A stretch of DNA of 64,000 bases from Citrobacter amalonaticus (lineage in GTDB: Bacteria; Pseudomonadota; Gammaproteobacteria; Enterobacterales; Enterobacteriaceae). The stretch's first letter is position 1, and each line of letters begins with the position of its first letter. A model generated the notes under the pieces. That model was not told the origin of the DNA. It searched no databases and worked only from the letters and a program-made list of their open reading frames with translations. Shown here in pieces: positions 1 through 64,000 of this stretch. The stretch covers positions 4,154,001 to 4,218,000 of the forward strand of contig NZ_AP024585.1 in NCBI RefSeq assembly GCF_018323885.1, given 5' to 3'. Made by a program: the position numbers and the translations under genes.

Positions 1-937
<937 letters not shown>

Positions 938-968
938 TTAAATTCGTATGTTCAGTGTCGTTCGCGGA

Positions 969-1373
<405 letters not shown>

Positions 1374-1534
1374 AATGTAAAAAAAAATTCTGATCAGCAA
1401 AAAATCCTGTAAAAACCCTACTTACCTCACATTTCTCGCCTATTTAATCGCTGGCGTCATAAGCAAATCTGATTGTGATAACATCGAAAACCTGCGCAGT
1501 GGCCTGGCATTCAGGCGCAAACGGATAACAACTC

Positions 1535-2785
1535 ATGAGTGGACTGAAACAAGAGCTTGGATTGGCTCAGGGTATTGGCCTGTTGTCGACATCATTATTG
1601 GGAACAGGCGTGTTTGCCGTCCCGGCCCTGGCGGCACTGGTAGCAGGCAACAACAGCCTGTGGGCCTGGCCAGTTTTGATTGTGCTGGTGTTTCCCGTTG
1701 CGATTGTGTTTGCCCTGCTAGGCCGACATTACCCCAGCGCAGGCGGCGTCGCACATTTCGTCGGCATGGCGTTTGGCCCACATCTTGAACGGGTCACCGG
1801 CTGGCTGTTTTTGTCCGTCATTCCCGTGGGTCTTCCTGCTGCGCTGCACATTGCCGCCGGGTTTGGTCAGGCGATGTTTGGCTGGCACGGCTGGCAACTA
1901 TTGCTGGCCGAACTGGGTACACTGGCGCTGGTGTGGTTTATCGGTTCACGCGGCGCGAGCTCCAGCGCAAACCTGCAAACGGTGATTGCCGGTCTGATCG
2001 TGGCGCTGATTGTCGCTATCTGGTGGGCTGGCGATCTCACACCAGCAGAAATCCCTTTCCCTGCGCCAGCCGATATTGAAATGTCGGGGTTATTCTCCGC
2101 GCTGTCGGTGATGTTCTGGTGCTTCGTCGGTCTGGAAGCGTTCGCCCATCTGGCCTCAGAATTCAAAGACCCCGAACGGGATTTCCCTCGCGCACTGATG
2201 ATGGGTCTGCTGCTGGCCGGTTCGGTCTATTGGGCCTGCACCGTTGTGGTTCTGCACTTTGATGCCTATGGCGAAACGATGGCAGCGGCGGCCTCATTAC
2301 CGGAAATTGTCGTGCAATTGTTTGGCGTTCAGGCGCTGTGGGTAGCCTGTGTGATCGGTTATCTGGCCTGCTTTGCCAGCCTCAATATTTATATTCAGAG
2401 TTTTGCCCGTCTGGTGTGGTCACAGGCGCAATATAAACCGGACCATTATCTGGCCCGCCTCTCCTCCCGTCATATTCCACGCAACGCGCTCAATGCCGTG
2501 CTGGGCTGCTGCGTAGTCAGTACGCTGTGCATTTATGCGTTAGAGATCAATCTCGATGCGCTCATCGTCTATGCCAACGGCATCTTTATCATGATCTATC
2601 TGTTGTGCATGCTGGCAGGGTGTCGCCTGTTGAAAGGGCGGTATCGCGCGCTGGCAATGGTGGGCGGATTACTATGCCTTCTGTTACTGGCAATGGTCGG
2701 CTGGAAGAGTCTGTATGCGCTGATTATGTTGGCGATACTGTGGCTGTTTTTGCCACAACGAAAAAAGGTTGAACATCACTTATAG
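1535..2785 (+). CDS. yjeH: L-methionine/branched-chain amino acid exporter YjeH
   Basis: An inner-membrane amino-acid exporter of the APC superfamily; in E. coli YjeH exports methionine, leucine, isoleucine and valine. The 416-residue product is almost all hydrophobic helices (about 12), with the typical first-helix glycine motif SLLGTGVFAVPAL near residues 19-31 and a conserved FWCFVGLEAFAHLASEFKDP segment near residue 190. It is divergent from groS and convergent with fxsA, the same arrangement as in E. coli. Only a weak ribosome site precedes the ATG. Substrate assignment rests on the family. Confidence 0.93.
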   Translation: MSGLKQELGLAQGIGLLSTSLLGTGVFAVPALAALVAGNNSLWAWPVLIVLVFPVAIVFALLGRHYPSAGGVAHFVGMAFGPHLERVTGWLFLSVIPVGLPAALHIAAGFGQAMFGWHGWQLLLAELGTLALVWFIGSRGASSSANLQTVIAGLIVALIVAIWWAGDLTPAEIPFPAPADIEMSGLFSALSVMFWCFVGLEAFAHLASEFKDPERDFPRALMMGLLLAGSVYWACTVVVLHFDAYGETMAAAASLPEIVVQLFGVQALWVACVIGYLACFASLNIYIQSFARLVWSQAQYKPDHYLARLSSRHIPRNALNAVLGCCVVSTLCIYALEINLDALIVYANGIFIMIYLLCMLAGCRLLKGRYRALAMVGGLLCLLLLAMVGWKSLYALIMLAILWLFLPQRKKVEHHL

Positions 2786-2802
2786 GCCGGTTCCACGAAA
2801 AT

Positions 2803-2835
2803 GCCCGGTGGCGCTTACGCTTACCGGGCCTACGG
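2803..2835. repeat. REP/PU palindromic element
   Basis: An imperfect palindrome with arms GCCCGGT and ACCGGGC around GGCGCTTACGCTT, followed by CTACGGG. This is the typical enterobacterial REP unit. It lies between the convergent yjeH and fxsA, where such elements usually end transcripts or protect their 3' ends. Confidence 0.85.
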
Positions 2836-2838
2836 GAA

Positions 2839-3315
2839 TCAGTCGCGACGATCATCCTTGTGTTCGATACGGTCACGTTCTTCATCTTTGCGCTGGAACT
2901 CACCGTCAAAGGTGTCGCCACCGCCGGTTCCGGCGCTAAAGCCGCCACCCGGCATCCGGGAAAAACGCAAATGCGGCATCAGCTTCATCGTCAGATGCTT
3001 CTGCACCGGTGGTAATAAAAGAAGAAGGCCGAGGAAGTCGGTGAAAAAGCCGGGCAACAACAGCAACAGACCCGCGATGATCAGCGAAACACTCTTGATC
3101 ATCTCTTCAGCCGGGCTCTCTCCTGCCGCCATTTTCTGCTGCATCAGCAAAAAGTTCTTAAATCCCTGGTTGCGTACCAGCGACATCCCGATGACCGAGG
3201 TGAAAATCACCAGTATGAGCGTCATCAGTACACCCATCACATGGGCAACCTGAATAAAGATAGAAATCTCAATATAAACATAGAGAAAGACTGCAAGTAA
3301 CGGTATCCAGCGCAA
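2839..3315 (-). CDS. fxsA: Membrane protein FxsA (suppressor of F exclusion of phage T7)
   Basis: A small inner-membrane protein; extra copies in E. coli relieve F-plasmid exclusion of phage T7, but its normal role is unknown. I place the start at the TTG at 3315: an in-frame TTG 15 bases upstream overlaps the ribosome site GAGGAG, and the 3315 start gives 158 residues beginning RWIPLLAVFLYVYIEI, the E. coli length. Hydrophobic helices cover about residues 5-50 and 75-100; the C-terminus is glycine-rich then highly charged (EFQRKDEERDRIEHKDDRRD), so cytoplasmic. Convergent with yjeH across a REP element. Confidence 0.93.
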   Translation of the reverse strand: MRWIPLLAVFLYVYIEISIFIQVAHVMGVLMTLILVIFTSVIGMSLVRNQGFKNFLLMQQKMAAGESPAEEMIKSVSLIIAGLLLLLPGFFTDFLGLLLLLPPVQKHLTMKLMPHLRFSRMPGGGFSAGTGGGDTFDGEFQRKDEERDRIEHKDDRRD

Positions 3316-3497
3316 AAGGATTCTCCTCAAACGACCGCCGTGATGCCCACGTCGGCCCGAAAATAGTTGCGATTCGCATTAGTCGGATGTAGGGGTAGTT
3401 CGCAAAATTTCAAGCTATTTGTACACTTATTTTTAGAGATAATCCTAAAGCGGTGACCTATTTCACAAAATAATAATTAAGGAGTAATTTACCACAC

Positions 3498-3520
3498 TTA
3501 AAGTGATCCAGATTACGGCA
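3498..3520 (+). promoter_or_regulatory. Possible CRP site in the 325-base fxsA-aspA intergenic region
   Basis: The interval 3331-3655 has no gene and holds the divergent promoters of fxsA and aspA. Within it AGTGA-N6-TTACG at 3502-3517 matches about seven of ten bases of the CRP consensus TGTGA-N6-TCACA. In E. coli aspA is catabolite-controlled, which fits. No other site in the interval is clear to me. Confidence 0.4.
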
Positions 3521-3655
3521 CAATTTCTGAAGCAGAATATGATCTCGTTGACCAGACCGATGTAGGGGATAATCGTCGGTCAAGAAACAATCGAAACCAC
3601 ATATATTCTGTGTGTTTAGTGCATTCATTGGCAGCTTTAAATAAAGAAGGTTCAC

Positions 3656-5092
3656 ATGTTAAACAACATTCGTATCGAAGAAGATCTGTTGGGTACCAGG
3701 GAAGTTCCAGCCGAAGCCTACTATGGTGTTCACACTCTGAGAGCGATTGAAAACTTCTACATCAGCAACAACAAAATCAGTGACATCCCTGAATTTGTGC
3801 GCGGCATGGTAATGGTTAAGAAGGCCGCTGCTCTGGCAAACAAAGAGTTGCAGACCATCCCTAAGAGTGTAGCGAACGCCATCATTGCTGCATGTGATGA
3901 AGTCCTGAATAACGGCAAATGCATGGACCAGTTCCCGGTAGACGTTTACCAGGGCGGTGCAGGCACCTCCGTCAACATGAATACCAACGAAGTGCTGGCC
4001 AATATCGGGCTGGAGCTGATGGGTCACCAGAAAGGTGAATATCAGTACTTGAACCCGAACGACCACGTGAACAAATGTCAGTCTACTAACGACGCCTACC
4101 CAACCGGTTTCCGCATCGCCGTTTACGCTTCTATCGTAAAACTGGTCGATGCTATCAACCAACTGCGTGAAGGCTTTGAGCGTAAAGCTGTCGAATTCCA
4201 GGACATCCTGAAAATGGGTCGTACCCAGTTGCAGGATGCAGTTCCGATGACCCTGGGTCAGGAATTCCGTGCTTTCAGCGTACTGCTGAAAGAAGAAGTG
4301 AAAAACATCGAGCGTACCGCTGAACTGCTGCTGGAGGTTAACCTCGGCGCAACGGCTATCGGTACCGGTCTGAATACCCCGAAAGAGTACTCTCCGCTGG
4401 CAGTACAGAAACTGGCGGAAGTCACTGGCTTTGCCTGCGTTCCTGCTGAAGACCTGATCGAAGCGACCTCTGACTGCGGCGCTTACGTGATGGTACACGG
4501 CGCGCTGAAACGCCTGGCGGTGAAGATGTCCAAAATCTGTAACGACCTGCGCTTGCTCTCCTCTGGCCCACGTGCCGGCCTGAATGAGATCAACCTGCCG
4601 GAACTGCAGGCGGGCTCTTCTATCATGCCAGCGAAAGTGAACCCGGTTGTACCGGAAGTCGTCAACCAGGTGTGCTTCAAAGTCATCGGTAACGACATCA
4701 CCGTCACCATGGCGTCTGAAGCCGGTCAGCTGCAGCTGAACGTGATGGAGCCAGTGATTGGTCAGGCGATGTTTGAATCGATTCACATCCTGAGCAACGC
4801 CTGCTACAACCTGCTGGAGAAATGTGTTAACGGTATTACCGCTAACAAAGAAGTGTGCGAAGGGTATGTCTACAACTCTATCGGCATCGTCACCTACCTC
4901 AACCCGTTCATCGGCCACCACAACGGCGACATCGTCGGTAAGATTTGTGCCGAAACCGGTAAGAGCGTACGTGAAGTGGTGCTGGAGCGCGGTCTGTTGA
5001 CTGAAGCTGAGCTGGACGATATTTTCTCCGCACAGAACCTGATGCACCCGGCTTATAAAGCAAAACGCTATACTGATGAAAACGAACAGTAA
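3656..5092 (+). CDS. aspA: Aspartate ammonia-lyase (aspartase)
   Basis: Catalyses L-aspartate to fumarate plus ammonium in the cytosol, feeding fumarate respiration. The 478 residues equal the E. coli length. Visible landmarks are the N-terminal [14 protein letters not shown], the substrate-binding [10 protein letters not shown] near residue 143, and the fumarase/aspartase superfamily signature [11 protein letters not shown] near residue 323, whose first serine is the catalytic base in the mobile loop. It is followed by a terminator and then dcuA, which imports aspartate and exports succinate; in E. coli the two are functionally linked. Identity is certain. Confidence 0.98.
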
Positions 5093-5115
5093 TCGTACAG
5101 GGTAGTACCATGGAG

Positions 5116-5143
5116 GGCACGTCAGATGACGTGCCTTTTTTCT
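5116..5143 (+). terminator. Rho-independent terminator after aspA
   Basis: The stem GGCACGTC/GACGTGCC with loop AGAT is followed directly by a T-rich run (TTTTTTCTT). It lies between aspA and dcuA, so part of dcuA transcription may come from readthrough and part from its own promoter. Confidence 0.85.
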
Positions 5144-5206
5144 TATAAGAAGTTACTAAATAACAACAATTTAATATCAACTTGTTAAACAACAAGGAAG
5201 GCTAAT

Positions 5207-6508
5207 ATGATAGTTGTCGAACTTATCATTGTTTTGCTGGCAATCTTTTTGGGCGCCAGACTTGGGGGCATCGGGATTGGATTTGCAGGTGGACTGGGTG
5301 TTCTGGTTCTTGCCGCTATCGGCGTGAAACCGGGTAACATTCCGTTCGATGTGATTTCCATCATCATGGCGGTTATCGCTGCTATCTCCGCGATGCAGGT
5401 TGCGGGCGGTCTGGACTATCTGGTTAACCAGACAGAAAAACTGCTGCGTCGGAATCCGAAATACATCACGATCCTTGCACCGATCGTGACCTATTTCCTG
5501 ACTATTTTTGCAGGCACCGGGAACATCTCCCTGGCAACGCTGCCGGTTATCGCTGAAGTGGCGAAGGAACAGGGCATCAAGCCTTGCCGTCCGCTCTCCA
5601 CCGCGGTGGTTTCCGCTCAGATAGCGATCACTGCATCGCCTATCTCTGCTGCGGTCGTCTACATGTCTTCGGTCATGGAAGGCCATGGCATTAGCTACAT
5701 CCACCTGCTGTCTGTGGTCATTCCGTCCACGCTGCTGGCGGTGCTGGTAATGTCCTTCCTCGTGACCATGCTGTTCAACTCCAGGCTCTCTGACGATCCG
5801 GTATACCGTAAACGTCTGGAAGAGGGTTTGATTGAGCTGCGCGGTGAGAAGCAGATCGAAATCAAACCTATGGCGAAGAACTCCGTCTGGCTGTTCCTGC
5901 TGGGCGTAGTGTGCGTAGTGGTTTATGCGATCATCAACAGCCCGAGCCTCGGTCTGGTTGAGAAACCGCTGATGAACACCACCAACGCTATCCTGATCAT
6001 CATGCTGAGCGTCGCGACGCTGACCACGATCATGTGCAAAGTGGAAACCGACGCCATCCTCAACTCCAGCACCTTCAAAGCCGGTATGAGCGCCTGTATT
6101 TGTATTCTGGGCGTTGCATGGCTGGGTGACACGTTCGTGTCTCACAACATTGACTGGATCAAAGACACTGCAGGTGAAGTGATTCAGGGCCATCCGTGGC
6201 TGCTGGCTGTCATCTTCTTCTTTGCTTCTGCACTGCTGTACTCTCAGGCAGCAACCGCTAAAGCACTGATGCCGATGGCGCTGGCGCTGAACGTTTCTCC
6301 GCTGACTGCCGTTGCGTCTTTCGCTGCGGTTTCTGGTCTGTTCATTCTGCCTACTTACCCAACGCTGGTTGCGGCGGTACAGATGGATGACACCGGGACA
6401 ACGCGTATCGGTAAATTTGTCTTTAACCACCCGTTCTTCATCCCTGGTACGCTGGGTGTGTTACTGGCGGTTTGCTTCGGCTTCCTGCTGGGCAGTTTCA
6501 TGCTGTAA
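5207..6508 (+). CDS. dcuA: C4-dicarboxylate transporter DcuA
   Basis: Inner-membrane antiporter of the Dcu family exchanging aspartate, fumarate, malate and succinate. The 433 residues match E. coli DcuA. The N-terminus (MIVVELIIVLLAIFLGARLG) inserts directly into the membrane, and ten or more hydrophobic helices follow. Conserved family segments include [19 protein letters not shown] near residue 75 and FAGTGNISLATLPVIAEVA near residue 103. It is paralogous to DcuB at 52657-53997. Ribosome site AAGGAAGG lies just before the ATG. Placed after aspA as in E. coli. Confidence 0.97.
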   Translation: MIVVELIIVLLAIFLGARLGGIGIGFAGGLGVLVLAAIGVKPGNIPFDVISIIMAVIAAISAMQVAGGLDYLVNQTEKLLRRNPKYITILAPIVTYFLTIFAGTGNISLATLPVIAEVAKEQGIKPCRPLSTAVVSAQIAITASPISAAVVYMSSVMEGHGISYIHLLSVVIPSTLLAVLVMSFLVTMLFNSRLSDDPVYRKRLEEGLIELRGEKQIEIKPMAKNSVWLFLLGVVCVVVYAIINSPSLGLVEKPLMNTTNAILIIMLSVATLTTIMCKVETDAILNSSTFKAGMSACICILGVAWLGDTFVSHNIDWIKDTAGEVIQGHPWLLAVIFFFASALLYSQAATAKALMPMALALNVSPLTAVASFAAVSGLFILPTYPTLVAAVQMDDTGTTRIGKFVFNHPFFIPGTLGVLLAVCFGFLLGSFML

Positions 6509-6516
6509 GTGTTACC

Positions 6517-6550
6517 TGCGGGGCGTGTTCACGCCCCGCATTTCCCTCCC
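6517..6550 (+). terminator. Terminator after dcuA
   Basis: A strong GC stem, TGCGGGGCGT/ACGCCCCGCA with a very short loop, starts nine bases after the dcuA stop and is followed by a pyrimidine-rich tail (TTTCCCTCCCCTTT). It separates dcuA from cutA. Confidence 0.75.
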
Positions 6551-6627
6551 CTTTATCTAACATCCTTCCCTCGTCCGTTGTATAGTGACCACTCTTTTGC
6601 CGGTCATTCTGTTCATTCGAGGTGTTT

Positions 6628-6975
6628 ATGCATGATGTGAGTCGTCAGGATATCGCCCTCTCCGATGCCGTTGTTGTACTCTGTACCGCGCCGGATGAAG
6701 CCACCGCCCAGGATCTGGCGGCCAAAGTGCTGGCAGAAAAACTGGCGGCCTGCGCCACGATTATTCCCGGTGCCACCTCGCTGTATTACTGGGAAGGAAA
6801 ACTGGAGCAGGAATACGAAGTCCAGATGATCTTAAAAACCTCGGTGGCACACCAGGACGCCTTACTCGATTGCCTGAAGTCTCATCACCCGTATCAAACG
6901 CCCGAGCTTCTGGTTTTACCCGTTACCCACGGAGACAGTGATTACCTCTCATGGCTCAACGCATCCTTACGCTGA
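6628..6975 (+). CDS. cutA: Divalent-cation tolerance protein CutA
   Basis: A small, stable trimeric protein of the CutA1 family; E. coli mutants show altered copper tolerance, yet its molecular role remains uncertain. The ATG at 6628 (115 residues) has GAGGTG just before it; an in-frame GTG at 6622 is possible but lies in that ribosome site. E. coli CutA has 112 residues. Conserved core: [37 protein letters not shown] and the C-terminal LSWLNASLR. The 3' end overlaps dsbD by 25 bases, so the two are translationally coupled. Confidence 0.95.
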
Positions 6976-8660
6976 TCCTGCTTTTTTGCAGCACATCGAC
7001 TTTTGCCGGACTTTTCGACGCGCCGGGTCGCTCGAATTTTGTCCCTGCTGACCAGGCCTTTGCCTTTGACTTTCAGCAAAACCAACACGATCTTAATCTC
7101 ACCTGGCAGGTGAAAGACGGGTATTACCTGTATCGCAAGCAGATCAGTATTACCCCTGCACGGGCGGAAATCGCGGAAGTGACGCTGCCAGCGGGCGTCT
7201 GGCATGAAGATGAGTTCTACGGGAAAAGCGAAATCTATCGCAATACGCTCACCATTCCGGTTACCGTCAACCAGGCGCAGTCTGGCGCCACGCTAACGGT
7301 CACGTATCAGGGCTGTGCCGATGCGGGTTTCTGTTATCCGCCGGAAAGCAAAACCGTGCCGCTAAGTGAAGTGACCGCCAGCGCGAAGCCGAAACCAGTG
7401 GCGCCAGCAGCAATACAGCAACCGCCGCAGCCGGAGCAAGCGCCAGCCCAGCTCCCCTTCTCCGCCCTGTGGGCGCTGCTGATCGGTATTGGCATCGCTT
7501 TTACCCCCTGCGTACTGCCGATGTATCCACTGATTTCCGGCATCGTACTGGGCGGTAAACAGCGTCTTTCCACCGGACGCGCACTGCTGCTGACATTCAT
7601 CTACGTACAGGGGATGGCGCTGACCTATACCGCGCTGGGGCTGGTGGTGGCCGCCGCCGGATTGCAGTTCCAGGCGGCTCTTCAGCATCCGTATGTCTTA
7701 ATCGGCCTGGCAGTGGTCTTTACCCTGCTCGCCCTGTCGATGTTCGGCCTGTTCACCCTGCAACTGCCATCGTCGCTGCAAACGCGCCTCACGCTGATGA
7801 GTAACCGTCAGCAAGGCGGTTCTGCGGGTGGCGTGTTTGTGATGGGCGCGATTGCCGGGCTGATTTGTTCGCCGTGTACCACCGCACCGCTGAGCGCCAT
7901 TTTGTTGTATATCGCTCAGAGCGGGAATCTGTGGCTCGGCGGCGGTACGCTGTATCTCTATGCACTAGGGATGGGGCTGCCGCTGATGCTGGTCACCGTC
8001 TTTGGTAACCGTCTGCTGCCGAAAAGCGGCCCGTGGATGGCGCAGGTCAAAACGGCGTTTGGCTTTGTTATTCTCGCGCTGCCGGTCTTTTTGCTGGAGC
8101 GCATCATCGGCGATACGTGGGGCTTACGCCTGTGGTCGCTGCTGGGCGTGGCCTTCTTTGGCTGGGCGTTTATTACCAGCCTGCAAGCAACGCGTAGCTG
8201 GATGCGCATCGTGCAGATAATCCTGCTGGCGGCGGCGCTGGTCAGCGTGCGTCCGCTCCAGGACTGGGCGTTTGGCACGACGGTGACCCAGACACAGGCA
8301 CATCTGGACTTCAAACCGGTGGCAAGCGTTGAGGAACTCAAACAGGCGCTGGCCGAGGCGAAAGGCAAACCGGTGATGCTGGACCTGTACGCCGACTGGT
8401 GCGTCGCCTGTAAAGAGTTTGAAAAGTACACCTTCAGCCATCCACAGGTAAAACAGGCGCTGGGCGATACGGTACTGTTACAGGCTAACGTCACCGCCAA
8501 TAACGCACAGGATGTGGCGCTGTTGAAGCATTTGCAGGTATTAGGACTGCCAACCATCCTGTTCTTCGATACGCAAGGTCAGGAACACCCGCAGGCACGG
8601 GTGACGGGCTTTATGGATGCGGCGACGTTTAGTGCGCATTTGCGCGATCGCCAACCGTGA
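6951..8660 (+). CDS. dsbD: Thiol:disulfide interchange protein DsbD
   Basis: Carries electrons from cytosolic thioredoxin across the inner membrane to periplasmic DsbC, DsbG and CcmG. All three modules are present in 569 residues (E. coli 565): a signal peptide ending around STSTFA, a periplasmic alpha domain with its cysteine pair in [11 protein letters not shown], a multi-helix membrane beta domain with one cysteine each in FTPCVLPM and the CSPCTT segment, and a C-terminal thioredoxin-like gamma domain with WCVACK. It starts within cutA and abuts yjdC, as in E. coli. All redox cysteines are intact. Confidence 0.97.
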
Positions 8661-8695
8661 GCGACACTTTCAGAGGTAAAGACGGAGGAATGACC

Positions 8696-9271
8696 GTGCA
8701 ACGTGAAGATGTCCTGGGAGAAGCCCTAAAATTACTCGAGATCCATGGGATTGCGAACACCACACTGGAGATGGTGGCCGAGCGCGTAGATTATCCGCTC
8801 GTTGAAATGCAGCGTTTCTGGCCGGACAAAGAGGCCATTCTGTATGACGCGCTGCGCTATCTCAGCCAACAGGTGGATATCTGGCGTCGCCAGCTGTTGC
8901 TGGATGACACCCTGAGTGCCGAGCAAAAGCTGCTGGCCCGCTACACGGCGCTGGCAGAGTGCGTGAGTAACAATCGTTACCCGGGCTGCCTGTTTATCGC
9001 CGCCTGTACGTTTTATCCCGATCCGTCGCACCCCATTCATCAACTGGCAGATCAGCAAAAAAACGCGGCGCACGATTTCACTCACGAACTGCTGACCACG
9101 CTGGAGATTGACGATCCGGCAATGGTGGCTAAACAGATGGAACTGGTGCTGGAAGGCTGTCTGAGCCGTATGCTGGTCAATCGCAGCCATGCGGATGTGG
9201 AGACGGCGCATCGTCTGGCAGAAGACATTCTGCGCTTTGCCCAGTGCCGCCAGGGCGGGGCGCTGACCTAA
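8696..9271 (+). CDS. yjdC: TetR/AcrR-type regulator YjdC
   Basis: Putative DNA-binding regulator downstream of dsbD. I choose the GTG at 8696 because GGAGGA lies six bases before it and the resulting 191 residues match E. coli YjdC; an ATG at 8690 touches the ribosome site, and the GTG at 8657 is inside dsbD. Residues 1-50 form a TetR-type helix-turn-helix ([20 protein letters not shown], then [13 protein letters not shown]). The remainder is a helical ligand/dimer domain with [13 protein letters not shown]. The target and ligand are unknown to me. Confidence 0.9.
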
Positions 9272-9858
9272 GCAAACACTCCCGCCCACGCAGAGATCAA
9301 CAAACACAACGCCATCACACGCTGAAAACGCACCATCGCCACGGTGGTGCGAAACACTCGGTTTACCGCCTTTCCCAGCCACGCCCAACACAGCAAACAT
9401 CCGATAGAGATGAGCAAAAACCACAGCGCCATCAATGCAATATCGCGCAGTGCGTGACTCCCGCTCGGCGCAAACAGACTCACCACCGCCAACGCCATCA
9501 TCCACGTTTTCGGGTTTACTATCTGCAGCAGCGCCGCGGCGCGCGCGGTAAAGCGATGAGATGGTTTTCCGGACAGATTCGCAGCCGGAGCGTTGAATAA
9601 CTGCCAGCTCATCCAGCTTAGCCACGCTACGCCTGCCCAGCTCATCACCTGCCGCACCAGCGGATGTTGATGCAATATCTCCCCAGCCCCGGCCCCAGAA
9701 ATCAACACAATCATGCTCGCCGCCACACAACCGCTGACCAACGCAGGTAGTGTCGCTTTCACGCCATGATGCTGACTGTTCGCCAGGATGAGGATATTGG
9801 TGGGACCGGGGGTGATAGAGGCGACAAACGCAAACAGCAAAAACGGCGCGATACTCAC
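9268..9858 (-). CDS. LysE/RhtB-family amino-acid exporter
   Basis: An inner-membrane exporter of amino acids or similar metabolites. The GTG at 9858, with AAAGGAG seven bases upstream, gives 196 residues beginning [20 protein letters not shown]; the family signature [11 protein letters not shown] sits in the first helix and six hydrophobic segments follow, with the conserved NPKTWMM near residue 125. It lies directly downstream of the AraC-type gene on the same strand, with 38 bases between them, a common regulator-exporter pairing. It converges with yjdC and overlaps its end by four bases. The substrate is not predictable. E. coli K-12 does not, as I recall, have this pair here. Confidence 0.88.
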
Positions 9859-9896
9859 AGGCAGACTCCTTTTTAGTTGAGCTTCTGACTGTGACG

Positions 9897-10742
9897 CTAT
9901 TTCCTGTAAACGTCTGGAAGGTTTGTGCACAAGCGACGGTAATGCGCAGGCGAAATACGATACGCGCGCTGGAACCAGCGCCCCAGATGGCTTTGATCGG
10001 CAAATCCCAATGCTGCTGCGACATTAACCGGCAGCGCGCCCTTCGCCAGCATCTGACGTGCCTTTGCCAGCCGTAGCTGAATCAACCATGCGTGTGGAGC
10101 GAGGTGAAACTCGCGTTTAAAGCTGCGCGTCAGCGTAAAACGATCCGTTCCGGTCTCACGCGCCAGATCGGAAAGGCCAATGTTGTCACCCATATGCGCA
10201 TGCAGATAATCCCGGGCGCGATGGGCGATCGCCGCGCTCTGTATCTGCGAAGGGAGGCGCTTTCGCCAGTGGCAATGGGTGGTGAGCTGTGAAAGAAGAT
10301 GATCCATCGTACTTTGTTGCACAATACGCATCTCTTCGGTATGCAAGGCGTTAAACGTTTCGCCAATGGCGCGCACCAGCTGCGGCTCACGCGACAGCGT
10401 CCGGCTGAAATGCAGGGAATAGCTGTCCGGCGTGGTGTCATAAAGGCCCTGCAACGTTTTTGTCAGCCACTGCTCATCCAGATAAAAGGTGAGATAGGTA
10501 AACCCACCGGCCACCGGCGCATCGCCATCATGAATCTCACCCGGCTCCAGCAAAAAAGCATCACCCGGTTGGCTGTGGTGACACTCACGCCGACAGTGAA
10601 ATTGCTGCGTACCGGAAAGGGTAATACCGACCAGAAAGCTATCGTGCCAGTGCGGGTCAAATGCATGCCCTTCAAAATGGGCTTTGATTGTCTCAATACC
10701 GGTATCGGCATGTTGTCGCAGCTCAAGCCAGTCGTTTGCCAT
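9897..10742 (-). CDS. AraC-family transcriptional regulator
   Basis: 281 residues: an N-terminal cupin-like sensor domain (residues about 10-110, with HWHDSFLVGITLSGTQQF and LLEPGEIHDGDAP) and a C-terminal double helix-turn-helix (about 175-275, with LSDLARETGTDRFTLTRSFKREF and AAALGFADQSHLGRWFQRAY). It probably senses a small molecule and controls the LysE-type exporter next to it. The ATG at 10742 is preceded by GAGAGGAGGGCAGT. It lies just upstream of pheU on the other strand. Confidence 0.9.
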   Translation of the reverse strand: MANDWLELRQHADTGIETIKAHFEGHAFDPHWHDSFLVGITLSGTQQFHCRRECHHSQPGDAFLLEPGEIHDGDAPVAGGFTYLTFYLDEQWLTKTLQGLYDTTPDSYSLHFSRTLSREPQLVRAIGETFNALHTEEMRIVQQSTMDHLLSQLTTHCHWRKRLPSQIQSAAIAHRARDYLHAHMGDNIGLSDLARETGTDRFTLTRSFKREFHLAPHAWLIQLRLAKARQMLAKGALPVNVAAALGFADQSHLGRWFQRAYRISPAHYRRLCTNLPDVYRK

Positions 10743-10911
10743 ACTGCCCTCCTCTCGCTGCCAGCATTGCCTGTTCAGAACGCATCTGTCTGGAAGATTT
10801 GTGCAAACTGAACGCAGAAACGCACAGATTGCCGCAAACTTAAGCAGTTGAACAGCTTTTCCCTAAATTAGGTTGACTGTCGTGCATGATTACGGTTTAA
10901 TGCGCCCCGTT

Positions 10912-10987
10912 GCCCGGATAGCTCAGTCGGTAGAGCAGGGGATTGAAAATCCCCGTGTCCTTGGTTCGATTCCGAGTCCGGGCACCA
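10912..10987 (+). tRNA. pheU: tRNA-Phe (anticodon GAA)
   Basis: A 76-base gene with intact cloverleaf: acceptor GCCCGGA/TCCGGGC, D-arm GCTC...GAGC, anticodon arm GGGGA-TTGAAAA-TCCCC with GAA, T-arm with GGTTCGATTCC, and encoded CCA. It equals E. coli pheU/pheV as I know it. In E. coli and relatives pheU is a known insertion point for genomic islands, and here the accessory region begins directly after it. Confidence 0.98.
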
Positions 10988-10998
10988 CTATTCATAAG

Positions 10999-11029
10999 GC
11001 CTCGCTGAAAAGCGGGGCTTTTTTCTTTT
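10999..11029 (+). terminator. Terminator after pheU
   Basis: The stem GCCTCGCT/AGCGGGGC with a GAAA tetraloop (one G-T pair) is followed by TTTTTTCTTTT. It starts 12 bases after the tRNA CCA. Confidence 0.9.
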
Positions 11030-12222
11030 CTGGCTACGGTAGATTTCTGGTCGTTGCAACACGTTATTTGTTTGCTGGATTTCACGCCATTTCTGCAAAT
11101 GTTCTTTGCTGTCAAAGACATCCATACTCTCTGATAAGCCTGTAAACAAACCCGCTTTAGTTCCATGCATTTTTTGAATTCCCGGCCAAATCCTGCGCGA
11201 GCGCTATACGCTGACAGCGCAATAACGACTGGTTTTGCAGGTCGGGGGTTATAATAAATCGCTGAGTGATGACGATATTAATATTACTTTTCTTTGTGGC
11301 TTTTTTATACCATCTTGAGCTATAGAGTAATGTCGGGTGAAAATCGTAATCAAAAGATCAATCATGGGGAAAACGCAATAAAAAGAATAATGACCCATCC
11401 AGATTATCTGGACGCATATAAAGTTATATTTTGTTCTGCACTAACTCAAAATCAAACAGGATTAATGTAATAACTATACGTAAATTCAGATTATGACATT
11501 CAAGATTCTGTTTGAATATCATACCAATAAGATGCATTTCTGGCTGAACTTCATGTTCCAACTCTCCAACTCATTGATAATAAAAGTCAGACTAATTTCC
11601 TGAAAGTGTGTTCGCTGGCGACAATATGTCCTATAACGCCCAGTATATATGTATTGTAGAGATAGTTTCTCTGAAATGAGAAAAAGCAGACCTGACAGTA
11701 ATAACTGGGCGCTTCATTTTTTCCACACCATTTTTCGGACAGTTTCAGTCTACTGTCTGTAGCGACTTGCAGCAGCCATTGTAGCACACAATAAAACAAA
11801 AGTTTACTAAATAACCGATTTGCAGTGACGAACGTACAGTTTTCTGTAAGTAACCAAAGACTTCGCAAATAAAAATTAATACATCACATTTATGCGTTAG
11901 TATGGCTTAAGTATTGGTTGCTTAGAGACAAAAAACCTCGCTAACGAGGGGGGATTGCCCCTGTTGGTGCGGATTGCAGTTCGGTGCAATGACCATTGAT
12001 GCATTGTTCAATGATATGATTTTATTGCGATTAGTCCTTTTTAGTATACGAAAAACCAATAAATAAAGTCCTATATAGGAGTAAAGAGACTAATTAGGAC
12101 ACATTTACTGTTCGGATTATAGCCACATCGAATTAATATTACTCCAGCTAACCTTCTGGGCTCAGTAAGGTGGTTTTAAAGGTTAATAAAAGACATGCGT
12201 CTAAGGATAGAAGGATTTAAAA
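11030..12222. other. Long AT-rich stretch without a convincing gene; fimbrial promoter region at its right end
   Basis: About 1.2 kb between pheU and the first fimbrial gene. Short open frames exist (e.g. minus strand 10988-11170 and 11587-11868), but they lack ribosome sites and recognisable domains, so I do not call them. No integrase gene or remnant is recognisable, although an island next to pheU would often carry one. The right end contains a cluster of four small hairpins (11936-12013) and three AGTCCT-type boxes (12033-12100), described separately. The fimbrial promoter probably lies in 12030-12200. Confidence 0.6.
11936..12013. other. Cluster of four consecutive hairpins upstream of the fimbrial operon
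   Basis: Within 78 bases: CCTCG-CTAA-CGAGG (11936-11949), GGGG-ATTG-CCCC (11950-11961), ATTGCA-GTTCGG-TGCAAT (11973-11990) and CATTGA-N8-TCAATG (11994-12013). It could be a structured RNA leader, a small RNA or a set of protein-binding palindromes. The function is unknown. Confidence 0.4.
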
Positions 12223-12762
12223 ATGAGTAATAAATTTTTTGCTGTTGCGGTTATGAGTATGTCCGTTGTTATGGGGATGTCTACAGCTCAGGCTAACAAC
12301 GATGGTACTGTTAATTTTACCGGCGAAATTATAGGTACAGCCTGTACGGTTGATATCGGCGCAAATAACACAATGAATGTTGATCTCGGTAAAGTGAGTA
12401 AAACTGTTTTTACCGGAACGGGTACATACGCTTCAGCGACTGAGTTTGACTTAAAAGTGAAGGACTGTCCTGCAACTGGTATAAATGGCATTACCGTTAA
12501 GTTTGATGGTACTGCGTACGCTGGCGATAATAGTGTTCTTGCTCTTACCGAGGAAGACGGCGTTGCAACAGGCATTGCGATTGAGCTGTTAGATAAGAGT
12601 AAAAAAGCCGTTCCACTGTTTACCGATAGCGATTCATACGCTTTAGAGGCGGGTAAAACTGAGCTTACCATGCCGATGTATGCTCGTTATAAGCAGGTGG
12701 CCGCAGCTGTTACTGCCGGTCCGGCAAACTCCAGTGTTCAATTTACTCTTAACTACAACTAA
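12223..12762 (+). CDS. Fimbrial major subunit (chaperone-usher pilin)
   Basis: Likely main shaft subunit of the first fimbria. It has 179 residues with a signal peptide (MSNKFFAVAVMSMSVVMGMS, cleavage after TAQA), then the donor-strand region NNDGTVNFTGEIIGTACTVD, a cysteine pair (in TACTVD and VKDCPA) and the C-terminal beta-zipper ending SSVQFTLNYN typical of pilins. AAGGATTTAAAAATG gives a ribosome site. It is first in the operon subunit-chaperone-usher-adhesin-minor subunit (12223-17550), in DNA much richer in A+T than the backbone, which suggests acquisition. The fimbrial type is not assigned. Confidence 0.9.
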   Translation: MSNKFFAVAVMSMSVVMGMSTAQANNDGTVNFTGEIIGTACTVDIGANNTMNVDLGKVSKTVFTGTGTYASATEFDLKVKDCPATGINGITVKFDGTAYAGDNSVLALTEEDGVATGIAIELLDKSKKAVPLFTDSDSYALEAGKTELTMPMYARYKQVAAAVTAGPANSSVQFTLNYN

Positions 12763-12836
12763 TTGGTGGAGTATTGACTAATTAGCACGTGGAGTAAATT
12801 TCACGTGCTATTTATAATATTATATAAGATATCATT

Positions 12837-13520
12837 ATGAATCGTTCAATTATCTCTATCATAGCTATTTTAGGTGGCTATTTCCTGGCTTCCTCTGCTC
12901 ATGCTGGGGTTGTTATAGGCGGTACTCGTATCATTTATGATACGACAAAAAAAGATGCGTCCATTACTGTATCCAATCCTGACAATCATCCTTATTTGAT
13001 TCAGACCTGGGTGGATAATGTAGAGAATGTCACAAAGGAAGTACCTTTTATTGTCACACCGCCCCTGTATCGACTGAATGCTGGCAAGAAAAGCATGATG
13101 CGGATTGTCTATACAGAAAGTTCCTTGCCTGAAAATCAGGAATCAATGTTTTATTTCAATGTAAAAGCAATACCTTCATCATCGGAAACGTCCAGTAATG
13201 TGTTACAGGTTGTTGTTAAAAGTAAAATGAAATTGATTTACCGACCCAAAAAATTAAAAGGTATAGAGCCTGAAAGTTTTGCTGAAAATCTGCAATGGAA
13301 TATCAGTGGGAATCAATTAAATGTAAAAAATCCATCTCCATTTTATATGAACTTTGGAGAGATTAAGCTCAATGGTAGCGCGATCAAATCAGCATCATAC
13401 GTTGCACCAAACTCTAGCGCAAACTTTACGCTTCCTGGTCCGATGAAAAATGGCGCTATATCGTTTAAATTAATAAATGATTATGGCGGCCTGAGTAAAG
13501 AATTTAATTCCAAAATATAA
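12837..13520 (+). CDS. Periplasmic fimbrial chaperone (PapD/FimC-like)
   Basis: Stabilises pilin subunits in the periplasm by donor-strand complementation and delivers them to the usher. It has 227 residues with a signal peptide (to SSAHA), then two Ig-like domains. The G1-strand sequence and the family pattern around SVSNPDNHPYLIQTWV, PPLYRLNAGKKSMMRI and FYFNVKAIP are typical; the basic residues in RLNAGK and KLIYRP would anchor the subunit C-terminus. It sits 74 bases after the major subunit and two bases before the usher. Confidence 0.92.
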   Translation: MNRSIISIIAILGGYFLASSAHAGVVIGGTRIIYDTTKKDASITVSNPDNHPYLIQTWVDNVENVTKEVPFIVTPPLYRLNAGKKSMMRIVYTESSLPENQESMFYFNVKAIPSSSETSSNVLQVVVKSKMKLIYRPKKLKGIEPESFAENLQWNISGNQLNVKNPSPFYMNFGEIKLNGSAIKSASYVAPNSSANFTLPGPMKNGAISFKLINDYGGLSKEFNSKI

Positions 13521-13522
13521 TA

Positions 13523-16045
13523 ATGGACTATCTAATGAACTGCTTGCAAGGATCTAGCCCTCGAATGAAGAGGTTGGCATTGTTGGTTGCCTTAGTATCA
13601 TTAGGTTATCCATTTAATGCTTTGCCTCGCGACCACTTCAATTCTGCGCTATTAGAAAATAATAGACCAGAGATCAAAGGGGTTGATTTGTCATCATTTG
13701 AAAATGGAATGCAACGCGCAGGGAAGTATCGCGTTGATATCATTTTGAATAATGATTTCTTTGCCTCAAAAGATATTAATTTTTCCAATGGCGAAGATGG
13801 GGAACTAACGCCTTGCCTGAGCATGGACTTTCTAAAAAATTTAGGTGTCCTTGTCGCAAATTTTCCAGAACTAAAAGAAACTGATGGTTGTGTAAATTTT
13901 AAGGTCATATCTCAAGCTTCAGCTAACTATGATTTATCAAGCCAGGAATTACAGTTGAGTATTCCTCAGGCTGCATTGTCTCAAAAGGTTCGCGGATTTG
14001 TAGACCCCTCATTATGGGATGAAGGTATTCCTGCCTTTTTATTGAATTACAGTATTTCTGGCGATGAGACGAAAAATGATGCCGGTGGCACAACGAACAG
14101 TCAGTATGCACGCATTCTGCCTGGAATAAATATCGGCCCATGGCGTTTCAGAAATTACAGTTCTATAAATCATGATGATGTCAATGGGACTCAGGTTGAT
14201 AGCGTTTATACCTATGTTCAGCGTGATATAAAGTTTCTTAGTAGCCAATTGACGATGGGTGATAGCAACACCCCATCCGATATATTTGATAGTGTCGCAT
14301 TTCGCGGGACGCAATTGGCAACAGATGAAGATATGAAACCTGATTCCTTGCGTGGATATGCCCCCGTTGTGCGTGGCATCGCCAAAAGTAATGCTCAGGT
14401 TATGATCAAGCAAAATGGATACATTATTTATCAAAGTTATGTTCCTGCGGGATCATTTGAAATTAACGATCTCTATCCGACAGGACAGGGGGGCGATCTG
14501 ACTGTGACAGTGAAAGAGCAGGACGGGAGCACACAGGAATTTGTTGTTCCTTATGCATCTTTGCCCCTGTTGCAACGTGAAAAAAGCTTGAAATACAGTG
14601 TTACCGCTGGACAATACCGTCCATCTAATTCTGATGTAGAAAAAACACCGTTCGTGCAAGGGACTGCAATTTATGGTTTGCCGTGGGGAATAACTATATA
14701 CGGTGGTGTGCAGAATGCGAAATATTATAATTCTCTTGCAATCGGCCTTGGGCGTAATTTAGGAATCATTGGTGCTATTTCAGTAGATGTTATTGCTGCA
14801 AAATCAGAACTAAATGACTCACGTAGTGAATCCGGACGCTCATTCCGTGTGCGTTACAGTAAGGATTTTGTCGATACAGGCACCAACTTTGCCATTGCCG
14901 GTTACCGCTACTCGACGGAAGGTTTTTATAATTTGCAAGAAGTGCTTGAATCATATGGCAATGAAGATGCAATGCCGAATCGCCGCCGTGACCGAGCTGA
15001 AATCAGCTTAACACAATCCTTGGGAGAGAATCTCGGCAGTATAACAGGCAACGCGGTACAAGAAAAATACTGGAATAATGATGAAAAACTTAAATCATAT
15101 TCATTCAGTTATAATAATTCATTCTCAGGCGTTACTTATTCTATAGTCTATAGTTTAAACAAAAATACTACAGCCAATAACGGCGACGGAACGACGTATA
15201 ACGAAAACTCATTGATGCTCAATGTTAATATCCCGTTGTCAAGATTTTTGCCTGATACATGGGCAAGTTATAACTTAAATAACAGCGAGCATGGTGGCGC
15301 GACACAGACTATAGGTCTTAGCGGTTCTGCACTGGAAGAAAATAACCTTACCTGGAATATGCAACAAACAAAAGACCGGGAAAGTTATTCTGGAAGCTTC
15401 ATGGCCGATTACAGAGGCGCGTTGGCGGAAACAAATCTGGGTTATAACTATAGCCCGGACTCACAGCAAATAAATTACGGTATATCGGGTGGTGTGGTAA
15501 TCCACAGTGGCGGTGTGACTTTATCTCAACCGCTGGGTGAAACCATTGCTATTGTTGAAGCGAAAGGAGCTAAGGGTGCTGGTATTTATAATCAGGCCGG
15601 TTCTGGAATTGATCGGTTTGGTTATGCGGTAATGAATAGCCTTAGTCCATATCGTAAAAATGATATTTCTCTCGATCCAGGCACTTTTTCGGATAATGTT
15701 GAAGTTGAAGATAATGGTGTTACCGTCACGCCAACCAAAGGTGCTGTTGTCAAAGCCAGGTTTAATTCTCATTATGGCTATAAGGCATTAGTAACTTTGA
15801 AAAATGGCTCAGGATATGTGCCATTTGGCGCAATGGTAAATTTAGTCGGGGGCGATAATTCCGATGAACAGAGTTTTATTGTTGGGGATCTTGGGCAGGT
15901 TTATATCAGTGGTTTGAAAAGCGAAAAAGGAAGTTTGTTAGTGAGATGGGGCAATGATGCAAACAATAACTGCAAGTCTCATTACAATCTGGTCGGTCAA
16001 CCTTCCGCCGGAAATATGTACAAGACAACTGCAACGTGTGAGTAA
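13523..16045 (+). CDS. Outer-membrane fimbrial usher
   Basis: Outer-membrane pore that assembles and secretes the fimbria. The 840 residues are the usual length for ushers. After a signal region (up to about residue 35) comes the N-terminal chaperone-binding domain (HFNSALLENNRPEIKGVDLS), the beta-barrel with its plug (PLWD/DEGIPAFLLNYSI; LRGYAPVVRGIAKSNAQVMI; SYVPAGSFEINDLYPTGQGG) and C-terminal domains with a cysteine pair near the end. The first ATG, at 13523, is two bases after the chaperone stop; an ATG at 13535 is an alternative. Confidence 0.93.
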   Translation: MDYLMNCLQGSSPRMKRLALLVALVSLGYPFNALPRDHFNSALLENNRPEIKGVDLSSFENGMQRAGKYRVDIILNNDFFASKDINFSNGEDGELTPCLSMDFLKNLGVLVANFPELKETDGCVNFKVISQASANYDLSSQELQLSIPQAALSQKVRGFVDPSLWDEGIPAFLLNYSISGDETKNDAGGTTNSQYARILPGINIGPWRFRNYSSINHDDVNGTQVDSVYTYVQRDIKFLSSQLTMGDSNTPSDIFDSVAFRGTQLATDEDMKPDSLRGYAPVVRGIAKSNAQVMIKQNGYIIYQSYVPAGSFEINDLYPTGQGGDLTVTVKEQDGSTQEFVVPYASLPLLQREKSLKYSVTAGQYRPSNSDVEKTPFVQGTAIYGLPWGITIYGGVQNAKYYNSLAIGLGRNLGIIGAISVDVIAAKSELNDSRSESGRSFRVRYSKDFVDTGTNFAIAGYRYSTEGFYNLQEVLESYGNEDAMPNRRRDRAEISLTQSLGENLGSITGNAVQEKYWNNDEKLKSYSFSYNNSFSGVTYSIVYSLNKNTTANNGDGTTYNENSLMLNVNIPLSRFLPDTWASYNLNNSEHGGATQTIGLSGSALEENNLTWNMQQTKDRESYSGSFMADYRGALAETNLGYNYSPDSQQINYGISGGVVIHSGGVTLSQPLGETIAIVEAKGAKGAGIYNQAGSGIDRFGYAVMNSLSPYRKNDISLDPGTFSDNVEVEDNGVTVTPTKGAVVKARFNSHYGYKALVTLKNGSGYVPFGAMVNLVGGDNSDEQSFIVGDLGQVYISGLKSEKGSLLVRWGNDANNNCKSHYNLVGQPSAGNMYKTTATCE

Positions 16046-16052
16046 TAACTAC

Positions 16053-17045
16053 ATGAATAATTTCAAATATTATCGACTACTACTTATCGTTTTCTCGTTC
16101 TTATTGCTGATAATGTCCAGAGAGGCTTTGGCCATTAAATGTGTCGATGCGGAAACACAGAGTCAGACTGCAACCCAGGCGGTAGGGTCTGTGGCGATAC
16201 CTAAAACTGACCCTGATGGTAGTATGGCATGGCGTTCACCACTCTTTCATTTACAAATTCAATGCTGGTCAGATAACGGCGATAAAAATGAAGATGTCTA
16301 TTTATACACTAACCCACTAAAATCGGCTGTCGGCACAGGTATACAGCTGGGGGTCGTGGTAAATGGCCAGGATTTTGACGATATAAGCCAGGGAAGCAAG
16401 TGGCATATACCGGGCTGGATGGTGAGCTGCCCGGGCGGTGGCACGTCATCTGAATGTAAAGCCAACCACAGTAGCTTTTATACAATCGATTATTATGTCA
16501 AGGTCAGGAAAAAGGGATCTGCATCAGGAACCTATCAGGGGAGTGATACATTCGCTGTTTTTCAGCTTGATGGCGTCGGTGGCTTGAACGTCAATGGTAA
16601 CTATCGTTTTCAAATCACAGGCTTGAAAAAAATTCGCTTTATAGGCTGCAGTGCAAATATAAATGTCACGCCAACAATTATCGATTTCGGTAATATCCTT
16701 TTGCCCGATACGACCTCGCCGGATCAATTTAAAGATAAAAAAGATTTTTCAATCACCGTTTCGCGTAGTTGTAACGACCCATTCAATCTGACGGCCCTTT
16801 ATACCACCACTGCGGAAACTGATGGTGACAAAGTGAGATTTAATGGGATGTATCTGAAAATTTTTGATAAAACTCGCAACGGTTATGTCAATTTCTCTGA
16901 TATGTTTCAATTGGTTGACTTTGCAAATCTGACTAATGTGCTCAGTGTTACGTTACCCTTTTCAGTAGAGCTTTATTTTGATGGCAGTGTACTTACGCCA
17001 GGGGAATATAGCCCAACTGTGACGGTATCAGTTTTTTATAACTAG
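16053..17045 (+). CDS. Putative fimbrial tip adhesin
   Basis: 330 residues, about twice the length of a pilin, as expected for a two-domain adhesin. I start at the ATG at 16053, eight bases after the usher stop, because it gives a proper signal peptide (NNFKYYRLLLIVFSFLLLIM to EALA); a longer frame from 15954 would overlap the usher and spoil it. Residues about 27-190 are a unique cysteine-containing receptor-binding-like domain; residues about 200-330 form a pilin domain starting at FIGCSANINVTPTIIDFGNI and ending TVTVSVFYN. The ligand is unknown. Confidence 0.78.
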   Translation: MNNFKYYRLLLIVFSFLLLIMSREALAIKCVDAETQSQTATQAVGSVAIPKTDPDGSMAWRSPLFHLQIQCWSDNGDKNEDVYLYTNPLKSAVGTGIQLGVVVNGQDFDDISQGSKWHIPGWMVSCPGGGTSSECKANHSSFYTIDYYVKVRKKGSASGTYQGSDTFAVFQLDGVGGLNVNGNYRFQITGLKKIRFIGCSANINVTPTIIDFGNILLPDTTSPDQFKDKKDFSITVSRSCNDPFNLTALYTTTAETDGDKVRFNGMYLKIFDKTRNGYVNFSDMFQLVDFANLTNVLSVTLPFSVELYFDGSVLTPGEYSPTVTVSVFYN

Positions 17046-17055
17046 CGGGAGCTAT

Positions 17056-17550
17056 ATGTTTATTTATAAATATTTGGTTGCTTTGCTGCTGCTGTGTTCT
17101 GCATACGTATATGCAGTAGGCTCATTCAACCTTAATTTCCATGTCAGGTTATATCAGAACGGTTGCACTGTTATTGGTGATAAAGATATCTATGTTGACT
17201 TTAGCGAAGTCGATGTGAAGCAGGTAAACTCAACACCTGCCCAGGAATTTAGTATCGATCTGAATTGTAATGTAGGGATGCCGAGTGTTTCCCTACAATT
17301 CGCTGGCGAAGCCGCAGGCACGAATAACCAATATATAAAAAACAATGGGACAGCTGCAAATGTCGCGGTAGAAATAAGAAGCAAAACTGATGATACTTTG
17401 ATCAGTAACGGGCGTGTTTTAAGCCAGGTCGTTGATCTCGATACAGGCAGAGCATCGTTTCCGATGAAAGCAAAGATTGTACCTTTAGACGGGACGCTCA
17501 AATCAGGCACTCTGTCAGCGGTCGTTGAGTTTACCATTTTATATCCTTGA
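17056..17550 (+). CDS. Minor fimbrial subunit
   Basis: 164 residues with a signal peptide (to AYVYA) and a single pilin domain: the cysteine pair lies in NGCTVIGD and LNCNVG, and the C-terminus VVEFTILYP resembles the beta-zipper that pairs with the chaperone. Last structural gene of the first fimbrial operon, ten bases after the adhesin. It may be an adaptor or terminating subunit. No clear terminator follows, though a T-rich run occurs near 17611. Confidence 0.82.
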   Translation: MFIYKYLVALLLLCSAYVYAVGSFNLNFHVRLYQNGCTVIGDKDIYVDFSEVDVKQVNSTPAQEFSIDLNCNVGMPSVSLQFAGEAAGTNNQYIKNNGTAANVAVEIRSKTDDTLISNGRVLSQVVDLDTGRASFPMKAKIVPLDGTLKSGTLSAVVEFTILYP

Positions 17551-17666
17551 TTAAAATATGCAAACCCGAACGCCTCTTGTCATATCAGCCAAGCGATAAC
17601 GATGGAATCTTTTTTTTTATTACACTAAACTTGATATGAAAACATGGGAACCATGTTTATGAGGCT

Positions 17667-18302
17667 ATGTTTTTGACTGGAGTAAACATGAATACTTCGC
17701 CCGCTAATAATAACTATTCAAACCCACTTTTTGAGTTGATGATACGTCATGGTGAAAAGCGGTTGTATAATCGGGCACAGTTTGTTGTTGATGCAACGAA
17801 TGATAAGAATATCTATTACGTCACCGAAGGAACCATCAATGTGTTTCGAAAAGGAGATAACATTGTTGTCGGAGTGATAAATGCCCCTTTCATGTTTGGT
17901 TTTGCTCTGATGTTTAACCCCATTGATATCGTTATTAAAGGGAGTGGGAAAACAGTAGCCTATGTGCTGCCTAATGACAAAGTTCGAGCACTAATTAGTG
18001 AGCTTAATTTGTGGGAGTCTGTTGCTGAACTGCTTTCAAGACGTATTGGCTATTACTCTTATAGGGACAAATCCATACTAGGAAAAGATGCTTATGAACT
18101 CATCAGCAAACAACTACAGGAATTAATCAAGTACACGTTAGAACAGCGGGTTGGAATTGTAACGTCGACATTTATCATCGACCGCACTGGGCTGTCTCGC
18201 AGTCGAGTAATGTATATCCTCAAGCAGTTGAAAGCCGGTGGATATATAAAAATAATAAAGGGAGTGTTACTCGAAGTTAATTCTCTACCGAAGAAATTCT
18301 AG
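17667..18302 (+). CDS. CRP-like winged-helix regulator (IprA/YaiV-like)
   Basis: Probably a transcription factor controlling the fimbrial operon just upstream on the same strand. The N-terminal half (residues about 15-120) looks like a cyclic-nucleotide-binding-type jelly roll (DKNIYYVTEGTINVFRKGDN, then APFMFGFALMFNP) but lacks the phosphate-binding cassette of true CRP. The C-terminal part holds a helix-turn-helix (IVTSTFIIDRTGLSRSRVMY, then ILKQLKAGGYIKI). A second start at 17688 (MNTSPANNN) is possible, and the ribosome-like GGAGTAAAC before it favours that shorter form of 204 residues. Confidence 0.72.
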   Translation: MFLTGVNMNTSPANNNYSNPLFELMIRHGEKRLYNRAQFVVDATNDKNIYYVTEGTINVFRKGDNIVVGVINAPFMFGFALMFNPIDIVIKGSGKTVAYVLPNDKVRALISELNLWESVAELLSRRIGYYSYRDKSILGKDAYELISKQLQELIKYTLEQRVGIVTSTFIIDRTGLSRSRVMYILKQLKAGGYIKIIKGVLLEVNSLPKKF

Positions 18303-18485
18303 ATATTTTTCGTATTAAACGGGATGCTCATGTGCAATGACTATTTCGATAATCTATTCAAATATCTGACCATTACAAATAAACCTTCTAATAAACGCAC
18401 TGCGCACGATGTCACACTTTTGAAAAACGATAAACTTTTCACTGAATTTCTGGGTCATAACTTCAATGGGGTGTAATGGACTCTC

Positions 18486-18782
<297 letters not shown>

Positions 18783-19190
18783 TCACAGCAATTTCAACCG
18801 GTTATCTATAAAATCAACACCGCAGCAGAACGGAGTACAAATATTACCGACGTGAGGCGAATCAGGTGCCTGATCCAGGCGAGTGCGAAATGCCTGATCG
18901 GTCTGCGGATCAGCCGTAATGATACGCTTCTCGATCAGCGCTTCTCCGACAGCAGTGCGGATTGCTTCCGGGATAAAATCAGTCTGGTTTTTGCCGCACA
19001 CCTGCTCAGCGAGTTTTAATGCGCAGATTAAGGATTTCGTGTATCCCCGACCGACCGTCCGCGCCCGACAGGGTGTTGTCCTCCTCTGTAGCGATGGACA
19101 TAAAGTATTAAGCACGCGTAATGCTGATCTCATTAAGATAGAGATGCGATGATGCCGTTTAATTTCGTGCCAGCTACCGAACGGTCTCAC
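18783..19190 (-). pseudogene. Decayed DUF1778 (TacA-like) antitoxin
   Basis: Only the part at about 18855-19034 is recognisable: GKNQTDFIPEAIRTAVGEAL followed by IEKRIITADPQTDQAFRTRL DQAP, which matches the C-terminal half of DUF1778 antitoxins (typically GKNRTDFVLEAA...EALIEQR...F...LD). The N-terminal ribbon-helix-helix is no longer legible; the reading frame upstream is arginine-rich noise. With the GNAT relic directly downstream this is a dead antitoxin-toxin operon in the normal order. Confidence 0.6.
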
Positions 19191-19691
19191 CTAAGCAACC
19201 AATCTCATGGTTAATACAGAGGTGATTGTCACCTTCCGTTTTATTTCAGGACAGAACAAAAAAAACAAAAGAGAATATATCTACAACGGTATGCGCGGTT
19301 CCTCGTGAAAAAACATGCTAACCATGATCGCTAGTGTGTACAAACTCATCAGGACACAGGCCGGATACCAGTAGAGTCAGATGCAATAATCTCTGGCAGG
19401 ATATAAAGATCATTAACGAGAAATAGTTGCCCATTGAAACCAGATTTCAAGGGCAACTGATAAGCAAACCATTCAAAAATGTAATGCGGCTTAAAAAGTG
19501 CTTAGTGCTACGCTTGTACTTACTGGTAAATACGGATCAAGCGTCCACTCTGCACAAGTATAAACAAAATGGACAAAAGGCAATAGTGACAGCATGCGAA
19601 CATTAATATTTTATTGGGATTTTTCCTAATGGTTCGCGAGATAATACCCAGTATTTTTCATATTATCAGGACTATCTAATTGACTTTTCAC
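19191..19691. other. Gene-free stretch with one strong inverted repeat
   Basis: No coding frame is supported. At 19425-19458 a 14-base-pair inverted repeat with a single bulged A (AGTTGCCC-A-TTGAAA / TTTCAAGGGCAACT, loop CCAGA) could be an orphan terminator or part of a small RNA; neither side has a strong T-run. Confidence 0.5.
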
Positions 19692-20057
19692 TCATTGTTG
19701 CAAATGAAAATACCCCTTGTTAGAATGCCAATCAATATCTGTAGAGTCCTTTGACAAAAACCACTGATGGTGCTTTTGCATTTTATTTCTTATAACCTGG
19801 CCATATTTCTCCAGCGGAAGAAGTAAGTGTCTGACTTTATAAATTGAAATGCCACACAGATCGGCAAGTTCTCTGGTCGACAGGCCCTGAGTACTGTGAT
19901 CTTTTAATAGATTGAGAATAAAAAATTGTTCCGGCCCCCTGATCATCGGCAGGTCACTTATTCCCATTTCCGCCGCTAACATCTGCAGATTGTCATGAGG
20001 TACGTTGTAGCCTGGATGTGCTGTACCCGGGTTATATGAACGCAGCGAGAGTTTCAT
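19692..20057 (-). CDS. FaeA/PapI-like winged-helix regulator
   Basis: 121 residues. Residues about 40-105 (PEQFFILNLLKDHSTQGLST, RELADLCGISIYKVRHLLLP, LEKYGQVIRNK) resemble the small winged-helix proteins FaeA and PapI, which act with Lrp in phase-variable fimbrial expression. The family core is only about 70-80 residues, so the N-terminal PGTAHPGYNVPHDNLQMLAA stretch is an extension. It is divergent from the membrane regulator at 20226. A role in controlling one of the two fimbrial operons is inference; I see no obvious paired GATC sites upstream of them. Confidence 0.65.
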   Translation of the reverse strand: MKLSLRSYNPGTAHPGYNVPHDNLQMLAAEMGISDLPMIRGPEQFFILNLLKDHSTQGLSTRELADLCGISIYKVRHLLLPLEKYGQVIRNKMQKHHQWFLSKDSTDIDWHSNKGYFHLQQ

Positions 20058-20225
20058 TGCAGACTCCTGGATTTTGAAGGTGTTAGCAGTATGCGTTCAC
20101 CTGATTCAACCAGCAACATTAGCTTGAAATGAACGCAAATACAGGATTTTTATCTAATATTCATGTCGTTTTATTGAGAGATGACTGTATGTTAGAGGAA
20201 AGCAGGGTCTAGGGTGGAGATGAAC

Positions 20226-20954
20226 ATGAGGTTCGACATTGAGGGATTTATCACTTTTGACACAGAGGATGCGTCTCTCGTTAACCTGTTGACTGGGGAT
20301 TGCGTTGAATTATCCCAAACCTCTACACGCTTGTTGGCTGAATTGCTCAATCATCAAGGCGATATCCTTTCGAGAAATGAAATCTTTCAGACTGTTTTTG
20401 ATAAATATGGCGCCAGAGCGTCAAATAGTAATCTAAATCAATATATCTCCACATTGCGCAGAAACCTGAGCGATCTGGGTATCGCAAAAGAAATCATTGT
20501 CACGGTTCCTCGTATTGGTTTCAAAATAGCGGAAGATGCCATTATCAATAACGATCGTGAGTATCGAACGCCATTCCTTGAAGAAAAGGAGCCGGAGGCT
20601 CCGCCAGTTGAACCACAGAAACGCTGTCTTAAGCGCTTTACCCGCATTATCGCTCTGGCAATTGCCTTCCTTCTGCTCATAATAAATCCAGGTTCATTCA
20701 GAGCCGACACCGATATACAAAAACTGGTTGAGGGTCAGTGCGTCATTTTTATGCCCTCCTCACTCTCATTACGAGAGGTGACAAAGAGCTTTGATTTTGT
20801 CCCACAACCATTCGATTGCTCAGAGCAAAAGGAGTTGTACGTTTACAAGCAACAGGTACAAGGAGACCTGGGTGATATTGTGCAATTGTTACTCATTAAA
20901 TGTGATAAAGACAGCTGCATGAGTTTTTATTACAGAGAAAAAAATAATGCCTAA
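20226..20954 (+). CDS. ToxR/CadC-like membrane-bound transcriptional regulator (MarT-like)
   Basis: An N-terminal OmpR/PhoB-type winged helix (residues about 5-100: VELSQTSTRLLAELLNHQGD, ILSRNEIFQTVFDKYG, NLNQYISTLRRNLSDLG, VPRIGFKI) precedes a proline-rich linker, one transmembrane helix (IIALAIAFLLLIINPGSF, about residues 140-157) and a periplasmic tail of about 85 residues with four or five cysteines. The start at 20226 has GGAG six bases upstream; earlier in-frame GTG (20214) and ATG (20220) lie in that site. It overlaps the FidL-like gene, as MarT-FidL and YqeI-YqeJ pairs do in other enterics. The signal sensed is unknown. Confidence 0.82.
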   Translation: MRFDIEGFITFDTEDASLVNLLTGDCVELSQTSTRLLAELLNHQGDILSRNEIFQTVFDKYGARASNSNLNQYISTLRRNLSDLGIAKEIIVTVPRIGFKIAEDAIINNDREYRTPFLEEKEPEAPPVEPQKRCLKRFTRIIALAIAFLLLIINPGSFRADTDIQKLVEGQCVIFMPSSLSLREVTKSFDFVPQPFDCSEQKELYVYKQQVQGDLGDIVQLLLIKCDKDSCMSFYYREKNNA

Positions 20955-21414
20955 ACAAGCCATTTTTCTTTTGATCGGTGTCGGCCTGTTATTGATCGGC
21001 GCGGTTTACTGTTTTACCCGGCCCCCGGTTTTCTCATGCGAGTCACAGTTTTCTGTTATCCAGAGTATCAACAGCGACAACATTCGCGCCGAAGGGCTAA
21101 TTTTTGTCCACATGACGGATGATCAACTTCTTATCAATATTGACGGACTGCTCACACATAATGAAAAAAAGTATTTAATCTCGCGCACGCTCAAAATGAA
21201 ATATGAAACATACAATGCCAATGCGCATCTGTATAAGATAATGAGTGTCAAAACCATACATGATAATACTGATAATGTTGATGATGAGATTGCTAATAGT
21301 TTGTTGTTTGGCAAAGGCCCTGACGACAAAATAATTTTCCTAAAAAAAGTCAATAATAATGTCATACTATTTGGTAACCACGTATTCCCGCAATATGGTT
21401 GCAAACGAGATTAA
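20947..21414 (+). CDS. FidL-like membrane protein
   Basis: 155 residues: an N-terminal membrane anchor (KQAIFLLIGVGLLLIGAVYC) and a periplasmic domain with three cysteines, the last two of which could pair. Size, topology and position right after a ToxR-like regulator (8-base overlap) match the FidL/YqeJ family. By analogy with ToxR-ToxS it may stabilise or tune the regulator; this is inference. No enzyme motif is visible. Confidence 0.7.
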   Translation: MPKQAIFLLIGVGLLLIGAVYCFTRPPVFSCESQFSVIQSINSDNIRAEGLIFVHMTDDQLLINIDGLLTHNEKKYLISRTLKMKYETYNANAHLYKIMSVKTIHDNTDNVDDEIANSLLFGKGPDDKIIFLKKVNNNVILFGNHVFPQYGCKRD

Positions 21415-21453
21415 TTAGCGTGGTTTTCTTTAACGAAGCACAGCGAAAGTTAA

Positions 21454-22638
21454 ATGTCTCATTATATGAATATAAAATTAATAGAATCACTGGCTTGCAT
21501 CTCAAAAATAATAGACATGATTAACCCCAGGCTTAACCTGCATCATGTCAGAACGGCATTCATCGCCTGGCACCTGGCCAGGGAATCGCGGTTCACACCT
21601 GCACAGTGCAGGAAAACGCTGCTGGCGGCCCTGCTTCATGATATTGGAGGGCTGAACGAGGAATCGCGCCTTCAACCCCTCAGCTATTACGATAATGAAC
21701 TCAATAACCATGCGGCCGTTGGTGCTGAATTACTGGCGAGCGTTCCTTTACTGAATCCGTTAAGTTCGATTGTTCGCTATCACCACACCCACTGGGACAA
21801 TGGAAAAGGCGACTACGTTAACGGTGAAAAAGTGCCCAGAGAGAGCCATGTCGTTTATCTGGCGGATCGTCTGGATGTTTTAATCGCCCTTTACCGTGCT
21901 AGCGATATATTATCGGCAAAAGAGGAAATTATTAATATCATTGTTGGCGGCGAACATATTTTATATAACCCCGAATTTATCAATGCTTTCAGAAAAGTAG
22001 CAAATTGCGAACACTTCTGGTTAAAAATTAAATCCACAGAGTTCGACGATTATATCCAGGACATCCCCCGCATCCATAACGACTCCATCTCTTTGCATAA
22101 CTTTCGCGATATCGCCAACATGCTGGCGTTTATTATTGATGGGTTCAGCCAGAACGGCGTCCAGCACTCCCTGGTTGTCGGCCGTATCTCCGGTTACCTG
22201 GCTCGAGAAATGGGAATTCCCCCGGTCCAGTGCCTGAAAATCGAAATAGGTGGCTTGTTGCATAACCTGACGTCTCTGGCGCTGTGCGCCGCTCCGGCAC
22301 ATACCGGGGAAGATAATGCTATCTGGGGTGAACTCTATCCAATTGAAGCCATTCGGGATATTGCCCGGTGGTGTCAAATTCAAAAGACAGGGGTTGCACA
22401 AGCCACCCATCCTCTTGAAGTGAGGATTCTGAAGGCCAGCATCTGGCTGGCGTCGTTGCTGCAGGGCGTCACGCTGTCATCGGAATTTAAAGTACGCGTC
22501 GGGGAAACTGCAGAAATCGCCCCTGAACTGGCGGACATTGTGCGGCAAAATAGCGAGGTTTTACTGCAAATTTTTCAGGAGTCGGTCAAAGAGCGACGCG
22601 CCCTGGTCCAGAGAATTAACCAGCTAGGCCTGACCTGA
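21454..22638 (+). CDS. Tandem HD-domain protein, HD-GYP-like (putative cyclic-di-GMP phosphodiesterase)
   Basis: 394 residues in two related halves. The first (about 25-150) keeps metal-binding motifs: H30/H31, HD at 62-63 in ALLHDIGG, H86 and the HHTHWD stretch at 110-115 followed by GKGDYVNGEKVP and LADRLDV, the layout of HD-GYP enzymes, although GYP itself reads GKGDY. The second half (about 225-330) has HSLVVGRISGYLAREMGI and GGLLHNL, where the HD pair has become HN, so it is probably non-catalytic. It may hydrolyse cyclic di-GMP under control of the MarT/FidL-like pair. It converges with the ketoreductase gene. An ATG at 21466 is an alternative start. Confidence 0.72.
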   Translation: MSHYMNIKLIESLACISKIIDMINPRLNLHHVRTAFIAWHLARESRFTPAQCRKTLLAALLHDIGGLNEESRLQPLSYYDNELNNHAAVGAELLASVPLLNPLSSIVRYHHTHWDNGKGDYVNGEKVPRESHVVYLADRLDVLIALYRASDILSAKEEIINIIVGGEHILYNPEFINAFRKVANCEHFWLKIKSTEFDDYIQDIPRIHNDSISLHNFRDIANMLAFIIDGFSQNGVQHSLVVGRISGYLAREMGIPPVQCLKIEIGGLLHNLTSLALCAAPAHTGEDNAIWGELYPIEAIRDIARWCQIQKTGVAQATHPLEVRILKASIWLASLLQGVTLSSEFKVRVGETAEIAPELADIVRQNSEVLLQIFQESVKERRALVQRINQLGLT

Positions 22639-22671
22639 ACCGCGAGATGCCATTCTCGCGGTTCTTGCTTA
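22638..22671. terminator. Bidirectional terminator between the HD protein and the ketoreductase gene
   Basis: Perfect 10-base stem AACCGCGAGA/TCTCGCGGTT with loop TGCCAT; the stem lies 12 bases or fewer from the stops of both convergent genes, and CTTGCTT follows on the plus strand. It would end the long minus-strand operon. Confidence 0.75.
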
Positions 22672-23409
22672 TCAGGCGGACAAACCACCGTCCAGCACCA
22701 GTGTCTGACCGGTAAGATAGCTACTCCCTTCCCCGGTCAGAAACGCAACCGCGCGGGCGACGTCCTGCGTGCGTCCGAGGCGACGCAGAGGAATATTCTG
22801 CCGCATGGTTTTCAATCGGGCTTCCGGAATGGCCTGAACCATCTCACCGTCAATCAACCCCGGAGCCAGACAATTCACCCGAATGCCAAAACGCCCCACT
22901 TCTCGCGCCAGCGAATGCGTCAGGCCAATCATCGCCGCCTTGCTGGCGGCATAGGCCGTCTGTCCGCTGTTGCCTTTTATGGCCGTCACGGATGACATAA
23001 ACACAATCGAGCCACTGCCCTGGGTCATCATGGCGGGCAGCAGAATGCGATTCCAGTTCACCACCGCGACCAGATTGTTTCCCAGCACCTCCTGCCAGTC
23101 TCGCGCGTTCTGGTGGATGTGCAGCGCGTCATTGGTCATACCGGCGTTATGGATGATAGCGGCAGGCGCGCCATGCGCCTCGAGCAGAGACATGGCTAAC
23201 TGCTCGACGCTGGCTTCATCGCTGCCGTCGCAGCGAATGCCCTTCACCCAGGTCGACGTACTCTGGCTTTGCGCGATGTCCAGCGTGCGGGCGATCCCGG
23301 CCTCGTTGCGACCGGTAAAGACAATGTTCCATTCAGGCAACAGGTGACTCACCAGCGCCTGGCCGATTCCCCGACTGCCGCCGGTGATGAGCATCCATTT
23401 CTTTGCCAT
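22672..23409 (-). CDS. 3-oxoacyl-ACP reductase (FabG-like short-chain dehydrogenase)
   Basis: Reduces a 3-ketoacyl-ACP to the 3-hydroxy form with NAD(P)H. The ATG at 23409 (245 residues) follows the ACP stop after one base; a longer frame would enter the ACP gene. Visible: TGGSRGIG cofactor loop (residues 9-16), NAG at 88-90, catalytic S139/S140, Y153 and K157 in YAASK, and the C-terminal GQTLVLDGG. All catalytic residues are intact. It is the last gene of the peptide/acyl operon, paired with the ketosynthase, dehydratase and ACP. It is distinct from housekeeping fabG, which belongs to another cluster in enterics. Confidence 0.92.
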   Translation of the reverse strand: MAKKWMLITGGSRGIGQALVSHLLPEWNIVFTGRNEAGIARTLDIAQSQSTSTWVKGIRCDGSDEASVEQLAMSLLEAHGAPAAIIHNAGMTNDALHIHQNARDWQEVLGNNLVAVVNWNRILLPAMMTQGSGSIVFMSSVTAIKGNSGQTAYAASKAAMIGLTHSLAREVGRFGIRVNCLAPGLIDGEMVQAIPEARLKTMRQNIPLRRLGRTQDVARAVAFLTGEGSSYLTGQTLVLDGGLSA

Positions 23410-23410
23410 A

Positions 23411-23662
23411 TCAACCTGCCATTTCCTGCGCAATACGCTGGCTGAGTTCGCGAAGCGTCATGGTTGGATTTTTCATAAACATTTCAGGGCTGAGCGTGAC
23501 GTTAAATTCACGCTTCGCCAGTACCATCAGTTCAACGTAGTCGAGGCTGTCCAGCTCCAGTTCAGGCAGCGTCGTCTCTGGTGTCAGCGCCTCCGGCGCC
23601 AGGTCTTTGGCGTCACAGATCATTTCACTGATTTTGTCGTAGATCATTTCATGCTGGCTCAT
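23411..23662 (-). CDS. Acyl carrier protein
   Basis: 83 residues, acidic and helical, with the phosphopantetheine site in LELDSLDYVELM (S39). It carries the growing acyl chain for the neighbouring ketosynthase, dehydratase and ketoreductase. No phosphopantetheinyl transferase gene lies nearby, so a host enzyme would have to activate it. Its 5' end overlaps the dehydratase gene by 14 bases. Confidence 0.92.
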   Translation of the reverse strand: MSQHEMIYDKISEMICDAKDLAPEALTPETTLPELELDSLDYVELMVLAKREFNVTLSPEMFMKNPTMTLRELSQRIAQEMAG

Positions 23663-24455
23663 TTGATTTTCCTTTTGTCAGCGCGCCGACTTTAAGCGTT
23701 ACGGCATTGCTAATGTAGTGATGTTGATAACAGGTTCGCGCGGCGATTCGCACTACCACCGCGCCATTCGCAAGGTCGCCAACCACCAGGGCCGGCAAAG
23801 TGTCGATCTCTAGATGTTCCGGTAGCGACTCTGCTCGCCAGGGGGCCAGCAGATGACTGTCGAAAATGACTTCCTGATGGGTCTGTACAACAGGAAAGTG
23901 AGAAAACAGCGCATCCAGCGTCCGACACGTCGGCAGTATGTCGGCAATCGCCTGCTGGCATAACAGCGCGGTATCCTGGAGAAGATGACGAAACAACAGG
24001 GCGTCGAGAAAATGCCATTGCTGAGCGTCGGGCAACAGCGGCAGAAACGTCCGATGCAGCGCGGCCAGCGCCGACGAATCCAGAACCCGTTGGCTTTCGC
24101 CATCGACGAGTGGCAGGTGGTTCTCCGGCGTGATCTGGCAAGAAAGGCAGGTCTCTTCGGCAGAAAACTCCCGCACCGACGCCGCAACCCGCTTAGTCGC
24201 ATCGCGCGTCAGTCGATAGGCGGTATCCCGCCACAGCGGTCGACGCAGACGCACGGTACATTTCAGAAACGGGGCGTCGTCGACCGGCGGACTGATAAAC
24301 CGCTTTACGTCCAGCAAGGCGCGCATGCCATGTACGCTGAGTCCGCTTCCGCCCCGCGCTTTCACCCACGCCTCGTCAAAGTGTACCGGGTTGTAATCGC
24401 CCGAAAACGCGGCCCAGCGCCGGGCATCCTGTTGACCATAATGAAGCGGCATCAT
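23649..24455 (-). CDS. MaoC-like hot-dog 3-hydroxyacyl dehydratase
   Basis: 268 residues. The N-terminus holds the MaoC hydratase signature FSGDYNPVHFDEA, giving catalytic D20 and H25, followed by GLSVHGM. It would remove water from 3-hydroxyacyl-ACP to give the 2-enoyl product. The second half (about 130-268) is less conserved and may be a second, inactive hot-dog fold. Start overlaps the ketosynthase stop as ATGA. Substrate assignment to the local ACP follows from context. Confidence 0.78.
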   Translation of the reverse strand: MMPLHYGQQDARRWAAFSGDYNPVHFDEAWVKARGGSGLSVHGMRALLDVKRFISPPVDDAPFLKCTVRLRRPLWRDTAYRLTRDATKRVAASVREFSAEETCLSCQITPENHLPLVDGESQRVLDSSALAALHRTFLPLLPDAQQWHFLDALLFRHLLQDTALLCQQAIADILPTCRTLDALFSHFPVVQTHQEVIFDSHLLAPWRAESLPEHLEIDTLPALVVGDLANGAVVVRIAARTCYQHHYISNAVTLKVGALTKGKSNEPA

Positions 24456-25705
24456 ACGTGCTTCTCCAGAATCAACGCCGCATTCGCGCCACCAAAGCCG
24501 AAGCTCAGGTTTAGCGTGCGACGGACATTGCCCGCACGATGGCCCTCAACCACATAATCCAGATCGCAGCATTCATCCGCTTGCTGGAAATTGGCCGTCG
24601 CGGGAATGATGCCGTTGGCGATAGCTTGCAGACAGACAATGCTCTCGAAGGTGCCCGCCGCGGAAATTAAGTGCCCGGAGTACGATTTCGTACTGGAAAC
24701 CGGAATGGACCACACCGCGTCCCGCAGCGCCATTTTTAGCGACTGCGTTTCATTGATATCGTTCAGCGGCGTCGAGGTACCGTGCGCGTTGATGTAGTCG
24801 AGTTGCTCCGGTTCCAGCTCCGCCTGTTGCAGCGCATGGGTGATGGTTTGCACGCGGGCAAGACAGTCTTCCGCCGGCGAGGTGAAATCCCAGGCGTCGG
24901 AGAAGTTGGCGTAGCCGGTAATCTCGCCGAGGATCGTCGCGCCGCGTGCCAGTGCCCCTTCGCGCTCTTCCAGACACAGCACCGCCGCCCCTTCCGATAA
25001 CACAAAACCGCTACGATGGGCGCTGAACGGACAGCTGGCGCGCTGCGGATCCGACGCCTCCTTACTCAGTGCGCCCAGCACGTCAATGTTCCACACCGCG
25101 CAGTGGCTGGTGAGAGATTCTCCGGCGCCGGCCAGCATCATCTTTGCCCTGCCGCTGCGGATCACCTCGTAAGCGTCGCCAATAGCGATCGTCCCCGTCG
25201 CGCAGGCGGCAACCACCGTATTCTGGTAACCATTGAGTCCCCAGAACTGGCTGCATGCTGCGGTGGTGACGCTGGGCATCGAGTAAAAACAGTTAAACGG
25301 TGAAGCGACGCCCGCGGCCGCAAACTCACTTTGTGCGTCGTAGCTTTCGTCCAGTCCTCCCCAGCCGGTTCCCATGATCACGCCGCAGTCGAGCGTGCAG
25401 TAGTATTCCTGCGGCGGCCTGACGCCAAAGGCCATCGTCATAGCCTGACGTGCCGCGCTAACGGTCAGCCGGGCAAAGCGCGGCAGCCGACGACGAATCA
25501 CTGCAGGAACACCTGCCAGGCTCGGCTCGTTATCCACCAGCCCGAGAAAATGGGTGTTGATATTCTGCGCCGTTTTATCGACGTAGCGATAGCCCAGACG
25601 GTTATCCATCATCGCCTGCCAGCTCTCATCAGCCGTCGCGCCAAGTGGGGTCACGGCGCCATACCCGGTAACGACGACCCGCTTAAATTCATTATTCGGC
25701 TTCAT
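24452..25705 (-). CDS. Beta-ketoacyl-ACP synthase (FabF/KAS II type)
   Basis: Elongates acyl-ACP chains with malonyl-ACP. The 417-residue thiolase-fold enzyme has the complete Cys-His-His set: C168 in AACATGT, H308 in NAHGTSTP and H345 in YSGHLISAAG, with K340 in SSTKS. The N-terminal RVVVTGYGAVTPLG and C-terminal SFGFGGANAAL are typical. It begins 14 bases inside the end of the outer-membrane factor gene, so synthesis and export genes are translationally coupled. It does not look like a chain-length-factor partner, since the active cysteine is present. Confidence 0.92.
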   Translation of the reverse strand: MKPNNEFKRVVVTGYGAVTPLGATADESWQAMMDNRLGYRYVDKTAQNINTHFLGLVDNEPSLAGVPAVIRRRLPRFARLTVSAARQAMTMAFGVRPPQEYYCTLDCGVIMGTGWGGLDESYDAQSEFAAAGVASPFNCFYSMPSVTTAACSQFWGLNGYQNTVVAACATGTIAIGDAYEVIRSGRAKMMLAGAGESLTSHCAVWNIDVLGALSKEASDPQRASCPFSAHRSGFVLSEGAAVLCLEEREGALARGATILGEITGYANFSDAWDFTSPAEDCLARVQTITHALQQAELEPEQLDYINAHGTSTPLNDINETQSLKMALRDAVWSIPVSSTKSYSGHLISAAGTFESIVCLQAIANGIIPATANFQQADECCDLDYVVEGHRAGNVRRTLNLSFGFGGANAALILEKHV

Positions 25706-27071
25706 GTTGCATCATCCTGTATTGCGTTTCGCCACCCCCTTGCGCCAGCCAGAGCTGCAACGTGGCGTAGAGGTAGTCGTATTGGGTTTGTGCGAGGGCG
25801 TTCTCTAACGTCAACAGATCGTCCTGCGCGTTCAACAACGTCTGAAAATCCACGGCGCCCGCGCGATAGCGGCTTTCCGTCAGGGTTAAACGCCGCTGAC
25901 TGAGGATCAGCGACTGGTGAAGTCGTGCGCGCTGTTCATCAGCACTCAGGCGGTTTTCCATCGCTTCATCCACTTCGGCGAGCGCGGCGTAGGCCGTCGA
26001 GCGAAAGGCGATTGCCGCCTGTTTTACCGCGAGATCCGCTTGCTTCACGGTGAGCTGTTGGGTGTTCCACTGGATAAACGGCAGCGCCAGCGTGCCGCCA
26101 ATCGTGCGGATCGGATCGCGGAACCATTGGCTGAAGATTTGACTGCCGGCATTCAGTGAGGCATCAAGCGAAAGTGCGGGATAAAACTGCAGCCTTGAAG
26201 CGTCGTAACCCGCAAGGGCCGCGCGCAGACGCGACTCCGCTGCCTGAATGTCCGGCCGCTGCGCAATCACCCGTAGCGGTGTTTTTTGCGCAATCGGCAC
26301 CTGCTGGTTTGCATCCAGCGCGGGTGATTCATCGGCATGCTGTTCTGCCGGTCTGTTGAGCAACAGCGCCAGCGCATTGCGCGTATTCTGACGTTGCTGA
26401 ACCAGCGTTCGCCACTGATTCTCTCGTTCCAGCAGGGCCTGCTGCGCCTGCAACACATCGAGCTGGCCGACCTTCCCGGCGTTAAACCATGACGTCACCT
26501 GCTGCACGGTCTGTTGCGAAATCGCCAGACCGTCACGCTGATTGCGAATCTGCTGGTTATACAGTGCGATACGCCAGTACAACTGGGCGGTGGTGCCCAT
26601 CGTGGTGAGTACCGTCGCGTGATAATCCTGCTCGCTCGCCACCGCTTCCCACTCGCTTTGCTCACGGGCCCGCGCCAGTTTTCCCCACAGATCCAGTTCC
26701 CAGCCGATGGTGATGCCGCTGCTGTAGTTTTCCTGCGCGGATGTTCCCCGGCGTGTGTTTTTGCTGTTACTGGCAGAACCGCTGACCGCCACATCGGGGG
26801 TCATATTGGTGTCAGTTAACCCTGCCGCCACACGCGCCTGTTGCACGGTGATGGCCGCCGCCGCGAGATCGTTATTGCTTTCCAGCACCTGTTCAATCAC
26901 CCGCGACAGTCGGGGATCGCCAAAACGTTGCCAGCCGTATTCCGACACCGTGTCGGTAGCAGGCCCCCATTGGGTGGGCAAAGACAACAGCGGACTCTGG
27001 TAGTCGCTGCGGGTCAGTGAGCCACAACCCGCGAGCAATAAAAGTGCGAGCAACACAAGCAATCTTTTCAT
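25692..27071 (-). CDS. Outer-membrane efflux lipoprotein (TolC/NodT family)
   Basis: Outer-membrane channel of a tripartite exporter. The ATG at 27071 overlaps the MacB-like stop (ATGA) and yields 459 residues with a lipoprotein signal ([16 protein letters not shown], cysteine at 16). Two OEP repeats follow, with NDLAAAAITVQQARVAAGLT near residue 75 and the typical RPDIQAAESRLRAALAGYDA near residue 290, and long helical stretches for the periplasmic tunnel. It probably completes the channel formed with the MacA- and MacB-like proteins, perhaps also serving the C39 exporter. Confidence 0.9.
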   Translation of the reverse strand: MKRLLVLLALLLLAGCGSLTRSDYQSPLLSLPTQWGPATDTVSEYGWQRFGDPRLSRVIEQVLESNNDLAAAAITVQQARVAAGLTDTNMTPDVAVSGSASNSKNTRRGTSAQENYSSGITIGWELDLWGKLARAREQSEWEAVASEQDYHATVLTTMGTTAQLYWRIALYNQQIRNQRDGLAISQQTVQQVTSWFNAGKVGQLDVLQAQQALLERENQWRTLVQQRQNTRNALALLLNRPAEQHADESPALDANQQVPIAQKTPLRVIAQRPDIQAAESRLRAALAGYDASRLQFYPALSLDASLNAGSQIFSQWFRDPIRTIGGTLALPFIQWNTQQLTVKQADLAVKQAAIAFRSTAYAALAEVDEAMENRLSADEQRARLHQSLILSQRRLTLTESRYRAGAVDFQTLLNAQDDLLTLENALAQTQYDYLYATLQLWLAQGGGETQYRMMQHEAE

Positions 27072-28999
27072 TCGCGAGCCAGCGCCTCGGTTGGGTTGAG
27101 GCGAGCCGCCCTGCGCGCCGGAAAATAGCCAAACGTCAGGCCGATCAGGGCAGAAAACCCACAGGCCATCAGCACCGGAAACGCAGTGAACACCATTGAG
27201 AACGCATCGGTCGCAAGGGCGAAAAGATGCCCCGCCACCCACGAACCGAACACGCCCAACAGGCCGCCGAGGGCGCAGATCATCACGGCCTCAATCAGAA
27301 ACTGGTTCATGATGTCCGAGGGACGCGCACCCACCGACAAGCGGATGCCGATTTCATGCGTCCGCTCTGTCACCGACACCAGCATGATGTTCATCACTCC
27401 GACGCCGCCCACCAGCAGGGAGATCGCCGCAATGGCGGTAATCAACAACGACATCGAGTCAGAGGTCTTTTGCAACGCATTCGCCAGCTGATCGTCGGTC
27501 TGGATAAAGAAGTCCTTCCGGCCATGTTCCCGCAGCAGATGACGTTCCGCCCGCAGCGCCGCCTCATGCGGTTCCAGCCGCGGTTGAAAACGCAGAATCA
27601 ACGATTCCAGCGGCTTTTCGCCGGTGAGTCGCTGCTGTAATGACGTATGCGGAACCCAGGCGGTCATAAACCCGCCCACCACTTTCGGGCCGGGTCGTGT
27701 CGCCACGCCGATCACCCGCCACGGCGCGCCGCCAATCTGGACTATCTCGTCAAGCGGATTTTCGCCACCGGGAAACAGCGTATCGCGCCCAGTCTCATCG
27801 AGAATCAACAGCGGTTCGCCTTCCGCGACGTCGCGTGCGGTAAAGCCATTTCCCTGCACAAAGCGCAGCCCTTGCAGGGCAAAAAAGTCCTGTGACACGC
27901 CGGAGAGCATCATGGAGGAGTCGAGCCCTTTGCGAACCGCGAGCGTTGTGCTGCTGACCACCGGCGAGACGCCCATGATCCACGGCAACGCCTGTAAACT
28001 GCGCACATCGTCCATCGACAATGCGCGCTCCATATCCGGGCGCTTGCTGCCCCACCCTGTGCCGGGATGGATCTCCAGTGTGGTGCTTCCCAGTTTGCCA
28101 ATCTCGCTCATGATCGCCTGCCGCGCGCCTTCGCCTACCGCCATCGACGACACCACCGACGCAATGCCGATGATGATCCCCAACATGGAGAGAAACGCGC
28201 GCATCCGGTGTCCGAGCAGCGAACGCCAGGCCATGCGGACCGCTTCATGAAGACGGCGGCCCAGCGAGGCGCGTCCGTTATCCTGCTCCGGCAGCGTAAT
28301 CGGCCGGCAAACGGCGGCGTGCTGAACGTCGCGAATAATTCGCCCGTCGCTGATCTCAATCATTCGCTGCGCTTGCCGGGCAACGTCGCGGTCGTGGGTG
28401 ACGATGATGACCGTGTGCCCAGCCGCATGCAGCTGATGCAGCACGTCCATTAGCGCCTTGCCGCTGACGCTATCGAGTGCGCCGGTGGGCTCATCCGCGA
28501 GGATGATATGCGCACCGTTGATCAGCGCCCGGCAGATGCTCACGCGCTGCTGTTGCCCCCCCGAAAGCTGGGCGGGGCGGTGCTGGAGTCGGTTTTCCAG
28601 GCCAAGCTGACGTGCAAGACGCTGGGTGCGTGCATTGCGCTCTTGCGCTGACATTGCGGTGTACAGCGCGGGAATGGCGATGTTCTCTTCCGCCGTCAGA
28701 TACGGCATCAGGTGATAGCGCTGAAATATAAACCCCAGATAACGACTGCGCAGATCGGCCAGGTGCAGGCTGTCGGCATCATGTACCGGCGTTCCGTTGA
28801 TCAACACCTCGCCGGAAGAAGGTTTGTCCAGGCAACCGATGATGTTCATCAGCGTGGACTTCCCCGAACCCGAAGCGCCCACAATCGCCACCATCTCACC
28901 GCTGTGGAGGGTCAGTGAAATGTCGCTCAGCACCGCAAGCGTCTCGCTTCCCGCGCGGAATGTCCGGCAAACCTGGCGTAAGACGATAATCGGTTCCAT
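27068..28999 (-). CDS. MacB-like ABC transporter (ATPase plus permease)
   Basis: 643 residues. ATPase domain at about 1-230: Walker [10 protein letters not shown], signature LSGGQQQR, Walker [12 protein letters not shown]. Permease part: one helix near residue 270, a large periplasmic domain (about 300-510) and three C-terminal helices with GIGVMN-like [20 protein letters not shown] and [10 protein letters not shown]. This is the MacB architecture (mechanotransmission pump). In E. coli MacB exports macrolides and heat-stable enterotoxin; here context suggests an (acyl-)peptide. Three bases separate it from the MacA-like gene. Confidence 0.9.
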
Positions 29000-29002
29000 C
29001 CG

Positions 29003-30154
29003 CTATCCTCGCACCGTGTCCTGCGCCAGCACCACGCGATCGCCGACCTGCAATCCCTCCAGCACTTCGGCGTATTGCCGGTCATTTATCCCAATGCGGA
29101 TGGTGCGGGTGCGCGTTTTCCCGTTTTCAACGGTCGTGATGGTGTAACGCTCGGTATCCAGCGCCTGCCCGAGCGCCGCGACCGGCACGCGCAATACGTT
29201 TTTTGCTTCGGCAATCTGAATAAAGACCTGCGCCGTCATTGACGTTTTGAGCTCGCGCTCAGCGTTAGGCACTTCAAAGGTACCGGTGTAGTACACCGCC
29301 ATCGCCTGTTGATTACCGCCCATGCCGCTCTCGCCGGGCGCTTCCAGCGCTTCCTGCGGCGCAGGCTGCACGAAGCCCATCGTACTGACGTAGCGTTTAT
29401 CCGGATTGGCGATGACGTAAAAGCGCAGCGGCTGACCGGGACGGATTTTTTGCACGTCGGCTTCGGAGATACGCGTTTGCACCTGCATGGTGTCGAGGTT
29501 CGCCAGCACCAGAATGGTCGGTGCCGTTTGCGAGGAGACGATGGTCTGCCCTTCCCGGGTGACGATACCCAGCACTTCGCCGTCGATGGGCGCCACAATG
29601 CGGGTATAGCTGAGATTGGCCTGCGCCGTTTTCACCGCCATCTCCGCCTGCACAATCTGCGCATCGCTCACGTCAATTTGCTGCACCTGCGCATCGTATT
29701 GCGCCTTCGCCTGCTCGTATTCACTGCGCACGGCAGAGCCGTCACGCAGCATCATGCGCTGGCGGTTCAGCTCCTGGCGATAACGTAACAGCGTCGCCTG
29801 CGCCGACAGTTTTTGCGCTTTAGCGCTGGCCAGTTGCGCGCGCGTGTTGTTGAGATCCGACTCCTGCAACGTGGGGTCAATTTCCGCCAGCAGTTGTCCT
29901 TTTTGCACCTTCTCGCCCTGGCGCACATACAGCTTGCGCAATTGTCCGTTGACCTGCGCACCAACGTTAACCTGCACCGCCGGTTTCAGAACCCCCGTCA
30001 CCAGCACCACCTTTTCGATATCGCCCGTGCCAATGGTCTCCAGCGGTAAACTCTCCTGCGGCGAGGTCGAAGCCAGCGACGCCCAGGTGACACCGATCGC
30101 AACGGCCAGCGCTACTGCACCGCCGATCAGCAGCCAACGCGATTTCGGCGTCAT
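29003..30154 (-). CDS. MacA-like periplasmic adaptor (HlyD/RND type)
   Basis: 383 residues with an N-terminal membrane anchor (LLIGGAVALAVAIGVTWASL), a lipoyl/barrel-sandwich domain (VNVGAQVNGQLRKLYVRQGE, then KVQKGQLLAEID), a coiled-coil hairpin (about residues 105-175, SAKAQKLSAQATLLRYRQEL) and beta-barrel domains. It would bridge the inner-membrane transporter(s) and the outer-membrane factor. The start overlaps the stop of the C39 exporter (ATGA). Confidence 0.9.
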   Translation of the reverse strand: MTPKSRWLLIGGAVALAVAIGVTWASLASTSPQESLPLETIGTGDIEKVVLVTGVLKPAVQVNVGAQVNGQLRKLYVRQGEKVQKGQLLAEIDPTLQESDLNNTRAQLASAKAQKLSAQATLLRYRQELNRQRMMLRDGSAVRSEYEQAKAQYDAQVQQIDVSDAQIVQAEMAVKTAQANLSYTRIVAPIDGEVLGIVTREGQTIVSSQTAPTILVLANLDTMQVQTRISEADVQKIRPGQPLRFYVIANPDKRYVSTMGFVQPAPQEALEAPGESGMGGNQQAMAVYYTGTFEVPNAERELKTSMTAQVFIQIAEAKNVLRVPVAALGQALDTERYTITTVENGKTRTRTIRIGINDRQYAEVLEGLQVGDRVVLAQDTVRG

Positions 30155-32268
30155 ACGTTGACCTCCAGCGGGCTGAGCGTGCCGTCGTTCAGTTGATAAA
30201 CCCGCTGGAACCGCGACAGAATCGCGTCGCTGTGGGTGACCACAATCAGTGACTTACCGGCTTTCTGGCAATGAGCGTGAATCGTCTCCATGACAATGGC
30301 CGCGGTGTCGTCGTCAAGATTGGCGGTCGGTTCGTCAAGCAACAACACCGGACGCGAACTGTACAGCGCGCGCGCCAGCAATAACCGCTGACGCTGGCCG
30401 AGCGACAGCGCCGCATGGCTTTCGCGGATCAAGGCGTCGATACCGCCCGGTAATCCGCGTACCACCTCACCCAGCGCGAGGGATTCCAGCAATGCCTCAA
30501 TCTGCCCACGGTCGCGTTCGCGGTAGTGCGCGTCGAACAACGTAATGTTTTCGCGAACCGTGGCGTTAAACAGAATATCCTCCTGACTTTGCAGGCAGAC
30601 AAACTGCGCCAGTTGTTGCGAAGGGAGTGCCGAATCTGCGGCATAACAGCCCCCCGCCTGCGGAGAAAACAGGCCGGCAATCAGACGGAGTAAAGTGCTC
30701 TTACCCGCACCAGATTCACCGACAATTGCAATCTGATCGCCCGCGCGTAGCGACAGCGACACCGACGACAGCACCGGCCTGGCGGGATCGTAGCCATAGC
30801 ACAACGACGCAAACGTCAGATCCGGCGCGGTATCGGTGGGAAGTTGCATCGCAAACGAAGCGGGCTTCGCCTCGTCTCGTGGCGCAAACAGCGCATGGGC
30901 GCGGGTGTCGATCACGTTCAATTGCGATTTCTGAATGATGGCGTAGAAGATACGCGTGACGTAGGAGGTGAATATTTGCCGCAGGAAGCTATAGGCAAAA
31001 AAATCGCCCAGTGAGATCAGTTTGCTGTGCACCATCGGCAGAACCACCAGCATAAACACCACCATCTCCAGGCTTCCGGTGAGCTGATACAGCCCCTCTT
31101 TCACCTGCTGATAGACCTTCTGGCGTTGCAGACACGAAAACAGATCGCGACTGAAGTTGGCAAATTGTCCCTGGCGCTGTCCTTCCAGTCCGGCGGTTTT
31201 GACGGTCAAAATGCCCTGAATAGTCTCCATGAAAAAATCATTCAGGGTGGCGCTTTTCAGCTGCAATTGCTGGGTGAACCAGCGGTCTCGGATCACCGCC
31301 CAGACGCTGATGACCCCCATTACCGTGACGCCGACGGCGGAGATCGCCGCCAGCACGGGCGCAATCCAGAACATGATCGCCAGCGCGATCGTGCAGATCA
31401 CCCAGTCGGAGCGCAGGCCGTTATCCAGCTCAATCTTTTGCAACAGGCCAATCTGCCAGGCCGTGAAGCGGCTGAAGATCTCCCCCGGCGCCCGTTTTTC
31501 GAAAAAACGCAGTGGGTTGTGGAGCAGGCGGGAAAACCCCACACCGCTGTGGATCAGCACAAAGCGTTTGATAAAGCGTTCGCTAATCACCCGCACGCCC
31601 AGCGCCATCAGTGAGGAGGCGACAAACGCCAGGATAAACCAGCCGTAGGGAAAGTCGCTGCTGGCCACGCTGGAAAAGGCCTGGTTGATGGCGTTGCTCA
31701 CCATCGTCGGCATCAGAAATAGCGTCAGCGAGACGAGGAAGGTCAGCAGCATCAGCCGATAGATCCCCGGCACCGCCGCAGTTTCCTGCATGCTCATCGC
31801 GCGCGGCGCGCTCTGCGCGGTTGTCGACAACGGCAAATCAGGGTCTGCGGCAACGGCCTGCTCAGGTTCGACAATCAGGGCATAGCCGCTGATCTCCTGC
31901 TTAAGCGCGGCAAACGGTAACCACTGCTCACCAATCGCCGGGTTCATCACGCACACGTGGTTGCCTTTGCGCCAGGCCAGCAGGACATAGTGACTTGCAC
32001 CATAATGCAAAATGGCCGGCAGCGGCAGGTCGCTCAGCTCATCGTGCTCAAACAGGACCGGCGTCGTCGCAATACCCAGCCGCGCCAGAATGCTCATCAG
32101 CGTATCCAGTGAGATTCCGTGGTCAGAGGCCGGAAACCACTCGCGCAATGTTGCCAGCGAAACAGGCTGCCCCTGCGTCTGTGCCAGCATCGCCACGCAC
32201 GCCAGGCCGCACTCGTTGGTCTCTTCCTGAAAGATCAGATTCGGGATCGTGGTCGTCATTTTTATCAT
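30151..32268 (-). CDS. Peptidase-containing ABC exporter (C39, CvaB-type)
   Basis: Cleaves a double-glycine leader and exports the peptide. 705 residues: C39 peptidase (about 5-130) with Q14, C20 in NECGLACVAML and H93 in SHYVLL; the third triad position, usually Asp in a DPA.G motif, is N109 (MNPAIG). Then six membrane helices (about 165-450) and an ATPase with Walker A GESGAGKST, signature LSLGQRQR and Walker B LLLDEPTANLD. The start ATG overlaps the previous stop (TGATG); ATG at 32259 is an alternative. Its obvious substrate is the GG-leader peptide at 33959-34156. Confidence 0.9.
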   Translation of the reverse strand: MIKMTTTIPNLIFQEETNECGLACVAMLAQTQGQPVSLATLREWFPASDHGISLDTLMSILARLGIATTPVLFEHDELSDLPLPAILHYGASHYVLLAWRKGNHVCVMNPAIGEQWLPFAALKQEISGYALIVEPEQAVAADPDLPLSTTAQSAPRAMSMQETAAVPGIYRLMLLTFLVSLTLFLMPTMVSNAINQAFSSVASSDFPYGWFILAFVASSLMALGVRVISERFIKRFVLIHSGVGFSRLLHNPLRFFEKRAPGEIFSRFTAWQIGLLQKIELDNGLRSDWVICTIALAIMFWIAPVLAAISAVGVTVMGVISVWAVIRDRWFTQQLQLKSATLNDFFMETIQGILTVKTAGLEGQRQGQFANFSRDLFSCLQRQKVYQQVKEGLYQLTGSLEMVVFMLVVLPMVHSKLISLGDFFAYSFLRQIFTSYVTRIFYAIIQKSQLNVIDTRAHALFAPRDEAKPASFAMQLPTDTAPDLTFASLCYGYDPARPVLSSVSLSLRAGDQIAIVGESGAGKSTLLRLIAGLFSPQAGGCYAADSALPSQQLAQFVCLQSQEDILFNATVRENITLFDAHYRERDRGQIEALLESLALGEVVRGLPGGIDALIRESHAALSLGQRQRLLLARALYSSRPVLLLDEPTANLDDDTAAIVMETIHAHCQKAGKSLIVVTHSDAILSRFQRVYQLNDGTLSPLEVNV

Positions 32269-33218
32269 CAGTGATTAATAAAGAAGAGAGAATGGCTGTG
32301 CCAAAGAAGCCACTCCTGCGGATATTCGCGCAGCGTGGATTCAATAATGTCAGGCAGTTCGCGGGCGACATTCTGACTGCTCACCGGCGGACGAATATGA
32401 ATGTGCAGACCGTTGTGGTAGCTGAGGTGATAAAACACCACCTGCGCCGTAATCACTCCGGAAAGGCGCACCACGCCATTGTGTAACTTCGCGCTGCGGC
32501 CGAATAAACGACACGGCAGTTTCGCCGCCAGCGCCCCTTCGGCCTGTAGGGTGTAGTCCGGCGAGATATCGGGAAAAATAATCATGTTCTGCCGTCCGGT
32601 AGCGACATCGGTGATGAGCTCCATCAGGCTGCCGGCCAGCGTTTTGTTCTGCTGATGGATGGAGCAATAGGAGAGGTCGATACCGCCCAGGGCACGGGTC
32701 TGCGCGTTGTAGAGTTCGGCGCTGGAAGAGACCACCACGCAGGCTTTACCCGGCGTGACGCAGGCACCGACCATCGCCGCCAGCACGTCCGACACCGTAT
32801 GTAACGGCGCCAGAATGTAAGGAATGTTCTGCTGATGCAGCGGTGCGACTACGGCATCAAGTTCTGCCGCACAGGCACGGATCTGCTGGAGTAGCGCCGG
32901 GTTTTGTCCCCATGTTGCGGCCTCTTCCAGCAGGCGGCGACGCACCGCGATCCAGGCCGCGTTCACCCGGCCGGTTTGCCCGATCAGGCAGCGGGTGTTT
33001 TCGTTTGCCACCGCATTGCGTAAGCGATAAGAGCGCCCCAGCAACCGTAGCGCGCAGAGTCCTTTCGCTACGGTCAGTAATGCGGGCAGCGGTAGATAAC
33101 GCACCATTTTTCGCAGCAGAATCAGTGTTCCCTGAGAAAAATTACGCTTCGCGTCATACAGCCATCCCGCACTGTTTTTAAAACTAAATACGCTCCAGAT
33201 AATAAAAAATCTGACCAC
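32268..33218 (-). CDS. LpxL/HtrB-like acyltransferase-fold protein
   Basis: 316 residues with the overall plan of lipid A late acyltransferases: N-terminal hydrophobic region, YILAPLHTVSDVLAAM near residues 134-149 (H140 with D144, an H-x3-D variant of the usual H-x4-D/E), a central segment NMIIFPDISPDYT corresponding to the AP.D region, and a C-terminal YPQEWLLWHSH resembling the usual MWLH. Similarity is weak, so it may have a different acceptor. In this operon it could move an acyl chain from the local ACP to the peptide; this is inference. It starts five bases after the DsbA-like stop. Confidence 0.6.
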   Translation of the reverse strand: MVRFFIIWSVFSFKNSAGWLYDAKRNFSQGTLILLRKMVRYLPLPALLTVAKGLCALRLLGRSYRLRNAVANENTRCLIGQTGRVNAAWIAVRRRLLEEAATWGQNPALLQQIRACAAELDAVVAPLHQQNIPYILAPLHTVSDVLAAMVGACVTPGKACVVVSSSAELYNAQTRALGGIDLSYCSIHQQNKTLAGSLMELITDVATGRQNMIIFPDISPDYTLQAEGALAAKLPCRLFGRSAKLHNGVVRLSGVITAQVVFYHLSYHNGLHIHIRPPVSSQNVARELPDIIESTLREYPQEWLLWHSHSLFFINH

Positions 33219-33223
33219 CGCGG

Positions 33224-33895
33224 TTATTTATCCTCTTTCAGCAATTGCAGCATGCGCTGCGCAAATTGAGGAAATTCACTGTCCTGGGCGACCACGTAGC
33301 GTTTATTGATAATAAACATCGGCGTCGCGTTAATATCATAATGCGCGGTAATGGCCGCCATCGTGCTGAGACGGTTTTTAACCGCGTCGCTCTGACGCAG
33401 AGTATTAAATTTATCCACATCAATATTGTTTTTGACCAGCCAGGCATTCAATGCCTTCTCATCGGTGAGGTCGACATTACGGGTAATAACGGCGTTATAG
33501 GCGCTGTCGCGAACGTTCTTTTCAATCCCCATCTCTTCCAGCGTGGCGAAAATCGGCGCGTAAGCAGCAAGACCGCTGTCTTCACTGGTAATATGAATCG
33601 CGGTAAATACACTGCCCGGCGGCAGGGTCCGGGAAAATTCCGCCAGATTTTCTTCGTTAGCCGCACAATAATGGCAACCGTAAGACATCACCTCGATAAT
33701 ACTGCGCGCGTCTTTAATCGGACTCTGAGCAATTTGTTCTGTGCTGACTTCACGAAAAGCCTGTGTTTGTGAGTTATCCGTGGCAAAGGTATTAAAGACA
33801 AAAATGTGATAACAAAGCACCGTCATCAACGAAGAGATGACGATCAAACACAGCGAATAGCTGATAATAGTGATGCGTTTAAATTGGGTCGCCAT
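33224..33895 (-). CDS. Membrane-anchored DsbA-like thiol oxidoreductase
   Basis: 223 residues: a membrane anchor (about 8-32, ITIISYSLCLIVISSLMTVL) and a periplasmic thioredoxin-fold domain with active site C74-H-Y-C77 and the cis-proline region NATPMFIINKRYV. CxHYC-type sites with His are typical of DsbA oxidases. I start at the ATG at 33895; a longer frame from 33955 would translate through the hairpin described at 33921-33946. It likely forms or edits disulfides in the five-cysteine peptide encoded just upstream. Confidence 0.85.
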   Translation of the reverse strand: MATQFKRITIISYSLCLIVISSLMTVLCYHIFVFNTFATDNSQTQAFREVSTEQIAQSPIKDARSIIEVMSYGCHYCAANEENLAEFSRTLPPGSVFTAIHITSEDSGLAAYAPIFATLEEMGIEKNVRDSAYNAVITRNVDLTDEKALNAWLVKNNIDVDKFNTLRQSDAVKNRLSTMAAITAHYDINATPMFIINKRYVVAQDSEFPQFAQRMLQLLKEDK

Positions 33896-33920
33896 AGTAT
33901 TCTCGCAGCGGAAAAGATAA

Positions 33921-33946
33921 ACCTGGAGGCGCGGGTACCTCCAGGT
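33921..33946 (-). terminator. Intercistronic hairpin just after the peptide gene (partial terminator/attenuator)
   Basis: Perfect 9-base stem ACCTGGAGG/CCTCCAGGT with an 8-base loop, starting 12 bases after the peptide stop on the minus strand and followed by TTTATCTTTTCC. Such hairpins commonly let a precursor peptide be made in excess over the downstream enzymes. Confidence 0.7.
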
Positions 33947-33958
33947 CATAGCCAATGA

Positions 33959-34156
33959 TTAGCGGTTCGGAACCCCACCACACTTGCTGGCGTTCGCATC
34001 TTTCATTGACGTGGTCGTACCGTGCTTATCCGTGCAGGTTGTCAGTTCCTTACAGGAGGTCACACCACCAATAGTGACGTTCTGATACGTGGTTTCGCAG
34101 GTTTTACAGGTTCCGCCCACCACGTTTGCCACTTCGATCGCAGTTAATTTTTTCAT
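33959..34156 (-). CDS. Double-glycine-leader peptide, Cys-rich (putative microcin/bacteriocin precursor)
   Basis: 65 residues. MKKLTAIEVANVVGG is a classic leader ending in Gly-Gly, with hydrophobic residues at the positions read by C39 peptidases. Cleavage after GG would give a 50-residue product with cysteines at 2, 5, 20, 26 and 44, rich in Thr and Lys, ending GGVPNR. It has a good ribosome site (AAGGAAA) and is first in a run with a DsbA-like protein, acyltransferase, C39 exporter and lipid-synthesis genes. It resembles the short GG-leader peptides grouped as DUF4762, from memory. No immunity gene is recognisable. Activity is unknown. Confidence 0.82.
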   Translation of the reverse strand: MKKLTAIEVANVVGGTCKTCETTYQNVTIGGVTSCKELTTCTDKHGTTTSMKDANASKCGGVPNR

Positions 34157-34185
34157 CTCTGTTTTCCTTACTTAGGGTTTAATGG

Positions 34186-34229
34186 GGTGCAATCACTTGC
34201 ACCGATCGCTCGGCAAATACCACTGCCGA
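34186..34229 (-). promoter_or_regulatory. Two hairpins in the leader of the peptide gene
   Basis: On the minus strand the 82-base gap between the LuxR-type gene and the peptide gene contains TCGGCA...TGCCGA (arms 34210-34215 and 34224-34229) and GGTGCAA-GTGA-TTGCACC (34186-34203), about 30 bases before the ATG. They may separate regulator and peptide expression or control translation. No clear promoter boxes can be named. Confidence 0.4.
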
Positions 34230-34238
34230 AAAGACAGT

Positions 34239-34907
34239 TCACGGGTCACACGGCATAATTCCCTTGAACACCGTGAATAACGCAATGTTGTTTCTAATAT
34301 TCAGTCGTTTCATTAAGTGCCGTTTGATATAGCTCAGGCGTCGGACATCAATATTCACTTCACCGGAAATTTGCGACAGCGATTTCCCTTTGAATATCTC
34401 TTCCATCAACCACCATTCATTGCCGGAAATCGTATAATTCATTTCCCGGTGGTGCAGTCTTCTGCGGGTGTAATTCACTAATGAATAGCTAAAGCAGCAT
34501 CCCTGGCGTCGTTGGTCCAATAATTCCTGAAAAAAAGGGGTGATATTGGCGAGATTCTCGCTTTTCAATAACCAGTGCGCGTTTGGCAACAGCGCATACA
34601 ACGTGAAAAACAGCGGCATGTTGTGCTCGCTTAATAAAATGATCAGATTCTTGTTTTCACGCTGATAGAAATTATTCATGAGCTGCAGCGCGCGAATCCG
34701 CTCACGCGGCAGGCTGTCCAAATCGCAGAGGATCCACAGGCAGCAGTCATCATTCACGCGAGTCTGTAACTGCTTAATCAATTGCGTGTAATCATCCGTT
34801 AAGGAATATAAAACATCCGTTTTCTCCGCAAGCAAACTGGCAATCACTGTTTTGATTCCTTGCGAAAAAAAGAGATCTTTGTTGTAAAGAAAACACTGAT
34901 ACACCAT
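34239..34907 (-). CDS. LuxR-type transcriptional regulator
   Basis: 222 residues. The C-terminal part (about 163-215, ISGNEWWLMEEIFKGKSLSQ, ISGEVNIDVRRLSYIKRHLM, KRLNIRNNIALF) is a LuxR/FixJ helix-turn-helix. The N-terminal part resembles a receiver domain in size but lacks a clear DD...D...K phosphorylation set, like other fimbria-linked regulators. It lies 23 bases after the last fimbrial gene and just before the peptide gene, so it could coordinate both; this is inference. Confidence 0.75.
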   Translation of the reverse strand: MVYQCFLYNKDLFFSQGIKTVIASLLAEKTDVLYSLTDDYTQLIKQLQTRVNDDCCLWILCDLDSLPRERIRALQLMNNFYQRENKNLIILLSEHNMPLFFTLYALLPNAHWLLKSENLANITPFFQELLDQRRQGCCFSYSLVNYTRRRLHHREMNYTISGNEWWLMEEIFKGKSLSQISGEVNIDVRRLSYIKRHLMKRLNIRNNIALFTVFKGIMPCDP

Positions 34908-34930
34908 GCCTCAATATCCTTTTGATGACG

Positions 34931-35479
34931 CTACTGATAGTTCAATGTGTAATTCGCTGTGGCGGTAAAAGGTCCGGTGGTCAGGGTGCCGTTTGCTAAG
35001 GCATCCGGTTCAGCCTCCACAAATGCCTGGAAGTTAAGCCGTAAAGTGGTGTCGCTGATCGCGGCCGGACGGGTCGCCACATTCAGGCGCACAGGCGTAT
35101 CGTCTTCCTCCAGAAGACCGATCCCCACGCCACCCGCGTTGCCCGGTGATGTGGCGCTGATCGCCAGTCGGTCCGCCAGATTGCCATTGGCAGTACCGCT
35201 GAACGTCACCGTCACAGAATCAAAGACGCTCGGCGTGCAATCCTCTAATTTGATCGTGAACGGAACCGGCACTGTTTTTCCGTTGATATACAGTGACTTG
35301 GTCGATACTTTCCCGAAATCGACTGGCACCCGCTCTGAATCAGGCGCAATGCTGCACGGGTAGGCCATCACCACGCCGGTGAAACTGAGATCGCCACCCA
35401 GCAACTCCCCCAGCGCCCACACCGGGGCCGGAGCGAGCGCCGTCAATAAACCGGCAAAGACCATTGTTATGCGATGCAT
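34931..35479 (-). CDS. Minor fimbrial subunit (second fimbrial operon)
   Basis: 182 residues: signal peptide (to APVWA), pilin domain with cysteines in AYPCSIAPDSERVPVDFG and LEDCTPSVFD, and the C-terminal FTATANYTLNYQ zipper. The alternating pattern VDFGKVSTKSLYINGKTVPV is typical of type 1/P pilus subunits. Last structural gene of the operon, nine bases after the adhesin. Confidence 0.88.
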   Translation of the reverse strand: MHRITMVFAGLLTALAPAPVWALGELLGGDLSFTGVVMAYPCSIAPDSERVPVDFGKVSTKSLYINGKTVPVPFTIKLEDCTPSVFDSVTVTFSGTANGNLADRLAISATSPGNAGGVGIGLLEEDDTPVRLNVATRPAAISDTTLRLNFQAFVEAEPDALANGTLTTGPFTATANYTLNYQ

Positions 35480-35488
35480 ATTCCCTCC

Positions 35489-36544
35489 TTACTGGAATTC
35501 AGCCACAACCGTTGCAGATGCATGGAACTCACCTTCCGGAATGACGGAGGTGGTATATTTCGCCACCGGCGCGGCAGTCAGGTTCCAGTCGCCTTCGTTA
35601 TTGGCAAACCCCGGCACGTTATAGAAGGTATTGGGTGCCACCGGGTTGCCCTGACGATCGCGCAGCGCAATGCCCAGCTCGGAACGATCCGTTGTCCCCT
35701 GCGTACTCAGGTATTTACCATCGTCAAACGCAGGATTAGCCTGCTGGATCCCCAATTTGATATTCAGTGCCCCCTGGGCAAAACTGCCGCCCTCGCACTT
35801 CACATGAATCGGTACGTTTTTGCTGTAATTGATGCCATTCAGTCGGCTACCGATCCCCGGTATGTTGCCGAAGTCAACGACGATCGGCGTCCCCTGATTG
35901 ACGATACATTTATCCGGCACGGTGATGACACCGGAAGCGATGGTGATGCGGGAAAGCGGCGTTTGCCCCATTGCGCCCGGCCCCAGGCGACCAAAGAGTT
36001 TTGCAATCTCAGATCCTTGCAGGTTCACCCCGTTGATAATCGGTTTGGTGATCATAAAGGTCACCTTCCCCTTTGCACCGGAGGTAAACTGGTTGTCAAG
36101 GATCGTGCTGGGCGGGTTACAGTAGTTCTGATTGGCGTCGTTTGAGATGTTATCAAACGGTACTGTTTTATAATCTTGCAGATTCCCGCCGATGTAGATC
36201 TCAATTTTAACGTCCATATAGTCATTCAGTTTGAGGTAACCCGGCGTCATTCCGGACTGCGTCAACGTCGCCTGAGACATGTAATACACCGGCTGATCCA
36301 CCATTGACTGTGTACAGTACGCACGCCCCTGGAACATCCCTGCCAGATTAAACTCGTCAGTAATGGTCGCCCCTGCCTGGTTGGAGGTAATATCATGATT
36401 GCTGATATTAATCAGATAGTCATAGGTCCCATTCACCGGTTCAATTTCACCGTCCAGTGCGGACCACGCCGCGCCCGGTAAGCCGAGCGTGCTGAGTGCC
36501 AGTAAGACCGGCCATTTGCGGCGGAACAGGCCTGACAGTTTCAT
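35489..36544 (-). CDS. Fimbrial tip protein/adhesin (second operon)
   Basis: 351 residues: signal peptide (to GAAWS), a long unique N-terminal region (about 28-190, with YDYLINISNHDITSNQAGAT and AYCTQSMVDQPVYYM) and a C-terminal pilin domain (about 200-351, ITVPDKCIVNQGTPIVVDFG to TVVAEFQ). The two-domain length suggests a tip adhesin or large tip subunit. The ATG overlaps the previous stop (TAATG). The receptor is unknown. Confidence 0.8.
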   Translation of the reverse strand: MKLSGLFRRKWPVLLALSTLGLPGAAWSALDGEIEPVNGTYDYLINISNHDITSNQAGATITDEFNLAGMFQGRAYCTQSMVDQPVYYMSQATLTQSGMTPGYLKLNDYMDVKIEIYIGGNLQDYKTVPFDNISNDANQNYCNPPSTILDNQFTSGAKGKVTFMITKPIINGVNLQGSEIAKLFGRLGPGAMGQTPLSRITIASGVITVPDKCIVNQGTPIVVDFGNIPGIGSRLNGINYSKNVPIHVKCEGGSFAQGALNIKLGIQQANPAFDDGKYLSTQGTTDRSELGIALRDRQGNPVAPNTFYNVPGFANNEGDWNLTAAPVAKYTTSVIPEGEFHASATVVAEFQ

Positions 36545-37167
36545 TACAAGTACTCCATCTTCAGGCGGACCAGGCTGCTAAAGTCACCCGCGCTCACATG
36601 CAACCCCGTGGATTCCAGCGCCGCCATAAAATTCAGTTCACTATCACCAGAGTTCACCAGCCAGGGCGCATGGGTCTGCCCGACATCCAGCGCATTCCCG
36701 TTTTTATCGAGCAGGCGCACGCCGGCTCCCTGGGTCGTACCGCTGGTGCGTAATAGCTGGCCGTTATTAAGATCGGATTCACCAACGAACGTCAGTTGCA
36801 CCGCCTGCTCCCCGGTGCTGTAGGCACGCCAGTCATTCCCGGTGGTTCTGGACGCCAGACTCCCTCGCGACTGCGACGCCCCTTTCAGGCAGTCCTTCAG
36901 ATACAATTTGAAGCGTACCGGCTCACTGCGATCGCCCGCCTGGCGAAAATTCTGCGCGCTGATCTCGCCCATCTCGACATCCTGAATACGCCCTTGTGTC
37001 ATCAGCACACAGGGAGAGGCAAACACGGTGCCGTGAAACCGGACAATGCCGCTATCTTCGCTGACATGTTCCTGAGCGCTATGCTGTGGCTGCGCGGGCA
37101 CATCCGCCCCGCACTGAAACGCCACGCCCATCGCAAGGAGGGCCACCGTGAATAAAGGATTTTGCAT
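36544..37167 (-). CDS. Minor fimbrial subunit (second operon)
   Basis: 207 residues from the ATG at 37167, which has GGAGGAACCTGACA before it; a longer frame would enter the chaperone gene. Signal peptide, then pilin domain with FHGTVFASPCVLMTQGRIQD and LYLKDCLKG supplying the cysteine pair, and C-terminal VRLKMEYL. Probably an adaptor between shaft and tip. Confidence 0.85.
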   Translation of the reverse strand: MQNPLFTVALLAMGVAFQCGADVPAQPQHSAQEHVSEDSGIVRFHGTVFASPCVLMTQGRIQDVEMGEISAQNFRQAGDRSEPVRFKLYLKDCLKGASQSRGSLASRTTGNDWRAYSTGEQAVQLTFVGESDLNNGQLLRTSGTTQGAGVRLLDKNGNALDVGQTHAPWLVNSGDSELNFMAALESTGLHVSAGDFSSLVRLKMEYL

Positions 37168-37184
37168 TGTCAGGTTCCTCCTGG

Positions 37185-37928
37185 TTAGCCCTGCTGCGCC
37201 GGTGGAAGCGCTTTGCAGGTGTTGCCATCGCAACGAAACTTCAGCTCCGGGTGTCCGCCATAGTCGTTCACGTACATCATGGAAAACTGGCTGACATTTC
37301 CGTCCGTTACCGCAAACTGCTGGCTCGATTTGGGCGCGATCATGATCCCCGGGAATTGGGTGATCTTCTGTCCGGCCCCTTTGGACAACCCAAGGATCGT
37401 GACGTAGTAAGGCGTTGGATTCTGTACCGTCATCTGGTTGCCGTTTTTCTGGAACACCACCTGGTCCTGCCAGATTTCACTCCGGGTCTTCGGGATCACC
37501 GCCGCCGGGCGGTAAAACAGCTTGATGCGCGACTGCATGGCCAGTTGCAGCGTATTCGGTTTATCCGGCTTCGGCGGGATCTCCCGGACGTTGAGGTAGA
37601 ACAGGCTTTCTCTGTCCTGCGGCAGCTTTTCGATCCCGGCGGTTTTGGTGACGCGCGCGATCCCTTTCTGCCCTCCGTTGATTCGCTGTAGCGGCGGTAA
37701 CACAATCAGCGGCGAGGTAATCTTGTTGCCCTTTTCATCCTCGACCCACGACTGGGCGAGGAAGGGAATATCCGGGCTGGTATTGGACAGATTGGCGCTC
37801 GATGAGGCCTCTTTCTCCGTAATAATGACGCGGGTCCGATCCAGAGAGACCCCCGCCTGCGCGTAGCCGCCAATCATGCTCAGCGCCCACGCCGCCATCA
37901 GATATCCGCTATGTCTTTTCTTGCTCAT
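37185..37928 (-). CDS. Periplasmic fimbrial chaperone (second operon)
   Basis: 247 residues: signal peptide (to YAQA), two Ig-like domains with VSLDRTRVIITEKEASSSAN, PPLQRINGGQKGIARVTK and FYLNVREIPPKP. The C-terminus carries an extra tail with a cysteine pair (FRCDGNTCKALPPAQQG), as in some FGL/pi-type chaperones. It follows the usher gene by 42 bases, with the ribosome site AAAAGGCC before the ATG. Confidence 0.93.
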   Translation of the reverse strand: MSKKRHSGYLMAAWALSMIGGYAQAGVSLDRTRVIITEKEASSSANLSNTSPDIPFLAQSWVEDEKGNKITSPLIVLPPLQRINGGQKGIARVTKTAGIEKLPQDRESLFYLNVREIPPKPDKPNTLQLAMQSRIKLFYRPAAVIPKTRSEIWQDQVVFQKNGNQMTVQNPTPYYVTILGLSKGAGQKITQFPGIMIAPKSSQQFAVTDGNVSQFSMMYVNDYGGHPELKFRCDGNTCKALPPAQQG

Positions 37929-37970
37929 TTTTGGCCTTTTATTACAGTGAGATAACTCGTTCTGTCGGGA

Positions 37971-40454
37971 TTAACGACACGGCAGAAGCGTGTTCGCCGA
38001 TCCGTTGTTTGCGCCTGGCGGGATCGTCACCTGACATTGCTGTTTACCGCCCCACATCACGTTCAGCGTTTCGTTCGCATTGACTCCCGCAAGCCAGGCT
38101 TGCCCGTCTTCCAGCACCATCGCGACGCTTACGCCATCGGTGTTGTAAATTTCCGCGCCGAATGGCGGGACGCTGCCATCCGTGAGGCGTAGCGTCCCCA
38201 TCATCTTCATCCCCTTCGCCATACCGAAGGCCTGATAGCCAATCGCGCCTTCCGTCAGGGTTGTCGTGCTGATGGCTTTTGACGGTTCGATGTCGCTGTC
38301 CATCGCATCCACGTCCACGCGGGTGTCAAAACTGTTGTAGCTCACCACATCCGGCACCACGGCAATGCCGTAGCCGTTAGTCCGCGACTTCTTGCCGTTA
38401 AGCGGCACGCCGCCAATGCCATTGGTATCCACCATAACGCGCGCCGTGTTGATCGTTGCGCCGCTGTTATGCATCGCGGCACCGTGGCGGGTTGCCGTGA
38501 AGCCACCGCGCAGGGTCGTGCTCAGCGCCATGTACTGGCTCTGCTGATAGCTGGCATTGGTATTGATTTCCGCCAGTTGCGAACGATGCTGGTAATAACC
38601 GTCAACGCTGGCGTTACCGCTCTGGCTGGCACCGGCACGAATACGCCACAAGTTGTTGTAATCACTGTTGTCGGTGTAGGACGCCATCGGACTGGTTTTG
38701 CCGTTGTTGGTCTGGATATCCAGACCCGCCCATTTGTTGTCGCCAATCGGCACCGACAGCGAGAAGGAGATCGAATCGTCTTTGCGCCCTTTGTAATCGG
38801 TACGGTAAGCGGAAAGGTTGGCGGTGATACCGTTGATGTCGCCAATGCGGAAGGCGCGCCCCACCGACATGCCGTAACGATCCTGGCTACGCTTATCCCA
38901 GTAGTTCTGGTGCGTCCAGGTCAGGAAGACGGTCGTCGCCTTCCCTGCTTCGCCAGCCCAGAAGGTTTTATTCCCGGTGATGGTATAGAGCTCTTTTTCA
39001 CGCCCGATGTGGTCGTATCCCTGATAGCGTTCATCGAGATACTGCGCCATTGTGCGGAAGTCTTCCTGCGAGAAGCGGTAGCCCGCAAAGGTAATAGAGC
39101 TGTTGTATTCGTCGAAGGTTTTCGCGTAGCTCAGCTTGTAAGAGGTTCCTTTCAGCCGGTTGCCGTCTGGCTCACGGCTCCACGACTCGGTGGCGTCAAT
39201 GGAAATAGCGCCAAACGCATAGAGATCGCGCCCGATACCCAACGACGCCGCGGTGTACTCTTCACCTGAAGACTGTAAGCCGCCATACAGCGACCACGCG
39301 TTACTGACCCCCCATGAGAAATCGCCGGAAAGGAACGTTGGGCCCTGCATTTTATGGTTGTAACGGGACGGCGTACCGCCTGAGATGTTGTAACGAACGT
39401 AGCCCGGACGCGTGAGATACGGAATATTGGCGGTGTTCACCTGGAAAGTGGAGACCGAGCCGTCCTGTTCTTCGACGCGTACATCGAGCGTGCCACGCAC
39501 TGAACTGCGCAAATCCTGAATGTTGAACGGCCCGGCGGGTACGGTCGTTTCATAGATGACGCGCCCACTCTGGCTGACGGTCACTTTGGCGTTGGTACGG
39601 GCGATACCATGAATTTCAGGGGCATAGCCCTGTAACGCCGGTGGCAGCATCCGCTCATCGCTGGCAAGGTTGACCCCGGTAAAACGCACGGTATCGAAAA
39701 CCTGCGAATTCAGGTAGATCTCACCCAGCGTCAGTTTCGCCGCCATCATCGGCAAAGGACGGTAGGCGTAGATCTGATTCCAGTCGAAATCGAATTGATG
39801 GTTCTGGCTGTAATAGCTGGTCTGATATTCACCGCGCACACGCCAGCCGCCGATGTTCGCGCCCGCCTGGCCATAGCCTGAAACCGCGCTGTAGTTTTCC
39901 TGGCCGTTAAACTGGCGGGTGAGTTGCCCGTTGAGGCTGTAATCAAACAGAAGACCCGCGATCCCTTCATCCCAGCGCTCAGGCGGCGTCCAGTTCGGAT
40001 CGTTATACTTCATCCACGCCTGCGGCACGGTAATTTCAAGCACGCCGGCATAGTTGCTTAATTTCGCCCCTGGCAGACTTTGCAGGGAATAGCAGTTCTC
40101 ATAGAGCTGGGTGACCTGCGCGCGGGCCTCATCTTTCAGCGCCAGTTTGTCCAGCAGGTCGCCGCTGATGCACGGCAGCGTGCGCTTGCCTTCAGGAGCC
40201 TCGATATAACGAATTTTCTCCTGACCGACCGGCTGACCGTTAATACGGATATCCAACAAATAATCACCAGGCGTGACATAGTTGTCGGTTGCAAAACGCG
40301 ACAGATCAATCTGCGTGCGCTCCGCTGCATCCAGGACATCGGTATTAAACTCAACGCTCTCCTCAGCACTGGTTGTCGCTGCATAGCAGCTATTCATTAC
40401 CAGAAGAGCAATCATCGTTATAGGGGTTTTTATTTTTACCGACATGATTTTCAT
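37971..40454 (-). CDS. Outer-membrane fimbrial usher (second operon)
   Basis: 827 residues with signal peptide (to CYA), chaperone-binding N-domain (VEFNTDVLDAAERTQIDLSR), barrel and plug landmarks (PERWDEGIAGLLFDYSLNGQ; LQGYAPEIHGIARTNAKVTV; TTVPAGPFNIQDLRSSVRG) and C-terminal domains with a cysteine pair (QQCQVTIPPG, LLPCR). Full length. The start could also be the ATG at 40442. Only moderately similar to the usher at 13523, so the two operons are not a recent duplication. Confidence 0.93.
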   Translation of the reverse strand: MKIMSVKIKTPITMIALLVMNSCYAATTSAEESVEFNTDVLDAAERTQIDLSRFATDNYVTPGDYLLDIRINGQPVGQEKIRYIEAPEGKRTLPCISGDLLDKLALKDEARAQVTQLYENCYSLQSLPGAKLSNYAGVLEITVPQAWMKYNDPNWTPPERWDEGIAGLLFDYSLNGQLTRQFNGQENYSAVSGYGQAGANIGGWRVRGEYQTSYYSQNHQFDFDWNQIYAYRPLPMMAAKLTLGEIYLNSQVFDTVRFTGVNLASDERMLPPALQGYAPEIHGIARTNAKVTVSQSGRVIYETTVPAGPFNIQDLRSSVRGTLDVRVEEQDGSVSTFQVNTANIPYLTRPGYVRYNISGGTPSRYNHKMQGPTFLSGDFSWGVSNAWSLYGGLQSSGEEYTAASLGIGRDLYAFGAISIDATESWSREPDGNRLKGTSYKLSYAKTFDEYNSSITFAGYRFSQEDFRTMAQYLDERYQGYDHIGREKELYTITGNKTFWAGEAGKATTVFLTWTHQNYWDKRSQDRYGMSVGRAFRIGDINGITANLSAYRTDYKGRKDDSISFSLSVPIGDNKWAGLDIQTNNGKTSPMASYTDNSDYNNLWRIRAGASQSGNASVDGYYQHRSQLAEINTNASYQQSQYMALSTTLRGGFTATRHGAAMHNSGATINTARVMVDTNGIGGVPLNGKKSRTNGYGIAVVPDVVSYNSFDTRVDVDAMDSDIEPSKAISTTTLTEGAIGYQAFGMAKGMKMMGTLRLTDGSVPPFGAEIYNTDGVSVAMVLEDGQAWLAGVNANETLNVMWGGKQQCQVTIPPGANNGSANTLLPCR

Positions 40455-40508
40455 CCCGAATAAATCCGTTAAAAACGTCCTGCTTCCTGCCAGGTTATTG
40501 TTATGCTG

Positions 40509-41057
40509 TTAGTGGTAATCCATAAAAAACTGCGCAACGGCAGTAAACTCGCCCGCTTTTATATATTTTTGAACCGGTACCAGCGATGCGGAAAATTTTA
40601 AAACGTTATCGGTCTCGCTCAGTTCATATTCCGGAGAGGGTTGACCCAGCGTTAATATTTCACCCTGACTGTCACGTAGACGAATACCAAAGCCATCGGC
40701 GTCACCACTGACTAATAATGTGGTGGGATCGGATGCCGCCGCATTGCCCATAAAAGTGACCGAAGCATAAGGATAAAGTGAACCATCGTTGCCTCGTTTC
40801 ACCACGGAACATCCTGTCAGGCGTATCAACACTGGCCGCGTAATATTGCCTTCATCATTACGATTAATCAGGCTGGCAGAAACATTACCAAACTCAACCT
40901 CTATATCCCGACTGTTCGGGTCAAGGCTGCATGCCGCCTCAATCAGTTCACCGCTCATGGCTAATTTACCCGGCGTGACGGTGGATGCTGAAACCGAAGC
41001 CGACCCGACCAGAGCGCAAAAATAGACGGCAATGAGGAGCGTATTGTTTATTTTCAC
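40509..41057 (-). CDS. Minor fimbrial subunit, PapH/FimI position (second operon)
   Basis: 182 residues from a GTG at 41057 with GGAGGGACAAA before it; the upstream ATG frame gives no signal peptide. Signal peptide (to SVSA), pilin domain with AACSLDPNSRDIEVEFGNVS and TGCSVVKRG cysteines, C-terminal AVAQFFMDYH. Its place between major subunit and usher is that of the anchoring subunit in P-type operons (papA-papH-papC-papD), which suggests a similar role. Confidence 0.85.
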   Translation of the reverse strand: MKINNTLLIAVYFCALVGSASVSASTVTPGKLAMSGELIEAACSLDPNSRDIEVEFGNVSASLINRNDEGNITRPVLIRLTGCSVVKRGNDGSLYPYASVTFMGNAAASDPTTLLVSGDADGFGIRLRDSQGEILTLGQPSPEYELSETDNVLKFSASLVPVQKYIKAGEFTAVAQFFMDYH

Positions 41058-41125
41058 TTTGTCCCTCCCTGGTCTACGGTGGAGAAAGTGCGGGAACACG
41101 CCCCGCACTCATCACTTCAGGTCAA

Positions 41126-41656
41126 TTACTGGTACGCAATCTCGAAGTTCACGGTGGACTGGAAGGAACCAGCAGCCACGGTTGCGCTTGCGCTTTCTGC
41201 TTTCACATAGGCCACAAACGGAATGGTGTTGGTGCCATTAACCAGCTGGACAGGTGTTGTTGCAGTGCCCCACACCACATCCTGGCTGGCGCTGTCACGC
41301 AGGCCGATACCCGCACCAGACGCGGTGCCTGAAGTAAAGGCCGCCAGAGTGGCGTCAGTTGGGTTGGTGCTGGTCGGGGTGTAAGTCACTTCTGCAGTTT
41401 GCGCTACCGTGATGTCGCAGTGCTGCAGTTCGATGTTCTGGTGTACGTTTCCGGCGCGAGCACCGTTAGCCAGTGCAGAAACAGGAATCTGACCAAAATC
41501 AACGGTCACCGGGCTTGAACCTGGTGCCAGACCACAGGCGGTATTTACCAGTTCACCCTGGAATTCAATCACACCGTTCGTTGTGTCAGCTAAAACAGAC
41601 ATAGAACCCAGAGCGGCGCTGAACGCAACAGCCATAGCAACTTTATTCATTTTCAT
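41126..41656 (-). CDS. Major fimbrial subunit (second operon)
   Basis: 176 residues from the ATG at 41656, with AGGAAATTGTT before it. Signal peptide (KMNKVAMAVAFSAALGSMSV, cleavage after LA), then DTTNGVIEFQGELVNTACGL, a second cysteine in LQHCDIT and the C-terminal STVNFEIAYQ zipper, as in FimA/PapA pilins. First gene of the operon 41656 to 34931: major subunit, anchor subunit, usher, chaperone, minor subunit, adhesin, minor subunit, then the LuxR-type regulator. Confidence 0.92.
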   Translation of the reverse strand: MKMNKVAMAVAFSAALGSMSVLADTTNGVIEFQGELVNTACGLAPGSSPVTVDFGQIPVSALANGARAGNVHQNIELQHCDITVAQTAEVTYTPTSTNPTDATLAAFTSGTASGAGIGLRDSASQDVVWGTATTPVQLVNGTNTIPFVAYVKAESASATVAAGSFQSTVNFEIAYQ

Positions 41657-42079
41657 AACAATTTCCTGTTTGTACCAATATCCTGAGAAATAAAGAGTCA
41701 TCACGTCGCATTCGTTATTTCGTCCTGCTGTAATCAACTCTTGGTTTTGTTCTGGAAATGTCCTGGCAATAATTAAAAATGCAATAATATTAATTACCAC
41801 CACTCCTTTGAACTGATGAAAATGCTACCAAATCAAAATTTCCACACAAAGCACTACATTTGCTGTGGGATAGATACGCATTGTTAACTCGCAGGGAAAG
41901 GAAAGGTGGATTTATATCTCGCGAAGTGGTGTGATAAATCCGAAATACATGACGGGTTTTAGCGGATATAGAATTCAAAAGCGGAGAAGAGATTAGGATA
42001 ATTCCCGATAATACCGGAAATAAAATAATGATTCAGTAAATTATTGGAATAGTTAAGGTGAAAATATCAACAGTAGAGC
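41657..42079. other. Promoter region of the second fimbrial operon
   Basis: An AT-rich gap of about 420 bases between the YhaV-type toxin gene and the major pilin, both on the minus strand. I find no recombinase-type inverted repeats (as in fimS), no paired GATC sites and no other gene. The fimbrial promoter is probably within it, but no box is clear. Confidence 0.5.
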
Positions 42080-42556
42080 TCAAAGATGTTCCTTCCCGTC
42101 GTTTTGACAAGCCTGAAGCAAACTTAGCCAGTCGTCGGGTGGATTCCCCTCATCGAGCATTTTCCCGAAAATCTTATAGGCATCGGTCTTGCTGCCGTAG
42201 GTGCGCAATGGCCCTTCATCATTCACCCATGCGATGACAATGATCTTACTCTCGAGACTATAACGGAAAAATAAGCGATACCGTCCCCCACCAAACTTCG
42301 CTCTCGACCAGTCTGTATAAGCTTTCCCTATACTGTCACCAGGCAGGTAAACAGAAGCTCGGGGTTCGTGGGTAATGTTGGCAATGGATTTCAATAAATG
42401 CGCCAGCACCTTGGTCTCTTTCTTCTTCTGGAAAACAATGGGATCTGGAAACCTGTGCTTAAGGTCTTCAACACGTGCGACCAGCGCGTTGTATTGATCG
42501 ATAAAACAGGGATGAGCGTAGATCGTCCACCCGTTCAGCCATGTGGGAAAATCCAT
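42080..42556 (-). CDS. yhaV: Type II toxin YhaV (RelE-like ribonuclease)
   Basis: 158 residues (E. coli YhaV 154). Ribosome-dependent mRNA-cleaving toxin neutralised by PrlF. The ATG at 42556 follows the antitoxin stop by four bases. Conserved YhaV segments: MDFPTWLNGWTIYAHPCFID, DWSRAKFGGGRYRLFFRYS, the NDEGPLRTYGSKTDAYKIFG stretch and GNPPDDWLSLL. It appears complete. In E. coli this pair sits elsewhere on the chromosome, so here it is probably part of the accessory region. Confidence 0.9.
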   Translation of the reverse strand: MDFPTWLNGWTIYAHPCFIDQYNALVARVEDLKHRFPDPIVFQKKKETKVLAHLLKSIANITHEPRASVYLPGDSIGKAYTDWSRAKFGGGRYRLFFRYSLESKIIVIAWVNDEGPLRTYGSKTDAYKIFGKMLDEGNPPDDWLSLLQACQNDGKEHL

Positions 42557-42560
42557 TTTT

Positions 42561-42896
42561 TCAGTCTTCGTCGCTGATTTCATCATCAAGATTGACGTCG
42601 ATACCATCAACCAGTTCATAGCCACGGGATAAATCCAGCTTCTTCAGCGTTTGTGGGTTATTCGCCACATCCTGTGATAAGAAGTCCAGGAATGATCGCA
42701 TCACACCGTCCTCCGTTGCTTCACTGTATTTTGAAAGCAGTACTTCACCCGTGGAAAGCAATGTGTAATGAATACGATCACCACTGCGAAGATGTAAAGC
42801 GTCCCTGATCGACGCAGGGATAGTCGTTTGATGTCGTTCCGTCAATTTAGAATCCGCTTCAATGGCAATGTCTTCAGATCGAACATAGGCGAACAT
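42561..42896 (-). CDS. prlF: Antitoxin PrlF (SohA), AbrB-type
   Basis: 111 residues, the E. coli length. The N-terminal AbrB/SpoVT swapped-hairpin domain contains SKLTERHQTTIPASIRDALH and LRSGDRIHYTLLSTGEVLL; the acidic C-terminal tail (DLSRGYELVDGIDVNLDDEI) wraps the toxin in the characterised pair. It represses its own promoter; a palindromic operator candidate lies directly upstream. Confidence 0.9.
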   Translation of the reverse strand: MFAYVRSEDIAIEADSKLTERHQTTIPASIRDALHLRSGDRIHYTLLSTGEVLLSKYSEATEDGVMRSFLDFLSQDVANNPQTLKKLDLSRGYELVDGIDVNLDDEISDED

Positions 42897-42929
42897 ATTT
42901 ATCCCTTTGCGTTACTGTGTACAAATTTT

Positions 42930-42990
42930 AAACGCATTGTAGGCTCGCCAGAAAAACAATGCAAACGCATTGCAATGTAGTTGCATTGTT
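42930..42990. promoter_or_regulatory. Likely operator/promoter of prlF-yhaV
   Basis: Repeats of a TGCATTG-type word: CGCATTGT near 42933, then ACAATGCAA (42956-42964), CGCATTGCAATG, and TTGCATTGT (42981-42989), the outer pair forming a 9-base inverted repeat. It lies 40-95 bases before the antitoxin ATG, as expected for autoregulation. Confidence 0.6.
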
Positions 42991-43110
42991 AGCAAAGAAC
43001 TCACGGAGCTGAACGTTACACTCAGAAACTCGCAATGACAGAGGATTCAAAGCCTATAAAGGAGGAAAAGATCAAAACGGGAAGCCGTCTCGCAAATTCG
43101 GGCGGAAGGA

Positions 43111-43647
43111 TTATTTCAGACTGACGGCATCAACATGACACTGTACCCGGCATTCACCGCAGCCGGTACAACGCTCGCTGTCCAGCACAGGGATCCCCGT
43201 CGCGCCGAGGGTACAGGCCAGTTCGGGGCATGCCTCAACACACTGGTTACACGAGCGCACTGGATTAACGCAGGCAGCGCTGAACGTTGGCCGCAGGCCT
43301 GTATCAAAACGCGCCTGTACGCACAGCGCGTCACTCGGGCATGCGGCAATGCACGCCCCACAGCCATCGCAACTGGCATAATCAATAGCCAGTTGCGGGT
43401 AGCCGTCTTCGTGACGGGTCAGAATCCCCATCGGGCATGCATCGATACACTGGTTGCATCGGGTACATTGCGCGATGAACTGCGCATCAGGCACGGCTCC
43501 CGGTGGCAACGAATGCGCAAGTTGAGGCACCGATACCCCCTCCGGCGCAGTGTGCTTTGCCGCACTGACAAACGCGCGAAACAGCCCACGCCGACTGACG
43601 TGCCGATGCGTCATCAGCGCCTGATAATATTTCTCTGACTTGTTCAT
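43111..43647 (-). CDS. NapF-like ferredoxin (multi-[4Fe-4S] protein)
   Basis: 178 residues from the ATG at 43647, overlapping the chaperone stop (ATGA). Iron-sulfur motifs are CTRCNQCIDACP, CDGCGACIAACP, a cysteine-rich SCNQCVEACP and CTGCGECRVQCH. The N-terminus has basic residues (HVSRRGLFRAF), as in NapF, which helps mature a cytoplasmic molybdoenzyme. In this operon it probably serves the DMSO-reductase-like catalytic subunit, by electron supply or cofactor maturation. Confidence 0.85.
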   Translation of the reverse strand: MNKSEKYYQALMTHRHVSRRGLFRAFVSAAKHTAPEGVSVPQLAHSLPPGAVPDAQFIAQCTRCNQCIDACPMGILTRHEDGYPQLAIDYASCDGCGACIAACPSDALCVQARFDTGLRPTFSAACVNPVRSCNQCVEACPELACTLGATGIPVLDSERCTGCGECRVQCHVDAVSLK

Positions 43648-44240
43648 CCGAAGTACAGCCGTTTCACCGCAGGTTGTAGCGCGCGTTGCTGCTCCATCTC
43701 CTGCAGATAACACGCCGTTACGGCGGCAAGACGCGCATAGAACGGGCTCACCGCGCTGTCCTGCACGCGTTCCAGATAGCGATATCCCCACGGCAGCAGA
43801 TGCACTGCGAATAATTGATTTACCGCCGCGTCTTTACCGGCCTCCAGCAGCGCACTACTGGCTAACAGCATCAGGCCAAACTGATCTTCGGGTTCGCTCT
43901 GGCGCGAGTCAAATGCCATTCCCTGCGACTGTAAAAACGCGCGGTATTCCGCGGTGGTATCGCCCATCAGCAGATTATCGCGCTCCAGCCAGACGGAACC
44001 CCATGGCGGCGCGGGCATATCCCCTTGCCCTTCGAACAGCACGGAAAATTGCCACGCCAGTTCTTCATCATCCGGCAGCGGCCAGTCAGCACACAGCCTG
44101 GCAATCTGCACCGGATCGCGCCACGGATACAGATCGGGCAGCATGGGCAGACTGTCGAACAGCGCTTTCACCTCCGGTCGTCCGGGAGAGTAATAAAACA
44201 GTGCACCGAGGATCCTCGGTAATACAGCATCGGGGGTCAT
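43644..44240 (-). CDS. TorD/DmsD-family redox enzyme maturation chaperone
   Basis: 198 residues from the ATG at 44240, preceded by AGGAGCCAGAG. All-helical TorD fold with the family motif FEGQGDMPAPPWGSVWLERD near residue 85 and PEDQFGLMLLASSALLE. It binds the twin-arginine signal of the catalytic subunit and guards cofactor insertion before Tat export. It lies 44 bases after the membrane-anchor gene. Confidence 0.9.
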   Translation of the reverse strand: MTPDAVLPRILGALFYYSPGRPEVKALFDSLPMLPDLYPWRDPVQIARLCADWPLPDDEELAWQFSVLFEGQGDMPAPPWGSVWLERDNLLMGDTTAEYRAFLQSQGMAFDSRQSEPEDQFGLMLLASSALLEAGKDAAVNQLFAVHLLPWGYRYLERVQDSAVSPFYARLAAVTACYLQEMEQQRALQPAVKRLYFG

Positions 44241-44284
44241 CTCTGGCTCCTCCTGAAAACAGAGCGGCCGAAGCCGCTCACAGG

Positions 44285-45058
44285 TTACATCGGTAACGTC
44301 CACAGATTGTAGAACGCAATCCTGCCCACTAGCTCAGCCACGATGACGACCACGGCGGTCATCGCCAGAACCGTGACACTGGACTTCAACCGCGCCCAGG
44401 TCACCACCCCAACAATGCCCAGCGCCAGCAGCGCCGCTTGTGCGGTAAACCAACTGGTTTGCGCCGCCGTTAACGCGTCGTCCGCACTCATCAGCGTCGA
44501 CACATACCCCGGTCGCAGGCAGAAACTTACGAGTATCGCCAGTACGCTCACCAACAGGCCCAGACGCAGCCCGAACAGCCCGGCCAGAATGCCGCCGCCA
44601 ATCAGCGGCGTCAGCACCATCATCACCGTCGTATACGAGGTGCGCCAGGTAACCACCGTCGGCAACTGGTAGATTTGCGGGATCGCCAGAATAAAGACCA
44701 CGCCCACCACCGCCGCCAGCCATACCAGCGCTTTACACAGCGCAGTCGCGCCACGGTTAAGCAGCAGACCGAGAGAACCCAGCCCGCCAAGCGTGGCAAA
44801 CACTGCCGACAGTACAATTTCGTTGCTCATCGGCGAATGACCCACGCGCAGCAGCATATTCAGCGCACGCAGCGGTTGTCCGACGTGGATTACCCCCAGC
44901 AGCACCCCAACCCCAAACAGACACATGACACAGAACAGGCCGACGGCCATCCGCCGCGCCTCGATCTGCCCCAGGGTGCCGCCAATCAGCAGCAGAATAA
45001 ATGCCCCCACTGCGCTTTGGGTAAAGACGGTAAAAAAGACCAGCGGTAACTCATGCAT
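44285..45058 (-). CDS. DmsC-family membrane anchor of DMSO-type reductase
   Basis: 257 residues, about eight transmembrane helices; begins MHELPLVFFTVFTQSAVGAF as in DmsC/YnfH. It anchors the A and B subunits in the inner membrane and oxidises menaquinol. Conserved HVGQPLRALNMLLRVGHSPM near residue 58 and SNEIVLSAVF follow. The start overlaps the FeS-subunit gene by eight bases. Confidence 0.92.
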   Translation of the reverse strand: MHELPLVFFTVFTQSAVGAFILLLIGGTLGQIEARRMAVGLFCVMCLFGVGVLLGVIHVGQPLRALNMLLRVGHSPMSNEIVLSAVFATLGGLGSLGLLLNRGATALCKALVWLAAVVGVVFILAIPQIYQLPTVVTWRTSYTTVMMVLTPLIGGGILAGLFGLRLGLLVSVLAILVSFCLRPGYVSTLMSADDALTAAQTSWFTAQAALLALGIVGVVTWARLKSSVTVLAMTAVVVIVAELVGRIAFYNLWTLPM

Positions 45059-45677
45059 GGCGCACCTCCCCCATGTTCATAATGGCCCCTTCCTTATCGC
45101 CCGTAGGTTTGGCCTTCGGATGCGGCTTAATGATGAGGTTAGGATGGGTAAACGACGCGGCGGGTAGTGGCGCAATTTCGTTCTCGCTACCGTATTTCGC
45201 GCGCAGTTCATCGATTGGGCCGAAATCCAGCGCTCGCTGTGGGCAAGAATCCACACAGATGGGGCGCAGATTCTGCTCCAGTCGGTCGAGACAGCCGTCG
45301 CATTTGCGCATGACTTTGGCCTTAGCATCAAACTGCGGCGCGCCATACGGGCAGCGCATCTCGCAATAGCGGCAGCCCACGCAGATACTGTCATCGACCA
45401 GCACCAGACCGTCTTCTTCACGCTTGTGCATCGCGCCGGTCGGGCAGCCTGATACGCAGACTGGCTCATCACAGTGGTTACAGGCGATAGAGAGGTAGTA
45501 GGTAAAGGTGTCGTTGTGCCAGCTTTCTCCTTCTTTCACCCAGCTTCCGCCGCCGTATTCATAGACACGGCGGAATTTCGGGCCGACGTCCAGATCTTTA
45601 TTATCCTTACAACTGACCTGGCAGGTTTTACAGCCTGAGCAGCGCGAGGAGTCAACATAAAAGCCATACTGTTTCAT
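45051..45677 (-). CDS. DmsB-like iron-sulfur subunit
   Basis: 208 residues with four [4Fe-4S] cysteine groups: CSGCKTCQVSCKD, CNHCDEPVCVSGCP, CVGCRYCEMRCPYGAP and CDGCLDRLEQ...CVDSCPQ. It passes electrons from the membrane anchor to the molybdenum site. The start MKQYGFYVDSSRC matches DmsB/YnfG. It follows the catalytic subunit after 13 bases. Confidence 0.95.
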   Translation of the reverse strand: MKQYGFYVDSSRCSGCKTCQVSCKDNKDLDVGPKFRRVYEYGGGSWVKEGESWHNDTFTYYLSIACNHCDEPVCVSGCPTGAMHKREEDGLVLVDDSICVGCRYCEMRCPYGAPQFDAKAKVMRKCDGCLDRLEQNLRPICVDSCPQRALDFGPIDELRAKYGSENEIAPLPAASFTHPNLIIKPHPKAKPTGDKEGAIMNMGEVRHA

Positions 45678-45690
45678 TGCGGATCACTCC

Positions 45691-48123
45691 TTAAGCGCGT
45701 TTGATTTCAACCAGGTTGGTATGCTGCGGGTTCCCTTTCGCCAACGGCGATGGCAGATGACTGGTCAGGGTATTGATGCACCCGCCAACGTCCACACCGT
45801 TGCTATCCAGACGGGTCCACGCCCCCTGTGGCATCGCCACCACACCCGGCAGAATCCGCTGGGTCACCTTGCAGGGAATCGCCACCACGCCGCGATCGTT
45901 GAACACATGCACCAGATCGCCAGAGTTCAACTGGCGTGCGCTGGCATCTATCGGGTTGATCCACACTTCATCCGGTACCGCTTCATGCAGCATCAACACG
46001 TTGGTATAGGTTGAGTGGGTATGGCCTTTGGTGTGAAAACCGCTTAACTGCAGCGGATACTTCGCGGTCAGCGCTTTGTTCAGATGCGACTCTGTCACCG
46101 CGCAGAACTCCGGTACCGCCGGGATGCGATCGCCTTCCGGCAGCGTCCACGCTTTCGCGAGATCGGCCAGCGCCTGCGAGTAGATCTCAATCTTGCCGGA
46201 TGGCGTGGTCAGCGGATTGGCCACGGCATCGGCACGGAAATCAGCAAACGCCAGGCTCTGTTTGTCGGTTGCGATGCGCTGGTCAATGACCCCCATCTCT
46301 TTCGCCACCGACCATTCCGGCAGGTACGGACGTTTCTCGCGGATCTGCTGATAGTGCATTTCTGCCCACTGCGCCTGTGTCCGCCCTTCGGTGTACTGCT
46401 CACGCAGCCCCAGATGCCCGGCGATATCAGCACAAATATCGTAGGTGCTACGTACTTCCCACATCGGCGTGACCGTTTTCTGCAAGGCGATCATGTAGTT
46501 GTGAGACCCCGTGGCATAGGAGCTGTCCACCAGATCTTCCGCTTCGAGATAGCTGGTTTCCGGCAGCAGGAGATCGGCGTACTTCGCGCTCGGCGTCATG
46601 TGGTTTTCAATGACGATAATGGTTTCGCACAAACTTTCATCCGCGAGAATTTTGCGCGTGCGGTTGGTTTCACCGTGCTGATTCAGCAGCGTGTTACCGG
46701 CCTGGTTGAAGAACAGCTTGATGCCGGTTTTCAGTTTATCCGCCCCCTTCACCCCCATCGTGGTGGCCGTCATCATTTCCGGGCGTTGAATCGCATCCGT
46801 CCACAGATAGCACGGAATGGAGGTCTTGATCGGGTTGGTCAAAATCGGTAACAGCGGTACGCCATACGGGGTGCCATAAGGCCAGTTACCGTTATTGGTG
46901 CCCGGCAGGCCAAAGTGGCCCGTCAGTGCGGGTAACGTCTGAATGGCGCGCACGGTTTGCTCGCCGTTAGCGTGACGCTGCGGCCCCCAGCCCTGACAAA
47001 TGTAACAGGCACGAGCCGAAGCGATTTCGCGCGCCAGTTGGCGAATGCGCGTCGCCGGAAGCCCCGTGATCTCCGCCGCCCATTCCGGCGTTTTAGCGAT
47101 ACCGTCATCACCTTTACCAATCACGTAGTCTTTATAGCTGGCATTCGGCGCAGCGCCTTCAGGCAGCGTGCTGCTGTCATAGCCCACGCAGTACTTATTC
47201 ACCTCGGCTTCATTGATCAACTGTTCGGTAATCAACGTATGGGCGATACCAGCCACCAACGCGGCATCGGTCGTCGGGCGAATCGGCAGCCACTCGGCAT
47301 GCTCGGTAACTACCGAGTCGGTATAACGCGGATCGATAATAATCACCCGCGCTTTCGAGGCTTCCAGCGCACGACGTAACTCTTCTACCTGTCCGCCGCC
47401 AGACATGCGCGTTTCAGACAAATTCAGACCAAACAGCACCACCAGATCGGAATGCGCAATTTGCGTAAAGTGACTTCCGACATACACGCCGTGAGTATAG
47501 GGCGTTGCGGTGGCAATTTGCGCCGTGGAATAGGTGTTATGATAATTTAAATAGCCGCCGGTAAGATTTAGCAGACGTTTCCAGGCAGGCGTGCCCTGGG
47601 TATGATAATAAGCGCCCGACTGATAATTATAATAAATTGCCTCACGGCCATATTTTTCCGTCACGCGTTTTAATTCTGCAGCGATAAATGCTGTCGCTTC
47701 ATCCCAGGAAATACGTTTGAATTTCCCTTCGCCACGTTTACCTACGCGTTTCATCGGATATTTAATCCGGTCCGGACTATATACCCGCCAGCGACTGGAA
47801 CGACCGCGCAAACACGGACGAATCTGATGTTCGCCAAATACCGCGTCGTCTTTTGCATCCTCCGGTTCAATACGCACGATGCGGTCATCTTTAACGATCA
47901 CTTTCAGCGGGCAACGGCTGCCACAGTTGACCAGGCAGGCACTGTGGCGAACGGTTTCGCCATTGCCGCCTTGCGCAGGAGCGTCGGTCGTTTCAGCCTG
48001 CGCGGTGGTAGAGAAAGGCAACGTAATCGCGTTACTGAGTGCAACAGCGGCACCTATTTTTGCGGTGCCTGTCACCGCATCCCGTCGGGACAGCGTTGTG
48101 TTTAGCCACTTTTTTATTTCCAT
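45691..48123 (-). CDS. DMSO-reductase-family catalytic subunit (molybdopterin, Tat-exported)
   Basis: 810 residues, the length of DmsA/YnfE. Twin-arginine signal LSRRDAVTGTAKIG near residue 10 with cleavage near AQA; a [4Fe-4S] motif CLVNCGSRCPLKV plus a fourth cysteine in RPCLRGRS; bis-MGD enzyme landmarks WDEATAF, the NTYSTAQIATATPY region (the serine is the probable Mo ligand), NYHNTYST and GWGPQRHANGE. Terminal anaerobic reductase using DMSO or another S-/N-oxide; the exact substrate is not predictable. An operon of this type next to dcuSR is what I recall from Salmonella (STM4305-4308). Confidence 0.92.
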   Translation of the reverse strand: MEIKKWLNTTLSRRDAVTGTAKIGAAVALSNAITLPFSTTAQAETTDAPAQGGNGETVRHSACLVNCGSRCPLKVIVKDDRIVRIEPEDAKDDAVFGEHQIRPCLRGRSSRWRVYSPDRIKYPMKRVGKRGEGKFKRISWDEATAFIAAELKRVTEKYGREAIYYNYQSGAYYHTQGTPAWKRLLNLTGGYLNYHNTYSTAQIATATPYTHGVYVGSHFTQIAHSDLVVLFGLNLSETRMSGGGQVEELRRALEASKARVIIIDPRYTDSVVTEHAEWLPIRPTTDAALVAGIAHTLITEQLINEAEVNKYCVGYDSSTLPEGAAPNASYKDYVIGKGDDGIAKTPEWAAEITGLPATRIRQLAREIASARACYICQGWGPQRHANGEQTVRAIQTLPALTGHFGLPGTNNGNWPYGTPYGVPLLPILTNPIKTSIPCYLWTDAIQRPEMMTATTMGVKGADKLKTGIKLFFNQAGNTLLNQHGETNRTRKILADESLCETIIVIENHMTPSAKYADLLLPETSYLEAEDLVDSSYATGSHNYMIALQKTVTPMWEVRSTYDICADIAGHLGLREQYTEGRTQAQWAEMHYQQIREKRPYLPEWSVAKEMGVIDQRIATDKQSLAFADFRADAVANPLTTPSGKIEIYSQALADLAKAWTLPEGDRIPAVPEFCAVTESHLNKALTAKYPLQLSGFHTKGHTHSTYTNVLMLHEAVPDEVWINPIDASARQLNSGDLVHVFNDRGVVAIPCKVTQRILPGVVAMPQGAWTRLDSNGVDVGGCINTLTSHLPSPLAKGNPQHTNLVEIKRA

Positions 48124-48165
48124 CTTTTTTTCTCACATTGCATCCATAGTTATTATTAATAAGTA

Positions 48166-48207
48166 ATCATATAGGGCTAAACACGGCTGATGGTTGATTA
48201 TGATCAA
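48166..48207 (-). promoter_or_regulatory. Class II FNR-dependent promoter of the reductase operon
   Basis: TTGAT-TATG-ATCAA at 48194-48207 is a perfect FNR palindrome. On the minus strand a -10-like TATGAT occurs at 48171-48166, placing the FNR site centre at about -41.5, the class II position. The start would be near 48159, some 36 bases before the catalytic subunit ATG. Expression should therefore be induced without oxygen. Confidence 0.85.
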
Positions 48208-48601
48208 ACGCGCTTTTATGGAAAAATAAAGTGGTAAAACCATGAGACTCTTATCATTTTTCATCTGATAAAAAGCAGTGATTTAACTGAAGATGACATT
48301 TTTGTAAACATATAAGAGATAAAAACAGAACAACAGCATAATCATTGTATAATTAATTATATTGCGCTTATATATTCCGTCAGGCAAGCGCAATAAAATT
48401 CTTATTTTTGGAACGTATGCCAAAAAGAGTATTCCTGGTCAAAATGAATATTCCTGGCGTTCAGAAACATATTACTTTTTATGCTAATTTAGCAATAATA
48501 TGATTTTTTGTTATACAAAAAGAAGAAAGCCTTCTGCGTGAACTGAGTTCTTACCGTAAACGGACTATACTGTTTCATCATCCCCATAGCCAGACTGAAT
48601 C
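48208..48601. other. AT-rich divergent intergenic region
   Basis: About 390 bases between the reductase operon and the NicO-type transporter. It has no coding frame I support. Apart from the FNR promoter at its left edge I cannot name sites; the transporter promoter should lie near 48500-48580. Confidence 0.5.
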
Positions 48602-49552
48602 ATGATCGTATCCGGACGCCATCCCTCTCTGCGCCTGTCGCTGGCAGGACTCCTGACGCTGACACTGTTTGGGATCGGCTATACCCTGCATCTGCACTGG
48701 GGGGCGTTTATTCAGTGGTGTCTGGCGACGCAAATCACCCTGCATCGCTATCTGGTGATGTATCTGCTGCAGTTGAATAATCATCAGTACAGCGGCGGTT
48801 TCTGGTTACTGACGGGGGCGTTTCTGTACGGCGTACTGCATGCCATCGGACCGGGACACGGAAAGTTCATCGTGACGACCTATCTGAGTACCAATAAGGA
48901 AAGCCTGCTGGCTGCTCGGGTCGTGCCTTTTATTGGCAGCCTGATGCAAGGAGTCAGTGCGATCCTGTTTGTGTTTATCCTCGCGATTGGCTTTAACCTG
49001 GCAGCCGGCGATTTGAGCACCAGCCGATGGTACGTTGAAAAAATCAGCGCTGCGCTGATCGCCGGATTCGGCGCGTTTCTCATTTATCAGGCACTTAAAT
49101 CCATACGCCCGATAACCTTCACCCGATTTACTCCCTTGCATAGCCATGACGAGAAGTGCGGCTGCGGACATCACGGCGTCGGGCAGACGCTGGTGGACGG
49201 TAACTGGAAAACCCGGCTGGGGGTGATTCTCGCCATCGGCGCCCGACCATGCAGCGGGGCAATCATGATCCTGCTGTTTTCCAATGCTCTCGGTATCGTC
49301 ACCTGGGGCATTGCAGCGGTGATGACCATGTCCTTTGGCACTGCGCTGTCGATCATGGGACTGTCTCTGGCGGTACGTTATGCCCGAAATCAGACACTCA
49401 CATGGTTCGGTACAGGACATCCCGATCTGAAATGGCTTGCGCCTGCAGCGAAAATAGTCGGCGGTGTGGTGCTGATCCTGTTTGCCACAATTCTGTTCTT
49501 AACGGTGATCCCGATTAGCGCCAACGGCGATTATATTGCCGCAGGTTGCTGA
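48602..49552 (+). CDS. NicO-family nickel/cobalt (or zinc) transporter
   Basis: 316 residues with about six to seven membrane helices. Metal-handling signatures: VLHAIGPGHGKFIVTTYL near residue 80, a His/Cys-rich loop HSHDEKCGCGHH near residue 180, and GARPCSGAIMILLFSNALGI near residue 215. These place it with RcnA/NicO and ZevB-type carriers. In E. coli RcnA exports Ni and Co; direction and metal here are not settled by sequence. No regulator gene of the RcnR type is adjacent. It is divergent from the reductase operon and upstream of dcuS. Confidence 0.85.
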   Translation: MIVSGRHPSLRLSLAGLLTLTLFGIGYTLHLHWGAFIQWCLATQITLHRYLVMYLLQLNNHQYSGGFWLLTGAFLYGVLHAIGPGHGKFIVTTYLSTNKESLLAARVVPFIGSLMQGVSAILFVFILAIGFNLAAGDLSTSRWYVEKISAALIAGFGAFLIYQALKSIRPITFTRFTPLHSHDEKCGCGHHGVGQTLVDGNWKTRLGVILAIGARPCSGAIMILLFSNALGIVTWGIAAVMTMSFGTALSIMGLSLAVRYARNQTLTWFGTGHPDLKWLAPAAKIVGGVVLILFATILFLTVIPISANGDYIAAGC

Positions 49553-49673
49553 TCCGACCTGCGTAATAATGATCCGATAATGGGACACCTGCCCCAGTGA
49601 ATTTCCCTGCCACCTTTGAATTACGCGTCCCAATAGGGATAATATCCACACGAACTGTGAACCCGGGACCACC

Positions 49674-51305
49674 ATGAGACACTCCCTGCCTTGTCGCAAG
49701 CTACGTGAACGGCCGATGAAACTCGGTACGACGGTGATACTGATGGTCAGCGCCGTGTTGTTTTCTGTCTTGCTTGTCGTCCATCTGTTCTACTTCTCAC
49801 AAATCAGCCACATGACGCGTGATGCGCTGGCAGACAAAGCGCTGGCCGTTGCCCGGACGCTGGCAGACTCGCCGGAGATCCGTGCGGGGTTGATGAAAAA
49901 ACCCGAGGATAGCGGGATTCAGGCGATTGCCGAAGCGGTGCGCAAGCGAAACGATATGCTGTTCATTGTTGTCACCGACATGAAAAGCCTGCGTTATTCT
50001 CATCCGGAAGCCCAACGCATCGGGCAACCATTTAAGGGCGACGATATTTTGCTGGCGCTGGATGGCAAAGAGAATATCGCCATCAACCGGGGCTTTCTCG
50101 CCCAGGCGCTGCGCGTTTTCACCCCCATTTATGACGACAATCACCACCAGATTGGGGTGGTGGCGATCGGTCTGGAACTGAGTCGGGTGACCGAACAGAT
50201 TAACGACAGTCGCGGCAGCATCCTCTGGTCCGTACTTTTTGGCGTGCTGGTTGGCCTGCTGGGAACATGGGTGCTGGTGAAAGTGCTCAAACGCATCCTG
50301 TTTGGCCTGGAACCGTATGAAATTTCTACCCTGTTTGAACAGCGCCAGGCGATGCTGCAATCAATCAAAGAGGGGGTCATCGCCGTTGACGACAAAGGCG
50401 AAGTGACGTTAATCAACGAGGCCGCCCAGGAGTTGCTGGATTACCGTAAGTCACAGGATGACCCCCAGTTTTCCACGCTCAGCCATGCATGGTCGCAGGT
50501 GGTGGATCTCAGCGAAGTGCTGCGCGACGGTACGTCGCACCGCGACGAAGAGATCAACATCAAAGATCGGTTGCTGCTCATTAATACCGTCCCGGTTCGC
50601 AGCGACGGCAAGATTATTGGCGCGATCTCCACCTTCAGGGACAAAACGGAAGTTCGCCAGTTGATGCAGCGACTGGATGGCATGGTGAACTATGCCGACT
50701 CACTCCGTGAACGATCCCACGAATTCATGAATAAATTACATGTGATTCTGGGATTGTTACATCTGAAGAGTTATAAGCAGCTTGAAGACTATATTATTAA
50801 GACGGCAAACAACTATCAGGAAGAGATCGGCTCACTGTTAGGCAAAATTAGATCGCCGGTCATTGCTGGCTTTTTACTTAGTAAGATTAATCGCACATCC
50901 GATTCAGGGCACAAACTGGTGATTAGCCATGACAGCCAGGTACCGGACAGCGGCAATGAAGATCAAATTGCGGTATTGATTACCGCGCTCGGAAATCTGA
51001 TTGAAAACGCGATCGACGCGTTAGCACAGCAGTCAGGAGGTGAGATCAGCGTCTCCTTATACTATCGCAATGGTTGGCTACATTGTGAAGTCAGTGACGA
51101 TGGTCCCGGCATTGAACCGCACCGCCTTGACGCTATTTTTGATAAAGGCGTCTCGTCTAAAGGAACTGAACGCGGCGTTGGTTTAGCGCTTGTTAAACAA
51201 CAAGTTGAAAGTCTTGGTGGCAATATTTTTGTGGAATCCGAACCTGGCGTTTTCACACAATTTTTTGTACAAATACCCTGGGATGGGGAGAGGGCCAGCA
51301 CATGA
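49674..51305 (+). CDS. dcuS: Fumarate/C4-dicarboxylate sensor histidine kinase DcuS
   Basis: 543 residues, equal to E. coli. Order: cytoplasmic MRHSLPCRK start, first membrane helix (about 20-42), periplasmic PAS/PDC sensor (about 43-180, with RYSHPEAQRIGQPF and TPIYDDNHHQIGVVAIGLE), second helix (about 182-205), cytoplasmic PAS (about 215-325) and kinase core with H349 in RERSHEFMNKLH, NLIENAIDAL (N box) and DDGPGI (G box). It phosphorylates DcuR, whose gene overlaps by four bases (ATGA). Confidence 0.97.
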   Translation: MRHSLPCRKLRERPMKLGTTVILMVSAVLFSVLLVVHLFYFSQISHMTRDALADKALAVARTLADSPEIRAGLMKKPEDSGIQAIAEAVRKRNDMLFIVVTDMKSLRYSHPEAQRIGQPFKGDDILLALDGKENIAINRGFLAQALRVFTPIYDDNHHQIGVVAIGLELSRVTEQINDSRGSILWSVLFGVLVGLLGTWVLVKVLKRILFGLEPYEISTLFEQRQAMLQSIKEGVIAVDDKGEVTLINEAAQELLDYRKSQDDPQFSTLSHAWSQVVDLSEVLRDGTSHRDEEINIKDRLLLINTVPVRSDGKIIGAISTFRDKTEVRQLMQRLDGMVNYADSLRERSHEFMNKLHVILGLLHLKSYKQLEDYIIKTANNYQEEIGSLLGKIRSPVIAGFLLSKINRTSDSGHKLVISHDSQVPDSGNEDQIAVLITALGNLIENAIDALAQQSGGEISVSLYYRNGWLHCEVSDDGPGIEPHRLDAIFDKGVSSKGTERGVGLALVKQQVESLGGNIFVESEPGVFTQFFVQIPWDGERAST

Positions 51306-52021
51306 TCAATGTCTTTATTATCGATGACGACGCCATGGTCGCGGAGTTAAACCGCCGCTATGTCGCACAGATCCCCGGTTTTCAGTGCTGCGGAACCGCC
51401 TCAACGCTGGAAAAAGCCAAAGAGGTTATTTTTAATAGCGATGTTCAGATTGACCTGATTCTGCTGGATATTTACATGCAGAAAGAGAACGGGCTGGACC
51501 TGCTACCGCTTCTGCATGCCGCTGGCTGCAAAAGCGATGTCATTGTCATCTCTTCTGCCGCCGATGCCATGACGATCAAGGATTCGTTGCACTACGGCGT
51601 TGTAGATTACTTAATCAAGCCGTTTCAGGCCTCACGCTTTGAGGAAGCCCTCACCAGCTGGCTGCAAAAGAAAAGGGACATGGATAAGCACCAGTATTAT
51701 GAGCAGTCAGAGCTGGACCAACTGATTCACGGCAATGCGTCCAGTGAGCAGGACACCCGCCGCCTGCCGAAAGGGTTGACGCCGCAGACGCTGCGCACGC
51801 TGTGTCAGTGGATCGATGCACATCAGGATTATGAGTTTTCAACCGATGAACTGGCAAATGCGGTGAATATTTCTCGCGTCTCCTGCCGCAAATATCTTAT
51901 CTGGCTGGTCAACTGTCATATTCTGGTTACCAGCATCCATTATGGCGTTACGGGCAGGCCGGTTTACCGTTACCGTATTCAGGCAGAACATTATTCTTTA
52001 CTTAAGCAATATTGTCAGTAG
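51302..52021 (+). CDS. dcuR: Response regulator DcuR
   Basis: 239 residues: receiver domain (1-120) with D8-D9-D10, phosphoacceptor D56 in LLDIYMQKENG, the ISSAAD segment and K107 in YLIKPFQ; C-terminal CitB-type helix-turn-helix (about 155-235, YEFSTDELANAVNISRVSCR). Activates dcuB, fumB and frd in E. coli when DcuS senses C4-dicarboxylates. It is co-transcribed with dcuS. Confidence 0.97.
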   Translation: MINVFIIDDDAMVAELNRRYVAQIPGFQCCGTASTLEKAKEVIFNSDVQIDLILLDIYMQKENGLDLLPLLHAAGCKSDVIVISSAADAMTIKDSLHYGVVDYLIKPFQASRFEEALTSWLQKKRDMDKHQYYEQSELDQLIHGNASSEQDTRRLPKGLTPQTLRTLCQWIDAHQDYEFSTDELANAVNISRVSCRKYLIWLVNCHILVTSIHYGVTGRPVYRYRIQAEHYSLLKQYCQ

Positions 52022-52656
52022 AAGATAAATCTTAACCTTGCATTATTTCGTTATATATTGGTAACAATTATTACAATAATGAAAAAATAAAAAGGTTAAG
52101 GTTACTTCCTGCAAATTCAGAAATTGTGCCAGATCAAATATAATTGCATCATTCCACATTTTTCAATGCGTTATTATTATCCGACACGCCATTGTTTTTA
52201 ATTTCAAAAACGCTAACAAAAGTTAATAAAGTATTATCCCCTGCGCAGAGTGTGTATTTTTAATCACAAAGGAGTAGTCTGGAAATAACCGGACGGATTA
52301 ACAAAAACGATAAACGGTAGCAACGGAGCTCATGCTACATCTTAAGGATAAGCACACTCTGTGAGCAGATGATATGTTCATGTTTTTCATAAAGATACAA
52401 AAAATAGCCCGAACCTGCCTCTGCTCTTCTTTTTCAACACTGCCCATCGCCAGAGAGTCGTGCTCTCTGAAAACAGCCTGAAAAAAACGATAAGAGTTTT
52501 CCTGTCCTTAGGAATAACGTTATTCGATGTTTAAAAACTAATCGCACTTTCAGACGAAACGAATATTAGCCAGGCTCTGCGCCCATTACACAAAAAACAG
52601 AACATGGCTGTGATCCATTTATCAAAATTGACTGGTTTTATCGCGAGGGTAAATAA
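52022..52656 (+). promoter_or_regulatory. Long dcuB upstream region (635 bases without a gene)
   Basis: AT-rich. In E. coli dcuB needs DcuR bound several hundred bases upstream plus FNR and CRP, which would explain the length. Candidates seen: an FNR-like TTGTG-CCAG-ATCAA at 52124-52137 (right half perfect, left half weak), a 7-base inverted repeat CAGAGAG/CTCTCTG at 52451-52469, and GCTGTGATCC near 52608, which resembles half of a CRP site. None is conclusive. GCGAGGGTAA just before 52657 gives the dcuB ribosome site. Confidence 0.5.
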
Positions 52657-53997
52657 ATGCTATTTAGTATACAACTTCTCATAATATTAATATGTTTGTT
52701 TTATGGTGCCAGAAAGGGCGGTATCGCGCTGGGTTTGTTAGGCGGTATCGGCCTGGTCATTCTGGTGTTCGTTTTCCACCTCCAGCCGGGTAAACCACCG
52801 GTTGACGTCATGCTGGTGATCATCGCCGTGGTCGCGGCCTCAGCAACGCTACAGGCCTCAGGCGGTCTGGATGTGATGTTGCAGATCGCAGAGAAACTGC
52901 TGCGCCGCAACCCGAAATATGTCTCTATCGTTGCCCCGTTTGTGACCTGTACCCTGACTATCCTGTGCGGTACCGGCCACGTGGTCTACACGATTCTGCC
53001 CATCATTTACGACGTGGCGATTAAAAATAACATCCGCCCGGAACGTCCGATGGCAGCCAGCTCCATCGGCGCACAAATGGGGATCATTGCAAGTCCGGTA
53101 TCGGTGGCGGTGGTTTCTCTGGTTGCCATGCTGGGTAATGTGACGTTTGAAGGCAAACACCTCGAATTCCTCGACCTGCTGGCGATCACTATCCCGTCCA
53201 CACTGATTGGTATTCTGGCTATCGGTATTTTCAGCTGGTTCCGTGGTAAAGATCTGGATAAAGATGAAGACTTCCAGAAATTCATCTCCGTACCGGAAAA
53301 CCATCACTACGTGTATGGCGATACCGCTACGCTGCTGGACAAAAAACTGCCGAAAAGCAACTGGCTGGCGATGTGGATCTTCCTTGCCGCCATTGCTGTC
53401 GTCGCTATCCTGGGTGCCTTCTCTGAACTTCGCCCTTCATTCGGTGGCAAAGCGCTGTCGATGGTGCTGGTTATCCAGATGTTCATGCTGCTGACCGGCG
53501 CGTTGATTATTATTCTGACCAAAACCAATCCCGCTTCAATCTCTAAAAACGAAGTCTTCCGTTCAGGTATGATCGCGATTGTGGCGGTGTACGGTATCGC
53601 CTGGATGGCGGAAACCATGTTCGGCGCGCACATGACAGAAATCGAAGGTGTGCTGGGTAACATGGTGAAAGAGTATCCGTGGGCCTATGCGATTGTTCTG
53701 CTGCTGGTGTCAAAATTCGTTAACTCTCAGGCAGCGGCGCTGGCGGCTATCGTTCCGGTCGCGCTGGCGATTGGCGTTGACCCGGCCTACATCGTGGCGT
53801 CTGCCCCGGCGTGCTACGGCTACTACATTCTGCCGACCTATCCAAGCGATCTGGCCGCCATTCAGTTCGACCGTTCAGGAACCACCCGCATTGGTCGCTT
53901 CGTCATCAACCACAGCTTTATTCTCCCGGGTTTGATTGGCGTGAGCGTCTCCTGCGTCTTTGGCTGGATCTTTGCTGCCATGTACGGATTCCTGTAA
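52657..53997 (+). CDS. dcuB: Anaerobic C4-dicarboxylate transporter DcuB
   Basis: 446 residues, the E. coli length. Fumarate:succinate antiporter of anaerobic fumarate respiration and, in E. coli, co-sensor with DcuS. Family segments match Dcu[21 protein letters not shown] near residue 75, [20 protein letters not shown] near 110, and C-terminal [20 protein letters not shown] with [13 protein letters not shown]. About 10-12 membrane helices. It precedes fumB, as in E. coli. Confidence 0.97.
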
Positions 53998-54008
53998 AGG
54001 TCTCCCGC

Positions 54009-54032
54009 GTGCCGTCCGTCACCGGGCGGCAC
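54009..54032 (+). terminator. Hairpin between dcuB and fumB
   Basis: 10-base stem GTGCCGTCCG/CGGGCGGCAC (one U-G pair), loop TCAC, starting 12 bases after the dcuB stop, without a T-run. It is probably an mRNA-stabilising or partial-termination structure that permits readthrough into fumB. Confidence 0.5.
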
Positions 54033-54073
54033 GTCACTTATGATATTAAAAGAAATCAATAGGCTGGAAGCAC

Positions 54074-55720
54074 ATGTCAAATAAAGCGTTCTTCTATCAG
54101 GCACCTTTCCCGATGGGGAAAGACGAAACAGAGTACTACCTGCTCACTTCCGATTATGTCAGCGTGAGTGAGTTTGAAGGTGAGTCCATACTGAAGGTTG
54201 AGCCGCAAGCCCTGACGCTGCTGGCGCAACAAGCCTTTCACGATGCCTCCTTCATGCTCCGCCCCGAACATCAGCAACAAGTCGCCTCCATTCTTCATGA
54301 CCCCGAAGCCAGCGAAAACGATAAATACGTTGCCCTGCAATTCCTGAGAAACTCTGAAATCGCCGCCAAAGGCATTCTGCCGACCTGTCAGGATACCGGC
54401 ACGGCCATTATCATGGGGAAAAAAGGCCAGCGTGTCTGGACTGGTGGCGGTGATGAAGCGGCGCTGTCAAAAGGGGTGTACAACACCTACATCGAAGACA
54501 ATCTGCGCTATTCGCAAAACGCCGCGCTGGATATGTACAAAGAGGTGAATACCGGTACCAACCTGCCGGCACAGATCGACCTCTACACCGTCGATGGTGA
54601 TGAGTATAAATTCCTGTGCGTAGCGAAAGGCGGCGGTTCCGCCAACAAAACTTACCTGTACCAGGAAACCAAAGCGCTGCTCACCCCGGGCAAGCTGAAA
54701 AACTTCCTCGTTGAGAAGATGCGGACGCTGGGAACAGCAGCCTGCCCGCCGTACCATATCGCCTTTGTGATTGGCGGTACTTCCGCAGAAAGCACGCTGA
54801 AAACCGTGAAGCTCGCCAGCACGCATTACTACGATGCGCTGCCGACCGAAGGCAACGAGCACGGTCAGGCGTTCCGTGATACACAACTGGAACAGGAACT
54901 GCTGGAAGAGGCACAAAAACTCGGTCTTGGCGCGCAGTTTGGCGGTAAATATTTCGCCCACGATATCCGCGTGATCCGCCTGCCACGTCACGGTGCCTCC
55001 TGTCCGGTCGGCATGGGCGTTTCCTGCTCGGCGGATCGTAACATCAAAGCCAAAATCAACCGCGAAGGGATTTGGATCGAAAAACTGGAGCACAACCCAG
55101 GCCAGTACATCCCGGAAGCGTTGCGTCAGGCCGGTGAAGGCGAAGTGGTGAAAGTTGACCTCAACCGCCCGATGAAAGAGATCCTGGCACAGCTTTCACA
55201 GTACCCGGTTTCCACCCGTCTGTCGCTGACCGGAACCATTATCGTCGGTCGTGATATTGCGCATGCGAAGCTGAAAGAACGTATCGACTCTGGCGAAGGG
55301 TTGCCGCAGTACATTAAAGATCACCCGATCTACTACGCCGGTCCGGCAAAAACACCGGCGGGCTATCCTTCAGGCTCATTAGGACCGACCACCGCAGGCC
55401 GCATGGACTCCTATGTTGATCTCCTGCAATCGCACGGCGGCAGCATGATCATGCTGGCAAAAGGCAATCGCAGCCAACAGGTGACCGATGCCTGCCATAA
55501 ACACGGCGGCTTCTATCTGGGCAGCATTGGCGGCCCGGCAGCGGTCCTGGCGCAACAGAGTATCAAGCATCTGGAATGCGTTGAGTATCCGGAACTGGGT
55601 ATGGAAGCGATCTGGAAAATTGAAGTGGAAGATTTCCCGGCGTTCATCCTGGTCGATGACAAAGGCAATGATTTCTTCCAGCAGATAGTGAACAAGCAGT
55701 GCGCTAACTGCACGAAATAA
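54074..55720 (+). CDS. fumB: Fumarate hydratase class I, anaerobic (FumB)
   Basis: 548 residues with a [4Fe-4S] cluster; interconverts malate and fumarate, mainly supplying fumarate anaerobically. Cluster cysteines lie in [10 protein letters not shown] (about 105), TAACPPYH (about 224) and [15 protein letters not shown] (about 318). Linkage to dcuB and the C-terminal CANCTK distinguish it from FumA. Substrate motifs [13 protein letters not shown] and [20 protein letters not shown] are intact. Confidence 0.96.
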
Positions 55721-55734
55721 CCTCTTCGGCCCGG

Positions 55735-55771
55735 CACCGGACTGCTCTCAACGTTTGAAGGCAGTCCGGTG
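55735..55771 (+). terminator. Inverted repeat after fumB (possible terminator)
   Basis: Arms CACCGGACTGC (55735-55745) and GCAGTCCGGTG (55761-55771), loop of 15 bases, 14 bases after the fumB stop. No immediate T-run follows, so it may be a factor-dependent end or RNA-protecting stem. Confidence 0.5.
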
Positions 55772-55864
55772 ATCCCCCCGGGCCACCTTTTCCCGTCATG
55801 GCTGGCATTGAATTTTCGACCACTTCGGTGAATAGTAGCCTTTTCCATCACTTGCGAAATCACC

Positions 55865-56500
55865 ATGATCCGCACATTAAACCCCACCCTGCTGAATATC
55901 GGCGCACTGATCCTGACGCTTATCCTGATCTACACTGGCTTCTCGGCAGGTGAGAAAACCACCTGGCTGATGGAAGTTACGCCGGTCATTATTGTGATAC
56001 CGCTGCTGCTGACAACCGCAAAGCGCTACCCGCTCACTCCTCTGCTTTATACCCTGATTTTTTTCCACGCCATCATCCTGATGGTGGGCGGTATGTACAC
56101 CTATGCCAAAGTCCCTGTGGGCTTTGAAGTGCAGGAGTGGCTGGGCTTAAGCCGAAATCCGTATGATAAGCTCGGCCATTTCTTCCAGGGCCTGGTTCCG
56201 GCACTGGTGGCGCGCGAAATTCTGCTACGCACAAAGAGTGTTCGCAGCGGTAAGATGCTGGCATTTCTGGTTTGCTGCGTGGCGCTGGCGATTAGTGCCA
56301 CCTATGAGTTAATTGAATGGTGGGCCGCGCTGGCGATGGGACAGGGCGCGGACGATTTCCTTGGCACGCAGGGCGACCCGTGGGATACCCAGTCAGACAT
56401 GTTCTGCGCGTTGCTGGGTTCATTGACTACGGTAACGTTGCTGGCGGGAGTGCATAGCCGTCAGTTGCAGCGCTATGGATTAACGCCCCCCGACGCATAA
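55865..56500 (+). CDS. yjdF: Inner-membrane protein YjdF
   Basis: 211 residues, about five or six membrane helices. Family (DUF2238) landmarks: YAKVPVGFEVQEWLGLSRNP, then YDKLGHFFQGLVPALVAREI, and SATYELIEWWAAL with the GDPWDTQSDMFCAL stretch. Length and position after fumB fit E. coli YjdF (about 209). Function unknown; no catalytic motif is recognised, although the conserved H, E and D residues near the membrane could bind a metal. Confidence 0.93.
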   Translation: MIRTLNPTLLNIGALILTLILIYTGFSAGEKTTWLMEVTPVIIVIPLLLTTAKRYPLTPLLYTLIFFHAIILMVGGMYTYAKVPVGFEVQEWLGLSRNPYDKLGHFFQGLVPALVAREILLRTKSVRSGKMLAFLVCCVALAISATYELIEWWAALAMGQGADDFLGTQGDPWDTQSDMFCALLGSLTTVTLLAGVHSRQLQRYGLTPPDA

Positions 56501-56730
56501 CGTATTTATCTGCCGGAGGCATACACAGGCTCCGGCGATATCACTATCAGCTCAAAAAATAATTCAGCTGTCGATAAACCATCGCCAAAAACGGCTGGCA
56601 AATCACTTTAATCCATTGTTTATAAACAATTATTGATGAATCCTCGTCGTTTCGCGCCCTCTTTACACCTTTTTTAGTCAGGATAATACTTGCCCGCATC
56701 ACAGATTCCTCCACAACCGGGTAAGAGATG

Positions 56731-58998
56731 ATGAAAGTATTAATTGTTGAAAGTGAATTTCTGCATCAGGACACCTGGGTTGGCAAGGCCGTGGAACGTC
56801 TGGCAGACGCCTTAAGTCGGCAAAATGTTGCCGTCATTAAGTCCACGTCTTTCGACGACGGCTACGCCATCCTGTCGGCAAACGAAGCCATTGATTGCCT
56901 GATGTTCAGCTATCAAATGGAACAGCCTGATGAACATCAAAATGTCAGAGAACTGATCGGTAAGCTTCATGAGCGCCAGCAAAATGTGCCGGTCTTTCTG
57001 TTAGGTGACAGAGAGAAAGCCACCGCCTCGCTGGACCGCGATATGCTGGAGCTTGTCGATGAGTTCGCCTGGATCCTCGAAGACACCGCTGACTTTATCG
57101 CGGGGCGCGCGGTCGCCGCCATGACCCGTTATCGTCAGCAACTGCTGCCGCCGCTGTTTAGTGCGCTGATGAAATATAGCGATATCCACGAATACTCCTG
57201 GGCTGCACCGGGCCACCAGGGCGGCGTTGGTTTTACCAAAACGCCTGCCGGCCGCTTCTATCATGATTATTACGGCGAAAACCTGTTCCGCAGCGACATG
57301 GGGATTGAACGTGCTTCGCTGGGTTCTCTGCTCGATCACACCGGGGCCTTTGGCGAAAGCGAAAAATATGCTGCACGGGTCTTTGGCGCAGACCGTTCCT
57401 GGTCCGTCGTGGTCGGGACATCCGGCTCCAACCGCACCATCATGCAGGCCTGTATGACCGATAACGATGTGGTGGTGCTGGACCGTAACTGCCATAAATC
57501 GATTGAACAGGGGTTGATCCTGACCGGGGCGAAACCGGTGTATATGGTGCCCAGCCGTAACCGCTACGGCATCATTGGCCCTATCTACCCACAGGAAATG
57601 CAGCCGGAAACCTTACAGAAAAAAATCAGCGAAAGCCCGCTGACCAAAGAGAAGACAGGACAAAAACCGTCTTATAGCGTGGTGACCAACTGTACCTACG
57701 ACGGTGTCTGCTATAACGCGAAATCCGCACAGGCGTTACTGGCGCAAACTACCGACCGCATTCACTTCGACGAAGCCTGGTACGGCTACGCCCGCTTTAA
57801 CCCGATTTACGCCGACCACTATGCGATGCGCGGTGAACCGAGCGATCACAGTGGTCCTACCGTTTTTGCCACCCACTCTACGCACAAACTGCTGAACGCC
57901 CTCTCTCAGGCGTCTTACATCCATGTGCGTGAAGGTCGCGGCGCGGTGAATTTTTCCCGCTTCAATCAGGCGTACATGATGCATGCCACCACCTCGCCGT
58001 TGTATGCCATCTGCGCATCCAACGATGTGGCGGTGTCCATGATGGACGGCAACAGCGGCCTGTCGCTGACTCAGGAAGTGATCGACGAAGCCATCGACTT
58101 CCGCCAGGCCATGGCGCGTCTGTATAAAGAGTTCAGCGCCGACGGCGACTGGTTCTTCAAGCCGTGGAACAAAGAAGTGGTCACCGATCCGCAGACCGGG
58201 AAAACATTCGATTTTGCTGACGCACCGGCGAAACTGCTGGCAACAGACCAGAACTGCTGGGTGATGCGTCCGGGCGAATCCTGGCACGGCTTTAAAGACT
58301 TACCCGATAACTGGAGCATGCTTGACCCGATCAAGGTCAGCATTCTCGCACCGGGGATGGGTGACGACGGCGAACTGGAAGAGACGGGGGTGCCTGCCGC
58401 GCTGGTCACCGCCTGGCTTGGACGTCACGGAATCGTGCCAACCCGCACCACCGATTTCCAGATCATGTTCCTGTTCTCGATGGGCATCACCCGTGGGAAA
58501 TGGGGAACTCTGATCAACACCCTGTGCTCATTTAAACATCACTACGATGCCAACACCCCACTGGCGCAGGTCATGCCGGAACTGGTCGACGAACACCCTG
58601 AAACCTACGCCAATATGGGCATTCACGACCTGGGCGATCGGATGTTCGCCTGGCTGCGGGAAAACAACCCAGGCGCGAAACTCAACGCCGCCTATTCCGG
58701 CCTGCCGGTTGCCGCAATGACGCCGCGTGAAGCCTATAACGCTATCGTTAACGACAACATCGAAATGGTGGCCATTGATAAACTGCCGGGTCGCATTGCA
58801 GCAAACTCGGTGATCCCTTATCCGCCGGGAATTCCGATGCTGCTTTCCGGCGAGAACTTCGGTGATGAAAACAGTCCGCAGGTGGGCTATCTCCGCGCCC
58901 TGCAATCCTGGGATCACCACTTCCCTGGTTTCGAACATGAAACCGAAGGCACTGAAATCATTGATGGCGTCTATCACGTAATGTGCGTGAAAGCGTAA
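56731..58998 (+). CDS. adiA: Biodegradative arginine decarboxylase AdiA
   Basis: PLP enzyme converting arginine plus a proton to agmatine and CO2; with AdiC it forms the arginine-dependent acid-resistance system. I take the second of two tandem ATGs (56731): it gives 755 residues as in E. coli and leaves space for the AAGAG ribosome site; the first ATG (56728) adds one Met. N-terminal wing domain (about 1-130), aminotransferase-like core with HSTHKLLNALSQAS, where K386 binds PLP, and DEAWYGYARF, and a C-terminal domain. Confidence 0.97.
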   Translation: MKVLIVESEFLHQDTWVGKAVERLADALSRQNVAVIKSTSFDDGYAILSANEAIDCLMFSYQMEQPDEHQNVRELIGKLHERQQNVPVFLLGDREKATASLDRDMLELVDEFAWILEDTADFIAGRAVAAMTRYRQQLLPPLFSALMKYSDIHEYSWAAPGHQGGVGFTKTPAGRFYHDYYGENLFRSDMGIERASLGSLLDHTGAFGESEKYAARVFGADRSWSVVVGTSGSNRTIMQACMTDNDVVVLDRNCHKSIEQGLILTGAKPVYMVPSRNRYGIIGPIYPQEMQPETLQKKISESPLTKEKTGQKPSYSVVTNCTYDGVCYNAKSAQALLAQTTDRIHFDEAWYGYARFNPIYADHYAMRGEPSDHSGPTVFATHSTHKLLNALSQASYIHVREGRGAVNFSRFNQAYMMHATTSPLYAICASNDVAVSMMDGNSGLSLTQEVIDEAIDFRQAMARLYKEFSADGDWFFKPWNKEVVTDPQTGKTFDFADAPAKLLATDQNCWVMRPGESWHGFKDLPDNWSMLDPIKVSILAPGMGDDGELEETGVPAALVTAWLGRHGIVPTRTTDFQIMFLFSMGITRGKWGTLINTLCSFKHHYDANTPLAQVMPELVDEHPETYANMGIHDLGDRMFAWLRENNPGAKLNAAYSGLPVAAMTPREAYNAIVNDNIEMVAIDKLPGRIAANSVIPYPPGIPMLLSGENFGDENSPQVGYLRALQSWDHHFPGFEHETEGTEIIDGVYHVMCVKA

Positions 58999-59118
58999 AT
59001 CAATTCCGACGACTGCGTCATGACATGGCCACCCTGACGCAGCCTGGTTTAGGCCGTAGGGTTATGACGAGCGTTTCCTGAGTATTGCTGAGAAAAACTA
59101 CCATTGTCATACCTTTTT

Positions 59119-59147
59119 GCGCGGGTGCTCCCCGCGCTTTTTTTTAT
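59119..59147 (+). terminator. Terminator after adiA
   Basis: Strong stem GCGCGGG/CCCGCGC with loop TGCTC, followed by eight T residues. It lies in the 334-base adiA-adiY gap; the rest of that gap is AT-rich and probably holds the adiY promoter. Confidence 0.9.
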
Positions 59148-59332
59148 CCCTTATGCATGGTTTCCACCGCGTAAAAGTTTCTGTACATAGCAATTATCTG
59201 TCGCCTATTGTATTTCCAGACAAAACCATTATTTTAATGCGGACTTCATTCGTCATACAAATCTAAATATCTGCTTTATCTCTCCCCTTTGGCGAGAAAG
59301 GATATTTTATGTTCATATTCGGGAGTTAGGGT

Positions 59333-60094
59333 ATGAGAATTTTCAGCAATAATCCTTGCATTGTCGTGTTAACCGAAAAAGACGTTTGGCTACGAGTAAA
59401 CGGTAAAGAGGCTATCAATTTAAAAGCGAATCATATGGCACTCATCGCCTGTGAAAACAATATCATCGATATCTCATCGATTAATAACGCACTGGTCGCA
59501 CATATTAGCCGAGATATAATTAAAGATTATCTTCGCTTTTTAAATAAAGATCTTTCAAATATTCCACTCTGGCAACGGAGTTCCTCACCGGTATTAACCG
59601 CTGAATGTGTAACCCCCGATGTCTTCCGGGTGGCAGCACAACACAGCATTGCGCATACCGACAGCCCTGGCGAAGAAGAACGTACACGCTGCCTGTTGTT
59701 CGCCGTGTTATCCCGCTTTCTCGACAGTAAGAAGTTTTTGTCCCTGCTGATGTTTATGTTGCGAAACCGCGTCAGCGACAGCGTTTACCATATTATCGAG
59801 AGTGACATTCATAAAGCGTGGAATCTTAATCAGGTCGCCCGTTGTCTCTGTCTGAGTCCAAGTTTGCTAAAGAAGAAACTCAAAAGCGAAAATACTAGCT
59901 ACAGTCAAATCATCACCACTTGCCGCATGCGCTACGCTGTTAATCAACTTCTGATGGATGGCAAGAATATATCCCAGGTCTCCGAACTGTGTGGTTATAA
60001 CAGTACATCTTACTTTATCTCTGTGTTCAAAGAGTATTATGGCATGACCCCGCTACATTATGTCAGCCAGTTTAAAGACCGTACGGCAGCGTGA
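59333..60094 (+). CDS. adiY: AraC-family regulator AdiY
   Basis: 253 residues, as in E. coli. Activates adiA and adiC under acid, anaerobic conditions. Poorly conserved N-terminal domain (about 1-140), then the double helix-turn-helix at about 155-245 with WNLNQVARCLCLSPSLLKKK and VSELCGYNSTSYFISVFKEY, typical of the GadX/AdiY group. Located between adiA and adiC. Low GC relative to the flanking enzyme genes, as usual for acid-resistance regulators under H-NS. Confidence 0.95.
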   Translation: MRIFSNNPCIVVLTEKDVWLRVNGKEAINLKANHMALIACENNIIDISSINNALVAHISRDIIKDYLRFLNKDLSNIPLWQRSSSPVLTAECVTPDVFRVAAQHSIAHTDSPGEEERTRCLLFAVLSRFLDSKKFLSLLMFMLRNRVSDSVYHIIESDIHKAWNLNQVARCLCLSPSLLKKKLKSENTSYSQIITTCRMRYAVNQLLMDGKNISQVSELCGYNSTSYFISVFKEYYGMTPLHYVSQFKDRTAA

Positions 60095-60222
60095 TTTTTG
60101 AGCATTTTGTAATGAGCTACGATAATATCAGCATTAGCGATAACCCACGTCGCACATAATTCAACCGACACCTGAAGGCGTATTATGAGACATCATTTAT
60201 TGTTCCCTTCAGGAGATTAATT

Positions 60223-61560
60223 ATGTCCTCGGATGCTGATGCTCACAAAGTGGGCTTAATCCCCGTCACCTTAATGGTGTCGGGGAATATCATGGGTTCA
60301 GGGGTTTTCCTGCTCCCTGCGAACCTGGCCGCCACCGGCGGGATTGCAATCTACGGATGGTTAGTCACGATTATCGGCGCGCTGGCGCTGTCGATGGTCT
60401 ACGCAAAAATGTCGTCCTTAGATCCCAGTCCCGGCGGTTCTTACGCGTATGCTCGTCGTTGCTTTGGGCCGTTCCTCGGTTACCAGACCAACGTGCTGTA
60501 CTGGCTGGCCTGCTGGATCGGTAACATCGCGATGGTGGTTATCGGCGTCGGTTACCTGAGCTACTTCTTCCCCATTCTGAAAGATCCGCTGGTGCTGACC
60601 CTGACCTGCGTCGTGGTGCTGTGGATCTTCGTTCTGCTCAATATTGTCGGTCCGAAAATGATCACCCGCGTTCAGGCCGTCGCCACCGTGCTGGCGCTGG
60701 TCCCCATCGTCGGTATCGCGGTGTTTGGCTGGTTCTGGTTCCGTGGCGAAACCTACATGGCGGCCTGGAACGTGAGCGGCATGAACACCTTCGGCGCGAT
60801 TCAGAGCACCCTTAACGTCACCCTGTGGTCATTCATCGGGGTCGAGAGCGCCTCGGTAGCGGCAGGGGTGGTCAAAAACCCGAAACGCAATGTGCCGATT
60901 GCCACCATTGGCGGGGTGCTGATCGCGGCTGTGTGCTACGTGCTCTCCACCACCGCCATCATGGGGATGATCCCTAACGCCGCGCTGCGCGTCTCCGCTT
61001 CACCGTTCGGTGATGCGGCACGTATGGCGCTGGGTAACACCGCCGGCGCGATTGTCTCCTTCTGCGCGGCAGCAGGCTGTTTAGGTTCGCTGGGCGGCTG
61101 GACGCTGCTGGCCGGACAGACTGCAAAAGCCGCCGCCGATGACGGTCTGTTCCCACCGATTTTTGCCCGTGTAAATAAGGCGGGCACACCGGTTGCCGGG
61201 CTGATTATTGTCGGGATTCTGATGACTATCTTCCAGTTCAGCAGTATGTCGCCGAACGCCGCGAAAGAGTTTGGTCTCGTCTCTTCAGTGTCCGTCATCT
61301 TTACGCTGGTGCCTTATTTGTACACCTGTGCCGCGCTGCTGCTGCTCGGTCACGGACACTTCGGCAAAGCGCGTCCGCTCTATCTGCTGGTAACCTTTGT
61401 GGCCTTTATTTACTGCATCTGGGCAGTGGTGGGGTCCGGCGCGAAAGAGGTGATGTGGTCATTCGTGACCCTGATGATCATCACCGCGCTGTACGCCCTG
61501 AACTACAACCGGATCCACAAAAACCCCTTCCCACTGGATGCGCCGGTTAACCGCAGTTAA
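60223..61560 (+). CDS. adiC: Arginine:agmatine antiporter AdiC
   Basis: 445 residues, 12 membrane helices, APC family. Imports arginine in exchange for agmatine made by AdiA, consuming a cytosolic proton per cycle. Landmarks: [17 protein letters not shown] in helix 1 (glycine-rich substrate-binding break), [20 protein letters not shown] in helix 3, and [20 protein letters not shown] (helix 6, including the gating tryptophan). The ribosome site AGGAG precedes the ATG. Confidence 0.97.
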
Positions 61561-61579
61561 TCCCCTCTTTTACACGATG

Positions 61580-61616
61580 AAGCCAACCTTAAGTTCTTAA
61601 GGTTGGCTTAACTTTA
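61580..61616 (+). terminator. Terminator after adiC
   Basis: Perfect 14-base inverted repeat AAGCCAACCTTAAG/CTTAAGGTTGGCTT with a TT loop, starting 20 bases after the stop; the tail AACTTTACTTT is only moderately T-rich. Confidence 0.75.
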
Positions 61617-61658
61617 CTTTGCGAGGATCTGCGCTAATTAGTCTACGGAAGCTCCACC

Positions 61659-63302
61659 ATGTTAAAGCGCATTGTCAAAAGACCTCTTCTCAGCCTGCTG
61701 GCCTGGTTACTACTGGTTTCATTCTATTTGTCTGTTTGTCTGAACATCGCGTTCTACAAACAGGTTGAGCAGGATCTGCCGCTGGATTCCCTGCGTAACG
61801 TGCTGGTCTTCTTGTCGATGCCGGTCGTGGCGTTCAGCGTCATGAATATTGTCCTGACGCTGGCCTCTTTCCTGTGGCTGAACCGCCTGCTGGCCTGCCT
61901 GTTTATTCTAATGTCCGCGTCGGCGCAGTATTTCATCATGACCTACGGCATCATCATTGACCGCTCAATGATTGCCAATATGGTGGATACGACGCCTGCC
62001 GAAACGTTCGCCCTGATGACGCCGCGAATGGTGCTCACGCTCGGTCTTAGCGGCATTGTGGCGGCCATCGTTGCCTGCTGGATTAAAATCAAACCGACCA
62101 CGCCTGTCCTGCGCAGCGTGCTGTATCGCGCTGCCAACGTGCTGGTATCCGTGTTATTGATCGTGCTGGTGGCGGCCTTTTTCTATAAAGATTACGCCTC
62201 ACTGTTTCGCAACAATAAAGAACTGGTCAAAGCTCTCAGCCCGTCTAACGGCATTGTCGCCAGCTGGTCATGGTACTCCCATCAGCGCCTCGCGCACCTG
62301 CCGCTGGTACGCATCGGGGAAGACGCCCATCGTAATCCGGTGATGCAGCAAGAGAAGCGCAAAAATCTGACTATCCTGATCGTCGGTGAAACCTCACGTG
62401 GCGAAAACTACTCGCTCGGCGGCTACTCCCGCGAAACCAATCCGCTATTGGCAAAAGATAATGTGGTTTACTTCCCGCGCACCACGTCGTGTGGTACCGC
62501 CACGGCGGTCTCTGTACCATGCATGTTCTCTAACATGCCGCGTAAGCATTACGACGAAGAGCTGGCGCAGCATCAGGAAGGGATGCTCGATATTATCCAG
62601 CGCGCGGGCGTTAACGTACTGTGGAACGACAACGATGGCGGCTGTAAAGGCGCCTGCGACCGCGTGCCGCATCAGAATATGACGGCGTTAAACCTGAAAG
62701 GGGAATGCATCGACGGCGAATGCTATGACGAGGTTCTGTTCCACGGTCTGGAAGAGTACATCAACAACCTGCAAGGTGACGGGGTGATTGTACTGCATAC
62801 CATCGGCAGCCACGGCCCGACCTACTACAACCGCTACCCGCCGCAGTTCAGGAAATTTACCCCAACCTGCGATACCAATGAAATCCAGACCTGTTCACAG
62901 GAACAATTAGTGAACACGTACGATAATACCGTGCTGTATGTCGACTATATTGTTGATAAAACAATTAATCTTCTGAAAGCGCATCAGGATAAATTTACCA
63001 CCAGCCTGGTGTATCTTTCCGACCACGGCGAGTCGCTGGGTGAAAACGGCGTTTATCTGCACGGCCTGCCGTATGCCATTGCGCCAGACTCCCAGAAGCA
63101 TGTGCCGATGCTGCTGTGGCTGTCAGAGGATTATCAGCAGCGCTATCAGGTTGATGCCAGTTGCCTGCAAAAACAGGCGCGTACTCAGGATTACTCGCAG
63201 GACAATCTTTTCTCGACCATGCTGGGACTGACCGGCGTACAGACCACGCAATATCAGGCCGCAGATGATATTCTGCAGCCCTGCAGGAGAACCACGCAAT
63301 GA
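61659..63302 (+). CDS. eptA: Lipid A phosphoethanolamine transferase EptA (PmrC)
   Basis: 547 residues, as in E. coli. Adds phosphoethanolamine to lipid A at the periplasmic face, raising resistance to polymyxin and other cationic peptides. Five N-terminal membrane helices (about 10-180), then a sulfatase-fold catalytic domain with [20 protein letters not shown] (nucleophile Thr and zinc ligand Glu), several disulfide cysteines, and zinc motifs [13 protein letters not shown] and [13 protein letters not shown]. First gene of the eptA-basR-basS operon, overlapping basR by four bases. Confidence 0.97.
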
Positions 63303-63973
63303 AAATACTGATTGTTGAAGACGATACGCTGCTTTTGCAGGGCCTGATTCTGGCGGCACAAACCGAAGGGTACGCCTGCGATGGCGTGTCGACCGCCCGT
63401 GCGGCTGAGCAATGTCTGGAAACCGGTCATTACAGTCTGGTGGTGCTGGACCTCGGCCTGCCTGACGAAGATGGCCTGCATTTCCTTGCTCGCATCCGGC
63501 AGAAAAAATATACCCTGCCGGTGCTGATCCTTACTGCGCGGGACACGCTCGGCGATAAGATTTCCGGGCTGGACGTCGGGGCCGACGATTATCTGGTGAA
63601 ACCTTTCGCGCTGGAAGAGCTGCACGCCCGAATCCGCGCGCTGCTGCGTCGTCACAATAACCAGGGCGAGAGTGAACTGGTCGTCGGCAACCTGACGCTG
63701 AACATGGGCCGTCGACAGGTGTGGAAAGAGGGAGAGGAGTTAATTCTTACCCCTAAAGAGTACGCGTTGCTGTCGCGTCTGATGCTGAAATCGGGAAGCC
63801 CGGTGCACCGGGAAATTCTCTATAACGACATCTATAACTGGGATAACGAACCGTCCACCAATACCCTGGAAGTGCATATCCATAACCTGCGCGATAAAGT
63901 GGGCAAATCCCGTATTCGTACCGTGCGCGGCTTTGGCTACATGCTGGTGGCGACCGCGACTGAGGAAAGCTAA
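63299..63973 (+). CDS. basR: Response regulator BasR (PmrA)
   Basis: 224 residues: receiver domain with D51 in [12 protein letters not shown] and K101-region [10 protein letters not shown], plus OmpR-type winged helix (about 125-218, [46 protein letters not shown]). Responds to iron and mild acid through BasS and activates lipid A modification genes. The ATG overlaps the eptA stop (ATGA). Slightly longer than the E. coli protein at the C-terminus (222). Confidence 0.97.
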
Positions 63974-64000
63974 TTGAATCTGAAGCGTTTTCTACGCCAG
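63974..64000 (+). CDS. basS: Start of sensor kinase BasS (PmrB), cut by the window edge
   Basis: Directly after the basR TAA a TTG codon opens a frame reading (M)NLKRFLRQ, with GAGGAAAG five bases before it. Position and basic N-terminus fit basS, which follows basR in enterics. Only nine codons are visible, so identity rests on gene order. Confidence 0.7.

Follow-up and report, generated by a model that had tools for sequence, protein, structure and literature searches.

Organization of the operon

The window, i.e. the whole stretch of 64,000 nucleotides of Citrobacter amalonaticus DNA that was analysed (contig NZ_AP024585.1 of assembly GCF_018323885.1, positions 4,154,001-4,218,000), provides all coordinates used below. 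Positions 22672-34156 are occupied by eleven collinear genes, all on the minus strand, as an earlier note on this DNA had stated; they constitute a real operon, with intact reading frames that are under purifying selection. The genes had been described as mostly overlapping by 1-14 bases, which is accurate for 6 of the 10 junctions when the likeliest starts are taken: LpxL/C39 (1 base), C39/MacA (4), MacB/NodT (4), NodT/KS (14), KS/MaoC (4) and MaoC/ACP (14). The four non-overlapping junctions are gaps of 1, 3, 5 and 63 bases. The proposed family assignments stood for eight proteins, which score above the Pfam cut-off (ketoreductase, ACP, ketosynthase (KS), OEP/NodT, MacB, HlyD/MacA, C39-ABC and DsbA), whereas the MaoC match falls below it and the LpxL-like protein of the window has no Pfam match of its own.

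The run of minus-strand genes extends upstream, by way of a LuxR-type regulator, into a fimbrial operon, a continuation that the earlier note had missed. The regulator (34239-34907, minus strand) is EvgA/FimY-like, with matches to NF007419 (4e-7) and GerE (20.6 versus 23.5 bits) that are both below the cut-off. The chaperone-usher operon directly upstream (34931-41803, minus strand) encodes subunits, a chaperone (37185-37928, minus strand) and an usher (37971-40454, minus strand). An usher homologue lies within the retrieved sequence at 18 of the 29 distinct loci, and no fimbriae were seen at 11 of the 29.

The precursor peptide

The first gene of the operon (33959-34156, minus strand) encodes a precursor peptide of 65 residues that belongs to DUF4762 (PF15959, 79.4 bits versus a cut-off of 27), a name absent from the literature searched (open-licence PMC papers). 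The precursor consists of a 15-residue double-glycine (GG) leader and a 50-residue core, in which alignments show conservation of C20, C35, C41 and C59 and of the motif D43-K44-x-G46. Asp-Lys-x-Gly (DKxG) is present in 99 of the 99 database relatives of the peptide, and on sequence grounds Lys44 is a candidate acyl site; other lysines, present in 98 of the 99, are acceptor candidates too. In a weak structure model of the peptide the motif is located in a beta turn, a predicted position that could account for its invariance without acylation; in the fold comparison, this weak model matched no solved fold with E < 0.4.

With the window peptide alone as a query, tblastn recovered 28 of the 30 loci (L035 and L053 were missed). 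The peptide profile derives from 26 peptides found at these same loci, for which it is circular. A Salmonella peptide found no match in E. coli by blastn; a more distant peptide exists on E. coli plasmids. An unlinked extra copy of the peptide (L076) carries GKFG, in a genome that has a full locus elsewhere.

Between the peptide gene and the enzyme genes lies a terminator-like hairpin with a T tract (33920-33947, minus strand), overlooked previously, which is a probable attenuator. A stem of at least 9 with a T tract occurs 3' of the peptide gene at 20 of 28 loci, a count that omits a broken copy (L034), a second entry of the genome of L033 (L056) and a locus with a displaced peptide (L057); in the controls the same was found in 3 of 560 shuffles and at 1 of 256 other gene ends.

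Disulfide formation and export

The second gene (33224-33895, minus strand; PF01323, 41.8 bits) encodes a membrane-anchored DsbA-like protein of the thioredoxin fold with the active-site sequence CHYC, for which an alternative upstream TTG start is possible at 33955; CxxC is found in all 30 readable rows. The C39-peptidase ABC exporter (30151-32268, minus strand; PF03412, 88.6 bits, and PF00005) keeps the Cys, His and Asn motif in the readable alignment rows, and its predicted role is the one established for the family, leader cleavage and export across the inner membrane. It is followed by a MacA/HlyD-type periplasmic adaptor (29003-30154, minus strand; PF16576, PF13437), a MacB-type ABC transporter (27068-28999, minus strand; PF00005, PF12704, PF02687) and a NodT/TolC-type outer-membrane factor (25692-27071, minus strand; PF02321; TIGR01845, 211.8 bits versus a cut-off of 210.05) with a lipoprotein-like N-terminus.

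The LpxL-like acyltransferase

The gene at 32268-33218 (minus strand) encodes a membrane acyltransferase-like protein of the LpxL/LpxM/PatA fold. Its assignment as LpxL-like held up: the predicted fold matches PatA/LpxM and 10 of the 16 members of its family have a PF03279 match (E <= 0.1), placing it in the PF03279 superfamily by both sequence profile and fold. A sequence search of the PDB with the family gave no relative (a single match, E 0.26). LpxL-type enzymes have an H-x4-D/E catalytic motif and active sites that face the cytoplasm. In the alignments of the LpxL-like protein H-x4-D/E was not found; since an invariant H140-x3-D144 stands in its place, the activity may differ or be absent. 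Acylation of the N-terminus after leader removal is disfavoured, because the first core residue after GG varies (Thr in the window; T, C, N, H, K, I, D and G across 20 aligned rows) and because LpxL-type sites are cytoplasmic, whereas C39 cleaves at export.

At every locus read, the LpxL-like gene lies immediately before the C39 gene. Three distant loci (L035, L074 and L075) lack the fatty-acid genes and retain a GG-peptide candidate, the LpxL-like protein, C39, MacA and MacB; the acyltransferase is therefore part of the peptide core, tied to the peptide more closely than the earlier note could show, and the fatty-acid set has the look of an addition. The peptide candidates at these loci were identified by GG leader and position, with profile scores of only E 0.06-0.4, as was the peptide of pE41 (profile E 4.6). 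Because they lack DKxG although an LpxL-like protein lies beside them, an acceptor role for Lys44 cannot be universal. DKxG and the fatty-acid genes are both absent from these three loci, and both occur at every KS locus with a peptide adjoining or in the same plasmid stretch.

It is conceivable, albeit rather unlikely, that the substrate of the LpxL-like protein is a lipid (lipid A, a phospholipid or an anchor) which is then moved by MacAB-NodT, the peptide being a separate product of the C39 exporter. The predicted fold is that of lipid acyltransferases, and two E. coli plasmid loci run on into polysaccharide deacetylase, glycosyltransferase and CptA-type genes, one of them also having an annotated lpxM marked as a pseudogene. 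Aryl polyene clusters also combine KS, dehydratase, ketoreductase and ACP with acyltransferases that are thought to load an anchor lipid (excerpts of PMC8253772). Such a lipid role has to contend with the constant place of the LpxL-like gene before the C39 gene, with its continued presence next to C39 and a GG-peptide candidate at loci that lack the fatty-acid genes, and with there being just one MacA gene and no more than one NodT gene for the two exporters.

The fatty-acid genes

The FabF-like ketosynthase (24452-25705, minus strand; Pfam match) has its closest paralogue in the same genome at 37% identity, and alignment confirmed the triad C168-H308-H345, earlier described as intact. The next gene (23649-24455, minus strand) encodes a hot-dog (MaoC-like) protein, probably a dehydratase, with a PF01575 score of 23.0 bits that is below the cut-off of 27; its D-x4-H motif is intact (SGD-x-NP-x-H), the Asp and His being present in all aligned rows. 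The acyl carrier protein (23411-23662, minus strand; PF00550) retains the DSL serine in all aligned rows, and a FabG-like ketoreductase (22672-23409, minus strand; PF13561, PF00106) completes the set. Since the operon has no enoyl reductase, the acyl chain may be unsaturated, 3-hydroxylated or finished by a housekeeping reductase.

These enzymes could in principle make a small acyl signal or metabolite that is exported separately, while the peptide leaves unmodified and two products are merely grouped. Loci with peptide and exporter but no fatty-acid genes do exist (the three above), and the sub-threshold MaoC match would allow a thioesterase-like release role for the hot-dog protein. We nevertheless consider this quite improbable: no thioesterase family matched among the ten operon proteins scanned, and the LpxL-like protein is the plainest outlet for acyl groups. 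The eight genes tested all have pairwise distances that correlate at r 0.83-0.96; this also speaks against it but weighs little, because shared descent alone yields such correlations.

Distribution and conservation

The LpxL-like gene was found at 25 places among 246 genomes of the family, and all 25 hold the peptide, C39, MacA, MacB, the outer-membrane factor, the ketosynthase, the hot-dog protein and the ACP. The fatty-acid genes and the acyltransferase are thus inherited as one unit with the peptide and its C39 export, which supports the earlier note on this point, and the regular separation of KS-ACP from the peptide-export genes that the earlier note named as counter-evidence was not seen in the family searched. 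Plasmids of E. coli, Salmonella and Serratia carry the set as well. At the peptide end, all eight plasmid stretches read (L057-L062, L088 and L089) differ from the chromosomal arrangement: the peptide is displaced by about 3-5 kb in three (L057, L062 and L089), was not found in four (L058, L059, L060 and L088), and the remaining stretch (L061) is reordered. That the genes are chance neighbours of no joint function is hardly credible and already contradicted by this conservation: no point in its favour was found, and the 25 conserved places, the overlapping genes, the plasmid copies and the reordered copy all stand against it.

Reading frames are interrupted in L034, in L045 and in the C39 gene of L029, and the exporter and acyltransferase of L059 look truncated. 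The window operon found no match in E. coli by megablast. A wider origin outside the order was considered and not retained: the class-level search gave only partial, weak matches in 6 of 369 genomes, besides the genome of the window (profile positions 221-306, E 1.5e-5 to 8.5e-4), which we read as other LpxL-type proteins.

Comparison with known systems

The published systems are compared here on the basis of parts of the cited papers. In the Aat/CexE system a dedicated acyltransferase modifies a small secreted protein that a MacAB/TolC-like apparatus displays at the surface, MacA and MacB being named homologues of AatB and AatPC (PMC7943197). The operon shares, as judged from its genes, an acyltransferase, a small secreted product and MacAB/TolC-type export. 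AatD, however, is an Lnt-like C-N hydrolase whose target is the N-terminal Gly of a Sec substrate (PMC7943197), whereas the operon combines a protein of the LpxL/PatA fold with a GG-leader peptide, a C39 exporter and fatty-acid synthesis genes of its own. No Lnt-like C-N hydrolase was found among the ten operon proteins scanned (E <= 0.001) and the window core starts with Thr, so membership of the Aat family was rejected.

In selidamides a GNAT-type acyltransferase places a fatty acyl group on Lys or ornithine side chains of a ribosomal peptide, the phaeornamide precursor being of the NHLP family; goadvionins and lipolanthines are ribosomal peptides joined to polyketide parts (PMC9505594). The operon product would be like selidamides if acylation holds, but neither a GNAT nor an NHLP-type precursor was matched among the window operon proteins, and this class was rejected. 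Aryl polyene clusters share KS, dehydratase, ketoreductase and ACP plus an acyltransferase with the operon, but they have an acyl-ACP synthetase, a thioesterase and RND/Lol-like transport, and the portion of their gene table consulted holds no peptide/C39 pair (PMC8253772). With no acyl-ACP synthetase, thioesterase or RND exporter among the ten operon proteins scanned, this label was rejected on the tested features.

The operon has the GG-leader peptide and peptidase-containing ABC exporter of class II microcins, such as the Serratia set, near which a toxin-activating lysine-acyltransferase-like gene of a family different from the LpxL-like one is found (PMC13101503). It differs in its extra MacB, its fatty-acid genes and its LpxL-like protein, and in leaving no room for an immunity gene. 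The antibacterial lipidated microcin proposed in the earlier note appears unlikely, despite the GG leader, the C39 exporter, the conserved cysteines and the plasmid carriage, and despite immunity proteins being frequently unannotated (PMC13101503). In the window operon the gaps are at most 82 bases, with no leftover ORF and no adjacent immunity gene; dN/dS values of 0.06-0.10 against three relatives indicate strong purifying selection on the peptide, the gene set is constant, and fimbriae repeatedly adjoin. The microcin label thus did not survive, a plain class II microcin was rejected on the same grounds, and the earlier interpretation as a whole is partly supported.

Proposed function

We give about even chances to the operon making a ribosomal lipopeptide that is exported in two steps. 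The DUF4762 precursor would be made in excess, given the hairpin 3' of its gene. Ketosynthase, hot-dog dehydratase and ketoreductase would extend an acyl chain on the dedicated ACP, from which the LpxL/PatA-fold protein may transfer it, on the cytoplasmic side of the membrane, to the precursor; the acceptor would most probably be the side chain of Lys44, which is invariant and lies in the hairpin turn of D-K-x-G. The C39 exporter, with its residues intact, would cut the leader after Gly15 and release the core into the periplasm, where the DsbA-like protein, if present, may form the disulfides. MacA-MacB-NodT would then move the finished peptide across the outer membrane, by analogy with the handling of another peptide by MacAB-TolC and of CexE by AatPABC.

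The product may act at or near the cell surface with the adjoining fimbriae, which is the step we hold least firmly, and is more likely a coat or anchored factor than a bacteriocin. Dispersin is described as countering the mutual attraction of AAF/II fimbriae and the cell surface (part of PMC7315649). The full scheme, a fimbria-tied system in which an LpxL-fold peptide lysine acyltransferase, a dedicated fatty-acid synthase and export by C39 and then MacAB-NodT provide the cell or its fimbriae with a coat, is put forward only tentatively. No description of such a system was found in the open-licence PMC papers searched, one of which (consulted in part) describes the lipidation of such ribosomally made peptides as "still very rare" (PMC9505594). 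If true, the scheme would add a new route to lipopeptides in which an acyltransferase of the lipid A type works with dedicated fatty-acid synthesis, would provide a function for DUF4762, and would mean that enterobacteria and their plasmids have, beyond Aat, a second system for lipid-tagged export.

Gene content and surroundings of the operon

The eleven collinear minus-strand genes claimed by the earlier note were found in the 5.07-Mb host genome, from the peptide end at 34156 to the FabG-like ketoreductase (KR) at 22672. Each family assignment was backed by domain scans, with qualifications for two proteins: the MaoC-like protein scored under the Pfam cut-off, and a Pfam scan of the window's own LpxL-like protein gave no match (its closest named relative, from Citrobacter amalonaticus, shares 91% identity). 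The precursor peptide belongs to the Pfam family DUF4762, which it matches at 79.4 bits (cut-off 27). No description of this gene combination was found in the open-licence PMC papers searched.

Upstream of the operon lie a gene for a LuxR-type regulator (34239-34907, minus strand; family matches below cut-off) and, on the same strand, a chaperone-usher fimbrial operon (34931-41803), the last gene of which is separated from the regulator start by 23 bases. Just upstream of the fimbrial operon, there is a gene for a YhaV-type toxin, part of a toxin-antitoxin system (42080-42625, minus strand). Downstream, a convergent HD-domain gene ends 33 bases from the reductase gene. Since the operon gaps, including that between regulator and peptide, do not exceed 82 bases, a separate immunity gene cannot fit inside the operon, and the microcin label that had been given to the product is not supported.

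Conservation of the gene set

Within the host's family, 246 genomes were searched and the LpxL-like protein was found in 24 of them, at 25 places, the surroundings of all of which were read (window included; one genome was fetched twice, as L033 and L056). The genes for the C39 exporter, MacA, MacB, the outer-membrane factor NodT, the FabF-like ketosynthase (KS), the MaoC-like protein and ACP, as well as a DUF4762-type GG-leader peptide, were present at 25 of 25 places, with interrupted frames in the C39-to-ACP set of locus L045. KR was found at 23, the other two (L043, L050) running out at the fetched edge, and DsbA at 24 (absent from L053). Of 394 genomes drawn at order level, 10 were matched by the LpxL-like profile and 7, all of them among those 10, by PF15959. 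The dN/dS values of the eleven operon genes against three relatives were 0.03-0.16.

The C39 exporter matched 14 plasmid records (tblastn, E up to 1e-40): 10 from E. coli, some of which represent one plasmid with two accessions, 2 from Salmonella and one each from Chimaeribacter and Serratia. Stretches of five of these plasmids and the whole of one were read, and two further E. coli plasmids came from another collection. In Serratia plasmid pE41 a peptide candidate comes first, followed by MacA, MacB, NodT, KS, MaoC-like, ACP, KR, LpxL-like and C39; the genes are reordered yet together, and linkage of the set has therefore survived reshuffling. At least 80% of the operon is held by 9 of 5426 complete E. 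coli genomes. Two E. coli plasmids have the peptide gene some 3 and 5 kb away from the operon, and on a Salmonella plasmid the distance is about 3 kb, with insertion-sequence genes close by; no peptide gene was found in the stretches read of the Chimaeribacter plasmid and of three further E. coli plasmids. Two E. coli records (H24, H25) carry a partial chromosomal copy, from the KS tail to KR, in addition to the plasmid copy.

Three distant loci lack the fatty-acid genes. In L035, from a metagenome assembly of Pantoea, and in L074 and L075, from two further families of the order, a GG-leader peptide candidate is followed by LpxL-like, C39, MacA and MacB genes, with NodT in two of the three; KS, MaoC-like, ACP and KR genes were absent from the fetched stretches. 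These peptide candidates, which are without the DKxG motif, were identified from their leader and position, with profile scores short of significance (E 0.06-0.4). Because the three loci retain it, the LpxL-like protein belongs with the peptide and the exporters, and the KS set appears to have been added later to a peptide core, where it would supply a special acyl chain. Beside the L075 locus there are two clearly related GG-leader peptide candidates (10452-10748 and 11666-11956, minus strand), and the ORF between them (11136-11447, plus strand) looks like a transposase piece.

The precursor peptide

In an alignment of 69 rows (the window peptide and 68 of 99 database relatives) D43, K44, G46, C35 and C59 are invariant, and DKxG is present in 99 of 99 relatives. 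The predicted structure (pLDDT 68) has three strands in a meander, with DKHG placed at a turn, and matched none of the solved folds. The turn can be read in two ways, as presenting an exposed lysine for acylation or as a structural element. A stand-alone DUF4762-type peptide with GKFG at this site occurs at 5366-5644 (plus strand) of L076, as a second, unlinked copy in one genome of the order-level draw that has a full locus elsewhere.

In 20 of 28 loci, some of them close relatives, the peptide gene is followed by a stem of 9 or more pairs and a T tract; the same feature turned up in 3 of 560 dinucleotide shuffles and, within these loci, at 1 of 256 ends of other genes. Pairing is maintained although the sequences vary. 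Such a hairpin would suit a precursor made in excess over its enzymes.

Fimbrial neighbours and proposed function

Of 29 distinct loci, 18 showed a homologous usher within the fetched stretch and 11 did not. The pE41 and L075 loci have alpha-type ushers (TcfC above cut-off, CooC_C below), and one E. coli plasmid carries CS22/SEF14-type fimbrial genes about 12 kb off. That differing fimbrial types adjoin the same system suggests that the two are functionally linked; the argument is weakened by the shared arrangement of most of the 18 loci and by the general abundance of fimbrial operons in these bacteria. The window contains a second chaperone-usher set (12837-17045, plus strand) where GC content is low (about 38-43% between 12 and 22 kb), after a tRNA-Phe gene (10912-10987) and with an HTH_46 regulator at 17667-18302; the region resembles an island adjoining a tRNA gene. 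A CadC-like kind of pair is encoded at 20214-21414 (plus strand), with a DNA-binding regulator (Trans_reg_C) ahead of a membrane protein that resembles FidL (below cut-off).

The observation of the operon holds, and the core idea of the earlier note is strengthened. What the analysis shows is the gene content and its conservation, the intact active residues, the predicted fold and the hairpin. The proposal of acylation at a lysine side chain is modelled on the selidamides, as outlined in PMC9505594. In the favoured reading the system would transfer an acyl chain made by its own enzymes to the peptide, with Lys44 as the candidate site, and the product would be exported by a two-step route and may have its role at the cell surface.
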